In this document: piece after piece, positions 1 to 41,582 of the stretch
How the letters are laid out: every line of letters begins with the position of its first letter
Numbering within the stretch: position 1 is the first letter of the stretch
Assembly: GCA_030696315.1 (NCBI GenBank)
Contig: JAUYSM010000116.1
Coordinates: 1-41,582, forward strand
Direction: 5' to 3'
Length of the DNA stretch: 41,582 bases
DNA from: Pseudohongiella sp.
GTDB taxonomy: Bacteria > Pseudomonadota > Gammaproteobacteria > Pseudomonadales > Pseudohongiellaceae
Notes under the pieces: model-generated
The model's database searches: none
What the model saw: only the letters and a program-made list of their open reading frames with translations
Told to the model about the DNA's origin: nothing
Position numbers and translations under genes: made by a program

Positions 1-1
1 T

Positions 2-79
2 CACTACCCAATGCCTCACTCTGTTTGCCCGCAGGAGATACGCGACATTTCCACGTGGTTGCAACGCGTACTGGCTTAA
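2..79 (+). CDS. Carboxylesterase/phospholipase family, C-terminal fragment
   Basis: The open frame running in from the left edge encodes about 25 residues ending in a tail that contains YPMPHSV followed by EIRDISTWLQ and a stop. This resembles the C-terminus of the alpha/beta-hydrolase carboxylesterase/phospholipase family (PF02230), where the His of a YPMGH-like motif is the catalytic histidine and the last helix has an EI-DI-WL pattern. Only the tail is visible, so substrate and full length cannot be judged. It converges on the DUF2214 gene, and the two stop codons overlap by a few bases. The call rests on a short match recalled from family knowledge; it could be another hydrolase. Confidence 0.55.
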   Translation, partial: HYPMPHSVCPQEIRDISTWLQRVLA

Positions 80-519
80 TAACCAATGCCTCGAGCCATC
101 AGGTAAGCAAGCACAGGTATTGCAATCAGCAGGGGAATCAAAGCTTTTTGCAGGCGTAGGTGTGAGGTGTTGAGCCGGACTGGCGTATCCGCGGCTGCCG
201 TCGGGTCCACAGTCAGGTGATAAACCCGATAGGCGTTGTAACTGAATAACGCGCACAGCAACATGAATAAACCCATTTTGGCGTGGAAAACCGGATTGTT
301 GCCGTAAAACGCCGCGGGTTTTCCTACCCATAACCAAAGCACCACACCGGCAATTGCCACAAGAACAATCGCGACGCCCGTCAGAGCATAAACGCGCTTG
401 ATGGCGAGCAAGTCTTGTTGCGACACCTGTTCTGCGCTGGCGAGCAATATCACCATGAGCCCCACAACCAAGGCCAGCACAAACAGTAGATGGATTCCCC
501 CTACAACGGCTGCCAACAT
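76..519 (-). CDS. DUF2214-family membrane protein
   Basis: A 147-residue, very hydrophobic protein with four predicted transmembrane helices: around residues 5-27, 46-67, 80-98 and 125-145. The spacing and the GxHxLF-type first helix fit the DUF2214 group of small integral inner-membrane proteins of unknown function. An AGGAG ribosome-binding site lies 7 nt before the ATG. It follows the glutaredoxin gene by 16 nt on the same strand, so the two are probably co-transcribed. Its function is not known, and I see no catalytic motif. Distant resemblance to small haem-binding four-helix proteins (CopD/DUF420-like) is an alternative reading. Confidence 0.7.
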   Translation of the reverse strand: MLAAVVGGIHLLFVLALVVGLMVILLASAEQVSQQDLLAIKRVYALTGVAIVLVAIAGVVLWLWVGKPAAFYGNNPVFHAKMGLFMLLCALFSYNAYRVYHLTVDPTAAADTPVRLNTSHLRLQKALIPLLIAIPVLAYLMARGIGY

Positions 520-535
520 GTGTGTTTCTCCTGAG

Positions 536-904
536 TTATCTGTTTAAGCCGGCGGGCAAGGTAATCTCAAAGGCTTCCAACAATTTTTTCAGGCGCCCGT
601 TTTTAAGTGCCGCCTGGGTATCCGTGTAGCCGCCAACCGATTCAGTACCAATAAATACTTGCGGTAAAGTGTTGCTGCCAGTCATCTGCTGAAGTTCTTT
701 ACGCAAGCGCTGGTTAAGCACAGGCTCACGATATTCACCAGTATCCAGTTCAACTACACGAAATGGAACATTTAATTGTTTCAGAAGTTGTTTGGCTGCA
801 TGGCAATATGAGCACCAGGATAATGAAAACAAGGTGACGGGTTGTGCCGACGCGGCGATCAGTTGCTGGGCACTCTGTGGGCTTCGGTAATTGTTGTCGG
901 TCAT
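536..904 (-). CDS. Glutaredoxin, dithiol CSYC type
   Basis: A 122-residue cytoplasmic thiol-disulfide oxidoreductase. The active site CSYC is at residues 31-34, directly after a beta strand (VTLFSLSW). The cis-proline is in TLPQVF (Pro81), and GGYTD at 90-94 is the usual glutathione-binding loop. These three elements in this order are diagnostic of glutaredoxins, which reduce protein or glutathione mixed disulfides with GSH. The first about 20 residues and last about 10 extend beyond the minimal fold. The gene is first of a two-gene minus-strand unit with the DUF2214 membrane protein and is divergent from the TetR regulator. Its Shine-Dalgarno is weak. The physiological partner is not visible. 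Confidence 0.9.
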   Translation of the reverse strand: MTDNNYRSPQSAQQLIAASAQPVTLFSLSWCSYCHAAKQLLKQLNVPFRVVELDTGEYREPVLNQRLRKELQQMTGSNTLPQVFIGTESVGGYTDTQAALKNGRLKKLLEAFEITLPAGLNR

Positions 905-1039
905 GTGAAACTGTGGTCCGGGTTTTGGAATTGGTGCTTATTGTGCCATAGTCGATTATGTTAATCTTCAGCCGGTTCCTGACGGTGCTTGTTAAAAAGG
1001 CGCTGACTGAAGCAGAGTGACATTGCAGAGATTGACAGG

Positions 1040-1684
1040 ATGAGTAAAGACAACATGGTTGGGCGGTTAGAGCAGGAAGATACTGAGCTGGCTTCGATGG
1101 GGCTGAGAGAGCGCAAGAAACTGTTGCGGCTTCAGCGCATTGTTGCTGCAGCCAGAGAGCTTTTTATCAATAAGGGTTTTAATACCACCACCATTCAGGA
1201 TATCGCGGTTGAAGCGGACGTTGGTCTGGGTACCTTGTATTTGTATGCAAAAAGCAAAGAAGACCTGCTGGTGATGGTTTTCAAAGACGATATCCTGAAA
1301 ATGATTGAGACGTCTTATGCCAGTATCCCCGCTGATGCGCCTTTGTTAGATCAGTTGATGGTGTTTTTTGAAGGGCATATCAGTTACCACACCCATGATC
1401 AGGCTTTGTCGCGCACTGTGCTGAAAGAGTTGTCGTTCTCGACCACAGAGCAGCGTCGTCAGGATATTGATCAGATTATGCACAGCACCTACTCCAAGCT
1501 GATGAAATTGATCGAGCGGGCACGCAGAGACAAACGGGTGACCAAGGAGATGTATACAGGCACCATGGCATGGAGTTCGTTTGCGCTCTATTACCATTTA
1601 TTACAGGGTTACCTGTGTGGTTTCCACACGGAAGACGAGTTCCGCAAAAGCTTGCATAACGCGTTGTTTGCGCTGTTAAGCTGA
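1040..1684 (+). CDS. TetR/AcrR-family transcriptional regulator
   Basis: A 214-residue regulator. Residues about 25-75 form the TetR N-terminal DNA-binding domain: RIVAAARELFINKGF, then TTTIQDIAVEADVGLGTLY and YAKSKEDLL. The remainder is an all-helical ligand-binding domain with no recognisable ligand signature. The ATG has only a weak AGG 3 nt upstream, and an in-frame ATG 15 nt later is also possible. It is divergent from the glutaredoxin gene and lies about 370 bp upstream of the redoxin/cytochrome/PHM-like gene, so either could be a target. I do not see a convincing palindromic TetR operator in either flank. Confidence 0.85.
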   Translation: MSKDNMVGRLEQEDTELASMGLRERKKLLRLQRIVAAARELFINKGFNTTTIQDIAVEADVGLGTLYLYAKSKEDLLVMVFKDDILKMIETSYASIPADAPLLDQLMVFFEGHISYHTHDQALSRTVLKELSFSTTEQRRQDIDQIMHSTYSKLMKLIERARRDKRVTKEMYTGTMAWSSFALYYHLLQGYLCGFHTEDEFRKSLHNALFALLS

Positions 1685-1721
1685 GTTGATCATCGCATCA
1701 CAAATTCGCTTTGCCGCACCC

Positions 1722-1772
1722 GGCACAAATTGACTTTTGGCACATTGACTTTGAATCTCGCGATGTTACGAT
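1722..1772 (+). promoter_or_regulatory. Putative sigma-70 promoter with duplicated -35
   Basis: TTGACT at 1745-1750 is separated by 16 bp from TACGAT at 1767-1772, which is preceded by TG as an extended -10. The -35 lies in a 17-bp near-duplication: GGCACA plus TTGACTTT occurs at 1722-1737 and again at 1739-1752, giving two possible -35 elements. Transcription would start near 1779, immediately before the hairpin leader. It is inferred from consensus only. Confidence 0.45.
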
Positions 1773-1775
1773 CAA

Positions 1776-1910
1776 AAACCTGAATGGGCTCAGGTTTGAT
1801 TGTGGACATACGATCGACAGGGTTCATCAGTAAATTCACAAAACAAGAGTCGATAATAAAAAGAATTCTCTTGCTGATCAGGTCTTCCTGCAGGACCTGA
1901 GATTTTTTTT
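1776..1910 (+). ncRNA. Leader RNA with competing hairpins (attenuator or small RNA candidate)
   Basis: The first hairpin pairs AAACCTGA (1776-1783) with TCAGGTTT (1790-1797). The second pairs TCAGGTC (1878-1884) with GACCTGA (1894-1900) and runs into eight T at 1903-1910. The strands are interchangeable: ACCTGA at the start can pair with TCAGGT of the terminator, and TCAGGT of hairpin 1 with ACCTGA of the terminator. This is attenuator logic for the downstream secreted redox gene. Alternatively the segment is a free-standing small RNA of about 130 nt. I do not recognise a known riboswitch class. Confidence 0.4.
1876..1910 (+). terminator. Rho-independent terminator in leader region
   Basis: A 7-bp stem (1878-1884 with 1894-1900) and a 9-nt loop that itself contains the palindrome CCTGCAGG are followed by an uninterrupted T8. 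It lies about 190 bp after the TetR stop and about 145 bp before the next start codon. It could end the TetR transcript or act as the decision point of the leader RNA. Confidence 0.65.
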
Positions 1911-2054
1911 GTCCGGCACAATCGTTTTAGTGCGGGAAAGTGACTTGGAACTGTTATCCAAGCCATTGGGATTTTCTGGTAACAGAATTGTAAAAGAATA
2001 AAACAGTACTTAATGCCGAACACATTCGGAATATATAACGAGTTGGAGGTTTAT

Positions 2055-3851
2055 ATGATCAGTTGGTTGCAGAAAAAGAGCAAAACAACTGCGGGTTTGA
2101 CCTTGTCTGCATTGGCATTAGCCGTTGCAGCGAGCGCCAGCCATGCAGCTGATGAGCGAGTCGGTGACTTTGCATTGCTGGACCAGGAAGGCTATTTCCA
2201 TCACATGGCCTGGTACGACAACAACAAAGCGGTTGCTTTCCTTGTACAAGGCAATGGCGCTCAGGAAACCCGTCAAGCGTTGGCGAATTTTGAACAGTTA
2301 AAGACTCAGTACGAGTCACAGGGTATCGTCTTTATGATGATCAACCCGCTGGGTCAGGATCGTGCTGAGGTTGCTGCTGATGTTGCTGCCATGGGCACCA
2401 GTATTCCTGTGCTGATTGATGATGTGCAGACAGTATCCGAGTCAATTGGTATTGAACATATTGGTGAAGCGGTTGTATACGACCCCAAATCATTCCGCGT
2501 AATGTACCGCGGTGACGCAGGTCAACCTTTGGCCGACGCATTGGCACAGGTTGCTGCTGGTCAGGCTGTGAGCAATGCACTGGTTGCGGCGCAGGGTACT
2601 GCGGTCAGCTACCCAGAGCGTGATATCACGTCTGTATCTTACGAAAAAGATGTTGCTCCAATCATTGCCGAGAACTGCGCAAGTTGCCACCGCGAAGGCG
2701 GAATTGCACCTTTTGCATTGAACAGCCATGCCATGGTTCAAGGCTGGAGCCCGATGATTCGTGAAGTCATGATGACCAAGCGTATGCCGCCGGGACAGCT
2801 TGATCCGCACGTAGGCGATTTCCGCAACAGCTACGTTGTTCCGTTTGAAGACCAGCGTAAAGTGCTGGACTGGATCGCTGCCGGTTCCAAAAAAGATGGC
2901 GCAACTGATCCATTAGCCATGATTGAGTGGCCACCCACCGAGTGGGCATTTGGTGAGCCAGACTACATCATCGAGATTCCTGAGCAGGCAGTGCCAGCCA
3001 CAGGCGTACTCGACTATCGTTATGAGTTCATCCCAATCAACCTGCCAGAAGGCAAGGACTACTACGTTCGTGCCAGCCAATACATGCCGGGCGACCGAAC
3101 TGTGCTGCACCACACGCTGAACGCGATGTTTGGCCCAGGTGAGCGTCCGTCAGGTCGTGGTTTTGTAGCACCTGCCGATCCGAATGTTGCTCACGTGACA
3201 CCTTACATTCCAGGTGCGGCGCCTTCAGTTGAAGAGCCAAACACCGGTGGTTTGCTGAAGAATGGTTCTACAATTGCCATCCAGCTGCACTACACCACTA
3301 CCGGACGTGAAGCTAAAGATGCCAGCCGCATCGGTCTGTGGTTCTACCCGGAAGACCAGATCCCGACCGAGCGTCGTACCGGCGATTGCGCCTGTATCTT
3401 CACACCGACGTGGACCAACATTCCTCCGTACGATCCTAATTTCGAGCAGCAGGCTGAAATTACTATCCCGGATGACGCCTACGTACTGAGCTTCCTGCCG
3501 CACATGCACTTCCGTGGCAAGTACATGCGTTTTGAAGCACATTACCCGGACGGCTCAACTGAGCTGCTGGCAAACGTTGCTAACTACAACTACAACTGGC
3601 AGATGGAATATCAGTTGGCCGAGCAGAAGCTGGTTCCAGCTGGGACTCGCATTGTTGTGACTGGCGCATTTGATAACTCTGCCCAGAACAAAGCCAACCC
3701 TGATCCGGCCCGTGATGTACCGTGGGGTGACCAGAGCTGGGATGAGATGTTCTTTGGCCAGGTTTACTACAAGTTTGTAGACCAGAGCCGTTATGCTGCC
3801 GAAGCAACTGCTGAACAAGCAGACGCCAATCTGGTCAGCGCTGCTCAGTAA
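2055..3851 (+). CDS. Secreted redoxin-like / cytochrome c / PHM-like dicopper fusion protein
   Basis: A 598-residue exported protein; the signal peptide ends at about ASHA (residue 31). The start is the ATG with GGAGG 5 nt upstream; an in-frame ATG 42 nt earlier lacks a ribosome-binding site and would disrupt the signal peptide. Residues about 35-185 resemble a thioredoxin/redoxin fold but carry no CxxC. A c-type haem site CASCH is at 208-212. Residues about 290-590 resemble the copper type II ascorbate-dependent monooxygenase (PHM/DBM) double jelly-roll. Candidate CuH ligands are His352, His353 and His412; CuM ligands are His483, His485 and Met565 (in WDEMFF). A periplasmic electron-transfer plus hydroxylating role is inferred; the substrate is unknown. 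It is monocistronic, with its own leader and a strong terminator. Confidence 0.8.
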   Translation: MISWLQKKSKTTAGLTLSALALAVAASASHAADERVGDFALLDQEGYFHHMAWYDNNKAVAFLVQGNGAQETRQALANFEQLKTQYESQGIVFMMINPLGQDRAEVAADVAAMGTSIPVLIDDVQTVSESIGIEHIGEAVVYDPKSFRVMYRGDAGQPLADALAQVAAGQAVSNALVAAQGTAVSYPERDITSVSYEKDVAPIIAENCASCHREGGIAPFALNSHAMVQGWSPMIREVMMTKRMPPGQLDPHVGDFRNSYVVPFEDQRKVLDWIAAGSKKDGATDPLAMIEWPPTEWAFGEPDYIIEIPEQAVPATGVLDYRYEFIPINLPEGKDYYVRASQYMPGDRTVLHHTLNAMFGPGERPSGRGFVAPADPNVAHVTPYIPGAAPSVEEPNTGGLLKNGSTIAIQLHYTTTGREAKDASRIGLWFYPEDQIPTERRTGDCACIFTPTWTNIPPYDPNFEQQAEITIPDDAYVLSFLPHMHFRGKYMRFEAHYPDGSTELLANVANYNYNWQMEYQLAEQKLVPAGTRIVVTGAFDNSAQNKANPDPARDVPWGDQSWDEMFFGQVYYKFVDQSRYAAEATAEQADANLVSAAQ

Positions 3852-3879
3852 TTCCCAAGGAATTGCTGCGTTAAAAAAA

Positions 3880-3903
3880 GGGGAGCCTCGGCTCCCCTTT
3901 TTA
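3880..3903 (+). terminator. Rho-independent terminator after the redoxin/PHM-like gene
   Basis: GGGGAGCC (3880-3887) pairs with GGCTCCCC (3890-3897) and is followed by a T-rich tract at 3898-3903; an A7 run precedes the stem. It starts 28 nt after the stop codon, a classic intrinsic terminator. Confidence 0.92.
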
Positions 3904-4020
3904 TTTAAGATCACTGTGGGTTATTTAAGATCACAGTGGATTATTTAAGATCACTGTGGATTATTTAAGATCACCCTGGGTTATGTAAAATTACTGTGGC
4001 TTATTCAGGCTCGCAGCTGT
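3901..4020. repeat. 20-bp tandem direct repeat, about six decaying copies
   Basis: Six consecutive 20-bp units begin at 3901, 3921, 3941, 3961, 3981 and 4001. The consensus is TTATTTAAGATCACTGTGGN. The first three copies differ at one to three positions, the fourth at a few, and the fifth and sixth decay progressively. The array fills the entire gap between a terminator and the start region of the serine hydrolase gene. Units are two helical turns long and could act as stacked binding sites, or be a slippage-generated minisatellite. Confidence 0.9.
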
Positions 4021-4035
4021 TCATTGGGGATAAGA

Positions 4036-5295
4036 ATGACAAAAATTACCAGTCTGATGGCATCGCTTGCACTTGCCCTGTCTGCTAGTCAGGGTACGAC
4101 GGTGTTCGCACAGGGCTTGCCGAGCGCTGACCCCGAACAAGTTGATATGTCATCAGCACGGATTGCACTGCTGGACTCGACCTTAAAACACTACGTTGAC
4201 AGCGGACATGTGCCAGGATTTGTGGCTGGCATAGCGCGCCACGGCAAGCTGGTTTACCTGCAAAGCGCGGGCTGGCAAGACATCGAAAACCAACAAGCGA
4301 TGCAAGACAATGCCATGTTCCAGATCCGTTCGATGAGTAAACCCATCGCATCACTGGCAGTCATGCAGCTGATCGAGCAGGGGCGACTAAACCTCACGGA
4401 TAAAGTCTCGCAGTACATTCCGTCATTTGCCGACATGGAAGTGTTTGATGACCCGCGCGACTTCAATAGCAGCACCCACAAGCCTCAGCGTGAAATCACT
4501 ATTGAAGATTTGCTGCTGCACATTGGTGGGCTCAGTCACCGCGATCGGCCGCTTTATCAAAGCCGGCAGGTCCGATCGCGTGCTGACACACTCGAACAAT
4601 TGGTAGAGAAAGTGGCTGCTGTCCCTTTGATTGCCGAGCCGGGGACCTTATGGAATTACAGTATTTCCACAACAGTACTGGGTCGTATTGTGGAAATAGT
4701 GTCCGGTCAGGCTTTTGATGACTATTTGCAAGCGCATGTGCTGGCGCCACTAAACATGCCTGATACCGGATTTTATGTGGCTCCGGAACAGATTTCCCAG
4801 CTAACGCAAATTTACCGCATCAGCAATGGTGCTTTGGTGCGTGAACCGGAGATGGATGTCCCGATCACCGTGAACCCGCCGCTGAAAGAAGGGGCCGCAG
4901 GCATGGTGAGCACGGTGCCAGATTATTTGCGTTTTCTGCAGGCGATGCTGAACGGCGGCGAACTGGACGGCAATCGCGTGTTGAGTGCTGATAGCGTGCA
5001 GCAAATGGTGACGGATCAATTACCAGCTGCGGTGTTACCTATCAGCCTCAATCCACCAACGCCCATGGCTGATCTTGGTTGGGGCTACGGCTTCAGTGTG
5101 GTGATTGATGGTACCCAAAGCGGGTTTACACGCAACAACGGTGAGTTTGGCTGGAACGGTTCACTGGGAACGTTTTCGTGGGCGGATCCAGAGACCGGTC
5201 TGAGTGCCGTATTGATGCTGCAGGTTCAGCCTTCAGGTGCGTTTAATCTGTCGGCACTGTTCAAGTCGCTGGCATGGCAGGCGATCATTGATTGA
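4036..5295 (+). CDS. Serine hydrolase, beta-lactamase class C / esterase family VIII
   Basis: A 419-residue exported hydrolase with a signal peptide ending near VFAQ (about residue 25). The nucleophile motif SxxK is SMSK, residues 99-102; the catalytic Tyr is Tyr208 in NYSIS, matching the Y-x-S/N element. Near the C-terminus FGWNGSLGTFSW takes the place of the KTG-type strand, typical of the esterase/peptidase-like members rather than true AmpC enzymes. Ester or peptide hydrolysis in the periplasm is therefore more likely than beta-lactam resistance. The ATG is chosen because GGGGA precedes it by 5 nt; an in-frame TTG lies 12 nt upstream. The tandem repeat ends just before this gene. Confidence 0.85.
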   Translation: MTKITSLMASLALALSASQGTTVFAQGLPSADPEQVDMSSARIALLDSTLKHYVDSGHVPGFVAGIARHGKLVYLQSAGWQDIENQQAMQDNAMFQIRSMSKPIASLAVMQLIEQGRLNLTDKVSQYIPSFADMEVFDDPRDFNSSTHKPQREITIEDLLLHIGGLSHRDRPLYQSRQVRSRADTLEQLVEKVAAVPLIAEPGTLWNYSISTTVLGRIVEIVSGQAFDDYLQAHVLAPLNMPDTGFYVAPEQISQLTQIYRISNGALVREPEMDVPITVNPPLKEGAAGMVSTVPDYLRFLQAMLNGGELDGNRVLSADSVQQMVTDQLPAAVLPISLNPPTPMADLGWGYGFSVVIDGTQSGFTRNNGEFGWNGSLGTFSWADPETGLSAVLMLQVQPSGAFNLSALFKSLAWQAIID

Positions 5296-5320
5296 CTTGC
5301 CGCAGAGTGCTTTTTACTAT
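5292..5320 (+). promoter_or_regulatory. Putative sigma-70 promoter for the lipoprotein-esterase-modF unit
   Basis: TTGACT (5292-5297) is separated by exactly 17 bp from TACTAT (5315-5320). The -35 overlaps the stop codon of the serine hydrolase gene, and the predicted start of transcription is about 27 nt before the lipoprotein ATG. It matches consensus at 5/6 and 5/6 positions with optimal spacing. Confidence 0.65.
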
Positions 5321-5353
5321 CCTAGTCAGTCATTTGATAAACGGACATGCAAT

Positions 5354-5767
5354 ATGATGCGAAGCGTTCTCGGTGTGCTGCTGATCTTACCCGTCCTCAG
5401 TTGTGGCGGAGGTCAGCCCTGGCAGGCGCCGCCTGCCCGCGAAAGTCTTATCCCGGAGATTCAGGCTGATGGCACCAAGTTTTTTGTGTTCCAGCGTGAC
5501 TACTTAAGACCTGAGCGTGAACCAGGCTTTCGACCTGAGGGCAGGCAAGGCTCACGACCACAGCGCGATAACGGCATCAGAATTGGCGAATTCGACGTTG
5601 AAGAGCGTCTGACACTGATCATGCAGACCACCGGATACTGTCGCAATGGCTTTTTTGAATTGTATCGCGAACAGACCTTTGAGAGTTTTTCCGTTCGAGG
5701 TGAGTGTCGCGAAGATGCCACTGATGCAGACCGGGAACAGTTCCAACAAGCAATAGCGCTTAACTGA
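5354..5767 (+). CDS. Small putative lipoprotein, function unknown
   Basis: A 137-residue protein starting with a lipoprotein signal: MMRSVLGVLLILPVLSC, with Cys at about residue 17 as the lipidation site. The mature part has an Arg/Pro/Gly-rich stretch (residues about 50-75, with repeated RPE/RPQ motifs) and a short globular C-terminal region with two Cys (YCRNGFFEL and RGECRED) that could form a disulfide. I do not recognise the family. Two tandem ATGs exist and the ribosome-binding site is weak. It is followed by 10 nt and then the esterase, so it probably belongs to one transcript with the esterase and modF. Confidence 0.6.
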   Translation: MMRSVLGVLLILPVLSCGGGQPWQAPPARESLIPEIQADGTKFFVFQRDYLRPEREPGFRPEGRQGSRPQRDNGIRIGEFDVEERLTLIMQTTGYCRNGFFELYREQTFESFSVRGECREDATDADREQFQQAIALN

Positions 5768-5777
5768 GATTCCAATC

Positions 5778-6800
5778 ATGTTTATACAATTGAAGACCTG
5801 TGCCCACCACCTTCTGAGGGCAGTAGCACTGCTGTGCGCGTTGAACCTGCTAGTGACATCGGCGCAGGCTCAACCTGCTCCAGCGAGCCTGCCTCCTTTG
5901 CCCGACGGTCTGCAGACGGTGAGTTTTTTTAGCCCAGCTGTTGGCCGGCAGATGAAGTTCGACATTGTTTTGCCCGTTGATTATGACGGTTCACAAAAGC
6001 AGTACCCGGTGTTGTACCTGTTACACGGATTTATGCAGAACTACACAGTTTGGGGGCGCAACCTTGGCGCTGCCTTTTATGCACATGAGCTGGGTGATCT
6101 GATTGTTGTGATGCCCGACGGAGGTAACAGCTGGTTTGTCAATTGGGCGGAGAGCACAGGCGGCCAACTGAATAATTGGGAAGATCACATTGTTACTGAC
6201 CTTGTAGCATATGTGGATACTAACTTTCGAACGGAGGCGCGTCGCGAAGGTCGAGCGATTGCCGGCTTGTCGATGGGCGGTTACGGTGCGTTAACACTGG
6301 GGTTGCGACATCCCGACATGTTTGTATCCATCGCCAGCACCAGCGGTGCACTCGCGCATGCACGTAATCGCGCCGAAGACATTGCTGCCGGCAAACCCAT
6401 GCCGGTGCCACGTAGCACCAGTGAATCTGAGGAGCTGGCTCGCGCTGATGAGTTTATTTCCGCCATCGTGGATATTCCGGGTTTCAGTCGGCAGGATGAC
6501 CGTAATCCAGCAGGAATTGATTTTAAGACAGTTGAGCAAGCACAAGCCTACGATCCGTTTCAGATCATTTTTAATGTGCCTAAAAACCAGTTGCCGCATA
6601 TCTATCTGGACAGTGGCATGGAAGACGGCCTGATCACCACCGCCTTGGAATTTATGCAGATTCTGTTGATCAACGATGTGCCTTTTGAGTTTATGCAGGC
6701 ACGAGGCCGTCATAACTCAGAATACTGGCGCCGCTCCGCTGGACACTTTATGTCGATTCAATACGAAGTGATGCAACGGGCGCTGGGCAATCGTCCCTGA
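5778..6800 (+). CDS. Secreted esterase, alpha/beta-hydrolase (PF00756 type)
   Basis: A 340-residue hydrolase with a signal peptide (cleavage near SAQA, about residue 31). It has the esterase-D-type order: VLYLLHGFMQNYTVW (oxyanion region), VVMPDGGNSWFVNW, and the nucleophile elbow GLSMGGYGAL with Ser165. A late acid lies in YLDSGMEDGL, and a C-terminal His is in SAGHFMS. This layout matches the putative esterase family that includes S-formylglutathione hydrolase, antigen 85 and feruloyl esterases; an exported location argues against the formaldehyde enzyme. The stop codon overlaps the modF start by one base (TGATG), suggesting translational coupling. Confidence 0.85.
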   Translation: MFIQLKTCAHHLLRAVALLCALNLLVTSAQAQPAPASLPPLPDGLQTVSFFSPAVGRQMKFDIVLPVDYDGSQKQYPVLYLLHGFMQNYTVWGRNLGAAFYAHELGDLIVVMPDGGNSWFVNWAESTGGQLNNWEDHIVTDLVAYVDTNFRTEARREGRAIAGLSMGGYGALTLGLRHPDMFVSIASTSGALAHARNRAEDIAAGKPMPVPRSTSESEELARADEFISAIVDIPGFSRQDDRNPAGIDFKTVEQAQAYDPFQIIFNVPKNQLPHIYLDSGMEDGLITTALEFMQILLINDVPFEFMQARGRHNSEYWRRSAGHFMSIQYEVMQRALGNRP

Positions 6801-8383
6801 TGTTGATTCATGTCCCTGCGCTTGATTGCCGGTTGAGTGCGACTCAGGTGCTCAAGCTGCCACAGGGGCTGACACTTGAGCGAGGTCAGCACTGGTGCGT
6901 GTTTGGGAGCAACGGGGCGGGCAAAAGCGCGCTGTTGCAGTTGTTGCTTGGGCGCCTGCCTCAAGCGCGTGGGGCGCTTGGCTTTGCATCCGACTTTGAT
7001 CCCCTCTCGGATATCTGTGAAGTGTCCTTCGAAGAGCAACAACGGCTCTGCGCGTTGGACAATCGTTTTGATATCAGCGAGTTCAACAAGACAGCCCAGG
7101 ATGCCGGCACATGTGTTGAGAATCTGATCTGCAATGGGCCTGTGTTACACAGCGATGCATCCCGGCTGGAACACATCCTTGAGTTTCTGGATATTCAACA
7201 CATCCGCAGGCAAGGCATCCGCTACCTGTCCTCAGGGCAGATGCGCCGCGCCATGATTGCGCGGGCCTTATACCTGGAGCCGGTATTGCTGGTACTGGAT
7301 AACCCGCTGGAGAGTATCGATCGTTACAGCGCCGACAAGATACGCAGCGCCTTGACGCAGTGGATGGGGCCGCACAATGCCACGTTGTTTATGTGCAGGC
7401 GCGAACAGCAGATGCTGGCCGGTATCACGCAGGTGCTATTGATGGATAACTTGCAGGCCCTCGGCTTGTATACACCAGAAGCGTTTCAGACGGAGCGCTC
7501 TGCAAGGCTGCGGACACTTTCCCCTGCCCAATTGCCTACCCATTTGCCTACCCATTTGCCCGCCCCGTGTGCGGGCAGGAAAGCTGCCGAACTTCCTGCT
7601 GGTTATGAGCACGAGGCATTGATCTCATTGCGCGGCGTCAGTGCGGCCTATGGTGAACAATTGATTTTTTCGGAGCTGCATTTTGATATGCATCGGGGCG
7701 ATCATGTGTTGCTGGAAGGTCCTAATGGTTGCGGTAAATCCACACTTCTGGGCTTGATAGACGGCGACAACCACAAAGCCTACGGGCAGCCGGTTTATCT
7801 GTTTGGGCGTCGCCGTGGCAGTGGCGAAAGTGTGTGGGACATCAAGGCGCGTTTTGGTGTGGTATCCAACGATTTGCATCAGCGTTACGTTAAAGGCTGG
7901 CGCGTCCTGGATGTGGTGGTGTCGGGCTTTTTTGATTCACTCGGGCTGTATGACGACAGTGGTGCCAGCGAGGCGCGTTGCGCACGGGAATGGCTGGCGC
8001 TGTTTGGTTTGTCGACATTGGGCCGCGAGTATTACCACACACTTTCATTTGGGCAGCAACGCCTGGTGTTGCTGGCGCGCGCGATGGTAAAACAGCCGCT
8101 GGTTTTAGTGCTGGATGAACCCTGCACAGGATTGGATGATTATCATTGTGAACTCTTGCTGCGCATGATTGATTTTATTGCGGCGCAGGGCAGAACCCAG
8201 ATTCTGTTTGTCAGTCACAGCGCGGATGACGTTCCTGGGTGTATCACCACAAAACTGCTGTTCACAGTGGATGAGCACCAAAGCAGCGCGGGGTGTCATC
8301 AAGACACCCCGCGCTCACGCATTACACTTCATCGCTATCAAACACAGTCAGCACCGGTTGAGCTCACCACGGGCTGCCAGTGA
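6800..8383 (+). CDS. modF: ModF-type double ABC ATPase
   Basis: A 527-residue soluble protein with two ABC nucleotide-binding domains and no membrane segment. Domain 1 has Walker A GSNGAGKS (36-43), signature YLSSGQ and Walker B VLLVLDNP, where the usual catalytic Glu is Asn. Domain 2 has Walker A GPNGCGKST (307-315), the ModF-typical FGRRRGSGESVWDIK and VVSGFFDS, signature LSFGQQR and Walker B VLVLDEP. In E. coli ModF sits beside the molybdate uptake genes; none are present here, so a molybdenum role is only by family. An in-frame 12-bp duplication at 7532-7555 encodes LPTHLPTH in the linker. The last about 40 codons lie over a 13-bp hairpin and overlap the convergent YPNG-repeat gene by 20 bp. 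Confidence 0.88.
   Translation: MLIHVPALDCRLSATQVLKLPQGLTLERGQHWCVFGSNGAGKSALLQLLLGRLPQARGALGFASDFDPLSDICEVSFEEQQRLCALDNRFDISEFNKTAQDAGTCVENLICNGPVLHSDASRLEHILEFLDIQHIRRQGIRYLSSGQMRRAMIARALYLEPVLLVLDNPLESIDRYSADKIRSALTQWMGPHNATLFMCRREQQMLAGITQVLLMDNLQALGLYTPEAFQTERSARLRTLSPAQLPTHLPTHLPAPCAGRKAAELPAGYEHEALISLRGVSAAYGEQLIFSELHFDMHRGDHVLLEGPNGCGKSTLLGLIDGDNHKAYGQPVYLFGRRRGSGESVWDIKARFGVVSNDLHQRYVKGWRVLDVVVSGFFDSLGLYDDSGASEARCAREWLALFGLSTLGREYYHTLSFGQQRLVLLARAMVKQPLVLVLDEPCTGLDDYHCELLLRMIDFIAAQGRTQILFVSHSADDVPGCITTKLLFTVDEHQSSAGCHQDTPRSRITLHRYQTQSAPVELTTGCQ
7532..7560 (+). repeat. 12-bp in-frame tandem duplication in the modF linker
   Basis: TTGCCTACCCAT occurs twice in a row (7532-7543, 7544-7555), followed by a partial third copy TTGCC. 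It encodes LPT-HLPT-HLPA in the linker between the two ABC domains, a region tolerant of length change. Confidence 0.85.
8286..8316 (-). terminator. Strong hairpin, possible terminator for the YPNG-repeat gene
   Basis: A perfect 13-bp stem, AGCGCGGGGTGTC (8286-8298) with its complement at 8304-8316, has a 5-nt loop. On the minus strand it begins 48 nt after the stop of the YPNG-repeat gene and is followed by only a short T run (GCTTTGG). It lies inside the 3' coding end of modF. It is either a weak intrinsic terminator between converging genes or a mobile palindromic insert. Confidence 0.5.
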
Positions 8384-9191
8384 TGCTGCCATCGCCCGGG
8401 ATAAACAGCCTGGCATCATCTGGCGCCTGATACATACGCGTGATCATCAACAACACGCCCGGAACATCCAGCAATTCTTCATCTGACAGCACCAGTTTGT
8501 CGCGGATGCGCTCGCGCTTCATATACATCATGCCGCGATCCGTGTATTGGATCAGATTGACGTGCTCACCATCTTTGCCCCAGTCACTGGAAATCAATTC
8601 TTGGCCAACCAATCCATCGAGGCGGGCGAACGGGTAGAACCAGCGTGCTCCTTTTACACCGGCCAGGTAAGTCACGATGTGACCGTCCGGGTAATACCAG
8701 GGTTCATTGATGGTGCGAAAACTGAACGTCGCCGGATTGCCATTGGGCCAGTAAATACTCTGACCCCCGCGCATCCAGCGGTGCGCCATCACTTGACCAT
8801 TTGGGTAATAAAGAGTGGTGTCGCGGCCTGCGCGCGAAGTAAACACTTGCCCGTTTGGATACAGCCAGGCACTCTCATAGAGGTCTGTAGAGACACGTCG
8901 TCCATTGGGGTAGCGACTGTTAAAGCGGGCTGTCTCACTTAACAGCACCGGCTGGCAAGCCAGGCGATTGAGTTCCAGCATGTGTTCGCGCATGGCCAAC
9001 AAATCACTTTGATTGTCGCGCCCGGCCGGCAACAAGGCGTTCAGTTCAAGTAGCTTGGCCATGAATTCGAGGCTGGCACAACTGCTGGATACCGCCGAGC
9101 TATAAGCGTTTGCGCTGGAAGTGAGCAGCGCAGAGCCCAGTGTGGAAAGTAATAAGGCTGTACTGAGGCCAATGTGTTTTAAGTTCAACAT
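8364..9191 (-). CDS. Secreted YPNG-repeat protein, function unknown
   Basis: A 275-residue exported protein with a clear signal peptide ending SANA (residue 29). Residues 94-190 contain a regular repeat of 17-19 residues centred on YPNG: RYPNGRR (about 94), LYPNGQV (about 111), YYPNGQV (about 129), YWPNGNP (about 148), YYPDGHI (about 167) and FYPF (about 186). The pattern resembles MORN/YwqK-like beta-hairpin repeats, which often form elongated beta sheets, but I do not recognise an exact family. Two Cys (about 38 and 79) flank a helical N-terminal part. GGGAG precedes the ATG by 9 nt. It stands alone, converging on modF and downstream of the persulfide dioxygenase on the same strand. Confidence 0.7.
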   Translation of the reverse strand: MLNLKHIGLSTALLLSTLGSALLTSSANAYSSAVSSSCASLEFMAKLLELNALLPAGRDNQSDLLAMREHMLELNRLACQPVLLSETARFNSRYPNGRRVSTDLYESAWLYPNGQVFTSRAGRDTTLYYPNGQVMAHRWMRGGQSIYWPNGNPATFSFRTINEPWYYPDGHIVTYLAGVKGARWFYPFARLDGLVGQELISSDWGKDGEHVNLIQYTDRGMMYMKRERIRDKLVLSDEELLDVPGVLLMITRMYQAPDDARLFIPGDGSITGSPW

Positions 9192-9242
9192 GTGTGTGAT
9201 CTCCCGATTCCGTCCGACGTGTTCGGATTACTCGGGATCAGA

Positions 9243-9261
9243 TTAAGACTGCCAGTCTTAA
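9243..9261 (-). terminator. Short inverted repeat between two minus-strand genes
   Basis: TTAAGACT (9243-9250) and AGTCTTAA (9254-9261) form an 8-bp stem with a 3-nt loop, 17 nt after the stop of the persulfide dioxygenase gene. There is no proper T tract. It could be a weak terminator or an operator for the YPNG-repeat gene. Confidence 0.3.
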
Positions 9262-9277
9262 CTTATGCTGAACACAC

Positions 9278-10318
9278 TCAGTGTTGATGCCAGTGCAATA
9301 TGCCGCCATGGATATTGGCCAGTTGCTCATGGCCGGCTGCTTTCAGAATGCCTATCGCCAGCGACGAGCGTTTTCCAGATCGGCACAGCGTTACCACCGG
9401 TTTGTCTTTAGGTACTTCGTTGACACGTGCCCGCAACTCAGCCAGCGGTATGTGCAATAGATTATGCAGGCCTGCCAATGACTCATCTAATTCATCGGCG
9501 TCACGCACATCCAATATGGTGACCGATGGCTGATTCTGTATCACCCACTCCGGCTCAACCTCTGGAATGCCCGCAAAACTGACCCGAATGTCTGCCCAAT
9601 CTGGTTCGTCGGGCAGTCTGCCATCTGCTGGCATACCGCTGCGCATATTGGCCGGTAAGGCTTCATCGATCTTTTTGGGATGCGGCAGTTGCATGGCGTT
9701 CATGTACTGCACAAAGTCACGCTCGTTGGCATTGCCGCCGACTCTGGGGTTGTGGGTCTTCTCTTCAGCCACTGACGAGCGCGTGCGTCCGTTGTAGTCA
9801 TGTGCAGGATAAATGGCGCAGTCATCGGGCAATACAAATAGCTGGCCGGTGATGGAATGATACAGGCGCGCCGCATCACCCTGCTGAAAATCACTGCGGC
9901 CGCAGCCCCGAATCAGCAGCGTATCTCCAGTAAATACCATGCTGCGGTCGGCCAACACATAACTCAGACAGCCTTCGGTGTGACCCGGGGTTGCACGAAC
10001 TTCCAGACTGATGCCGGCCACACCAATCAAATCACCATGACTCAAGGGAATATCTACGTTGTGTGCGCCGACAGATGCAGCAAGCGCAATCTGGCAGCCG
10101 GTCTTTTGTTTCAGAATCCACGCAGCCGTGACGTGATCGGCATGGGCGTGTGTATCCAGTACCAACTTCAGGGTCAGATTCAGCTCACGGAGCAGGGCAA
10201 GATCTCGGTGTAACTGCTCATACACCGGGTCGATCAACAGAGCTTCTCGCGTGACCTCGTCAGCAAGCAAATAGGTATAAGTGGACGAAACAGCATCGTA
10301 AAGCTGACGAAAAATCAT
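9278..10318 (-). CDS. Persulfide dioxygenase-rhodanese fusion (ETHE1-like)
   Basis: A 346-residue cytoplasmic enzyme. Residues 1-235 are a metallo-beta-lactamase fold of ETHE1/Blh type: THAHADH (56-62), His113 in TPGHTEGC, Asp132 in FTGDTLLIRGCGRSDFQ and His173 in YPAHDYNG. The GRSDFQ element is characteristic of persulfide dioxygenases, which oxidise glutathione persulfide to sulfite and GSH with a mononuclear iron. Residues about 255-346 form a rhodanese domain with active Cys312 in CRSGKRS, which would transfer sulfane sulfur. Fused dioxygenase-rhodanese proteins are known in bacteria and couple sulfide oxidation steps. A palindrome upstream may be its operator. Quinone oxidoreductase partners (Sqr) are not in the window. 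Confidence 0.88.
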   Translation of the reverse strand: MIFRQLYDAVSSTYTYLLADEVTREALLIDPVYEQLHRDLALLRELNLTLKLVLDTHAHADHVTAAWILKQKTGCQIALAASVGAHNVDIPLSHGDLIGVAGISLEVRATPGHTEGCLSYVLADRSMVFTGDTLLIRGCGRSDFQQGDAARLYHSITGQLFVLPDDCAIYPAHDYNGRTRSSVAEEKTHNPRVGGNANERDFVQYMNAMQLPHPKKIDEALPANMRSGMPADGRLPDEPDWADIRVSFAGIPEVEPEWVIQNQPSVTILDVRDADELDESLAGLHNLLHIPLAELRARVNEVPKDKPVVTLCRSGKRSSLAIGILKAAGHEQLANIHGGILHWHQH

Positions 10319-10349
10319 GGCGCTCTTACCTCAAATTTTTTCCCAAAGA

Positions 10350-10363
10350 TGACAGTATTGTCA
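10350..10363. promoter_or_regulatory. Palindrome TGACA-N4-TGTCA upstream of the persulfide dioxygenase gene
   Basis: TGACAGTATTGTCA, 32 nt before the minus-strand ATG, is a two-fold symmetric site of the size bound by dimeric regulators. It could equally contain an isolated Pho half-site (TGTCA), but it does not have the 11-bp phasing of the two arrays downstream. Confidence 0.3.
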
Positions 10364-10457
10364 CAAAAATCACTAAAAGACATCTCCAAACTTGTCAGTT
10401 TTGTTTCCTACTTTATTGTTTTTTATGGGTTATCCCTTTGAGCATATTGGCTTGTCA

Positions 10458-10486
10458 GGGTCATTCTTTCGTCACCAATCTGTCAC
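10458..10486 (+). promoter_or_regulatory. Pho-box-like array, three half-sites, upstream of lipoprotein/TBDT
   Basis: GGGTCAT (10458-10464), TCGTCAC (10469-10475) and CTGTCAC (10480-10486) are three heptamers related to the PhoB half-site CTGTCAT, each separated by exactly 4 bp (11-bp period). PhoB dimers bind head-to-tail with this spacing and replace the -35 contact. A TAT-containing -10-like element follows at about 10503. The array lies about 145 bp before the lipoprotein ATG, so the remaining 5' leader would be long. The rest of the 314-bp gap (10319-10632) shows no gene. Confidence 0.6.
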
Positions 10487-10632
10487 GCGCTGCGGGCAAC
10501 AATATCGCACCGCGTCGTAATGGCGTCCAGTGCCATCGGGGCACGCACGTTTAGGTCTGCATCGGCACTTTAACCGACCAGGCAACATGAATCGACTAAG
10601 AATAGATATCCAGACAAGGAGTAATTGAAAAA

Positions 10633-12282
10633 ATGAACATCAAAGCCCTGTTCAGTGTCAGCCTGCTTGCAGCCGCAGTAACCGCATGTGATGGTGGTGG
10701 AGTGACACTGGCGCCAACAACGTCTGTTGCCAATTCCAACAATTCCACAGTAACCAATCCAGCCGGTCCTGCGCCCGTTGTGAATCCTTGTGCCAGTTAC
10801 ACGGTGTCTGGTCAATCTGTTCAGGGTGCATTCAGTGGCAATAACTGCACTTACTCCAACACCTTTGTGAGCGATACCCGTCCGCTGACCACTGATCTGG
10901 TGATTAACGCACTGCCAAACAATGGCCTGCACATTTTCCAGGACAGTTTGTTTGTTGGTCGCGATATTAACGCCAACTCAGCAGCTCAGGGTGTGCGTAT
11001 CCCTCAGGATGGTGAAGGCCCCAGCTTGACCATTGGTGCCGGTTCACGCATTGCCTTTCAGAATCCGGAAGACTACCTGCGCGTTGCACGTGGATCACGC
11101 ATTATTGCTGACGGCACCCGTCAGGCGCCTATTATATTCAGCGCTGTGAAAGACTTGCGTGATGGTCAGGCTACTCAGGCAGATCGTGGGTTGTGGGGTG
11201 GTGTCCAGATCAACGGCAACGGTATCACTAACAAGTGCACCGACGCTGACCGAGCGGCAACATCCAACAACGTTCACAATTGCCACGTAACCGCAGAAGG
11301 CCGCCCGGCCAGCTACGGCGGAAATAATAACGCCGAGAACTCTGGCATCCTGCGTTATGTGCAGATTCGTCACGCCGGTTATGAAGTCGTAGACGGCAAT
11401 GAGTTGAATGGTTTGACGCTGAACGGCGTGGGTGCAGGCACGACGTTGGAATACGTGCAGACCTACACCACACTTGACGACGGCATCGAAATGTTTGGTG
11501 GCGCGGTTGATCTGAAGTACACCGTTAACGTCAACGTTGGCGATGACTCAATCGACTTCTCTGAAGGCTGGGTAGGCGACATTCAATTTGCTTTGATCAT
11601 TCAGACTTCAGGCTCCAACCGTTGTATCGAAGCCGATAACACAGGTGACACACTGCCTGACAATATCGCTCCGTTCACCAAAGGTCGTATCTCAAATATG
11701 ACTTGTATCACCTCTAATGTCAGGACTAACGCAGGCACTGCTCCCAGTTCTAAAGGTGATGCAGAAGGCCCGCTGTTCCGCGAAGGTTCTTACTTCGAAT
11801 TGTACAACTCCATCATCACCTCAAATGCCACCGGCATGGCGAGTCAAGAGTGTTTCGAAATTGAACACGCTCAAACCGTCGCTGGCGTGCAATCGGGTTT
11901 CTCAGTGGCTGCCGGCAACGTGGTGGCCTGTACCGAAGCGCTGAAAATTGCTTCCAGTGCCGGTCTTGATTTGCGCGCCTGGTGGCTGAACGGCGGCAAC
12001 GCAGTGGTTGATGCCACAGCAAACTTGCCTGCAACCGTCATTACTGGCCTGAGCCCGGCCACCCCGCGTGCCTACATTACTGCTCCGGCGATGACAACGG
12101 CAACGGGTGCGGCGATTACTGTGCCCGTGTTTGACGTGAGCCGTCTGCGCGATAACTTCTCAGCTGCGGCAGTGCCGTCACTGGGTGCAGCAGGCAGCAG
12201 TTCATTCTTCAACGCAGTTGACTTCATCGGTGCAGTAAAAACCGGTCAGGACTGGGTGTCAGGCTGGACAACAGGCCTGTAA
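10633..12282 (+). CDS. Large surface-type lipoprotein linked to TonB receptor/T2SS
   Basis: A 549-residue lipoprotein; lipobox LLAAAVTAC has Cys19 as the lipidation site, followed by a Gly/Ser/Thr/Asn-rich linker to about residue 50. The body is rich in Asn, Gly, Thr and short hydrophobic strands (for example LTIGAGSRIAFQ, RGLWGGVQINGNG, ILRYVQIRHAGYE, NGLTLNGVGAGTTLEYVQT). This fits a right-handed parallel beta-helix like those in pectate-lyase-fold proteins. Several Cys pairs suggest disulfides. AAGGAG lies 11 nt before the ATG. It is directly followed by a TonB-dependent receptor and then gspC-N under a Pho-like box. It may be a T2SS-exported surface lipoprotein or the receptor's ligand-capturing partner; both are inference. 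Confidence 0.7.
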   Translation: MNIKALFSVSLLAAAVTACDGGGVTLAPTTSVANSNNSTVTNPAGPAPVVNPCASYTVSGQSVQGAFSGNNCTYSNTFVSDTRPLTTDLVINALPNNGLHIFQDSLFVGRDINANSAAQGVRIPQDGEGPSLTIGAGSRIAFQNPEDYLRVARGSRIIADGTRQAPIIFSAVKDLRDGQATQADRGLWGGVQINGNGITNKCTDADRAATSNNVHNCHVTAEGRPASYGGNNNAENSGILRYVQIRHAGYEVVDGNELNGLTLNGVGAGTTLEYVQTYTTLDDGIEMFGGAVDLKYTVNVNVGDDSIDFSEGWVGDIQFALIIQTSGSNRCIEADNTGDTLPDNIAPFTKGRISNMTCITSNVRTNAGTAPSSKGDAEGPLFREGSYFELYNSIITSNATGMASQECFEIEHAQTVAGVQSGFSVAAGNVVACTEALKIASSAGLDLRAWWLNGGNAVVDATANLPATVITGLSPATPRAYITAPAMTTATGAAITVPVFDVSRLRDNFSAAAVPSLGAAGSSSFFNAVDFIGAVKTGQDWVSGWTTGL

Positions 12283-12318
12283 TCGCCACGCTTGTGAGGT
12301 TTGAGATCAAGTAAACAA

Positions 12319-12349
12319 GCGGGGATAAGGCAGCACGTCTTATCCCCGC
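12319..12349 (+). other. Intercistronic stem-loop between lipoprotein and TonB receptor genes
   Basis: GCGGGGATAAG (12319-12329) pairs perfectly with CTTATCCCCGC (12339-12349), an 11-bp stem with a 9-nt loop and no T tract after it. A stem without a U-run between cistrons typically acts as an RNA-stability or processing element. It would favour high expression of the lipoprotein over the receptor. Confidence 0.6.
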
Positions 12350-12386
12350 ACTGGCTTGAGCAAATTGACGGAAACGGATTGATATC

Positions 12387-15065
12387 ATGAAAAAAACTTT
12401 GAATTGGCAGAAGCGTGAACTGGCGTTGGCCGTGGCTCTGGTAGTGGCCGGCCCAACATTGTTTCCTTCGGCAGCAATGGCCCAAGATGCGAGCGCAACG
12501 CAGGTAGCACCGCCACAGATAGATGAAATTGTGGTGATGGGTCGACTTCGCGATGCTGCACGTTCTATTGTAATGGAGCGTGTTGAACAGCCGTTTGCCG
12601 CCGAAATTGTGGGTGTAGAACAAATTTCTCGCGCGGGTGATTCGGATGTGGCCATGGCTCTTCGTCGTGTTACCGGACTCACGCTGGTGGATGGCAAGTA
12701 CATTTATGTGCGCGGACTTGGCGAGCGGTATTCCAGTGCGACATTAAATGGCGCAGAGATTCCCTCGCCGGAGTTGAGCCGCAACGTAATTCCGCTGGAT
12801 TATATTCCTGCATCTATCCTCGAATCAGTAAAAATCCACAAAGCATACTCAGCCGACCAGCCTGCTGCGTTTGGCGGCGGTAACGTAGATATCCGCACAC
12901 GCGGCACACCTGACGATCTGGTGTTTGACGTGTCTGTGGGCACTGGCTGGGACTCTGAGAGTTCAGGCAAAGGCTTGCGAAATCTGGGTGATCAGGGCGA
13001 TATGCCAGTATCCATTCGTGATGCACTGAACAAGTACCAAGGTGATATTAGTCCATCGAACATCACACGTTTTGAATTCCCCGGCACGGGCACACCAACG
13101 GCCGCTCAACAGGCTGCCGGCATTCAGATCAACCGTGAATTGATGCGCGCATTAAATCGCGATATTGGTATAGAAGCGGAGCGCTCCTTAAAGCCTGATA
13201 CCAATTTCTCTGTCACAGCGGGTAATGCCTGGGATGTTTCCAACGACTTGTCAGTGGGCGCACTTGCCAGTGTCAGCATCGGTGAATCAACACGCAACGC
13301 CGACCAGTTTGAACGCACGTTTTCAAATCCGGAAGAGTCTTTCAGTGACATTCGCCGCACGTTCACCAATGACAGCTTGACTGGCGCCGTGAATCTCAGC
13401 GCCACCTGGCAGGATCGTCACACAATCGGCACTAACAGCTACTTGCTGCAGGATGATGAAGATCTGTCGTCCATCGTGCTTGGGTTTAACCCCGACTTCC
13501 AGCAGGCTGGCGGCCGTCAGCGTCGTACCAATGAAACCCGTCTGGAAAAGCGCGAACTGGAAGTGCATCAGTTGACCGGTGAACACCGTTTTGAGCGTTA
13601 TGATCTGGACCGTTTTAATATGCCGGCATTTTTAGAGTCCATTACCGGCATTGATGTGAACTGGTTCTATTCAGATGCCAGAGCGGGCACCAGTGTGCCT
13701 AACGGTACCTCCGTACAAGGCACCAATTTGCTGAATCCGGCAACGGACGAAGTATTGTTGACTCAGGTAAACACGGGTTCATCTGCACAGTTCTCATTTC
13801 TTGATCTTGAGGACAGCGTCGAAAGCATGGGGTACCAGGTTGATGCACAATTTGACCTCGGTTTCACCAACGGGACCGTCAGTGGCGGCTACACGCGCAG
13901 TAATAAGGCACGTGAGTATTACGGATATACCGCCAATATCGTGATGGGCGCAGTGGGTCGTGATGGTCTGCCGTCACAGGTGTTTGGAGACCAGAATCTG
14001 CAAGACCTGACAAATGGTTTTTTCCTGAGCATGGGCTCTAATTTCGGCACAGAAAGTTACATCGCCGGCGAAACCAAAGCTGCAGCATTCGGTTCTGTTG
14101 ATGCGTTTTTTATGGATAACTGGCGCGTTACCGCGGGCCTGCGTTGGGAAGATTTTTCTCGTGGTGTGATGCCATTGGATTTGCTTGATTACACAGGCGA
14201 TTCACTCAACGCGATTATTGAAAAAATGAATCTGCCAGATCAGAACTATGCGCTGCGTGAAGACGATTATTATCCGGCAGCAGCACTGACGTACATGCGA
14301 GATGGCTTGTTTGGCACGGATAATTTCCAGATCAGACTTGGTTACGGTAAAACCGTGGTGCGTCCTGATTTGCGTGAATTTGCTGACATTCAGTTCATCG
14401 ACCCCGAGTTGAATGACCGTGTGCAAGGCAACCCCAACCTGAAGTTCTCAGAGATCGACCATATCGATCTTCGAACCGAGTTGTTCTTCGACAACGGTGA
14501 TAACCTGACGGTGTCTTTGTTCCACAAAGATATCAGTAATCCTATCGAACGCATTCAGCGCCCCGGTCCTCAGGATGGTCGCTTGCTGAGTTTCGAAAAC
14601 GCACTGGCGGGTGAGATCTACGGAATAGAGTTTGAGGGTTTAAAAAATATCGGTCGCGGATTCTTTGTCAGTGGCAACGTGGTATTGAGTGATTCCGAAA
14701 TCAGTTTTAACGAAGCCGCCTCACAAACCAGTCTGCAGCGTCGCTTGACCGGTCATTCTGAATACGTGGTAAATACCCAATTGGGTTTTGACTCGGACAA
14801 TGGCAAACACTCCGCATCTATGTTGTACAACGTGTTTGGCGAGCGCATTTTCTACGGCGGACGTTCACCCTCTCCTGATGCCTACGAAAGTCCGTTCAAT
14901 TCATTGGATCTGACGTATTCATACTTCCCCACCGATAGGATTACGCTGCGCCTGCGAGCACAGAACCTGTTGGGCGAAGACCGAGAGTTCCTGCAGGATG
15001 ACGTCAAAATCATCGAAGTCGACAGTGGCACTCGCGTACGTATGGACTTGCAATGGAAGTTCTGA
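12387..15065 (+). CDS. TonB-dependent outer-membrane receptor
   Basis: An 892-residue outer-membrane protein. The signal peptide ends near SAAMAQ (about residue 31), followed by DEIVVMGRLRDAA, a TonB-box-like segment. The plug domain (about residues 60-180) contains IYVRGLGERYSSATLNGAEIP, VIPLDYIPASILESVKIHKAYSA and FGGGNVDIRT. The rest is a beta-barrel ending in LQWKF, with the terminal aromatic needed for BAM recognition. It imports a substrate using TonB-ExbBD energy. The ligand cannot be read from the sequence, but its place between a lipoprotein and gspC, under Pho-like control, suggests phosphorus-containing compounds or products released by secreted phosphatases. gspC begins within its last codons. 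Confidence 0.88.
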   Translation: MKKTLNWQKRELALAVALVVAGPTLFPSAAMAQDASATQVAPPQIDEIVVMGRLRDAARSIVMERVEQPFAAEIVGVEQISRAGDSDVAMALRRVTGLTLVDGKYIYVRGLGERYSSATLNGAEIPSPELSRNVIPLDYIPASILESVKIHKAYSADQPAAFGGGNVDIRTRGTPDDLVFDVSVGTGWDSESSGKGLRNLGDQGDMPVSIRDALNKYQGDISPSNITRFEFPGTGTPTAAQQAAGIQINRELMRALNRDIGIEAERSLKPDTNFSVTAGNAWDVSNDLSVGALASVSIGESTRNADQFERTFSNPEESFSDIRRTFTNDSLTGAVNLSATWQDRHTIGTNSYLLQDDEDLSSIVLGFNPDFQQAGGRQRRTNETRLEKRELEVHQLTGEHRFERYDLDRFNMPAFLESITGIDVNWFYSDARAGTSVPNGTSVQGTNLLNPATDEVLLTQVNTGSSAQFSFLDLEDSVESMGYQVDAQFDLGFTNGTVSGGYTRSNKAREYYGYTANIVMGAVGRDGLPSQVFGDQNLQDLTNGFFLSMGSNFGTESYIAGETKAAAFGSVDAFFMDNWRVTAGLRWEDFSRGVMPLDLLDYTGDSLNAIIEKMNLPDQNYALREDDYYPAAALTYMRDGLFGTDNFQIRLGYGKTVVRPDLREFADIQFIDPELNDRVQGNPNLKFSEIDHIDLRTELFFDNGDNLTVSLFHKDISNPIERIQRPGPQDGRLLSFENALAGEIYGIEFEGLKNIGRGFFVSGNVVLSDSEISFNEAASQTSLQRRLTGHSEYVVNTQLGFDSDNGKHSASMLYNVFGERIFYGGRSPSPDAYESPFNSLDLTYSYFPTDRITLRLRAQNLLGEDREFLQDDVKIIEVDSGTRVRMDLQWKF

Positions 15066-15970
15066 ACATCAAGACGATGTCTGTGGTCAAGACGGCAAGC
15101 CTGCTGGCAACAGCTGGCTTGCTGGCCTGGTCAGCTGCACACGTGGCAGGTCTGATCTGGCATGTTGTGGCGCCTGATGTCAGTGTGTCAGCCACCGAGA
15201 CAGTGTCTGATGTTCACCTGGTGTCTGCGGCTATGTCTGCGTCAACCGGCAGCATTGACCTTGAACGTTTGCAGTCGGTGTTTGCATTGCAGGCACCCGG
15301 CCAGCGTTTCGTGGCAGATACCCAAAGCAGTATTGACATGACGGCAGAGCAAACGCGTCTGTTGTTGACATTAAAGGGCGCGGTGCTCAGCAGCGATCCC
15401 GCGTATTCGCGCGCTATTATTGCCAGTGGTGATAGCCAGCAGGGTTACAAACCGGGAGACAGCATTGCTGACATGCCCGGCAGCGTGGTTCTGCAAGCGG
15501 TCTATCAGACCTATGTGTTGCTTGATAACAACGGTCGCACTGAAACTTTGCGCATGGATGATGTGCAGGCAAGTCCCGGGACGCCGTCACGCAACCCTAC
15601 GCAGTCGCTAGATCTGCAGCGCTCGGACTCCCCTGAAGCGATCAACACAGCATCGGTGCCAGCCGGAAAATTTTCTGATCAGTCTTTTTCTGATCTGGTG
15701 CGCATACAGCCGGTGTTTGAAGCTCAGGACAGCAAGAATGCGGGCGCACTACGTGGCTTACAGATCCGCCATGGCAGTCGTCAGGATTTCCTGAGCGCAG
15801 CAGGTTTGCGTCAGGGGGATCTGATTACGGGTGTCAATGGCACCTCTCTGGATAACCCGGCACAAATACCGCAGTTGATGCAGCAATTATCCTCTGCCCA
15901 ATCAGTCACTTTGCAAGTGTTGCGCGATCAGCAAGTGGAGAACGTGCATCTTGATCGCACGCAGTGGTAG
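15053..15970 (+). CDS. gspC: Type II secretion inner-membrane protein GspC
   Basis: A 305-residue bitopic protein. There is one N-terminal transmembrane helix (about residues 12-35), then the periplasmic homology region (about 85-170, LLLTLKGAVLSSDPAYSRAIIAS...YKPGDSI) that contacts the secretin N0 domain. The C-terminal PDZ-like domain is at about 225-300 (GLQIRHGSRQDFLSAAGLRQGDLITGVNG). The chosen start overlaps the receptor gene by 13 nt; an ATG 24 nt later (MSVVKT) is a plausible alternative. Coupling to the receptor gene, with the rest of the gsp genes behind a separate regulatory array, is unusual. Sequence identity to model GspC proteins seems low outside the motifs. Confidence 0.85.
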   Translation: MEVLNIKTMSVVKTASLLATAGLLAWSAAHVAGLIWHVVAPDVSVSATETVSDVHLVSAAMSASTGSIDLERLQSVFALQAPGQRFVADTQSSIDMTAEQTRLLLTLKGAVLSSDPAYSRAIIASGDSQQGYKPGDSIADMPGSVVLQAVYQTYVLLDNNGRTETLRMDDVQASPGTPSRNPTQSLDLQRSDSPEAINTASVPAGKFSDQSFSDLVRIQPVFEAQDSKNAGALRGLQIRHGSRQDFLSAAGLRQGDLITGVNGTSLDNPAQIPQLMQQLSSAQSVTLQVLRDQQVENVHLDRTQW

Positions 15971-15988
15971 TGGTGCTCCCGCGCCGCG

Positions 15989-16050
15989 CTGTCATCGTTC
16001 TGTAATATAGCGGTCACATCGCTGTCACATCTGAGTCATACCATTGTCAT
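15989..16050 (+). promoter_or_regulatory. Pho-box array with six phased half-sites upstream of gspD
   Basis: Six heptamers follow one another, each separated by exactly 4 bp: CTGTCAT (15989), CTGTAAT (16000), CGGTCAC (16011), CTGTCAC (16022), GAGTCAT (16033) and TTGTCAT (16044). They match the PhoB half-site CTGTCAT at 5-7 of 7 positions, the first perfectly. The strict 11-bp period over 62 bp is the hallmark of tandem PhoB dimers. The last half-site ends 56 bp before the gspD ATG. This predicts phosphate-starvation induction of gspD-N. PhoB itself is not in the window, and the resident response regulator is of a different subgroup. Confidence 0.85.
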
Positions 16051-16106
16051 ACGCAAATTGACCTTGAACAAATTCAGCCCGGACTGGCTGGCACAAAGGA
16101 CAGCGA

Positions 16107-18110
16107 ATGACTTTCAGCATGACCCCCAAAAAAATCTTACTAAGCCTTGCGGCAAGCATGTCAATGCTGTTTGTCATGAATGTGTTTGCTCAGGACATTA
16201 CCTGGACGCCGAATTTCCGAGACAGTGATGTGTTGGAAGTGATCAGAGCGGTGCAGGATGTGACGGGCAAAACCATGATTATTGATCCACGGGTACAGGG
16301 TCAGATTACGGTGATGAGTAACACGGCCGTCGATGCTGATGCGTATTATCAAATCTTCTTGCGCGCGCTTGATCTCAGTGGTTTTACCGCGGTTGAAACC
16401 GGCAACAATATGGTCAGTATTCTGCCCACTCAGGACGCACGAGCCGCACCCTTGCCGTTTGCCGACTTCAGTGCCAGCGACAGCAGCCAGTATGTTACCG
16501 AAGCGTTTTATCTTGAGAACGTGTCTGTTGCTCAGGTGTTGCCTGTGCTGCGTCCATTGGTGTCACAAAGCACTGGACAGATGTCTGCGTATCCAGCGGG
16601 TAACATGATTTTGTTGGTTGATACAGTGGCCAATGTGGAACGCATTCGTCAGATTCTGCAACGTATCGATCAAAGCTCCATTCCAGAAACCGACATGGTC
16701 AGACTGCAGTTTGCCAGCGCACTTGATATGGTGGCATTGCTGCGTGATCTGCAGGAAGAACGTGCGCCAACAGAGGAGGAGCCGGTCAGCACACGTTTGC
16801 AGATTTCTGCTGATGAGCGCACTAACTCTGTGTTGATCACCGGTGGGCGGCGACAGCGCGAAAACATCCGCGAGCTGGTTGCCCTGCTTGATCAGCCACG
16901 TGAACAAAACGGCAATACCCGGGTTGTCTATCTTGAGTACGCTAACGCTTCGCGCGTTGCAGAAGTGCTGAGTGCCGTGGTGCGTGATCGGTTTGGACTG
17001 TCAACTGACGATACACAAAACACGCAGCCGCGACAGGCTAGTATTCAGGCTGATCCGGATAACAACGCCTTGATCATTACCGCCGACCTTGATGTGGTGG
17101 ATTCACTGATGGATGTAGTACAGCGCCTTGATATTCAACGCGCACAAGTACTGGTCGAAGCGATCATTGTTGAAATCAACGACGACGTCGGCCAGAACCT
17201 CGGCATTCAGTGGTTATTCCGGGATGACAGTGGCGGTTTTGCCAGTAGCTTTGATGCCGGTAATAATCTTCAGCAACTGGGACTGGTTACGGAAGGCGCG
17301 TTGTCCGATGATCGACGTGATGCCCTCACCGGGCTGGCAGCGGGTCTTGCCGGTGTCGCCGGGCAAAGTATCGGCATAGGACGCCTGGGCGGCAGCACAG
17401 ATCTGATGGCATTGATTGATCTGCTGCAGGCCAACAGCGGCGCCAATATCTTATCGACACCCAATATTCTCACGACCGATAACAGCGAAGCTGTGATCAC
17501 CGTGGGTGAAAGTGTGCCATTTGTCACGGGTTCGTTTACCAATACCGGTGGTTCGGGCAGCGTCCAAAACCCCTTTCAGACCATCAATCGCCAAAACGTC
17601 GGTACAACCTTGCGTGTTACTCCCCATGTCAATCGCGGTGATCGCGTTGCGCTGGACATCAGTCAGGAGATCTCCAGCATTTCTCCCAAAGCAGGCGCTG
17701 TTGATCTGATCACCAATGAGCGAAAGATTGAGACCCGTGTCACGGTTGCTGATGGCGAAACCGTAGTGCTGGGCGGACTGATACGTGACAACGTCATTCA
17801 AACTGAGCAGCGTGTGCCCTTACTTGGCAGCGTGCCGGGAATCGGACGACTGTTTCGTTCGCAATCCAGCAGTGTGCAAAAAACCAACCTCTTGGTATTT
17901 ATTCGGCCCACCATTTTGCGTGATGACGATGCGCTGCGTGGTGCCACGGCTGAAAAGTATCAGCTGATCCGTGATCAGCAATTGCAGCAAACCCCGCTCA
18001 GTGGCTGGTTGTTTGATGAAGATGACATGCCGGTACTGCCTGCTTGGGAATCAACGAGGTCTGGTCAGGTTGGCGCAGAGGATGCCCGCACCCTGCAGAC
18101 TGAGCCGTGA
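16107..18110 (+). CDS. gspD: Type II secretion outer-membrane secretin GspD
   Basis: A 667-residue secretin with signal peptide cleavage near NVFAQ (about residue 29). N0 begins ITWTPNFRDSDVLEVIRAVQDVTGKTMIIDPRVQG. N1-N3 repeats follow (YLEYANASRVAEVL, ADPDNNALIITADLDVVDSLMDVVQRLD). The secretin core contains VPFVTGSF...VGTTLRVTPHVN and the C-terminal VPLLGSVPGIGRLFRS. It oligomerises to form the outer-membrane exit channel. AAAGGA lies 6 nt before the ATG. There is no obvious pilotin-binding S-domain extension and no gspS nearby, so the targeting factor is unknown. It stands first behind the six-site Pho-like array. Confidence 0.95.
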   Translation: MTFSMTPKKILLSLAASMSMLFVMNVFAQDITWTPNFRDSDVLEVIRAVQDVTGKTMIIDPRVQGQITVMSNTAVDADAYYQIFLRALDLSGFTAVETGNNMVSILPTQDARAAPLPFADFSASDSSQYVTEAFYLENVSVAQVLPVLRPLVSQSTGQMSAYPAGNMILLVDTVANVERIRQILQRIDQSSIPETDMVRLQFASALDMVALLRDLQEERAPTEEEPVSTRLQISADERTNSVLITGGRRQRENIRELVALLDQPREQNGNTRVVYLEYANASRVAEVLSAVVRDRFGLSTDDTQNTQPRQASIQADPDNNALIITADLDVVDSLMDVVQRLDIQRAQVLVEAIIVEINDDVGQNLGIQWLFRDDSGGFASSFDAGNNLQQLGLVTEGALSDDRRDALTGLAAGLAGVAGQSIGIGRLGGSTDLMALIDLLQANSGANILSTPNILTTDNSEAVITVGESVPFVTGSFTNTGGSGSVQNPFQTINRQNVGTTLRVTPHVNRGDRVALDISQEISSISPKAGAVDLITNERKIETRVTVADGETVVLGGLIRDNVIQTEQRVPLLGSVPGIGRLFRSQSSSVQKTNLLVFIRPTILRDDDALRGATAEKYQLIRDQQLQQTPLSGWLFDEDDMPVLPAWESTRSGQVGAEDARTLQTEP

Positions 18111-18120
18111 GGCTGACGCA

Positions 18121-19611
18121 ATGAGCCATGCCCAGAACCAGATTCGCTTGCTGCCATTCGAGTTTGCCCAACTGCACGGTGTGTTATGGGATGGCGAAGC
18201 ACTGTTGTGCCGCCAGACCCCTGCATTGCCTGTACTGCTTGAGCTGCGTCGAGTATTGGGCAGCGGTCTGCAGTGGCATCTGAGCGATCCGACCACGTTT
18301 CAACAGACGCTAACTCGCTTGTATCAGAGTGGGGCCGATGCTGCCCAACGAGCCGCTGAAGATCTGGACGATGACTTTGACCTGGATGCCTTGGCTGAAG
18401 AAATTCCGCAACACAGCGATTTGTTGTCTGGCGCAGAAAATGCGCCCGTCATCCGTTTGATCAATGCGCTGCTGTCACAAGCGGTGCGTGAAAAAGCGTC
18501 TGACATTCATATCGAACCTTATGAGCGCAAGGTATCAGTGCGCTTTCGGGTAGACGGTGTACTGCGCGATGTGTTGGCACCCAAAGCTGAATTGGGGCCG
18601 GTGCTGGTATCACGATTAAAAGTGATGGCGCGATTGGATATTGCTGAAAAACGCTTGCCGCAGGATGGCCGCATCAGCGTGCGTCTGGCGGGTCACGCGG
18701 TGGACATTCGTATGTCCACTATCCCGTCTAGTTTTGGTGAACGCGTGGTGTTGCGTTTGCTTGATCAGGCGGCCGGTCAATTGCAACTTGATCAACTGGA
18801 TCTGCCGCCGGCGATGCAAACCGCCTTGCAACGCGCTTTGCATAAACCACATGGCATCATTCTGGTCACCGGTCCCACCGGTTCCGGCAAAACCACCACG
18901 CTTTATGCCGGGCTGCAACACATCAACAGCCGGGAACGTAATATTCTGACCATTGAAGATCCGGTCGAGTATCAATTGCCTGGCATTGGCCAGACCCAGG
19001 TGAATACCAAAGTTGATATGAGTTTTGCGCGCGGATTGCGTGCTGTGCTGCGGCAAGATCCGGATGTGGTGATGGTGGGCGAGATACGCGATCAGGAAAC
19101 GGCAGCCATTGCGGTGCAGGCGTCTCTGACCGGACACCTGGTGTTATCGACTTTGCATACCAATACCGCTGTGGGTGCAGTAACGCGCTTACAGGACATG
19201 GGTATAGAACCTTTCCTGCTGGCATCCAGCCTGACTCTGATTGTGGCTCAGCGTCTGGTGCGCAGTGTGTGCCCTGAATGTCGGCAAGCGCGCACGATTG
19301 ATCTGACTGAAAGCACTCGCTTGCAATTGCCTGCCGGTAGTACGGTGTTTGACGCTGTGGGCTGTGAACTCTGCAATCACACGGGATATCGCGGTCGAAC
19401 CGGTCTGTACGAAGTGATTGAGGTTGATGCGCCACTGCGCAGACTGATTCATGACGGTGCCGGTGAGCAGGCGCTTGAACACTATGCCCGTCAGCATAGC
19501 GCGTCAATTTATGAACACGGCCGACAACGTATTCTCAGCGGCCAGACCACTGTAGAAGAAGTGCTGCGAGTCACCAGTCTCTCCGAAGATGTTCAGGGTG
19601 GCACACGATGA
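18121..19611 (+). CDS. gspE: Type II secretion assembly ATPase GspE
   Basis: A 496-residue cytoplasmic ATPase. The N1E region (about 1-80) is followed by the secretion ATPase core: Walker A GPTGSGKTTT (251-260), Asp box, Walker B VVMVGEIRD and a His box in LSTLHTNTA. The Zn-binding tetracysteine is CPECR (384/387) with CELCN (415/418). It drives pseudopilus assembly through GspL and GspF. GAGG overlaps the gspD stop and lies 8 nt before the ATG. The reading frame is open further upstream, but that part overlaps gspD and has no family similarity. The gene overlaps gspF by 4 nt (ATGA). Confidence 0.96.
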   Translation: MSHAQNQIRLLPFEFAQLHGVLWDGEALLCRQTPALPVLLELRRVLGSGLQWHLSDPTTFQQTLTRLYQSGADAAQRAAEDLDDDFDLDALAEEIPQHSDLLSGAENAPVIRLINALLSQAVREKASDIHIEPYERKVSVRFRVDGVLRDVLAPKAELGPVLVSRLKVMARLDIAEKRLPQDGRISVRLAGHAVDIRMSTIPSSFGERVVLRLLDQAAGQLQLDQLDLPPAMQTALQRALHKPHGIILVTGPTGSGKTTTLYAGLQHINSRERNILTIEDPVEYQLPGIGQTQVNTKVDMSFARGLRAVLRQDPDVVMVGEIRDQETAAIAVQASLTGHLVLSTLHTNTAVGAVTRLQDMGIEPFLLASSLTLIVAQRLVRSVCPECRQARTIDLTESTRLQLPAGSTVFDAVGCELCNHTGYRGRTGLYEVIEVDAPLRRLIHDGAGEQALEHYARQHSASIYEHGRQRILSGQTTVEEVLRVTSLSEDVQGGTR

Positions 19612-20828
19612 CCGCGCTGCGCTACAAGGCGCTGGACTTGCAGGGGCGCACAGTCACGGGTGTCATGGAAGCCGATGATGAGCGCCAGTTGCGTCAGCGT
19701 CTGCGCCAGCAAAATCTGCGGCCCTTGATGGTCACTGTCGCGACAGGCATGGAGAACGGTTCCGGTTTAAGCCATCTTCTTAAACCTCGCCGCCACCTGT
19801 CCGTCAATCAGTTATCACTGTTAACACGTCAGCTGGCGTCACTGATCAAATCCGGCTTGCCGGTGGATGAAGTGCTCAGGCTGACCTCAGAACAAAGCCG
19901 TGGTGATCATATCAAAGGCCTGTTGGCGCAAGTGCGCTCACGCGTCATGGAAGGCCAGTCCCTGGCACAGGCCATGAGTGAGCATCCTGGCGCCTTTGAT
20001 CGCATGTATTGCGCCATGGTGCGCGCGGGTGAAAGCGCCGGCTTTTTGGGTGAGGTACTGGAACGACTGGCATTGCATACCGAAAGCAGTCAACAGACCC
20101 GCCAGAAGTTGCAGACCGCACTGATTTATCCACTGGTATTGATGGGCGTCAGCATCAGTGTTGTGGTGTTGTTAATGACTTTTGTGGTGCCGCGGTTGGT
20201 GAGCATGTTTGCCAGTTCCAATCGTGACCTGCCCGTGCTGACGCAAGTGCTGATCAGTGTCAGTGACTTCTTCCGCTCCGGCTGGGCATTGCTGTTGCTG
20301 GTTGCAGTGCTGGCTGCAATTGCTGGTTTTAAAGCATGGCTGCGTCGTTCCGATAATCGCTTGACGTGGCATAGCCTGCTGCTGCGGGTGCCCGGATTGA
20401 GCAACACTTTATTGCAGATGGATTGCGCACGCTTTGCCTCTACGATGGCTATTTTGTTGGGCAGTGGTGTTCCGCTGCTTGATGCGCTACGCATTGCATC
20501 CGAGGTCTTGAACAATGAGCAGCTTCGGCGTAGTGCGCTGGCGGTCGCCGGGCGTGTACAAGAAGGTGCATCGTTCAGCAAGAGCTTACAGCAGGAGGAA
20601 GTTTTCCCTGCATTGCTGGTGCAAATGGCCGCCAACGGAGAGGCCAATGGCACGCTGGCAACACAGTTGGATTATGCCGCCGGATGGCAATCACGTGAAT
20701 TGGATGTGCGCCTCGGTACCCTGATGGCATTGCTGGAGCCGCTCACCATCGTGCTGATGGGCGGGTTGATTACCTTGATCATGCTGGCGGTGTTGTTGCC
20801 GGTTTTTGATATGAGTTCGCTGATTTAG
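19608..20828 (+). CDS. gspF: Type II secretion platform protein GspF
   Basis: A 406-residue polytopic inner-membrane protein with the duplicated T2SSF domain. Copy 1 (about 65-190) begins LSLLTRQLASLIKSGLPVDEVL and contains MVRAGESAGFL; copy 2 (about 265-400) contains FASTMAILLGSGVPLLDALRI and MAANGEANGTLATQLD. Three transmembrane helices lie near 170-195, 220-240 and 375-400. It couples GspE to pseudopilus assembly. It starts inside the end of gspE (ATGA) and is followed by gspG after 15 nt. Confidence 0.96.
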   Translation: MTALRYKALDLQGRTVTGVMEADDERQLRQRLRQQNLRPLMVTVATGMENGSGLSHLLKPRRHLSVNQLSLLTRQLASLIKSGLPVDEVLRLTSEQSRGDHIKGLLAQVRSRVMEGQSLAQAMSEHPGAFDRMYCAMVRAGESAGFLGEVLERLALHTESSQQTRQKLQTALIYPLVLMGVSISVVVLLMTFVVPRLVSMFASSNRDLPVLTQVLISVSDFFRSGWALLLLVAVLAAIAGFKAWLRRSDNRLTWHSLLLRVPGLSNTLLQMDCARFASTMAILLGSGVPLLDALRIASEVLNNEQLRRSALAVAGRVQEGASFSKSLQQEEVFPALLVQMAANGEANGTLATQLDYAAGWQSRELDVRLGTLMALLEPLTIVLMGGLITLIMLAVLLPVFDMSSLI

Positions 20829-20843
20829 ACAAGCAGGGATTTG

Positions 20844-21287
20844 ATGATGATGACAAAAAACCGTGGGTTCAGTCTGATTGAAATACTGGTGGTGTTGGTA
20901 ATCATGGGGCTGCTGGTCAGCATCATTGCGCCCAATGTGCTGGGCCGGGCCGATGAGGCGCGCGTTCAGAAAGTGTTTGCTGATTTCAGTGCAATTGAAA
21001 CGGCGCTCAGACTTTACCGACTCGACAATTATGCTTACCCCAGCAGCGAACAAGGTTTGCGCGCGCTGCAAGAGCGACCGACATTGGCGCCGGTACCCGC
21101 AAACTGGCGGCAAGGCGGCTACCTTGAATCACTGCCCATAGATCCTTGGGGCAATCCCTATCTGTATCTCAGCCCCGGGCAGCAGGGCGACTACGATATT
21201 TTCAGTTATGGTGCGGATGGTGTGCGTGGCGGTGAAGGCCAGAACGCTGATCTTGGCAACTGGCAGGACAACACCCTGCAGGAATAA
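20844..21287 (+). CDS. gspG: Major pseudopilin GspG
   Basis: A 147-residue prepilin-like protein. The type III signal is KNRG/FSLIEILVVLVIMGLLV: cleavage after Gly, Phe+1 and Glu+5. The C-terminal half has the GspG signature YAYPSSEQGLRAL, DPWGNPYLYLSPG and DIFSYGADGVRGGEGQNADLGNW, the calcium-binding loop of major pseudopilins. It is processed by a prepilin peptidase (GspO/PilD), not encoded here. Three consecutive ATGs follow a TTG; AGGGA lies 4 nt before the first and 7 nt before the second, and the choice does not affect the mature protein. Confidence 0.96.
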   Translation: MMMTKNRGFSLIEILVVLVIMGLLVSIIAPNVLGRADEARVQKVFADFSAIETALRLYRLDNYAYPSSEQGLRALQERPTLAPVPANWRQGGYLESLPIDPWGNPYLYLSPGQQGDYDIFSYGADGVRGGEGQNADLGNWQDNTLQE

Positions 21288-21293
21288 GCGCTG

Positions 21294-21881
21294 ATGAAGC
21301 TATCTTGTAACCCACGCCTGAGCCACGGTCTTACCCTGATTGAAATGCTGGTGGTGTTACTGATTATGGGTCTGCTGGTCAGTGTCACCGCATTGTCGAT
21401 GGGCTTGACCGGCCGTAACGATACAGACGAGGCCGTCCGCACCGCTGAAGACCTGAGCCGTTTGTTTGAGCATGCTGCTCAGCAGGCATTGGTCAAAGGC
21501 GAAGTGCTGGGCTGGAGTCTGAACAACAATGCAAACCAGCCTATGCAATGGTGGCGTTGGACATCGGACACGCTCGGCAATAACACAATCAATGTGGCAT
21601 CAAATAACCTGACAGGCGCATATTGGCAACGCCAGCCAGAGTCGTTTATGCCAACGCTGGCGGTTCCAGCACAACTGATGTTGCAATTGGCGGATTTACA
21701 CACTCAAGTCCCAGCGTCTGCCTCACAAAACCGCCAGACTGACACCGGGCCGGCGGTGGTGTTTTTGCCGGGCCGTGAATCTGTTCCTTTTGAACTGCGC
21801 CTGCTTGATGCGCAAACACAGCAGTCGCTCGCGCGCATCTGGTCCACCGATCAGGGGCATATTGCCTGGAGCGCGCTGTGA
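21294..21881 (+). CDS. gspH: Minor pseudopilin GspH
   Basis: A 195-residue minor pseudopilin. The leader is SHG/LTLIEMLVVLLIMGLLVSVTAL, with Leu at +1 instead of the usual Phe but Glu at +5 conserved. The body fits GspH: AEDLSRLFEHAAQQALVKGEVLGWSL, and late PFELRLLDAQTQQSLARIWSTDQGHIAW. It sits at or near the pseudopilus tip. It starts 6 nt after gspG and ends in a 4-nt overlap (GTGA) with gspI. Assignment is by position and N-terminal motif; the globular domain is poorly conserved in this family. Confidence 0.9.
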   Translation: MKLSCNPRLSHGLTLIEMLVVLLIMGLLVSVTALSMGLTGRNDTDEAVRTAEDLSRLFEHAAQQALVKGEVLGWSLNNNANQPMQWWRWTSDTLGNNTINVASNNLTGAYWQRQPESFMPTLAVPAQLMLQLADLHTQVPASASQNRQTDTGPAVVFLPGRESVPFELRLLDAQTQQSLARIWSTDQGHIAWSAL

Positions 21882-22324
21882 ACCGACAAATGCCAATCCG
21901 TCGATCTGTTTTGCAGCAGGGGTTTACCCTGATCGAAGTGATGGTTGCGCTTCTGGTTTTAGGTATTGCACTGCCTGCGCTAATGTTTCAACTGGGGACG
22001 CAGCTTGATGGCACTCAGGTGATCAATGATCGTACCCAAGCGGCCTGGGTTGCACAGGACCAGCTGGTGTTGCTGCAACTCAGACAAGCGTCCGGTGAAA
22101 ACCTGTCTGCGGGTGAATGGCAGGGTGAGGTACTCAATGCGGGGCGTTTGTGGTATTGGAAGCGCAACGCCGAGCCAACACCGGCGCCGGGTTTGTTGCG
22201 GCATACCATCAGGGTTGCTGATGAACTGCGTGATCTCTCCAGCGCGGACACCGCGCTTGTCAGCCTGGATGCCTACTTGATGACAGGTGCTTCCGGCATT
22301 CCGGGCACAGGCGGAGCTCCATGA
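21878..22324 (+). CDS. gspI: Minor pseudopilin GspI
   Basis: A 148-residue minor pseudopilin. The leader QQG/FTLIEVMVALLVLGIALPALM has Glu+5, followed by the GspI-type continuation with AAWVAQDQLVLLQLR. It is part of the I-J-K tip complex that initiates pseudopilus assembly. The start is taken as GTG overlapping the gspH stop (GTGA), consistent with the rest of the operon; an in-frame ATG 12 nt later would leave a shorter but still adequate leader. It overlaps gspJ by 4 nt. Confidence 0.92.
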   Translation: MNRQMPIRRSVLQQGFTLIEVMVALLVLGIALPALMFQLGTQLDGTQVINDRTQAAWVAQDQLVLLQLRQASGENLSAGEWQGEVLNAGRLWYWKRNAEPTPAPGLLRHTIRVADELRDLSSADTALVSLDAYLMTGASGIPGTGGAP

Positions 22325-23040
22325 GCATCACGGTTGCAGAAGCACGTGGCTTTACACTCATCGAACTGCTGATTGCTATGAGCCTGACCGTGTTGATTGG
22401 CGCCATCAGTTATCAGTTTCTGGATGCGTCTATCCGGGTGCAATCACAAGGTGACGCGGCATTAAAGTCTTTAACGGCGATTGAACAGACGTGGCAGCTC
22501 ATCGCCGCCGATATGCAAAACAGCATTGATAGACCGGTGGGTAAACCTGCCGTGGGGGCAGACCTGCTGTCAGTGCTTGATACCGGCAGCAATGGGCAAG
22601 GTCGTCGTCCTTCCATGATGAGTGCACAATTTAATAATGTGTGGTTATCAGCGCTTCTGGGCAGAGAAGGTGCGCTGCTGTGGTTTCCCCGTCACGGGTG
22701 GGTCAATCCGCTTGAGCAACAGCGCTCCGGGATTCAGCGAGTGGTATACCGACTGGACAATAATGGCAGTTTGTTCCGGGACTACTGGTCTGAGCGCAAC
22801 CAACTTTTTTCGTCTGCGCCTGAAGGCAGTTTGATGTTGCTGGAGAATGTACAGGCAATCAGCATCACATTTTTGCCGCAAGGGCAGCATCCCGATACCG
22901 AGTGGTTGCCATCATGGCCGCCGTCCTTGGTGCAAGTTGATGAAACTGAAGTCCATGGGTTGCCGGCCGCCCTGAAGGTGTCTTTGCAAACCGCGGAACT
23001 GGGTCGGGTTGAGCGCATTTTCCTGTTGGCGGGGGTTTGA
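22321..23040 (+). CDS. gspJ: Minor pseudopilin GspJ
   Basis: A 239-residue minor pseudopilin with leader ARG/FTLIELLIAMSLTVLIGAISY and Glu+5. The body contains the GspJ pattern: LTAIEQTWQLIAADMQNSIDRPV, then QRVVYRLDNNGSLFRDYW and LLENVQAISITFLP, with ALKVSLQTAELGRVERIFLL near the end. It forms the tip complex with GspI and GspK. It overlaps gspI by 4 nt (ATGA) and is followed within 10 nt by gspK. Confidence 0.94.
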   Translation: MSITVAEARGFTLIELLIAMSLTVLIGAISYQFLDASIRVQSQGDAALKSLTAIEQTWQLIAADMQNSIDRPVGKPAVGADLLSVLDTGSNGQGRRPSMMSAQFNNVWLSALLGREGALLWFPRHGWVNPLEQQRSGIQRVVYRLDNNGSLFRDYWSERNQLFSSAPEGSLMLLENVQAISITFLPQGQHPDTEWLPSWPPSLVQVDETEVHGLPAALKVSLQTAELGRVERIFLLAGV

Positions 23041-23050
23041 TGGTGGCGCC

Positions 23051-24136
23051 ATGTTGATGAATGGAACACAGCACAAATCTTGTCGGCAACAGGGTAGTGC
23101 GCTCATTCTAGCCTTGTTGATTGCGGCGATGGTGTCGTTGATGTCCGTGCGTTTTGCCGAGTCGTTTATGTTGCAGCTGGCGTGGACTGAATCGCAGGAT
23201 GATGCTCGCCTGCTGGCTGTCTATCTCAGTGGTGCCGAGCAGTTGGCTGCGCAACTGTTATCAGCGGACGCAGCCAGCAGTCAGGCTGACAATATCGATC
23301 ACGAGCAAGAAAGTTGGGCGCAGCCAGTGCCCATGCTGCCCACCGACCACGGATGGCTGCAGGTTCGCATTAGCGATGCGCAGTCATTGTTTAACCTGAA
23401 CAATCTGGGTATTAAAACAGCATACAGTGATGATAGCGGTGCACCTTTAACTGTGCGGTTTTCGCCAGCACAAAAACAGTTTGTGCGCTTGCTGCAAAGT
23501 TTTGAAGATTATCCAATCAGCGAAATTGATGCGGTGCTGATGACCGAAGCCTTGATAGACTGGATTGACGAAGACGATCAAACCACGGGGCAAGGCGGTG
23601 CTGAGTCACTGTATTACAGCAGTGCAGGCCAGAGTCTGGCGTCATCAAGAGGACTGATGTCACCGGACAGTTCCATTCAGGCCGCCAATCAAGCGTTGTT
23701 TGATATCAGTGAACTGTATCTGATCAGACACTTTACACCGGGCATCGTTGAGCGACTGCGCCCCTGGGTGGTTGTGCTGCCCGAGCCTACTGCGCTGAAT
23801 ATCAATACCGCTCCGCCAAAATTATTGGCCACCATGAATCAGCCGCAGATTCTTCAGCCGTTGGCGGTGAACGATGTGCAGACTCTTTTACAGTTAAGAC
23901 AAGCGGGGGTGTTTGCCAACATCAACGACTTTTTTAATTCACCTGACCTGCAGGCGCTGCTTCCAGAGGTAGAAACCAGCAGTGGAAGTACAGACACGGC
24001 CTTGTATTCTGTGAATAGCGATTGGTTCCTGTTACACAGTGCTGTGTCAGTCAATGACCGCCGGTCGCGCTGGGTTTCATTGTTGGCCAGATCAGAGCAA
24101 CAGACCAGGGTTTGGGAAAGACACCGGGCTTATTGA
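23051..24136 (+). CDS. gspK: Pseudopilus tip protein GspK
   Basis: A 361-residue large minor pseudopilin. The leader RQQG/SALILALLIAAMVSLMSVRFA lacks Glu+5, as is normal for GspK and needed for its tip position. The body contains ADNIDHEQESW, ISDAQSLFNLNNL, a disordered loop, EALIDWIDEDDQTTGQGGAESLYY (calcium-binding acidic loop) and LNINTAPPKLLATM with a helix-hairpin-helix-like region. The start is the ATG following GGTGG; an ATG 6 nt later is equally compatible. The gene ends 22 nt before the proposed gspL start. Confidence 0.93.
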   Translation: MLMNGTQHKSCRQQGSALILALLIAAMVSLMSVRFAESFMLQLAWTESQDDARLLAVYLSGAEQLAAQLLSADAASSQADNIDHEQESWAQPVPMLPTDHGWLQVRISDAQSLFNLNNLGIKTAYSDDSGAPLTVRFSPAQKQFVRLLQSFEDYPISEIDAVLMTEALIDWIDEDDQTTGQGGAESLYYSSAGQSLASSRGLMSPDSSIQAANQALFDISELYLIRHFTPGIVERLRPWVVVLPEPTALNINTAPPKLLATMNQPQILQPLAVNDVQTLLQLRQAGVFANINDFFNSPDLQALLPEVETSSGSTDTALYSVNSDWFLLHSAVSVNDRRSRWVSLLARSEQQTRVWERHRAY

Positions 24137-24158
24137 ACAGTCCTCATGGGGTTTTAAA

Positions 24159-25481
24159 TTGAAAACAACACAACTTTGGGTACAGCTGGTTTCATTAGAC
24201 CATGCGTCGGCCGCTGCGCCTGATAACGCGCCTGTGCAGGCGCGATGGTGCCTGATGCAACAACAATTGCAGACACAGCAGCAGGGCAGTCTTGTGCAGC
24301 TTGTTGACTGGCTGCATGAGCGGAACTTGCCCGATGCAGGTGGTCTGCACACGGTGCTGCTGATGTCAGGGGATATGCTCGTGACACGTCAGCTGACTTT
24401 TCTGGCAAAAGAGCGCAAACACCTGCAACGAATGTTGCCGTTTATGCTGGAGCCAGAGTTGGCTGCGGATGTGTCGCAGGTGCATGTCGCTCATGGACAG
24501 CCTCGTGTTACAGGTGAATCAGGCCAAGTGAGTGTTGCCTATATCGACAAAAAAACATTACAGGCAGCGATACAGACACTGGAAGACATGGGTCTGGAGC
24601 TGGAGGAAATCTACGCCATTCCTGCTGCGCTGCCCGCATCTCAAAGCCAGTGGACCTTGTTGGTCGATGGTGATGTATGTCACGTGCATGCCGGCAGCGT
24701 GTTGTGTGCCAGCGTTGAACATGCGCTGGTATTACCACTGCTAGAGGCTGCTTTGGCTGAGCAAGGTAAAACGCACACACCTCAATGTTTACAAGTGCTT
24801 GTCAGTAACGCAGAGCAGACATCACCTGCGCTGCAGCCGCTGTGTCAGTCGCTGCTTGACCATCCCGGCATTTTGAAGAGCGGCATGCGCGTGACGCAGC
24901 AAAGTATTCAGCAAGTCTGGTCTGATTTGATACTGCAAGGCGATGATCTGGTGAATGTAAGGCAGGGTGAGTTTGCGGCACCGTTACGCATTGCCAAATA
25001 CTGGAAACCGTTGCGCACACCGGTGATTGCTGCCATGTTGGCTGTATGTGCCGTGGTTGGCAGCGTGTTTGTTGAGACCACAATCAACCAGCGTCGCTTT
25101 CAAGCACTGGAAAATCAGGTGCAGCAACGCTATCGTGAAGTGATGCCGGACGGCGTGCTGGTTGATGCTGTGCAGCAACTGACCACCCAGTTGACACGAT
25201 TCAGAGCCGCCGAATCAACGCCCGGTCCCGTCACCATGTTAAATGCCATGCTGGATGCGTTTGAGAGTACCGGAAATTTGAATCTGCATCGATTGAGCTA
25301 CAGCAGCAGTGACCAGAACAGTTCCGAATTACAGATGAGCATCAGTGCGCCTACCACTGCTGAGATTCTTGAACTGAGTGAAAAGCTCGGCGTTGGTGGC
25401 TGGACAGCGCAAGCGCAGAACATCACGCGCGCAGGTGATCTGCAACAGGCAAATCTGATTGTGAGAGGTAACGGATTTTGA
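24159..25481 (+). CDS. gspL: Type II secretion inner-membrane protein GspL
   Basis: A protein of about 440 residues: cytoplasmic actin-like domain (about 1-285), one transmembrane helix (PVIAAMLAVCAVVGSVFVE, about residues 288-306) and a small periplasmic ferredoxin-like domain. The cytoplasmic part binds GspE, and the periplasmic part binds GspM. The start is inferred: no ATG in frame fits between the gspK stop and the first conserved segment. The TTG at 24159 (LKTTQLWVQLV) after a GGGG is the best candidate, so translation may be deliberately weak. The frame is open upstream through the end of gspK, without family similarity. It overlaps gspM by 4 nt (TTGA). Confidence 0.87.
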   Translation: MKTTQLWVQLVSLDHASAAAPDNAPVQARWCLMQQQLQTQQQGSLVQLVDWLHERNLPDAGGLHTVLLMSGDMLVTRQLTFLAKERKHLQRMLPFMLEPELAADVSQVHVAHGQPRVTGESGQVSVAYIDKKTLQAAIQTLEDMGLELEEIYAIPAALPASQSQWTLLVDGDVCHVHAGSVLCASVEHALVLPLLEAALAEQGKTHTPQCLQVLVSNAEQTSPALQPLCQSLLDHPGILKSGMRVTQQSIQQVWSDLILQGDDLVNVRQGEFAAPLRIAKYWKPLRTPVIAAMLAVCAVVGSVFVETTINQRRFQALENQVQQRYREVMPDGVLVDAVQQLTTQLTRFRAAESTPGPVTMLNAMLDAFESTGNLNLHRLSYSSSDQNSSELQMSISAPTTAEILELSEKLGVGGWTAQAQNITRAGDLQQANLIVRGNGF

Positions 25482-26020
25482 CAGCCGTCGTAACAAGCTT
25501 AGTAACAAGGTTTAAGCGCTACCTGGCACGTTGCACACGACGTGAGCAAATGTATTTGCTGACAGCAGCCGTGCTGTTGACGTTGACCGCGGGATGGTTG
25601 CTGGTTTGGCAGCCGGTGTTTAACGCGCGCGCGGCGTCTGAATCCAGACTTCAATATGCAGAGCAGAACCTGGCTCAGGTCAACACGCTGGCTGCCGAGC
25701 TGGCGGCGTTACGCAATGACATGTCAGAGGCTTCCACGCAGGCAACCTCCGTACAGCCATTGCCACAGGTGTTGAATACACTGGCCGCACAGATTGGGTT
25801 GCCCGTTTCTTCTCTCGAACCTGCGGCCGACAATCAGAGTGCAGGTGTCAGGTTTGATGCGGTGTCGATGCCCCTGTTGCTGGCGTGGCTGGCTGAGCTG
25901 GAGTCCACACCTGGAATACATGTTGAGCAACTGACACTGTCACCTGCCAGTGGTAGCAATGTGGCGGGCGATGCAGGCCCGGTCAATGCCAGTCTTCGGG
26001 TGCGAGGAGTGACACGGTGA
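25478..26020 (+). CDS. gspM: Type II secretion inner-membrane protein GspM
   Basis: A 180-residue bitopic protein: a short basic cytoplasmic N-terminus (CTRREQMYLLTAAV), one transmembrane helix (about 26-45, ending LLVWQPVF), a coiled-coil-prone stretch (about 50-85) and a ferredoxin-like domain (SVQPLPQVLNTLAAQIGLPVSSLEP...MPLLLAWLAELE). The RREQ...WxPxF pattern is typical of GspM, which stabilises GspL. The start is TTG overlapping the gspL stop, with AGAGG 9 nt upstream; the next in-frame ATG would delete the cytoplasmic segment. Confidence 0.9.
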   Translation: MTAVVTSLVTRFKRYLARCTRREQMYLLTAAVLLTLTAGWLLVWQPVFNARAASESRLQYAEQNLAQVNTLAAELAALRNDMSEASTQATSVQPLPQVLNTLAAQIGLPVSSLEPAADNQSAGVRFDAVSMPLLLAWLAELESTPGIHVEQLTLSPASGSNVAGDAGPVNASLRVRGVTR

Positions 26021-26901
26021 CCAAAAAGGCCGCGTCCAGCTGGCGTCGTTGGCTGTTGTTTTTTGTGTTGGTCTGCCTGTTCAGTCTGATCTGGTCGGTG
26101 CCAGCCAGTATGTTGCCGCGCTTGCTGGCGTGGTCTGGCGTAAATAATTCCACTGCGGGCACTATGGTGGAGATATCCCAGACCCGGGGTAGCTTGTGGG
26201 TTGGCCAAGCCGGGCTGGTACACATCCGCAACAATCAGCAGTCGCTGGTGCTTGAAAACGTCCATTGGCAGTTGCGCTGGCGTTCATTACTTGCTGCACA
26301 AATTTGCCTGCAGATTTCCTCTGAGGGAGCGGGTCGCACGTTTGAGGGCCAAACCTGTATCAACACGTCCGGGCAAATTCGCGTCACTGATATGCTGTTT
26401 GAGATACCTGCAGCCGAGTTGATTTCCACGCAACTGGCAGGCGCTGCGCTGATGCGCTCACTCAATGACAGTGTGCAGGTGCAGGGCGAAATTACGGGTG
26501 TTATTGAGGAATTGTTGTGGCAGCCCGATCAACAACAACTTCAGGTAAACGCACGTGGTTTGTGGTCTGCAGCCGCCATTGCACTACAGTTGCCCGATCC
26601 GCAAACCGGTCGCATGCGTTTGCAGGCCATACAGCTCAAGCAACTGCCATGGACTGTGTCGTCGCGCGCGCCAGACCAGGTTTTCCTGCAGGTACACGGC
26701 GTTCCTGCGGGGGCAGGTGAGACCGGCGATCTGGTGGTAGTGGCGCAATCGGACATCTGGCTGGATGGGCGTTTTCTGACCCGCTTACAGCTCACTTTGC
26801 AGGAATCCACACCGCGGATACTGAGGGATATTCTGATGATTATTGCGGAACCTCAACAAACCGGTGTTTATCAGCTTGTATGGCGCAACGATGGCGCGTA
26901 G
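26017..26901 (+). CDS. gspN: Type II secretion protein GspN
   Basis: A 294-residue protein with an N-terminal transmembrane anchor (about residues 12-32, LLFFVLVCLFSLIWSVPAS). A beta-rich periplasmic domain with GspN-like features follows: TRGSLWVGQAGLVHI...LENVHWQLRWRSLL, VQGEITGVIEELLWQPDQ and PRILRDILMII near the end. GspN is an accessory component with a poorly defined role and is not present in all systems. It starts with GTG overlapping the gspM stop (GTGA), and GAGGAG is 7 nt upstream. It is the last gsp gene; no gspO peptidase follows. Confidence 0.88.
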   Translation: MTKKAASSWRRWLLFFVLVCLFSLIWSVPASMLPRLLAWSGVNNSTAGTMVEISQTRGSLWVGQAGLVHIRNNQQSLVLENVHWQLRWRSLLAAQICLQISSEGAGRTFEGQTCINTSGQIRVTDMLFEIPAAELISTQLAGAALMRSLNDSVQVQGEITGVIEELLWQPDQQQLQVNARGLWSAAAIALQLPDPQTGRMRLQAIQLKQLPWTVSSRAPDQVFLQVHGVPAGAGETGDLVVVAQSDIWLDGRFLTRLQLTLQESTPRILRDILMIIAEPQQTGVYQLVWRNDGA

Positions 26902-26914
26902 CTTGGTAAAAGTG

Positions 26915-26946
26915 ATCTGGCAACTTAATAAACGGTTTAGCCAGAT
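26915..26946 (+). other. Stem-loop after gspN
   Basis: ATCTGGC (26915-26921) and GCCAGAT (26940-26946) can pair across an 18-nt loop shortly after the gspN stop. There is no T tract. It may mark the 3' end of the gsp transcript or be chance. Confidence 0.3.
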
Positions 26947-26978
26947 TGCTGAAGATCAACTTATCAGGAGCACAAAAA

Positions 26979-27725
26979 ATGCAACAGGACATCACTCATC
27001 ACCGACAAGCTCATAAGGTTTGGGATCGCACCACCCGAATTTTCCATTGGCTAAATGTTATCTGCGTTTTTTTGCTGATTGTGATCGGCGTGATGATTCT
27101 GAACGCCAACACACTGGGCGTCAGCGCCGAAGGCAAAGTGACCTTAAAGATTTTGCATGCCTATGCCGGCTACGTATTTGCATTAAATCTGTCCTGGCGT
27201 TTGATCTGGGGATTTATTGGCGGTAGATACTCGCGTTGGAAAGCAATCCTGCCAGGCGGCAAAGGCTATATAAAACAGTCAACTGAGTATCTGCAGGGAT
27301 TTCGCAAAGGTGATGCCCCCGCGTACAAAGGCCACAATCCGCTTGGGCGCATCATGATTGCCATCATGTTATTTTTGCTTTCTGCTCAGATGGTTACCGG
27401 GCTGGTGCTGGCAGGTACTGATCTGTATTTTCCGCCTTTTGGTCATGAGTTTGCGGAATGGGCAACCGGCGCTGGTGAAGACCACAGCATGCTGGTGGGT
27501 CTGGTGCCGGGTAACAAGGAAATGCTCGATCCTGAAGGTTATGCTGCCATGCGTGAGTTCCGGGCACCGTTTATCGAGATTCACGAAATAGCGTTTTATC
27601 TGCTATTGATTGCCATCTTCCTGCATATCGTGGCGGTGGTGGTGACCGAAGTACGTGAGCGCAGCGGGCTGGTGTCTGCGATGTTCAGTGGCATCAAATA
27701 TCTGGACAAAAAGCCTGAAGATTGA
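26979..27725 (+). CDS. Cytochrome b561 family protein (dihaem b, four-helix)
   Basis: A 248-residue inner-membrane protein of the prokaryotic b561/NiFe-hydrogenase cytochrome b type. The first helix carries RIFHWLNV (His23), the second ILHAYAGYVFALNL, and the last EIHEIAFYLLLIAIFLHIVAVV. These His residues are candidate axial haem ligands. Between them is a soluble segment with PAYKGHNPLGR, typical of family members that accept electrons from dedicated partners. AGGAG lies 8 nt before the chosen ATG; an in-frame ATG 33 nt upstream has no such site. Its electron donor is not evident in the neighbourhood, and it may be a single-gene unit between the gsp and HDO operons. Confidence 0.85.
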   Translation: MQQDITHHRQAHKVWDRTTRIFHWLNVICVFLLIVIGVMILNANTLGVSAEGKVTLKILHAYAGYVFALNLSWRLIWGFIGGRYSRWKAILPGGKGYIKQSTEYLQGFRKGDAPAYKGHNPLGRIMIAIMLFLLSAQMVTGLVLAGTDLYFPPFGHEFAEWATGAGEDHSMLVGLVPGNKEMLDPEGYAAMREFRAPFIEIHEIAFYLLLIAIFLHIVAVVVTEVRERSGLVSAMFSGIKYLDKKPED

Positions 27726-27780
27726 TGTGTTGTTGCGTTCTTGCAGTGTTTTTCCATCAAATCAGAAATGTTGAGGCAGC

Positions 27781-27797
27781 CTTAATATTGCATTAAG
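27781..27797 (+). promoter_or_regulatory. PmrA/QseB-type box upstream of the HDO operon
   Basis: CTTAATATTGCATTAAG fits the PmrA-box form HTTAAK-N5-HTTAAK at every defined position (CTTAAT, N5, ATTAAG). It lies 51 nt before the ATG of the first operon gene, in the normal range for an activator overlapping the -35. The operon itself encodes a PmrA/QseB-subgroup regulator, so autoregulation is the simplest reading. Confidence 0.6.
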
Positions 27798-27848
27798 AAT
27801 CACCGCGTAAAGTCAGCCACATGATCCGAACTTGAGGAGTAAACGATC

Positions 27849-28559
27849 ATGTGGCCACAGCCTGTTGCCCATCCCAACCCTGCAATGACGCCGCATACTT
27901 CAACAAAAAGTGTCTGGCAAATTGCCCTGAACACATCTGCATCAGCACAATCCGCTGTGTTGCACGATTTTATCCGGCACCGTTACGCCGACACCTACCA
28001 GGCGCAGATCAGTCACTTTTTGCCTTTGTTACTGGCGTCTTCCACCGTACAAGGTTTCCAAGGTGTGCTGGGTTTACAACCCGGCATGGCCGGACGGTTT
28101 TTTGTAGAGCAGTACCTTGATTCCCCAATTGAGCAACACATCAGCAACGCTACCCGGCAGTCTGTTGACCGACGCAGGATCATTGAAACCGGCAATCTTG
28201 CCAGCCTAAAAGGCGGCAGCCAGCGTTTGTTTATTGTGTTAACTGAATTGTTGTTTCAGGCAGGTTTTGACTGGGTTTGTTTTACTGCCACACCCCAGGT
28301 TGCTGCACTTTTAAGCCGGCTGGGTTTTGCTCCCGAGGTGCTGGGCCGTGCAGATCCAGCGCGCCTGCCGGATCTGGGGCAAAGCTGGGGGAGTTATTAC
28401 CAGCATCAACCCAATGTATTGGCCGGCGATGTGCGCAAAGCACGCGAGACCTTGATCAGGAATGAGATCGCCATGCGCTTGTTGCAGGAGCACGCCGAAG
28501 AGCTGGCGTCTGCTGTCTCGATTTTGCGATCCGCAGCCACGCCCGCACAGGTACTGTGA
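27849..28559 (+). CDS. Thermostable hemolysin family protein (GNAT/acyl-HSL-synthase-like)
   Basis: A 236-residue protein matching the thermostable hemolysin family (PF12261) by the pattern FIRHRYADTYQAQISHFLPLLLA, VQGVLGL...FFVEQYLDSPIEQHI, RRRIIETGNLASLKGGSQRLFIVLTELLFQAGFDWVCFTATPQVAALLSRLGF. The ordering, with a VEQYLD strand, an E-x-GNLA strand and a terminal strand-helix, resembles GNAT/LuxI-type acyltransferases, so the haemolysin name may be misleading. There is no signal peptide. Being first in an operon with an acyl-adenylating enzyme, a diiron oxidase and an SDR, an N- or O-acyltransfer role is plausible but inferred. GAGGAG precedes the ATG by 9 nt. It overlaps the next gene by 4 nt. 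Confidence 0.75.
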   Translation: MWPQPVAHPNPAMTPHTSTKSVWQIALNTSASAQSAVLHDFIRHRYADTYQAQISHFLPLLLASSTVQGFQGVLGLQPGMAGRFFVEQYLDSPIEQHISNATRQSVDRRRIIETGNLASLKGGSQRLFIVLTELLFQAGFDWVCFTATPQVAALLSRLGFAPEVLGRADPARLPDLGQSWGSYYQHQPNVLAGDVRKARETLIRNEIAMRLLQEHAEELASAVSILRSAATPAQVL

Positions 28560-30160
28560 TCATGCAGAAAATCTGGAATCATCTGGTTTTGAATGCACAA
28601 CACGCGCCTGAGCAACCCGCCATTATGGATGTCAGTGGCGAGTCAGAACGACACCTGAGCCGACATGAGCTGGTGCAGGCGGTTAAGATACTGGCAACGG
28701 AACTGTCTGCGCGTTCGTATGAAGCCGTCGCCCTGTATGCCGGCAATTCTGCTGACTGGATTGTGGTGGATCTTGCCTGTCAGCTGGCCGACATCGTGTT
28801 GTTGCCGCTGCCTGGATTTTTCTCTGCCGGGCAGATTCAGCATGCCTTGGAGACTGTGCCGGTTGATGCGGTACTGACCGACAGACCCGACTATTTGCAC
28901 GGGCTCTTTAACACGCTGGAAACGGGCGATCGTCTCAGTGTCAATCTGCAGGTGATGATAAACACCGCAGGCATTGAGCAGCCTGCCGCGGCTTATCAGT
29001 TTGCGGATATTGCTCCCTTGGACAAAGCTGCCAAACGCCGACAACTGCTGCCTGCGCGCACCAGCAAAATCACCTTTACCTCTGGTTCGACCGGCACACC
29101 CAAAGGCGTGTGTCTGAGCGCTGACCATCAGGAACGAGTTGCCGAATCACTCGATCAGGCGATTGCTGAACTGAACATACAAAAACATCTGTGTGTATTA
29201 CCGCTGTCGACCTTGTTGGAAAACATCGCGGGTGTGTATGTGCCGCTTTTACAAGGCGCATGTATTGTGCTTGCCAGTGAACAACAGTTGGGATTCAACG
29301 GTGCGGCAGATTTCTCCGTACCCGGTTTTTTGAACATGATCAGCACCTTACGGCCAAACAGCATGATTCTGATGCCCCAGCTGTTGCAGGCCTTGGTGAT
29401 CAGCACGGCCTCAGGCTGGCAGGCGCCTGATTCTCTGCGTTTCATCGCGGTGGGTGGGGGCAGCGTTAACCGACTGGTGCTGGACAAAGCCGTTGCGTCA
29501 GGTCTCCCGGTTTATGAAGGTTATGGCTTGTCCGAATGTGGCTCCGTAGTCGCGTTGAATACCCCGGCCGCACGTCGTAATGGCACATTGGGTAAACCCT
29601 TGCCGCACGTCAGGACGCGTTTTGTCGACGGTGAATTGTATGTGGCAGACGCCGTGTTTTTAGGTTATGTCGGCGAGCCTGAAAGCTGGTCGGGCCATAT
29701 TGAGGAATCCTGGGTCGCAACCGGTGATCTGTGCGCCGCGGATGCAGATTCTTTTCTGCATTTTCAGGGACGCCGCAAGAATCTGTTGGTCAGCTCCTAC
29801 GGGCGCAACATTTCACCGGAATGGGTCGAACGCGAAATCAGTTTTGATCCCAGAATTGCGCAGGTAATTGTGTTTGGTGACAGCAGGCCTTTCTGTACAG
29901 CCTTGCTTGCAGTTCACAACAAATCTGTCACCGATCATCAGATACAGCAGGTGTTGGACGCAGCCAATAAACGCTTGCCGGAGTACGCGCGAGTTCAGCG
30001 CTGGATCCGACTGGACAGCCCGCTGGGGCTGGGAACCGGCGCCGCCAGCGATCTGATGACCACCAATGGTCGGCCTCGTCGACCGCAAATCGAACACCAT
30101 TTTCAAGCAGAGATAGATGCCCTGTACGCGGGCAGCGAGGAGAAAAAATATGCTAGCTGA
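28556..30160 (+). CDS. AMP-forming acyl-CoA synthetase/acyl-adenylating enzyme
   Basis: A 534-residue ANL superfamily enzyme. The P-loop is ITFTSGSTGTPKGV (172-185); the A5 motif is YEGYGLSECG, the Asp motif VATGDLC, and the A8 hinge GRRKNLLVSSYGRNISPEW. Closest in style to long-chain fatty-acid ligases (ACSL type) by the YGRNISPEWVE element. At the A10 position the expected catalytic Lys appears as Arg (MTTNGRPRR). It probably activates a fatty acid or other carboxylate for the oxidase or acyltransferase neighbours. The start is GTG in a GTGA overlap; an ATG 6 nt later is possible. The last 11 nt overlap the HDO gene. Confidence 0.85.
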   Translation: MIMQKIWNHLVLNAQHAPEQPAIMDVSGESERHLSRHELVQAVKILATELSARSYEAVALYAGNSADWIVVDLACQLADIVLLPLPGFFSAGQIQHALETVPVDAVLTDRPDYLHGLFNTLETGDRLSVNLQVMINTAGIEQPAAAYQFADIAPLDKAAKRRQLLPARTSKITFTSGSTGTPKGVCLSADHQERVAESLDQAIAELNIQKHLCVLPLSTLLENIAGVYVPLLQGACIVLASEQQLGFNGAADFSVPGFLNMISTLRPNSMILMPQLLQALVISTASGWQAPDSLRFIAVGGGSVNRLVLDKAVASGLPVYEGYGLSECGSVVALNTPAARRNGTLGKPLPHVRTRFVDGELYVADAVFLGYVGEPESWSGHIEESWVATGDLCAADADSFLHFQGRRKNLLVSSYGRNISPEWVEREISFDPRIAQVIVFGDSRPFCTALLAVHNKSVTDHQIQQVLDAANKRLPEYARVQRWIRLDSPLGLGTGAASDLMTTNGRPRRPQIEHHFQAEIDALYAGSEEKKYAS

Positions 30161-30827
30161 AACAGGCTTTTATCAAACATTACAGCGCGAGACAGAAGCG
30201 GATCGTCAGAATCTGGTGCAGGCCACCATGATTCAACGCGCCGTGACCCAACAAGTAACCCTGGAGCAATACATTGCTTATCTGACCCAGGCCTACCACC
30301 ACGTCAAATACACCGTGCCATTGATGATGGCGGTGGGTGCGCGTTTGCCAGACAGGCAGGAGTGGTTGCGTGAAGCGATCGCTGAATACATTGAAGATGA
30401 AATCGGCCATCAAGAGTGGATACTGAATGACATTGCTGCCTGCGGTGGTGACAAAGAGGCCGTGCGCGCCAGTAAACCGGCACCGGAAACCGAACTGATG
30501 GTGGCCTATGCATTCGATATGATTTCGCGTCGTGATCCGATTGGTTTTTTTGGCATGGTGCACGTGCTGGAAGGCACCAGCGTCAGCCTGGCAGATCACG
30601 CGGCTGTGCAGATCAGGGATTCTTTGGGTTTGCCGGAACAGGCGTTCAGTTATCTGCGCTCGCACGGTGCTATCGATCAGAAACACATCCTGTTTCTCGA
30701 AAATCTGATCAACCGATTTGTGGATCCCGCCGAACAGGACATCATCATTCACAGCACGCGCATGTTCTATCGATTGTACAAAGGCGTATTTGATTCATTG
30801 ATTCCCACAACAGATCGGATTCACTGA
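30150..30827 (+). CDS. Haem-oxygenase-like diiron oxidase (HDO, TenA-like fold)
   Basis: A 225-residue all-helical protein of the TenA/PqqC/haem-oxygenase-like fold. Candidate metal ligands appear in family order: His50/His51 (AYHHVKYT), Glu84 and His87 (EDEIGHQEW), Glu141 (VLEGTS), His150 (LADHAA), and Asp176 with His179 (IDQKHI). This set fits the HDO superfamily (UndA, SznF and relatives), which uses a labile diiron centre to oxidise fatty acids or amino groups, rather than true thiaminase TenA. GAGGAG is 7 nt before the ATG. Located between an acyl-adenylating enzyme and an SDR, it probably performs an oxygen-dependent step on an activated acyl substrate. The exact reaction is unknown. 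Confidence 0.8.
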   Translation: MLAETGFYQTLQRETEADRQNLVQATMIQRAVTQQVTLEQYIAYLTQAYHHVKYTVPLMMAVGARLPDRQEWLREAIAEYIEDEIGHQEWILNDIAACGGDKEAVRASKPAPETELMVAYAFDMISRRDPIGFFGMVHVLEGTSVSLADHAAVQIRDSLGLPEQAFSYLRSHGAIDQKHILFLENLINRFVDPAEQDIIIHSTRMFYRLYKGVFDSLIPTTDRIH

Positions 30828-30847
30828 GCGCTGAAAGGACCTGATTC

Positions 30848-31705
30848 ATGAACATCAATGGAAAATTGGTTGTACTGACAGGTGCCAACGGCGGCATTGG
30901 CAGCGCGCTGGCGCAGCAGTTGGCGGGCGCTGGCGCAACACTGATTCTGGTTGGTCGCGATGAGCCCGCGCTTGAACAGGTGAGGCTGACGCTGGCATCG
31001 CCAAAGCGGCACCATGTGCTGGTGTGTGATCTTCAGCATCACAGTGGTGTGCAACGCTTGCTGGATTTTTGCAAGGCGCTGCCTTCGGGTGTTGATGTGT
31101 TGATTAACAATGCTGGTATGAGTGACTTTGCGTTTGTATCGGCCTCAGATCCTGATGTCACACGTGCACTGATTGATCTGAATCTGACCGTTCCGATGAC
31201 ATTAACAAGTGCCTTGTTACCTCACTTGTTGACAAAGCCGGAAGCGCTTGTTGTCAATATTGGTTCGGTGTTTGGCAGTATTGGGTACCCGGGTTTTGCA
31301 GTGTACGGTGCCAGCAAAGCCGGTCTGAAAGTATTTTCTGAAGCTTTACGTCGTGAGCTGGCCGATTCAACGGTTCGCGTGTTGTACGTTGCCCCTCGCG
31401 CTACCCAGACACCCATGAACAGCAAACGGGTTATTGCCATGAATGAGGCCTTGGGCAACACCATGGACCCTCCCAACAAAGTCGCTACGGCAATTTTGAG
31501 TCGAATTCAGGCGAGCCGCTGGAGTGCGTTGACCATAGGCTGGCCAGAGCGCTTGTTTGTTGTATTAAACAGCCTGCTGCCACGCATCACAGACTCAGCC
31601 TTGCTGCGGCAATTGCCGCGAATCCGGCAATACTCACGCTTGCCTACAAATGTTTCCAGCAAAAAAGTATCAGACGGCAATTTTATTGAGAGGAAGATAT
31701 CATGA
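30848..31705 (+). CDS. Short-chain dehydrogenase/reductase
   Basis: A 285-residue classical SDR. It has the cofactor motif TGANGGIG (11-18), NNAG (87-90), Ser140 in NIGSVFG and the catalytic YxxxK Tyr153/Lys157 in VYGASK. A basic residue following the first Gly-rich turn (VGR at 35-37) suggests NADPH. The C-terminal extension (about residues 230-285) is hydrophobic with basic residues, which might associate with membrane lipids. Its partner genes suggest reduction or oxidation of a fatty-acid-derived carbonyl. It follows the HDO gene by 20 nt and overlaps the TPR gene by 4 nt. Confidence 0.9.
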   Translation: MNINGKLVVLTGANGGIGSALAQQLAGAGATLILVGRDEPALEQVRLTLASPKRHHVLVCDLQHHSGVQRLLDFCKALPSGVDVLINNAGMSDFAFVSASDPDVTRALIDLNLTVPMTLTSALLPHLLTKPEALVVNIGSVFGSIGYPGFAVYGASKAGLKVFSEALRRELADSTVRVLYVAPRATQTPMNSKRVIAMNEALGNTMDPPNKVATAILSRIQASRWSALTIGWPERLFVVLNSLLPRITDSALLRQLPRIRQYSRLPTNVSSKKVSDGNFIERKIS

Positions 31706-32352
31706 TTACCAAGCGCTTTAATGTGTTTGTTTATGTGTTGATGGTGTTGCCGTTTCTGGCGATTCAATCATTCGCAGAGCTGCCCACCGACGTGTTCTCT
31801 GTACAGCAGCGCTGGGCAGAAGTGAATTATCAGATGCAGGGCGATGCTAAAGTGGCGGGGTATGAAGAACTGATTGCGCAGGCCGATCAGGTTACTGCCA
31901 GCCATCCTGATTCCGCACCGGCGTGGATATGGAGTGGCATCATCAAGTCATCGTTTGCGGGTGTAAAAGGTGGTTTGGGCGCCTTGGGTTTTGCCAAGGC
32001 CGCCAAGCGTGATCTCGAGCGCGCCATGGAATTGGATGCTAATGCCATGCAAGGGGCGGCATATACCAGTCTTGGTGTCTTGTACATGAATGTACCGGGT
32101 TGGCCCGTTGCCTTTGGTGACAAAGACAAGGCCTATGAACTGCTGGCGCATGCGCTGGAGATGGCACCACAAGATATTGATGCGAATTACTTTATGGCTG
32201 AGTATTATCAGAAGGAAAAGGACTATGCTCAAGCGCGTCATTATCTTGAGCTTGCCAAAAACGCCCCTGCCAGGGTCGGACGTGAAGTGGCCGATATGGG
32301 CCGGCATGGCGAGATCGATCAACAATTGTTGCTATTGTCCAACAAGAAGTGA
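31702..32352 (+). CDS. Exported TPR-like protein, function unknown
   Basis: A 216-residue protein with an N-terminal signal sequence (FNVFVYVLMVLPFLAIQSFAE, cleavage near residue 25). The body is helical with TPR-like spacing: APAWIWSGIIKSSFAG, AKAAKRDLERAMELDANAMQGAAYTSLGVLYMNVPG, AYELLAHALEMAPQDIDANYFMAEYYQKEKDYAQARHYLELAKNA. It may be a periplasmic scaffold. It starts by ATGA overlap with the SDR, placing it in the same transcript, and precedes the two-component genes. I do not recognise a specific family. Confidence 0.72.
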   Translation: MITKRFNVFVYVLMVLPFLAIQSFAELPTDVFSVQQRWAEVNYQMQGDAKVAGYEELIAQADQVTASHPDSAPAWIWSGIIKSSFAGVKGGLGALGFAKAAKRDLERAMELDANAMQGAAYTSLGVLYMNVPGWPVAFGDKDKAYELLAHALEMAPQDIDANYFMAEYYQKEKDYAQARHYLELAKNAPARVGREVADMGRHGEIDQQLLLLSNKK

Positions 32353-32395
32353 TCTGTCTGCCCAGGCCTGGCCATTTGGTTAACAGGACAGCTAC

Positions 32396-33058
32396 ATGCA
32401 GGTATTACTGGTTGAAGACAATACATTGCTGGCCTCGGGCATCAGTCAGGCGCTGAGGTCGGCGGGGTTTATCGTCAATCATGTCAGTCGAGGCAAAGAT
32501 GCCCTGACCGCGATCAAAACCAGTCATCCTGATATTGTGATCCTTGATTTGGGTTTACCGGACATCGATGGCATGGCTGTGTTGCGCAGCGCGCGTCAAG
32601 ACCACTTTTTGAACCCGGTGTTGATCCTGACCGCGCGCGATACCACTTTTGATAAAGTCTCAGGTCTGGACAGTGGCGCGGATGATTACCTGGCCAAACC
32701 ATTCGAGATTGATGAGCTGCTGGCGCGATTGCGTGCGCTTGAGCGTCGCTTGGGTGGCAGCAAAAGCAATGATCTTGTTATCGGGCCGGTACGTCTGGAT
32801 ACCAAGGCGATGGACATTAATGTCAACAACGAGCCCATGCTGGTGTCCCGCCGCGAGTACATGTTGCTGAAAGCTCTGATGGAAAGCCCCAACAAAGTGC
32901 AGACTCGGGACATGCTGGACAGCAAACTGTATGGCTGGGGCGAGGAAGTCAGCAGCAACGCCGTGGAAGTGCATATCCACAATCTGCGCAAAAAGTTACC
33001 GGATGGATTTATTCGCACTGTCCGTGGCGTGGGATATGTTGTCAAAAATGCGCCATAG
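32396..33058 (+). CDS. OmpR-family response regulator, PmrA/QseB subgroup
   Basis: A 220-residue regulator. The receiver domain has the phosphoacceptor Asp51 in VILDLGLPDIDG, Thr in LILTARD and Lys in YLAKPF. The OmpR winged-helix DNA-binding domain (about 125-217) ends with SSNAVEVHIHNLRKKL and FIRTVRGVGYVV. The LGLPD, LTARD and SNAVEVHIHNLRKKL elements place it with PmrA/QseB/BasR, not with PhoB. It probably binds the PmrA-type box upstream of this operon and the near-match upstream of the SIMPL gene. The kinase follows after 39 nt. Confidence 0.9.
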   Translation: MQVLLVEDNTLLASGISQALRSAGFIVNHVSRGKDALTAIKTSHPDIVILDLGLPDIDGMAVLRSARQDHFLNPVLILTARDTTFDKVSGLDSGADDYLAKPFEIDELLARLRALERRLGGSKSNDLVIGPVRLDTKAMDINVNNEPMLVSRREYMLLKALMESPNKVQTRDMLDSKLYGWGEEVSSNAVEVHIHNLRKKLPDGFIRTVRGVGYVVKNAP

Positions 33059-33097
33059 TCATTCAGTTCTCACGAGATATCGCGACGGGGATCTTCC

Positions 33098-34504
33098 ATG
33101 ATCTCTATTCGTTGGTTTCTCACCTTGACCTTGATTGCGCTGTTGGTACTGGTGAGCTTTTTGTCCTCCTTGCGGGGATACCGTGAAAGTATGGCTGAGG
33201 CCGAAACCCTGTTTGATCTGCAGCTGCTTGAGCATGTGAAGTTGCTAGGACTGCTTAACCCGGCGAGTTTTTTGTTTGGCAATACGCTGGTGATTGCTGA
33301 CAGTGTCATCACAACGCCTGCCGAGCTGGAGTTAAGTCTGCAATTGCTGGTGGTCTATCAGATTTTTGATCGTGAAGAGAAGCTGGTGATACGGTCTGAA
33401 AATTCGCCCACTGAAAATATGGCTGCGTTTGAACCCGGTTATCAGCACGCTGAGTTTAATGGCTACAGTTGGCGGGCGCTGGTCGCACAGGACCCGTTGG
33501 ATGGCCACTGGATTATGGCTGCTCAGCGCAATGATGTGCGCTACCGGCTGGCGGAAGCGGTGACCTTGCAAGCGGTTTTGCCAGGCGTGATCGGTGTGCC
33601 GATCGCAGGTTTGCTGATCTGGTGGATAGTAGGATTGGGTTTGCGTCCAATTCAAACGCTGGCTGCCAGTGTCAGGGCGCGCGAAGCTGGTGATCTCAAC
33701 GTGGTTGAATTGGACGACATTCCAAAGGAATTGACCCCATTGACGCAGTCAACCAATGATTTGTTGACCCGGCTGGCGATGGCGTTTGATCGCGAGAAAC
33801 GCTTTGCGGCTGATGCCGCACATGAGTTGAGAACTCCGATCAGTGTTCTGAAAGTTCAATTACACAATCTGCTCCACGACTTACAATCACGTCAGCTGCC
33901 AGATGCGGCAGTGCAAACAACGCGGCAATCATTGCAGGAGCTTGGTCAGGGAATCGACAGCCTTGCGCATCTGATTGAACAGATACTGGTGCTGAATCGC
34001 ACAACGCCTGATCAATATATGCGCCAGTTTACGCGGATAAATCTGCTGGCACTGGTTCAGGACGTGGTCAGTAATGAGTTTGAACAGATTCTGGCCAGAG
34101 ATCAGATTTTTTCACTGGATGGCTTGCCTGCTTTTGTTTCAGGCGATGACACGGCCTTGCGATCATTGATTCAGAACCTGCTGGTTAATGCCTCGAAATA
34201 TACGCCGCTTGGAGGTCAGATTACGATCACTATCCTGCAAGAGCACAACAAGGTGTTACTAAAGCTGGAAGATTCTGGACCGGGAATACCAGAGCAGCAA
34301 TACGCACAGGTGTTTGATCGGTTTTACAGGCTGCCCGATGCCCATCACGATGCCTCTGTCACCGGGTCCGGCTTGGGCCTTGCCATCGTGAAACATATTG
34401 CAAGCATGCATCAGGCCGATATTCAGCTTTCTCGCTCACAAAACCTGGGCGGTTTGTGTGTCACCGTTATTTTTCAGGCGTATCAACAGGATAATCCAGC
34501 ATGA
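33098..34504 (+). CDS. Sensor histidine kinase, PmrB/QseC-like
   Basis: A 468-residue kinase: transmembrane helix 1 (about 5-24), periplasmic sensor (about 25-165), transmembrane helix 2 (about 168-190) and HAMP. HisKA has His242 in FAADAAHELRTPISVL, the N-box is QNLLVNASKYTP, and G-boxes are LEDSGPGIPE and GSGLGLAIVKHIA. The periplasmic part contains several clustered acidic residues (DREEKL, ENSPTENMAAFEPG), compatible with cation sensing as in PmrB, though the exact ExxE motif is not evident. It is the cognate partner of the preceding regulator and overlaps the cupredoxin gene by 4 nt. Confidence 0.9.
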   Translation: MISIRWFLTLTLIALLVLVSFLSSLRGYRESMAEAETLFDLQLLEHVKLLGLLNPASFLFGNTLVIADSVITTPAELELSLQLLVVYQIFDREEKLVIRSENSPTENMAAFEPGYQHAEFNGYSWRALVAQDPLDGHWIMAAQRNDVRYRLAEAVTLQAVLPGVIGVPIAGLLIWWIVGLGLRPIQTLAASVRAREAGDLNVVELDDIPKELTPLTQSTNDLLTRLAMAFDREKRFAADAAHELRTPISVLKVQLHNLLHDLQSRQLPDAAVQTTRQSLQELGQGIDSLAHLIEQILVLNRTTPDQYMRQFTRINLLALVQDVVSNEFEQILARDQIFSLDGLPAFVSGDDTALRSLIQNLLVNASKYTPLGGQITITILQEHNKVLLKLEDSGPGIPEQQYAQVFDRFYRLPDAHHDASVTGSGLGLAIVKHIASMHQADIQLSRSQNLGGLCVTVIFQAYQQDNPA

Positions 34505-34875
34505 CAAAGCCTCTTTTTAATTTAGCGACACCTGTGTTACGGCTATTACTGCTGCTCAGTATGGGTAGTTTCTGGATGGCGGCGGAGTCGGCAGAACCCT
34601 TGGTTTTCACGCTTCGCATCAAAGATCATTTGTTTATTCCCGCAGAGCTGCTGGTGCCTGCCAACACACGGTTTCGTTTGAGAATTGTGAACGAAGATGC
34701 AACCGCGGAAGAGTTCGAAAGCGCCTCTCTGAATCGGGAAAAAGTCATCATGGGACGCAGTGAAGGCATCATTCATTTAGGCCCGTTGGCACCGGGCGAA
34801 TACAGTTTTTTTGGCGAGTTCAATCCTCGTACTGCGCTTGGTCGTCTGATTGTTAATGAGACAGATCATGATTGA
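34501..34875 (+). CDS. Exported cupredoxin-fold protein lacking copper ligands
   Basis: A 124-residue exported protein with a signal peptide ending near AAESA. The mature part matches the cupredoxin-like family found beside FTR1 permeases: IKDHLFIPAELLVPANTRFRLRIVNEDATAEEFES, then LAPGEYSFFGEFNPRTALGRLIV. The positions of the type 1 copper His, Cys, His and Met are occupied by Glu, Gly, Asn and Ala, so it is not a blue copper protein. Its acidic loops might deliver Fe(II) or Fe(III) to the permease. ATGA overlap with the kinase and 8-nt overlap with the permease gene show tight coupling. Confidence 0.8.
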   Translation: MTKPLFNLATPVLRLLLLLSMGSFWMAAESAEPLVFTLRIKDHLFIPAELLVPANTRFRLRIVNEDATAEEFESASLNREKVIMGRSEGIIHLGPLAPGEYSFFGEFNPRTALGRLIVNETDHD

Positions 34876-35668
34876 TGCGGTAGTGATTGTCTTGCGTGAA
34901 GTGCTGGAGGCCATGCTGGTCTGCTGCGTATTGCTTGCCTCGTCTTATGCGCTGGGTGCAAAACGCATCTGGCTGTTACCGGTCACGTTATTCGCCGTCG
35001 GCGGCGCCTTGTTGTACGCCACCAATCTGACAGCCTTGACGGATTTATTTGATGGTCGCGGCCAGGAATTGACCAATGTTTTATTGTTGATGTTGACTGG
35101 TGCCAGTCTGCTGTTTTATCTGGCGCAACTGCCAGGTGTTATCACACAGAAAACCAGCGGCGTCACGCCAGCACTTTACGCGTCGTTGATTGTTGCATCC
35201 GCAGCGGCGATGGTTCGTGAGTTGGCCGAGATATTTATCTATATTTTTTCCTACGGCATCGCGTCCGGGCAAACGGCCCCGGTTGTATCCGGCGCAGTAA
35301 TTGGTGCGGGCGTCGGCGTCAGTCTTGGTATTTTTATTTTTTTTGGTTTGTTGTGGCTTGGAAAAAGACGTTGTCTGCAGGTGTCAGCGGTATTGCTCAG
35401 TTTGATTGGTGCCGGGATGATGTCGCAAGCCACCCGCTTTTTGGTGCAATCCGGTTTTCTGCCAGGGGAACACATCGTCTGGGACAGCAGTTGGTTGATC
35501 TCTGAGTCGTCATTAACGGGTGAATTACTGCATGCCTTGCTGGGGTATGACGCGACGCCGGGCATTGAACAGCTGGCGGTTTACTTTGCAAGTTTGTTGA
35601 TAGCGATCTTGCTGCTACGCAAGCTGTCGGTTAACCAAAGCCTGGATGTGGATTCCCTGCGCCACTAA
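34868..35668 (+). CDS. FTR1-family iron permease
   Basis: A 266-residue inner-membrane protein with about seven transmembrane helices. Two REXXE iron-translocation motifs are visible: REVLE (10-14) in helix 1 and RELAE (117-121) in helix 4. Glu pairs in such motifs bind Fe3+ in Ftr1/EfeU permeases. It differs from EfeU operons because no EfeO/EfeB are present and the partner is the ligand-less cupredoxin. The chosen ATG (MIDAVVIVLRE) overlaps the cupredoxin stop; the earlier in-frame ATG is less likely. Its 3' end overlaps the convergent pxpA by 54 bp. Confidence 0.88.
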   Translation: MIDAVVIVLREVLEAMLVCCVLLASSYALGAKRIWLLPVTLFAVGGALLYATNLTALTDLFDGRGQELTNVLLLMLTGASLLFYLAQLPGVITQKTSGVTPALYASLIVASAAAMVRELAEIFIYIFSYGIASGQTAPVVSGAVIGAGVGVSLGIFIFFGLLWLGKRRCLQVSAVLLSLIGAGMMSQATRFLVQSGFLPGEHIVWDSSWLISESSLTGELLHALLGYDATPGIEQLAVYFASLLIAILLLRKLSVNQSLDVDSLRH

Positions 35669-36376
35669 CGCCGTCTGCAGAGCCCGTGCAAACCTTAGCG
35701 CGTGTGATGAGTCTCCATGTATACACAGCGTATCGGCATTGATGCTGATCAGGTGCCCATCTATCGTTTTGATCGGGGAGCCATGGATAAATGCCAATCC
35801 TTGATTAAGCGCTTCCTGCGAATCGTCAATCAAAGCGAGTGGATGTGAGCGCGGGACCAATGTGCCATCGGCCTGATAACGGCGGTCAACAAAGGCTTCA
35901 GAAGCCACGGTGAGACCCGCATCTTTACCGGCCTGAATGAGTGCGCCATCCGCCAATCCCACCAGGACTAGTGAGGGATCAAAGTCTTTAACGCACCGCG
36001 CGACCTGCTCTGCCAGATGCACATCACGTGCTGCATCGTTATACAAGGCGCCATGTGGTTTCACATGTTGCAGTGCTCCGCCGAGATTATTCACTTGTTG
36101 TTCAAGCCACTGCAGCTGCGACATCAATGCGTCACGCAATTGTCCCGCTGACAAGCTCATGGTGCGCCTGCCCCAATGTTCTCTGTCAGGGTATGAGGGG
36201 TGTGCGCCGATCACCACGCCGCGTTCAATCGCCCACGTGATTGCCTGCTGAATGTCGTGTTCGGAACCTGCATGCGCCCCGCAACTGATATTGGCGGAAC
36301 TGACCAGTGTCAGCAGTTGCTGGTCAAAATCGCCGCCTTCGCCCAGGTCTGCATTTAAATCGATACCTGTGTTCAT
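35615..36376 (-). CDS. pxpA: 5-oxoprolinase subunit A (LamB/YcsF family)
   Basis: A 253-residue cytoplasmic protein starting GIDLNADLGEGGDFDQQLLTLVSSANISCGAHAGSEHDIQQAI, the unmistakable LamB/YcsF N-terminus. It continues with GAHPSYPDREHWGRR, HVKPHGALYNDA, ASEAFVDRRYQADGTLVPRSHP and SINADTLCIHGDS. With PxpB and PxpC it forms the prokaryotic ATP-dependent 5-oxoprolinase that converts pyroglutamate to glutamate. It is the last gene of pxpBCA, overlapping pxpC by 4 nt, and its 3' end overlaps the iron permease gene on the other strand. Confidence 0.95.
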   Translation of the reverse strand: MNTGIDLNADLGEGGDFDQQLLTLVSSANISCGAHAGSEHDIQQAITWAIERGVVIGAHPSYPDREHWGRRTMSLSAGQLRDALMSQLQWLEQQVNNLGGALQHVKPHGALYNDAARDVHLAEQVARCVKDFDPSLVLVGLADGALIQAGKDAGLTVASEAFVDRRYQADGTLVPRSHPLALIDDSQEALNQGLAFIHGSPIKTIDGHLISINADTLCIHGDSSHALRFARALQTALVAQGIHIQALVNRQLA

Positions 36377-37359
36377 GCGGGTGACCGACGTAAGCGCAGC
36401 GCATCACGCAGGCGATCCATCTGTTGTTGTTGATGCCGGGCCAGGCCATGGGCTTCGGCAAGACTGACTTCGGCAAAGCGCACCCGGGTGCCGTTGGTCA
36501 TGTAAGCAAGTTGCCACAGATCAGTACTGATGATGCTGGCAATGGCAGGATAGCCTCCGGTTGTCTGTGCATCCGCGGCCAATAGAATGGGCTGGCCATC
36601 GGGTGGAACTTGAATGAGTCCTGGCAGTACACCTATTGACAGCAGCCGTGTTGAGGGCTTGTCACTCGATTCATTCAGCTGCAGGCTGTCACCCTGCAGT
36701 CTCAGCCCCATGCGATTGGATTGTGCCGTGACCATCCAGCTCTTTTCAAACAAGGCGTGGCGTGAGTGTTGATCAAATTTCGTAAAATCAGGTCCCGTCA
36801 ACACACGCAGTTTATGGTTCCAGCTGTGCTGACGAACGCCGGTTTTAAGATGTATGGGTGTGTGTGACGCTTGACCAATGGGAATCTTGTCGCCGGCACG
36901 TAGCGCTTGTCCATTCAGGCCGCCAAAACTACTCATCAGATCTGTACTGCGGGAACCCAGGACAACAGGAACGTCGCACCCACCACGGACCATCAGCAAG
37001 GCACGTTGTCCCGGCGTTTTTGCAGCATGCAGCCGCAAACATTCACCCGCAGCCAGTTGATAGACAAATCCGGTCAGCAATCCCTGCAATCGCGTGTTTT
37101 TGTGATCCTGGTCCAGAATACTGGCCTGCATGTCCGCACCCATCAACACAATCGCACTGTCTTGCAAGAATCTGAGCAGCACAGGTGCACTGGTAATTTC
37201 CAGGCCCGCGGCATGCTCATCATTGCCCAGCAACAGGTTGCCCTGACGCAAAGCCAGTTCGTCCATCATGCCGCAGCGTGGCACCCCAAGATGTCGCCAT
37301 CCTGGACGGCCCGTATCCTGTATCGTCAACAAGGGTGAGCTCAGCAGCACTTCAATCAT
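36373..37359 (-). CDS. pxpC: 5-oxoprolinase subunit C (KipA-like)
   Basis: A 328-residue protein of the biotin-dependent carboxyltransferase/KipA family: LLTIQDTGRPGWRHLGVPRCGMMDELALRQGNLLLGN near the N-terminus, MVRGGCDVPVVLGSRSTDLMSSFGGLNG in the middle, and QSNRMGLRLQGDSL and QVPPDGQPILLAADAQTTGGYPAIASI later. It joins PxpB in the catalytic complex of 5-oxoprolinase. It overlaps pxpB and pxpA by 4 nt each. In some species KipA/KipI influence sporulation kinases, which is irrelevant here. Confidence 0.94.
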   Translation of the reverse strand: MIEVLLSSPLLTIQDTGRPGWRHLGVPRCGMMDELALRQGNLLLGNDEHAAGLEITSAPVLLRFLQDSAIVLMGADMQASILDQDHKNTRLQGLLTGFVYQLAAGECLRLHAAKTPGQRALLMVRGGCDVPVVLGSRSTDLMSSFGGLNGQALRAGDKIPIGQASHTPIHLKTGVRQHSWNHKLRVLTGPDFTKFDQHSRHALFEKSWMVTAQSNRMGLRLQGDSLQLNESSDKPSTRLLSIGVLPGLIQVPPDGQPILLAADAQTTGGYPAIASIISTDLWQLAYMTNGTRVRFAEVSLAEAHGLARHQQQQMDRLRDALRLRRSPA

Positions 37360-38039
37360 GACTGATGTTCCGTTACAGCGACAAATTTGACTGTGTCACC
37401 GGGTTGCAGCAGGCAAGGCTGTTCGGCACGCGGATCAAACAAAGTTAATGAGGTGCGTCCAATAATATGCCAGCCGCCGGGTGATTCCGATGGGTAGATG
37501 CCGGTGTTGCTGCCACCAATTGCGACTGACCCTGCCGGAACCCGTGCGGATGGCGTGTCTTTGCGTTTGAGATGTAACGCAGGATCCAGTCCGCCCAGAT
37601 AGGCAAATCCCGGCATAAAACCCAGGCTTTGCACAAAGTAGGTGCCTTGTGCGTGCTGCGCGGCAAAACGCTGACTGTCCATGCCACACATCAAGGCGGC
37701 CTGCTCCAGGTCAGGTCCGAACTCCCCGCCGTAAATGACAGGGATGCTGACAACATTTGTATCGATAGTTTTTTGTGCGCTGGCGCGCCATAAGGTTTCT
37801 GCATGTCTGAGCAGGCGACGGGCGGTACGTCCATCGTGTAACACCAACAGCAGGCTGCCAGGAGCTGTTACTATGTCGCACAACAGTGGGCCGGTATGTG
37901 AGTGGTCGCGCAGCAATCGGGCGAGCTGGCATAAGCGTTGTTGAAATACAGGGTCGATGACCAGACAGTCGGACGCGACAAACTCCAGCAGTATGCCGTG
38001 TTCGCTTACAAAGCTGATGGCCGGATCCGGTATGCTCAT
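37356..38039 (-). CDS. pxpB: 5-oxoprolinase subunit B (KipI-like)
   Basis: A 227-residue protein of the carboxyltransferase domain subdomain C/D (KipI/Ahs1) family: FVSEHGILLEFV, VSIPVIYGGEFGPDLEQAALMCGMDS, FMPGFAYLGGLDPALHLKRKDTPSARVPAGSVAIGGSNTGIYPSESPGGWHIIGRT. It is the first gene of pxpBCA; an AAGAG-containing region precedes the ATG. Its upstream region is shared with the divergent SIMPL gene and contains the PmrA-like palindrome, so both could be regulated together. Confidence 0.94.
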   Translation of the reverse strand: MSIPDPAISFVSEHGILLEFVASDCLVIDPVFQQRLCQLARLLRDHSHTGPLLCDIVTAPGSLLLVLHDGRTARRLLRHAETLWRASAQKTIDTNVVSIPVIYGGEFGPDLEQAALMCGMDSQRFAAQHAQGTYFVQSLGFMPGFAYLGGLDPALHLKRKDTPSARVPAGSVAIGGSNTGIYPSESPGGWHIIGRTSLTLFDPRAEQPCLLQPGDTVKFVAVTEHQS

Positions 38040-38070
38040 CGAATGCTCTTTCGGGTGATTCTGTCGGTCG

Positions 38071-38087
38071 GTTAAGCTGAGCTTAAT
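38071..38087. promoter_or_regulatory. Second PmrA-like box/palindrome in the pxpB-SIMPL intergenic region
   Basis: GTTAAGCTGAGCTTAAT has the HTTAAK-N5-HTTAAK layout with one mismatch (G at the first position) and contains the perfect palindrome TTAAGCTGAGCTTAA (38072-38086). It lies 32 bp upstream of the pxpB ATG and 62 bp upstream of the SIMPL ATG. Confidence 0.45.
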
Positions 38088-38149
38088 GCTGGCAGCGTTA
38101 TGGTTCTGACAAGAGTAACCTTTTTATGCACAACAAGCAGGAGGCGCTT

Positions 38150-38935
38150 ATGCGTCAGTCAACAAAAAACCATCCTTCAACAACAATGCGTCCGATAACA
38201 AAATTTTTGACAGCAACTTCACTGATCTGTTCCACCTCGTTGTTGTTTATGACGGGGCAGGTGTTTGCGCAAACAGGATCATGGGTGCCAAGTCTGTTAC
38301 CAGAAGGCCAGACTTTAATCAGTCTGACAGTCACCGAGCGCATACGCGTCGGGCAGGATACACTCAGTGCGGATCTTCGTATTGAAGTGGATGACCGCGA
38401 TGCGGCAGTTGTCCAGAATCAGATCAATCGCGCGATGGCGGATGCCTTGGCGATCACACGCGATGTGGATGGCATCAAAGTCAGCACCGGTTATTACGGT
38501 GTTTACCAGTACAACCGCAATCCATCCGGAAACCGGGCTGATGAAATGTGGCGGGGAAACCAGAGTATAACGCTCGAGAGCCGCGATTCAGCGCTGTTGC
38601 TTGAACTTGCAGGGCGTTTGCAGGGCATGGGTTTTTTGATGAATCAACTCTCGTACAGCCTCAGCACTGAGCGTGCCGATGAGGTGCGTGACAGCCTGAT
38701 GGAATCGGCATTGCAGCGTGCTCAGCAAAAGGCGGAACGCGCGGCCAAGGCACTGGGTAAATCAGATGTCGACATCGCCTCTGTTGATATTGACTCGCAA
38801 TCTGGTGCCTACGCGCAACCCATGATGATGCGCGCACTGGCTGCCGACTCTTCGATGGAAATGGCTGCACCCAGCGCTGATGCCGGTGAAACCGAAGTGA
38901 CCTTGACCGTGCGTGTGCAGGCGGTTGCCAAATAA
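38150..38935 (+). CDS. SIMPL-domain (DUF541) exported protein
   Basis: A 261-residue exported protein; AGGAGG lies 5 nt before the chosen ATG (an in-frame ATG 24 nt earlier has no such site). The signal peptide region is ITKFLTATSLICSTSLLFMTGQVFAQ. The body matches the SIMPL/DUF541 fold: ISLTVTERIRVGQDTLSADLRIEV, VSTGYYGVYQYNRN, LQGMGFLMNQLSYSLSTERADEVRDSLMESALQRAQQKAERAAKALGK and, at the end, EVTLTVRVQAVAK. SIMPL proteins are periplasmic, with poorly defined roles in envelope or oxidative stress. It is transcribed alone, divergent from pxpB. Confidence 0.88.
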   Translation: MRQSTKNHPSTTMRPITKFLTATSLICSTSLLFMTGQVFAQTGSWVPSLLPEGQTLISLTVTERIRVGQDTLSADLRIEVDDRDAAVVQNQINRAMADALAITRDVDGIKVSTGYYGVYQYNRNPSGNRADEMWRGNQSITLESRDSALLLELAGRLQGMGFLMNQLSYSLSTERADEVRDSLMESALQRAQQKAERAAKALGKSDVDIASVDIDSQSGAYAQPMMMRALAADSSMEMAAPSADAGETEVTLTVRVQAVAK

Positions 38936-38963
38936 AACCCGCATAACCCGAACGACTGCTCTT

Positions 38964-38979
38964 GCACCCGGTCCGGTGC
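38964..38979 (+). terminator. Weak stem after the SIMPL gene
   Basis: GCACC (38964-38968) pairs with GGTGC (38975-38979) around CGGTCC, followed by CTGTTTA. The stem is short and the T run poor, so termination here is only possible. Confidence 0.3.
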
Positions 38980-39037
38980 CTGTTTATGCTCGGTGTCTGA
39001 CGGCAACAGCCAATAAGAACATCAAGGGAGACCGGGC

Positions 39038-41248
39038 ATGAGCACGCATGACACGCAGATTTTATCTTTGACAGAGCGCACCGATACTTTCCACCAGCTC
39101 CGGTCGCTTACTAAAAGCTCCCGCCTGACACTGGCAGCAGGTGCCTTGCTGCTGTTGGTGGCGTGTTCCGGTGAATCACCCGCACCCGAGGCGCCTGTCG
39201 GCAACCCCGACAGCACTGCTGTTGAAACCGTTGCCGAGCAGGCCAGCCCGACGGTAACGCCAGTCAATGCTGCCCGCATAGCCGCTGCCAGTAACAGCGA
39301 GTGGCTCACTCATGGCCGAAGCTACTCAGAACAACGCAACTCGCCGCTTAATCTGATCAATCGGAACAATGTCTCCGAACTTGGTCTCGCCTGGGATTTT
39401 GAGCTGGACACTGATCGTGGTCAGGAAGCCACGCCGCTGGTGATTGACGGCGTTGTGTATCTGACAACCGCGTGGAGCAAAGCCTATGCATTGGATGCCC
39501 GCACGGGTGAACAAATCTGGCACTTTGACCCTGAGGTGCCGGGCGCCAAAGCCGTAGATGCCTGCTGTGATGTGGTCAACCGCGGTATGGCCGCCTGGGG
39601 CGATAAAGTCTATTTTGGTGCGCTGGATGGACGACTGATTGCACTGGACCGCGAGACCGGCGAACAAGCCTGGTCAACCATGACCATTGATCCCGACAAG
39701 CGTTACACCATCACCGGCGCGCCGCGCATCATCGATGGCAAGGTCATTATTGGTAATGGCGGCGGCGAGCTGGGTGTGCGCGGTTATGTGTCCGCCTATG
39801 ATTCTGAAACGGGTGAATTGATCTGGCGATTTTACACAGTACCGGGGAATCCTGCGGATGGATTCGAAAGCTCTGCCATGGAAATGGCTGCCGAAACCTG
39901 GGCGGGCGAATGGTGGGCAATTGGTGGCGGCGGCACGGTTTGGGACTCCATGGCCTACGATCCCGAGTTGAATCTGCTGTATATCGGTGTGGGCAATGGC
40001 AGCCCCTGGAACCATGAAATTCGCTCGAACGGTCAGGGCGACAATCTGTTCTTGTCTTCGATTGTTGCGCTGCGTCCGGACACCGGTGAGTACGTCTGGC
40101 ATTTCCAGACCACGCCGGCTGAGTCGTGGGATTACACGGCTACCCAGCATATGATTCTGGCTGATCTGGAGATTGAAGGTCGTCAACGTCAAGTCATTAT
40201 GCAGGCGCCCAAAAACGGCTTCTTTTATGTGGTGGATCGCACTAACGGCGAATTTATCTCTGGCAATAACTATGTGCCGGTGAACTGGGCGTCGGGTCTG
40301 GATGCACAAACCGGGCGGCCTATTGAGTCGGAAATTGTGCGTTACCGCGATCAGCCTGCGATTGTGATCCCCGGCCCGCTGGGTGGTCATAACTGGTATC
40401 CGATGTCATTTGATCCTCAAACAGGTTATGTATTTGTGCCGACACAGAACACCACTTATACATACAGCAATCCAGCCGAGTTTGTGCCGCAGAACACTGG
40501 CTGGAATCTGGGGTTGGATGCCAATCCTGCGGAACCGGCTAATCCGCGCGCTGCCGAGATTCTGGAAAATGAACCTTTATCAGCGTTGTTGGCTTGGAAT
40601 CCGGTGACACAGACAGAAGCCTGGCGCGTCAATTATTCGGTGTATGGCAACAGTGGTTTGCTGTCCACTGGTGGCGGCTTGGTATTTCAGGGTTCAGCGG
40701 ATGGACAGTTCCATGCATATCGCACCGATACCGGTGAGCAGCTGTGGAACTTTGAGGTGGGCGACGCCATTCTGGGTGGGCCGGTAACGTATGAGTTGGA
40801 TGGTGAGCAATATGTGCTGGCGCTTGCCGGTCAGGGTGGTGCCATCTCGGTGTCTATGGGATTGTTGTCTGGTAACTATCCGCGTCAGCGCAATGGTCGA
40901 TTGATGGCCTTCAAACTGGGTGCAGATGGGCAGTTGCCACAAATTGATATTGTGCCGCCTCAGCCCTTGAATCTGGCCGGTATTTCCAGCACAGGTGATG
41001 CCAATGTGGGTGGTGTGCTCTACGGTGCTTACTGTCTGGTGTGCCATGGTCCAATGGCAATGAGCTCTGGGCCGATTCCGGATTTGCGTTATACGCCCAT
41101 GTTGCTGACTGAGGCTGGATTCCATGGCATTGTGCTGGAGGGAAATCTGTTGTCGCGTGGTATGCCGGGGTTCAGTGCTGATATTGGGGCGGGAGAGGTT
41201 GAACACATTCGGGCGTATTTGTTGCAGCTGGCGGGGCAGGTGCAGTAA
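39038..41248 (+). CDS. PQQ-dependent quinohaemoprotein dehydrogenase, lipoprotein
   Basis: A 736-residue periplasmic dehydrogenase of the quinohaemoprotein alcohol dehydrogenase type. The N-terminal signal ends in the lipobox-like LLLVAC, giving a probable lipid anchor at about Cys44. The beta-propeller (about 90-640) contains the adjacent Cys176-Cys177 pair that forms the vicinal disulfide over PQQ, GVGNGSPWNHE for Ca2+ ligation, and ESWDYTATQHM with the catalytic Asp. A c-type haem domain follows, with CLVCH at 666-670 and a late Met (GMPGFS) as the probable second axial ligand. Substrate range, alcohol or aldehyde, is not readable. It is preceded by AAGGGAG, and nine T directly follow the stop. 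Confidence 0.93.
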   Translation: MSTHDTQILSLTERTDTFHQLRSLTKSSRLTLAAGALLLLVACSGESPAPEAPVGNPDSTAVETVAEQASPTVTPVNAARIAAASNSEWLTHGRSYSEQRNSPLNLINRNNVSELGLAWDFELDTDRGQEATPLVIDGVVYLTTAWSKAYALDARTGEQIWHFDPEVPGAKAVDACCDVVNRGMAAWGDKVYFGALDGRLIALDRETGEQAWSTMTIDPDKRYTITGAPRIIDGKVIIGNGGGELGVRGYVSAYDSETGELIWRFYTVPGNPADGFESSAMEMAAETWAGEWWAIGGGGTVWDSMAYDPELNLLYIGVGNGSPWNHEIRSNGQGDNLFLSSIVALRPDTGEYVWHFQTTPAESWDYTATQHMILADLEIEGRQRQVIMQAPKNGFFYVVDRTNGEFISGNNYVPVNWASGLDAQTGRPIESEIVRYRDQPAIVIPGPLGGHNWYPMSFDPQTGYVFVPTQNTTYTYSNPAEFVPQNTGWNLGLDANPAEPANPRAAEILENEPLSALLAWNPVTQTEAWRVNYSVYGNSGLLSTGGGLVFQGSADGQFHAYRTDTGEQLWNFEVGDAILGGPVTYELDGEQYVLALAGQGGAISVSMGLLSGNYPRQRNGRLMAFKLGADGQLPQIDIVPPQPLNLAGISSTGDANVGGVLYGAYCLVCHGPMAMSSGPIPDLRYTPMLLTEAGFHGIVLEGNLLSRGMPGFSADIGAGEVEHIRAYLLQLAGQVQ

Positions 41249-41262
41249 TTTTTTTTTCAGAG

Positions 41263-41358
41263 GAGCCGGGCTGGCTTGAGGGTGGGTGGGTTTCAGAACG
41301 ACTGCCTGCGGCAGTCTGATTGTTCTTCAACGCACCCACCCTCAAGGCAGCCCGGCTC
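41263..41358. repeat. Nested 26-bp inverted repeat (palindromic element)
   Basis: The outer arms, 41263-41288 and 41333-41358, are complementary over 26 positions with one mismatch. The 44-nt loop contains a second hairpin: AGAAC (41295-41299) with GTTCT (41322-41326), and inside it GACTGCC (41300-41306) with GGCAGTC (41310-41316). The structure is far longer than a terminator and has no T tract after it. The 334-bp stretch after the dehydrogenase otherwise shows no convincing gene. Confidence 0.85.
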
Positions 41359-41429
41359 TGCGAAAGCAGTGGTACGCGCCGCCGCTGCAGAGTGGGCGTG
41401 GCGATTGGCGCTCTGATTGTTCTTCAACG
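41315..41429 (+). repeat. 18-bp direct repeat flanking the end of the inverted repeat
   Basis: TCTGATTGTTCTTCAACG occurs at 41315-41332 and again at 41412-41429, 97 bp apart. The first copy lies in the loop of the inverted repeat and ends at the second arm; the second copy is in a GC-rich segment with no long partner. This suggests two related or partly decayed copies of one element. Confidence 0.8.
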
Positions 41430-41459
41430 GGCACGTCCTCGCGTCAGCTCGGTTTAGTG

Positions 41460-41576
41460 TTACGCGCTGAGGATGGCAAAAATCAGGATGAGTATCAGGG
41501 CGTAATAAAGGACGGGTTGCTGGTGGATCTGTTTGACCCGGTTACAGCGATTGCAACGATTTCCTGAAAACCGCAT
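41460..41576 (-). CDS. Possible small membrane protein, or antisense of low-complexity sequence
   Basis: On the minus strand a 38-codon frame starting near the window edge ends NRVKQIHQQPVLYYALILILI and then FAILSA before TAA, with one hydrophobic helix at the C-terminus. It may extend beyond the window. I do not recognise a family, and hydrophobic stretches can arise opposite Asp/Glu-rich coding sequence, so support is weak. Confidence 0.25.
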   Translation of the reverse strand: MRFSGNRCNRCNRVKQIHQQPVLYYALILILIFAILSA

Positions 41577-41582
41577 CAAGTG

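What the first reader, a model, noticed from the sequence alone, without database searches (positions are those of the whole stretch)
15989..16050. Six-half-site Pho-box array driving a type II secretion operon
Six CTGTCAT-like heptamers sit at 15989, 16000, 16011, 16022, 16033 and 16044, each exactly 11 bp apart. This is an unusually long PhoB-type array directly before gspD. Pho control of a whole T2SS core predicts a secretion machine dedicated to phosphorus scavenging (for example phosphatases or nucleases) rather than general exoenzymes.
Basis: partly seen in the sequence, partly recalled or inferred. Interest (0 to 1): 0.9.

Follow-up and report, generated by a model that had tools for sequence, protein, structure and literature searches.

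The report
Phosphate-starvation promoter inside secretion operon
A Pseudohongiella-like bacterium carries what looks like a phosphate-starvation switch in the middle of a protein-secretion operon; such secretion systems are already known to respond to phosphate hunger, but this internal switch is present in only part of the genus and its far end lies over the promoter itself.

Summary
The six 11-bp-phased CTGTCAT-like heptamers at 15989-16050 are real and beyond chance (0 of 300 shuffles; only period 11). The same kind of box precedes phoU, a PstS-like gene, a Na/Pi cotransporter and PhoD in this genome, which has a PhoB orthologue. The array sits between gspC and gspD of an ElpS-like lipoprotein / TonB receptor / gspC-N locus, the gene order reported for Caulobacter crescentus, where ElpS is phosphate-starvation induced and the T2SS is in the PhoB regulon. 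A separate Pho box precedes the elpS-like gene in 11 of 11 readable genus genomes; the gspD array is in 7 of 15, and in the other 8 gspC and gspD nearly abut. So it is most likely a second Pho promoter, for gspD-N, gained or lost once within the genus. Half-sites 1-4 fit as activator boxes: a -10 (TACCAT, 16039-16044) lies 10 nt after half-site 4, the usual spacing in the pho promoters compared. Half-sites 5-6 overlap the -10 and probable start; they may be core promoter or a PhoB site that caps expression. A second T2SS elsewhere shows no comparable array. No expression or binding data exist here.

The parts
15989..16028 (+). Half-sites 1-4, two tandem Pho boxes: proposed PhoB activator sites of gspD
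   Evidence: TGTCA tracts kept while spacers vary in 7 genomes
16033..16050 (+). In-phase half-sites 5-6, overlapping the -10 and probable start: core promoter and/or a capping PhoB site
16039..16044 (+). Proposed -10 TACCAT, 10 nt after half-site 4
   Evidence: invariant in 7 of 7 genomes
16107..26901 (+). gspD, E, F, G, H-like, I, J, K, L, M, N
   Evidence: Pfam and NCBIfam; the H-like ORF 21294-21881 matches only the N-methylation motif
15053..15970 (+). gspC, upstream of the array
   Evidence: T2SSC 66 bits
12387..15065 (+). TonB-dependent receptor
10633..12282 (+). ElpS-like lipoprotein (lipobox-like Cys19); named by gene order, not compared with Caulobacter ElpS itself
   Evidence: no Pfam or PDB match
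10458..10486 (+). Pho half-sites before the elpS-like gene (strong pair 10469-10486); -10-like AACAAT at 10498-10503

Best explanation
The array is a PhoB-activated promoter inside an elpS-TBDR-gspC-N locus. When phosphate runs low PhoR phosphorylates PhoB; PhoB~P fills two tandem boxes (half-sites 1-4) and recruits RNA polymerase to the TACCAT -10 lying 10 nt further on, so gspD-N is made. The elpS-like lipoprotein, TonB receptor and gspC are driven by their own Pho box, so a surface lipoprotein, an outer-membrane importer and the secretion machine rise together to free and take up phosphorus. Shown here by sequence: the array, its phasing and conservation, the -10 geometry, the second Pho box, the gene order, a PhoB orthologue. 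Inferred: binding, induction, operon limits, substrates.
For: 0 of 300 shuffles and period 11 only; best PWM site in the window; array before gspD in 7 of 15 genus genomes with TGTCA tracts kept while spacers change; PhoB orthologue over the NCBIfam cut-off, 54% identical to E. coli PhoB; same boxes before PhoU, Na/Pi cotransporter, PstS-like protein and PhoD; -10 spacing as in the other pho promoters; Pho pair before elpS in 11 of 11 readable genus genomes; Caulobacter precedent (PMC2996285 parts 1-2 and passages; PMC11208175 section 11).
Against: No expression or binding data. 8 of 15 genus genomes lack the gspD array. Half-sites 3 and 5 are weak by the E. coli PWM. [quoted passage not shown] About half of the genome's two-site box matches are expected by chance (35 against 19 for the reversed pattern).
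Confidence: 0.75

Rival explanations
1. All six half-sites are ordinary activator sites and the promoter lies downstream of half-site 6.
For: All six heptamers are in phase and invariant or nearly so in seven genomes; two further in-phase heptamers of this quality are unlikely by chance.
Against: The hexamer 10 nt after half-site 6 is ACCTTG (score -12.0; best at 9-12 nt is 0.0), while TACCAT after half-site 4 scores 5.2; half-site 5 scores -0.5 bits.
Confidence: 0.12
2. Another OmpR/PhoB-family regulator uses the array, for example the PmrA/QseB-like regulator encoded at 32396-33058 in the same window.
For: The genome holds 62 matches to the PhoB model, of which one is over the cut-off; OmpR-family regulators often bind tandem repeats (general knowledge).
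Against: The sites match the PhoB consensus and the E. coli PhoB PWM and the same boxes precede phosphate genes.
Confidence: 0.07
3. The array is not regulatory: chance or leftover repeat.
For: Absent from 8 of 15 genus genomes; simple pair counts in the window are not significant.
Against: 0 of 300 shuffles for the whole array; conservation of cores against spacers; same scores (32.1-34.9) in all 7 genomes that have it.
Confidence: 0.03

Closest known systems
elpS (cc0170) - TonB receptor (cc0171) - gspC-N locus of Caulobacter crescentus (PMC2996285; PMC11208175)
   Same: Same gene order; lipoprotein upstream; [quoted passage not shown]
   Different: Here a strong Pho array also lies between gspC and gspD.
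Hxc T2SS of Pseudomonas aeruginosa (PMC9769906, passages)
   Same: A second, phosphate-linked T2SS beside another one.
   Different: Different neighbours (ElpS-like and TBDR rather than LapA/LapB); in P. aeruginosa proteins of both systems rise at low phosphate.
E. coli pho promoters: phoA, pstS, and phoB with its repressing site at the -10 (PMC6194859, passages)
   Same: 11-bp half-site phase; -10 ten nt after the box in phoA and pstS; pstS also has in-phase half-sites beyond the -10; phoB has a reported PhoB site at its -10.
   Different: Four upstream half-sites and a secretion operon as target. The phoB repressing site is on the other strand with a different spacing, whereas half-sites 5-6 here are on the coding strand in the exact 11-bp phase.

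Membership tests
PhoB (Pho box) regulated promoter | Tandem CTGTCAT-like half-sites every 11 bp | tested here: met
PhoB (Pho box) regulated promoter | -10 about 10 nt after the last activator half-site | tested here: met
   for half-site 4 only; half-site 6 fails
PhoB (Pho box) regulated promoter | PhoB present in the genome | tested here: met
PhoB (Pho box) regulated promoter | PhoB~P binding and phosphate-dependent expression | not testable with these tools
   needs bench work
ElpS-TBDR-T2SS locus (Caulobacter type) | Lipoprotein, TonB receptor and gspC-N in this order | tested here: met
ElpS-TBDR-T2SS locus (Caulobacter type) | Lipoprotein homologous to ElpS (cc0170) | tested here: inconclusive
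   Caulobacter ElpS was not available to compare; relatives of the window protein stand before TBDR and gspD in 7 of 20 regions fetched after the phylum search, all 7 from same-phylum, other-class genomes
ElpS-TBDR-T2SS locus (Caulobacter type) | Induced by phosphate starvation | not testable with these tools
   Pho pair before elpS in 11 of 11 readable genus genomes is indirect support
Hxc-type phosphate T2SS | Secretes a linked alkaline phosphatase (LapA) | tested here: not met
   Pfam scan of 30 window ORFs between 1040 and 34504, the T2SS genes and their neighbours included, named no alkaline phosphatase; the ORFs beyond 34504 were not scanned
phoB-type autorepression site at the -10 | PhoB half-sites overlapping the -10 | tested here: met
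   by sequence only
phoB-type autorepression site at the -10 | Expression falls at high PhoB~P | not testable with these tools
   needs graded PhoB expression

The most novel reading that the evidence does not exclude
A single continuous 62-bp PhoB array acts as accelerator and brake: half-sites 1-4 switch the secretion operon on at moderate PhoB~P, and the in-phase half-sites 5-6, laid over the -10 and start, cap it when PhoB~P is high, so a costly secretion machine is made fast but not in excess. This would extend the activate-then-repress layout reported for E. coli phoB to a structural operon; by sequence the same layout is seen at E. coli pstS and at the porin-like promoter of this genome.
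Probability: 0.22. Interest if true: 0.55.

Novelty: new variant of a known kind. Interest (0 to 1): 0.38.

Why it matters
It links a Pseudohongiella-like group to the phosphate-starvation ElpS/T2SS strategy described in Caulobacter, shows a second Pho promoter inside the operon in about half of the genus genomes held, and gives a precise, cheap test of whether in-phase PhoB half-sites that run over a -10 limit expression. A specialist would find it neat rather than surprising, since phosphate-controlled T2SSs are known.

Tried and rejected
AlphaFold2 of the ElpS-like protein from 8 sequences gave mean pLDDT 28.4: discarded, no fold search made. Sequence searches of it in the PDB and Pfam gave no match. 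That the array belongs to every orthologous locus was rejected. That sites 5-6 are pure accident was judged unlikely but is not excluded. A Pho pair before gspD was sought in 7 distant loci: 1 of 7 reached P 0.005 (L209, 214 nt before the gspD start, about within the gspC match) and was not taken as a promoter. The only paper listed for Pho box, type II secretion and gspD together (PMC3511308) mentions GspD only in passing, about Tad pili (passage). My first tree summary compared the array genomes with the outgroup only; repeated with the right groups.

Full report
Setting. The window is contig C75 of a 3.96-Mb, 117-contig genome. Its GspD is 97% identical to that of MAG UBA6173 and 92% to that of strain LSUCC0112; several related records are titled Pseudohongiella. 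LSUCC0112 is a cultured Gulf of Mexico strain (PMC6606908, abstract in the listing only). The genus name for the window is my inference.

Observation. The six-site score of 34.9 was reached by 0 of 300 shuffles and only period 11 works; a two-site box alone would not be significant (23 of 300), nor is the count of simple pairs in the window (9 against 4.66 expected; 7 of 100 shuffles as many). A PWM from 17 half-sites of five E. coli promoters ranks the place first in the window for 2, 3, 4 and 6 sites, but half-sites 3 and 5 are weak.

Anatomy. Upstream of gspD lie a lipoprotein gene, a TonB-dependent receptor gene and gspC; downstream gspE to gspN. The array is thus inside the locus, after gspC. 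A three-half-site array (strong pair 10469-10486) precedes the lipoprotein gene. I call that gene elpS-like from gene order; Caulobacter ElpS itself was not compared.

Regulator and regulon. The genome has one PhoB over the NCBIfam cut-off among 62 matches, 124 of 228 positions identical to E. coli PhoB, beside a histidine kinase ORF and on the same contig as phoU. A two-half-site pattern with up to one mismatch gave 35 matches against 19 for the reversed control, so about half may be chance. I examined 24 of the 30 loci returned; those outside long ORFs with a start close by include PhoU, a Na/Pi cotransporter, a PstS-like binding protein, PhoD and, by weaker evidence, a metallophosphoesterase (Pfam), plus a PstC-like and a porin-like protein named by eye (no Pfam match). 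Others of the 24 lie inside ORFs or head unrecognised genes. A TonB-receptor gene has five further in-phase half-sites.

Promoter geometry. In ten reference promoters (seven of this genome, PhoX of relative G031, E. coli phoA and pstS; picked because the gene was recognisable) the mean -10 score peaks 10 nt after the second half-site (+2.5; every other distance from 2 to 25 gives -2.6 or lower). Ten nt is best in 7 of 10, 11 nt in 2, and nptA does not fit. The elpS-like promoter fits at 11 nt (AACAAT, 3.8). In gspD the rule picks half-site 4 and TACCAT at 16039-16044 (5.2); half-site 6 gives ACCTTG (-12.0). Across seven genomes half-sites 1-4 keep 5, 3, 4 and 5 of 5 TGTCA columns with spacers 0, 0, 2 and 2 of 4 invariant, whereas at half-sites 5-6 heptamers (7 and 7 of 7) and following spacers (4 and 3 of 4) are nearly all invariant. 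A core promoter overlapping 5-6 predicts this. Yet heptamers scoring 4 or more make up 2.0% of the window's positions and 6 or more 0.06%, and only 2 of the 10 reference promoters (E. coli pstS, the porin-like gene) have two such in-phase sites downstream (both 4 or more). E. coli phoB has a reported repressing PhoB site at its -10 (PMC6194859, passages), so a braking role is open.

Distribution. Of 15 genus genomes (own included) 7 have the gspD array (scores 32.1-34.9). The other 8 score 12.9-15.7 in the same place and their gspC stop and gspD start lie within a few tens of bases. In a tree of the 15 GspD proteins one branch parts the 7 from the 8 (100/99). With three distant rows added the 8 hold together (81/100) but the 7 do so in only 32% of bootstraps, so one gain or one loss fits and the direction is open. 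A Pho pair before the elpS-like gene was found in 11 of 11 genus genomes whose contig reaches that far (4 of 15 do not), each with at most 1 of 200 shuffles as good. ElpS-like proteins match in 132 of 390 genomes of the order. In the 20 best loci outside the genus, a TonB receptor follows in 20 of 20, no gspC or gspD match lies in the 10-kb stretch in 20 of 20, and a Pho pair precedes in 15 of 20 at P 0.03 or less, in the other 5 not. Across the phylum 51 of 398 genomes match; of 20 regions fetched from 19 of these, a TonB receptor follows in 17, gspD lies downstream in 7, and a Pho pair before elpS reaches P below 0.05 in 10 (4 of the 7 with gspD). So Pho control of the elpS side is widespread, and the gspD array was seen convincingly only in this genus.

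Second T2SS. Three gspD-model matches exceed the cut-off: this one, C21 (608.9 bits) and C61 (371.5 bits; not examined, perhaps a pilus secretin). C21 carries T2SS families C, D, E, H, I, K, L and M among 10 ORFs scanned. Its 17-kb stretch holds no comparable array (best pair 9.5 and 10.4, best four-site 13.0 and 14.9 on the two strands, against 24.4 here). A Pho-linked and another T2SS side by side recall Hxc and Xcp of P. aeruginosa, where proteins of both rise at low phosphate (PMC9769906, passages).

Literature. PMC2996285 (parts 1 and 2 of 6 and passages): Caulobacter elpS, TonB receptor, gspC-N order; ElpS made under phosphate starvation; the T2SS needed for its release rather than its surfacing; ElpS probably not itself a phosphatase; and, against a strict switch, gspE and gspL expressed in rich medium with a 1.7-fold rise in poor medium. 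PMC11208175 (section 11): the T2SS is among 47 direct or indirect PhoB genes. Searches for phosphate control of a T2SS or a Pho box at gspD (listings, with some papers opened as stated) showed me no report of an internal gspD Pho promoter; only the held open-access library was searched.

Verdict. Most likely a real, conserved Pho promoter of gspD-N in an ElpS-type locus: a known strategy with an internal promoter that part of the genus has.

Noticed in passing
window 3901-4005: Five copies of a 20-bp direct repeat (TTATTTAAGATCACTGTGGA-like, about two helical turns) just after a terminator-like hairpin and before a beta-lactamase-family ORF; unexplained.
   Followed up: partly
window 10349-10366 (minus strand): A two-half-site Pho-like box stands before the divergent metallo-beta-lactamase-fold/rhodanese gene 9278-10318, back to back with the elpS-side box.
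   Followed up: partly
window 27849-31705: Downstream of the T2SS: a thermostable-hemolysin-family gene followed by AMP-binding, haem-oxygenase-like and short-chain dehydrogenase genes, then a PmrA/QseB-like two-component pair at 32396-34504.
   Followed up: no
L190-L195 and other matches: Many relatives of the ElpS-like protein are about 900-1290-aa ORFs with two or more ElpS-like stretches, suggesting duplication.
   Followed up: no
G000:C5:17027-17077 (L139, L163): A porin-like gene has a five-half-site Pho array running past its -10, matched also in G023, G025, G028 and G029.
   Followed up: partly
L003 (G000:C106:62705-62755): Five in-phase Pho half-sites before a TonB-dependent receptor gene with a Plug domain.
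   Followed up: partly
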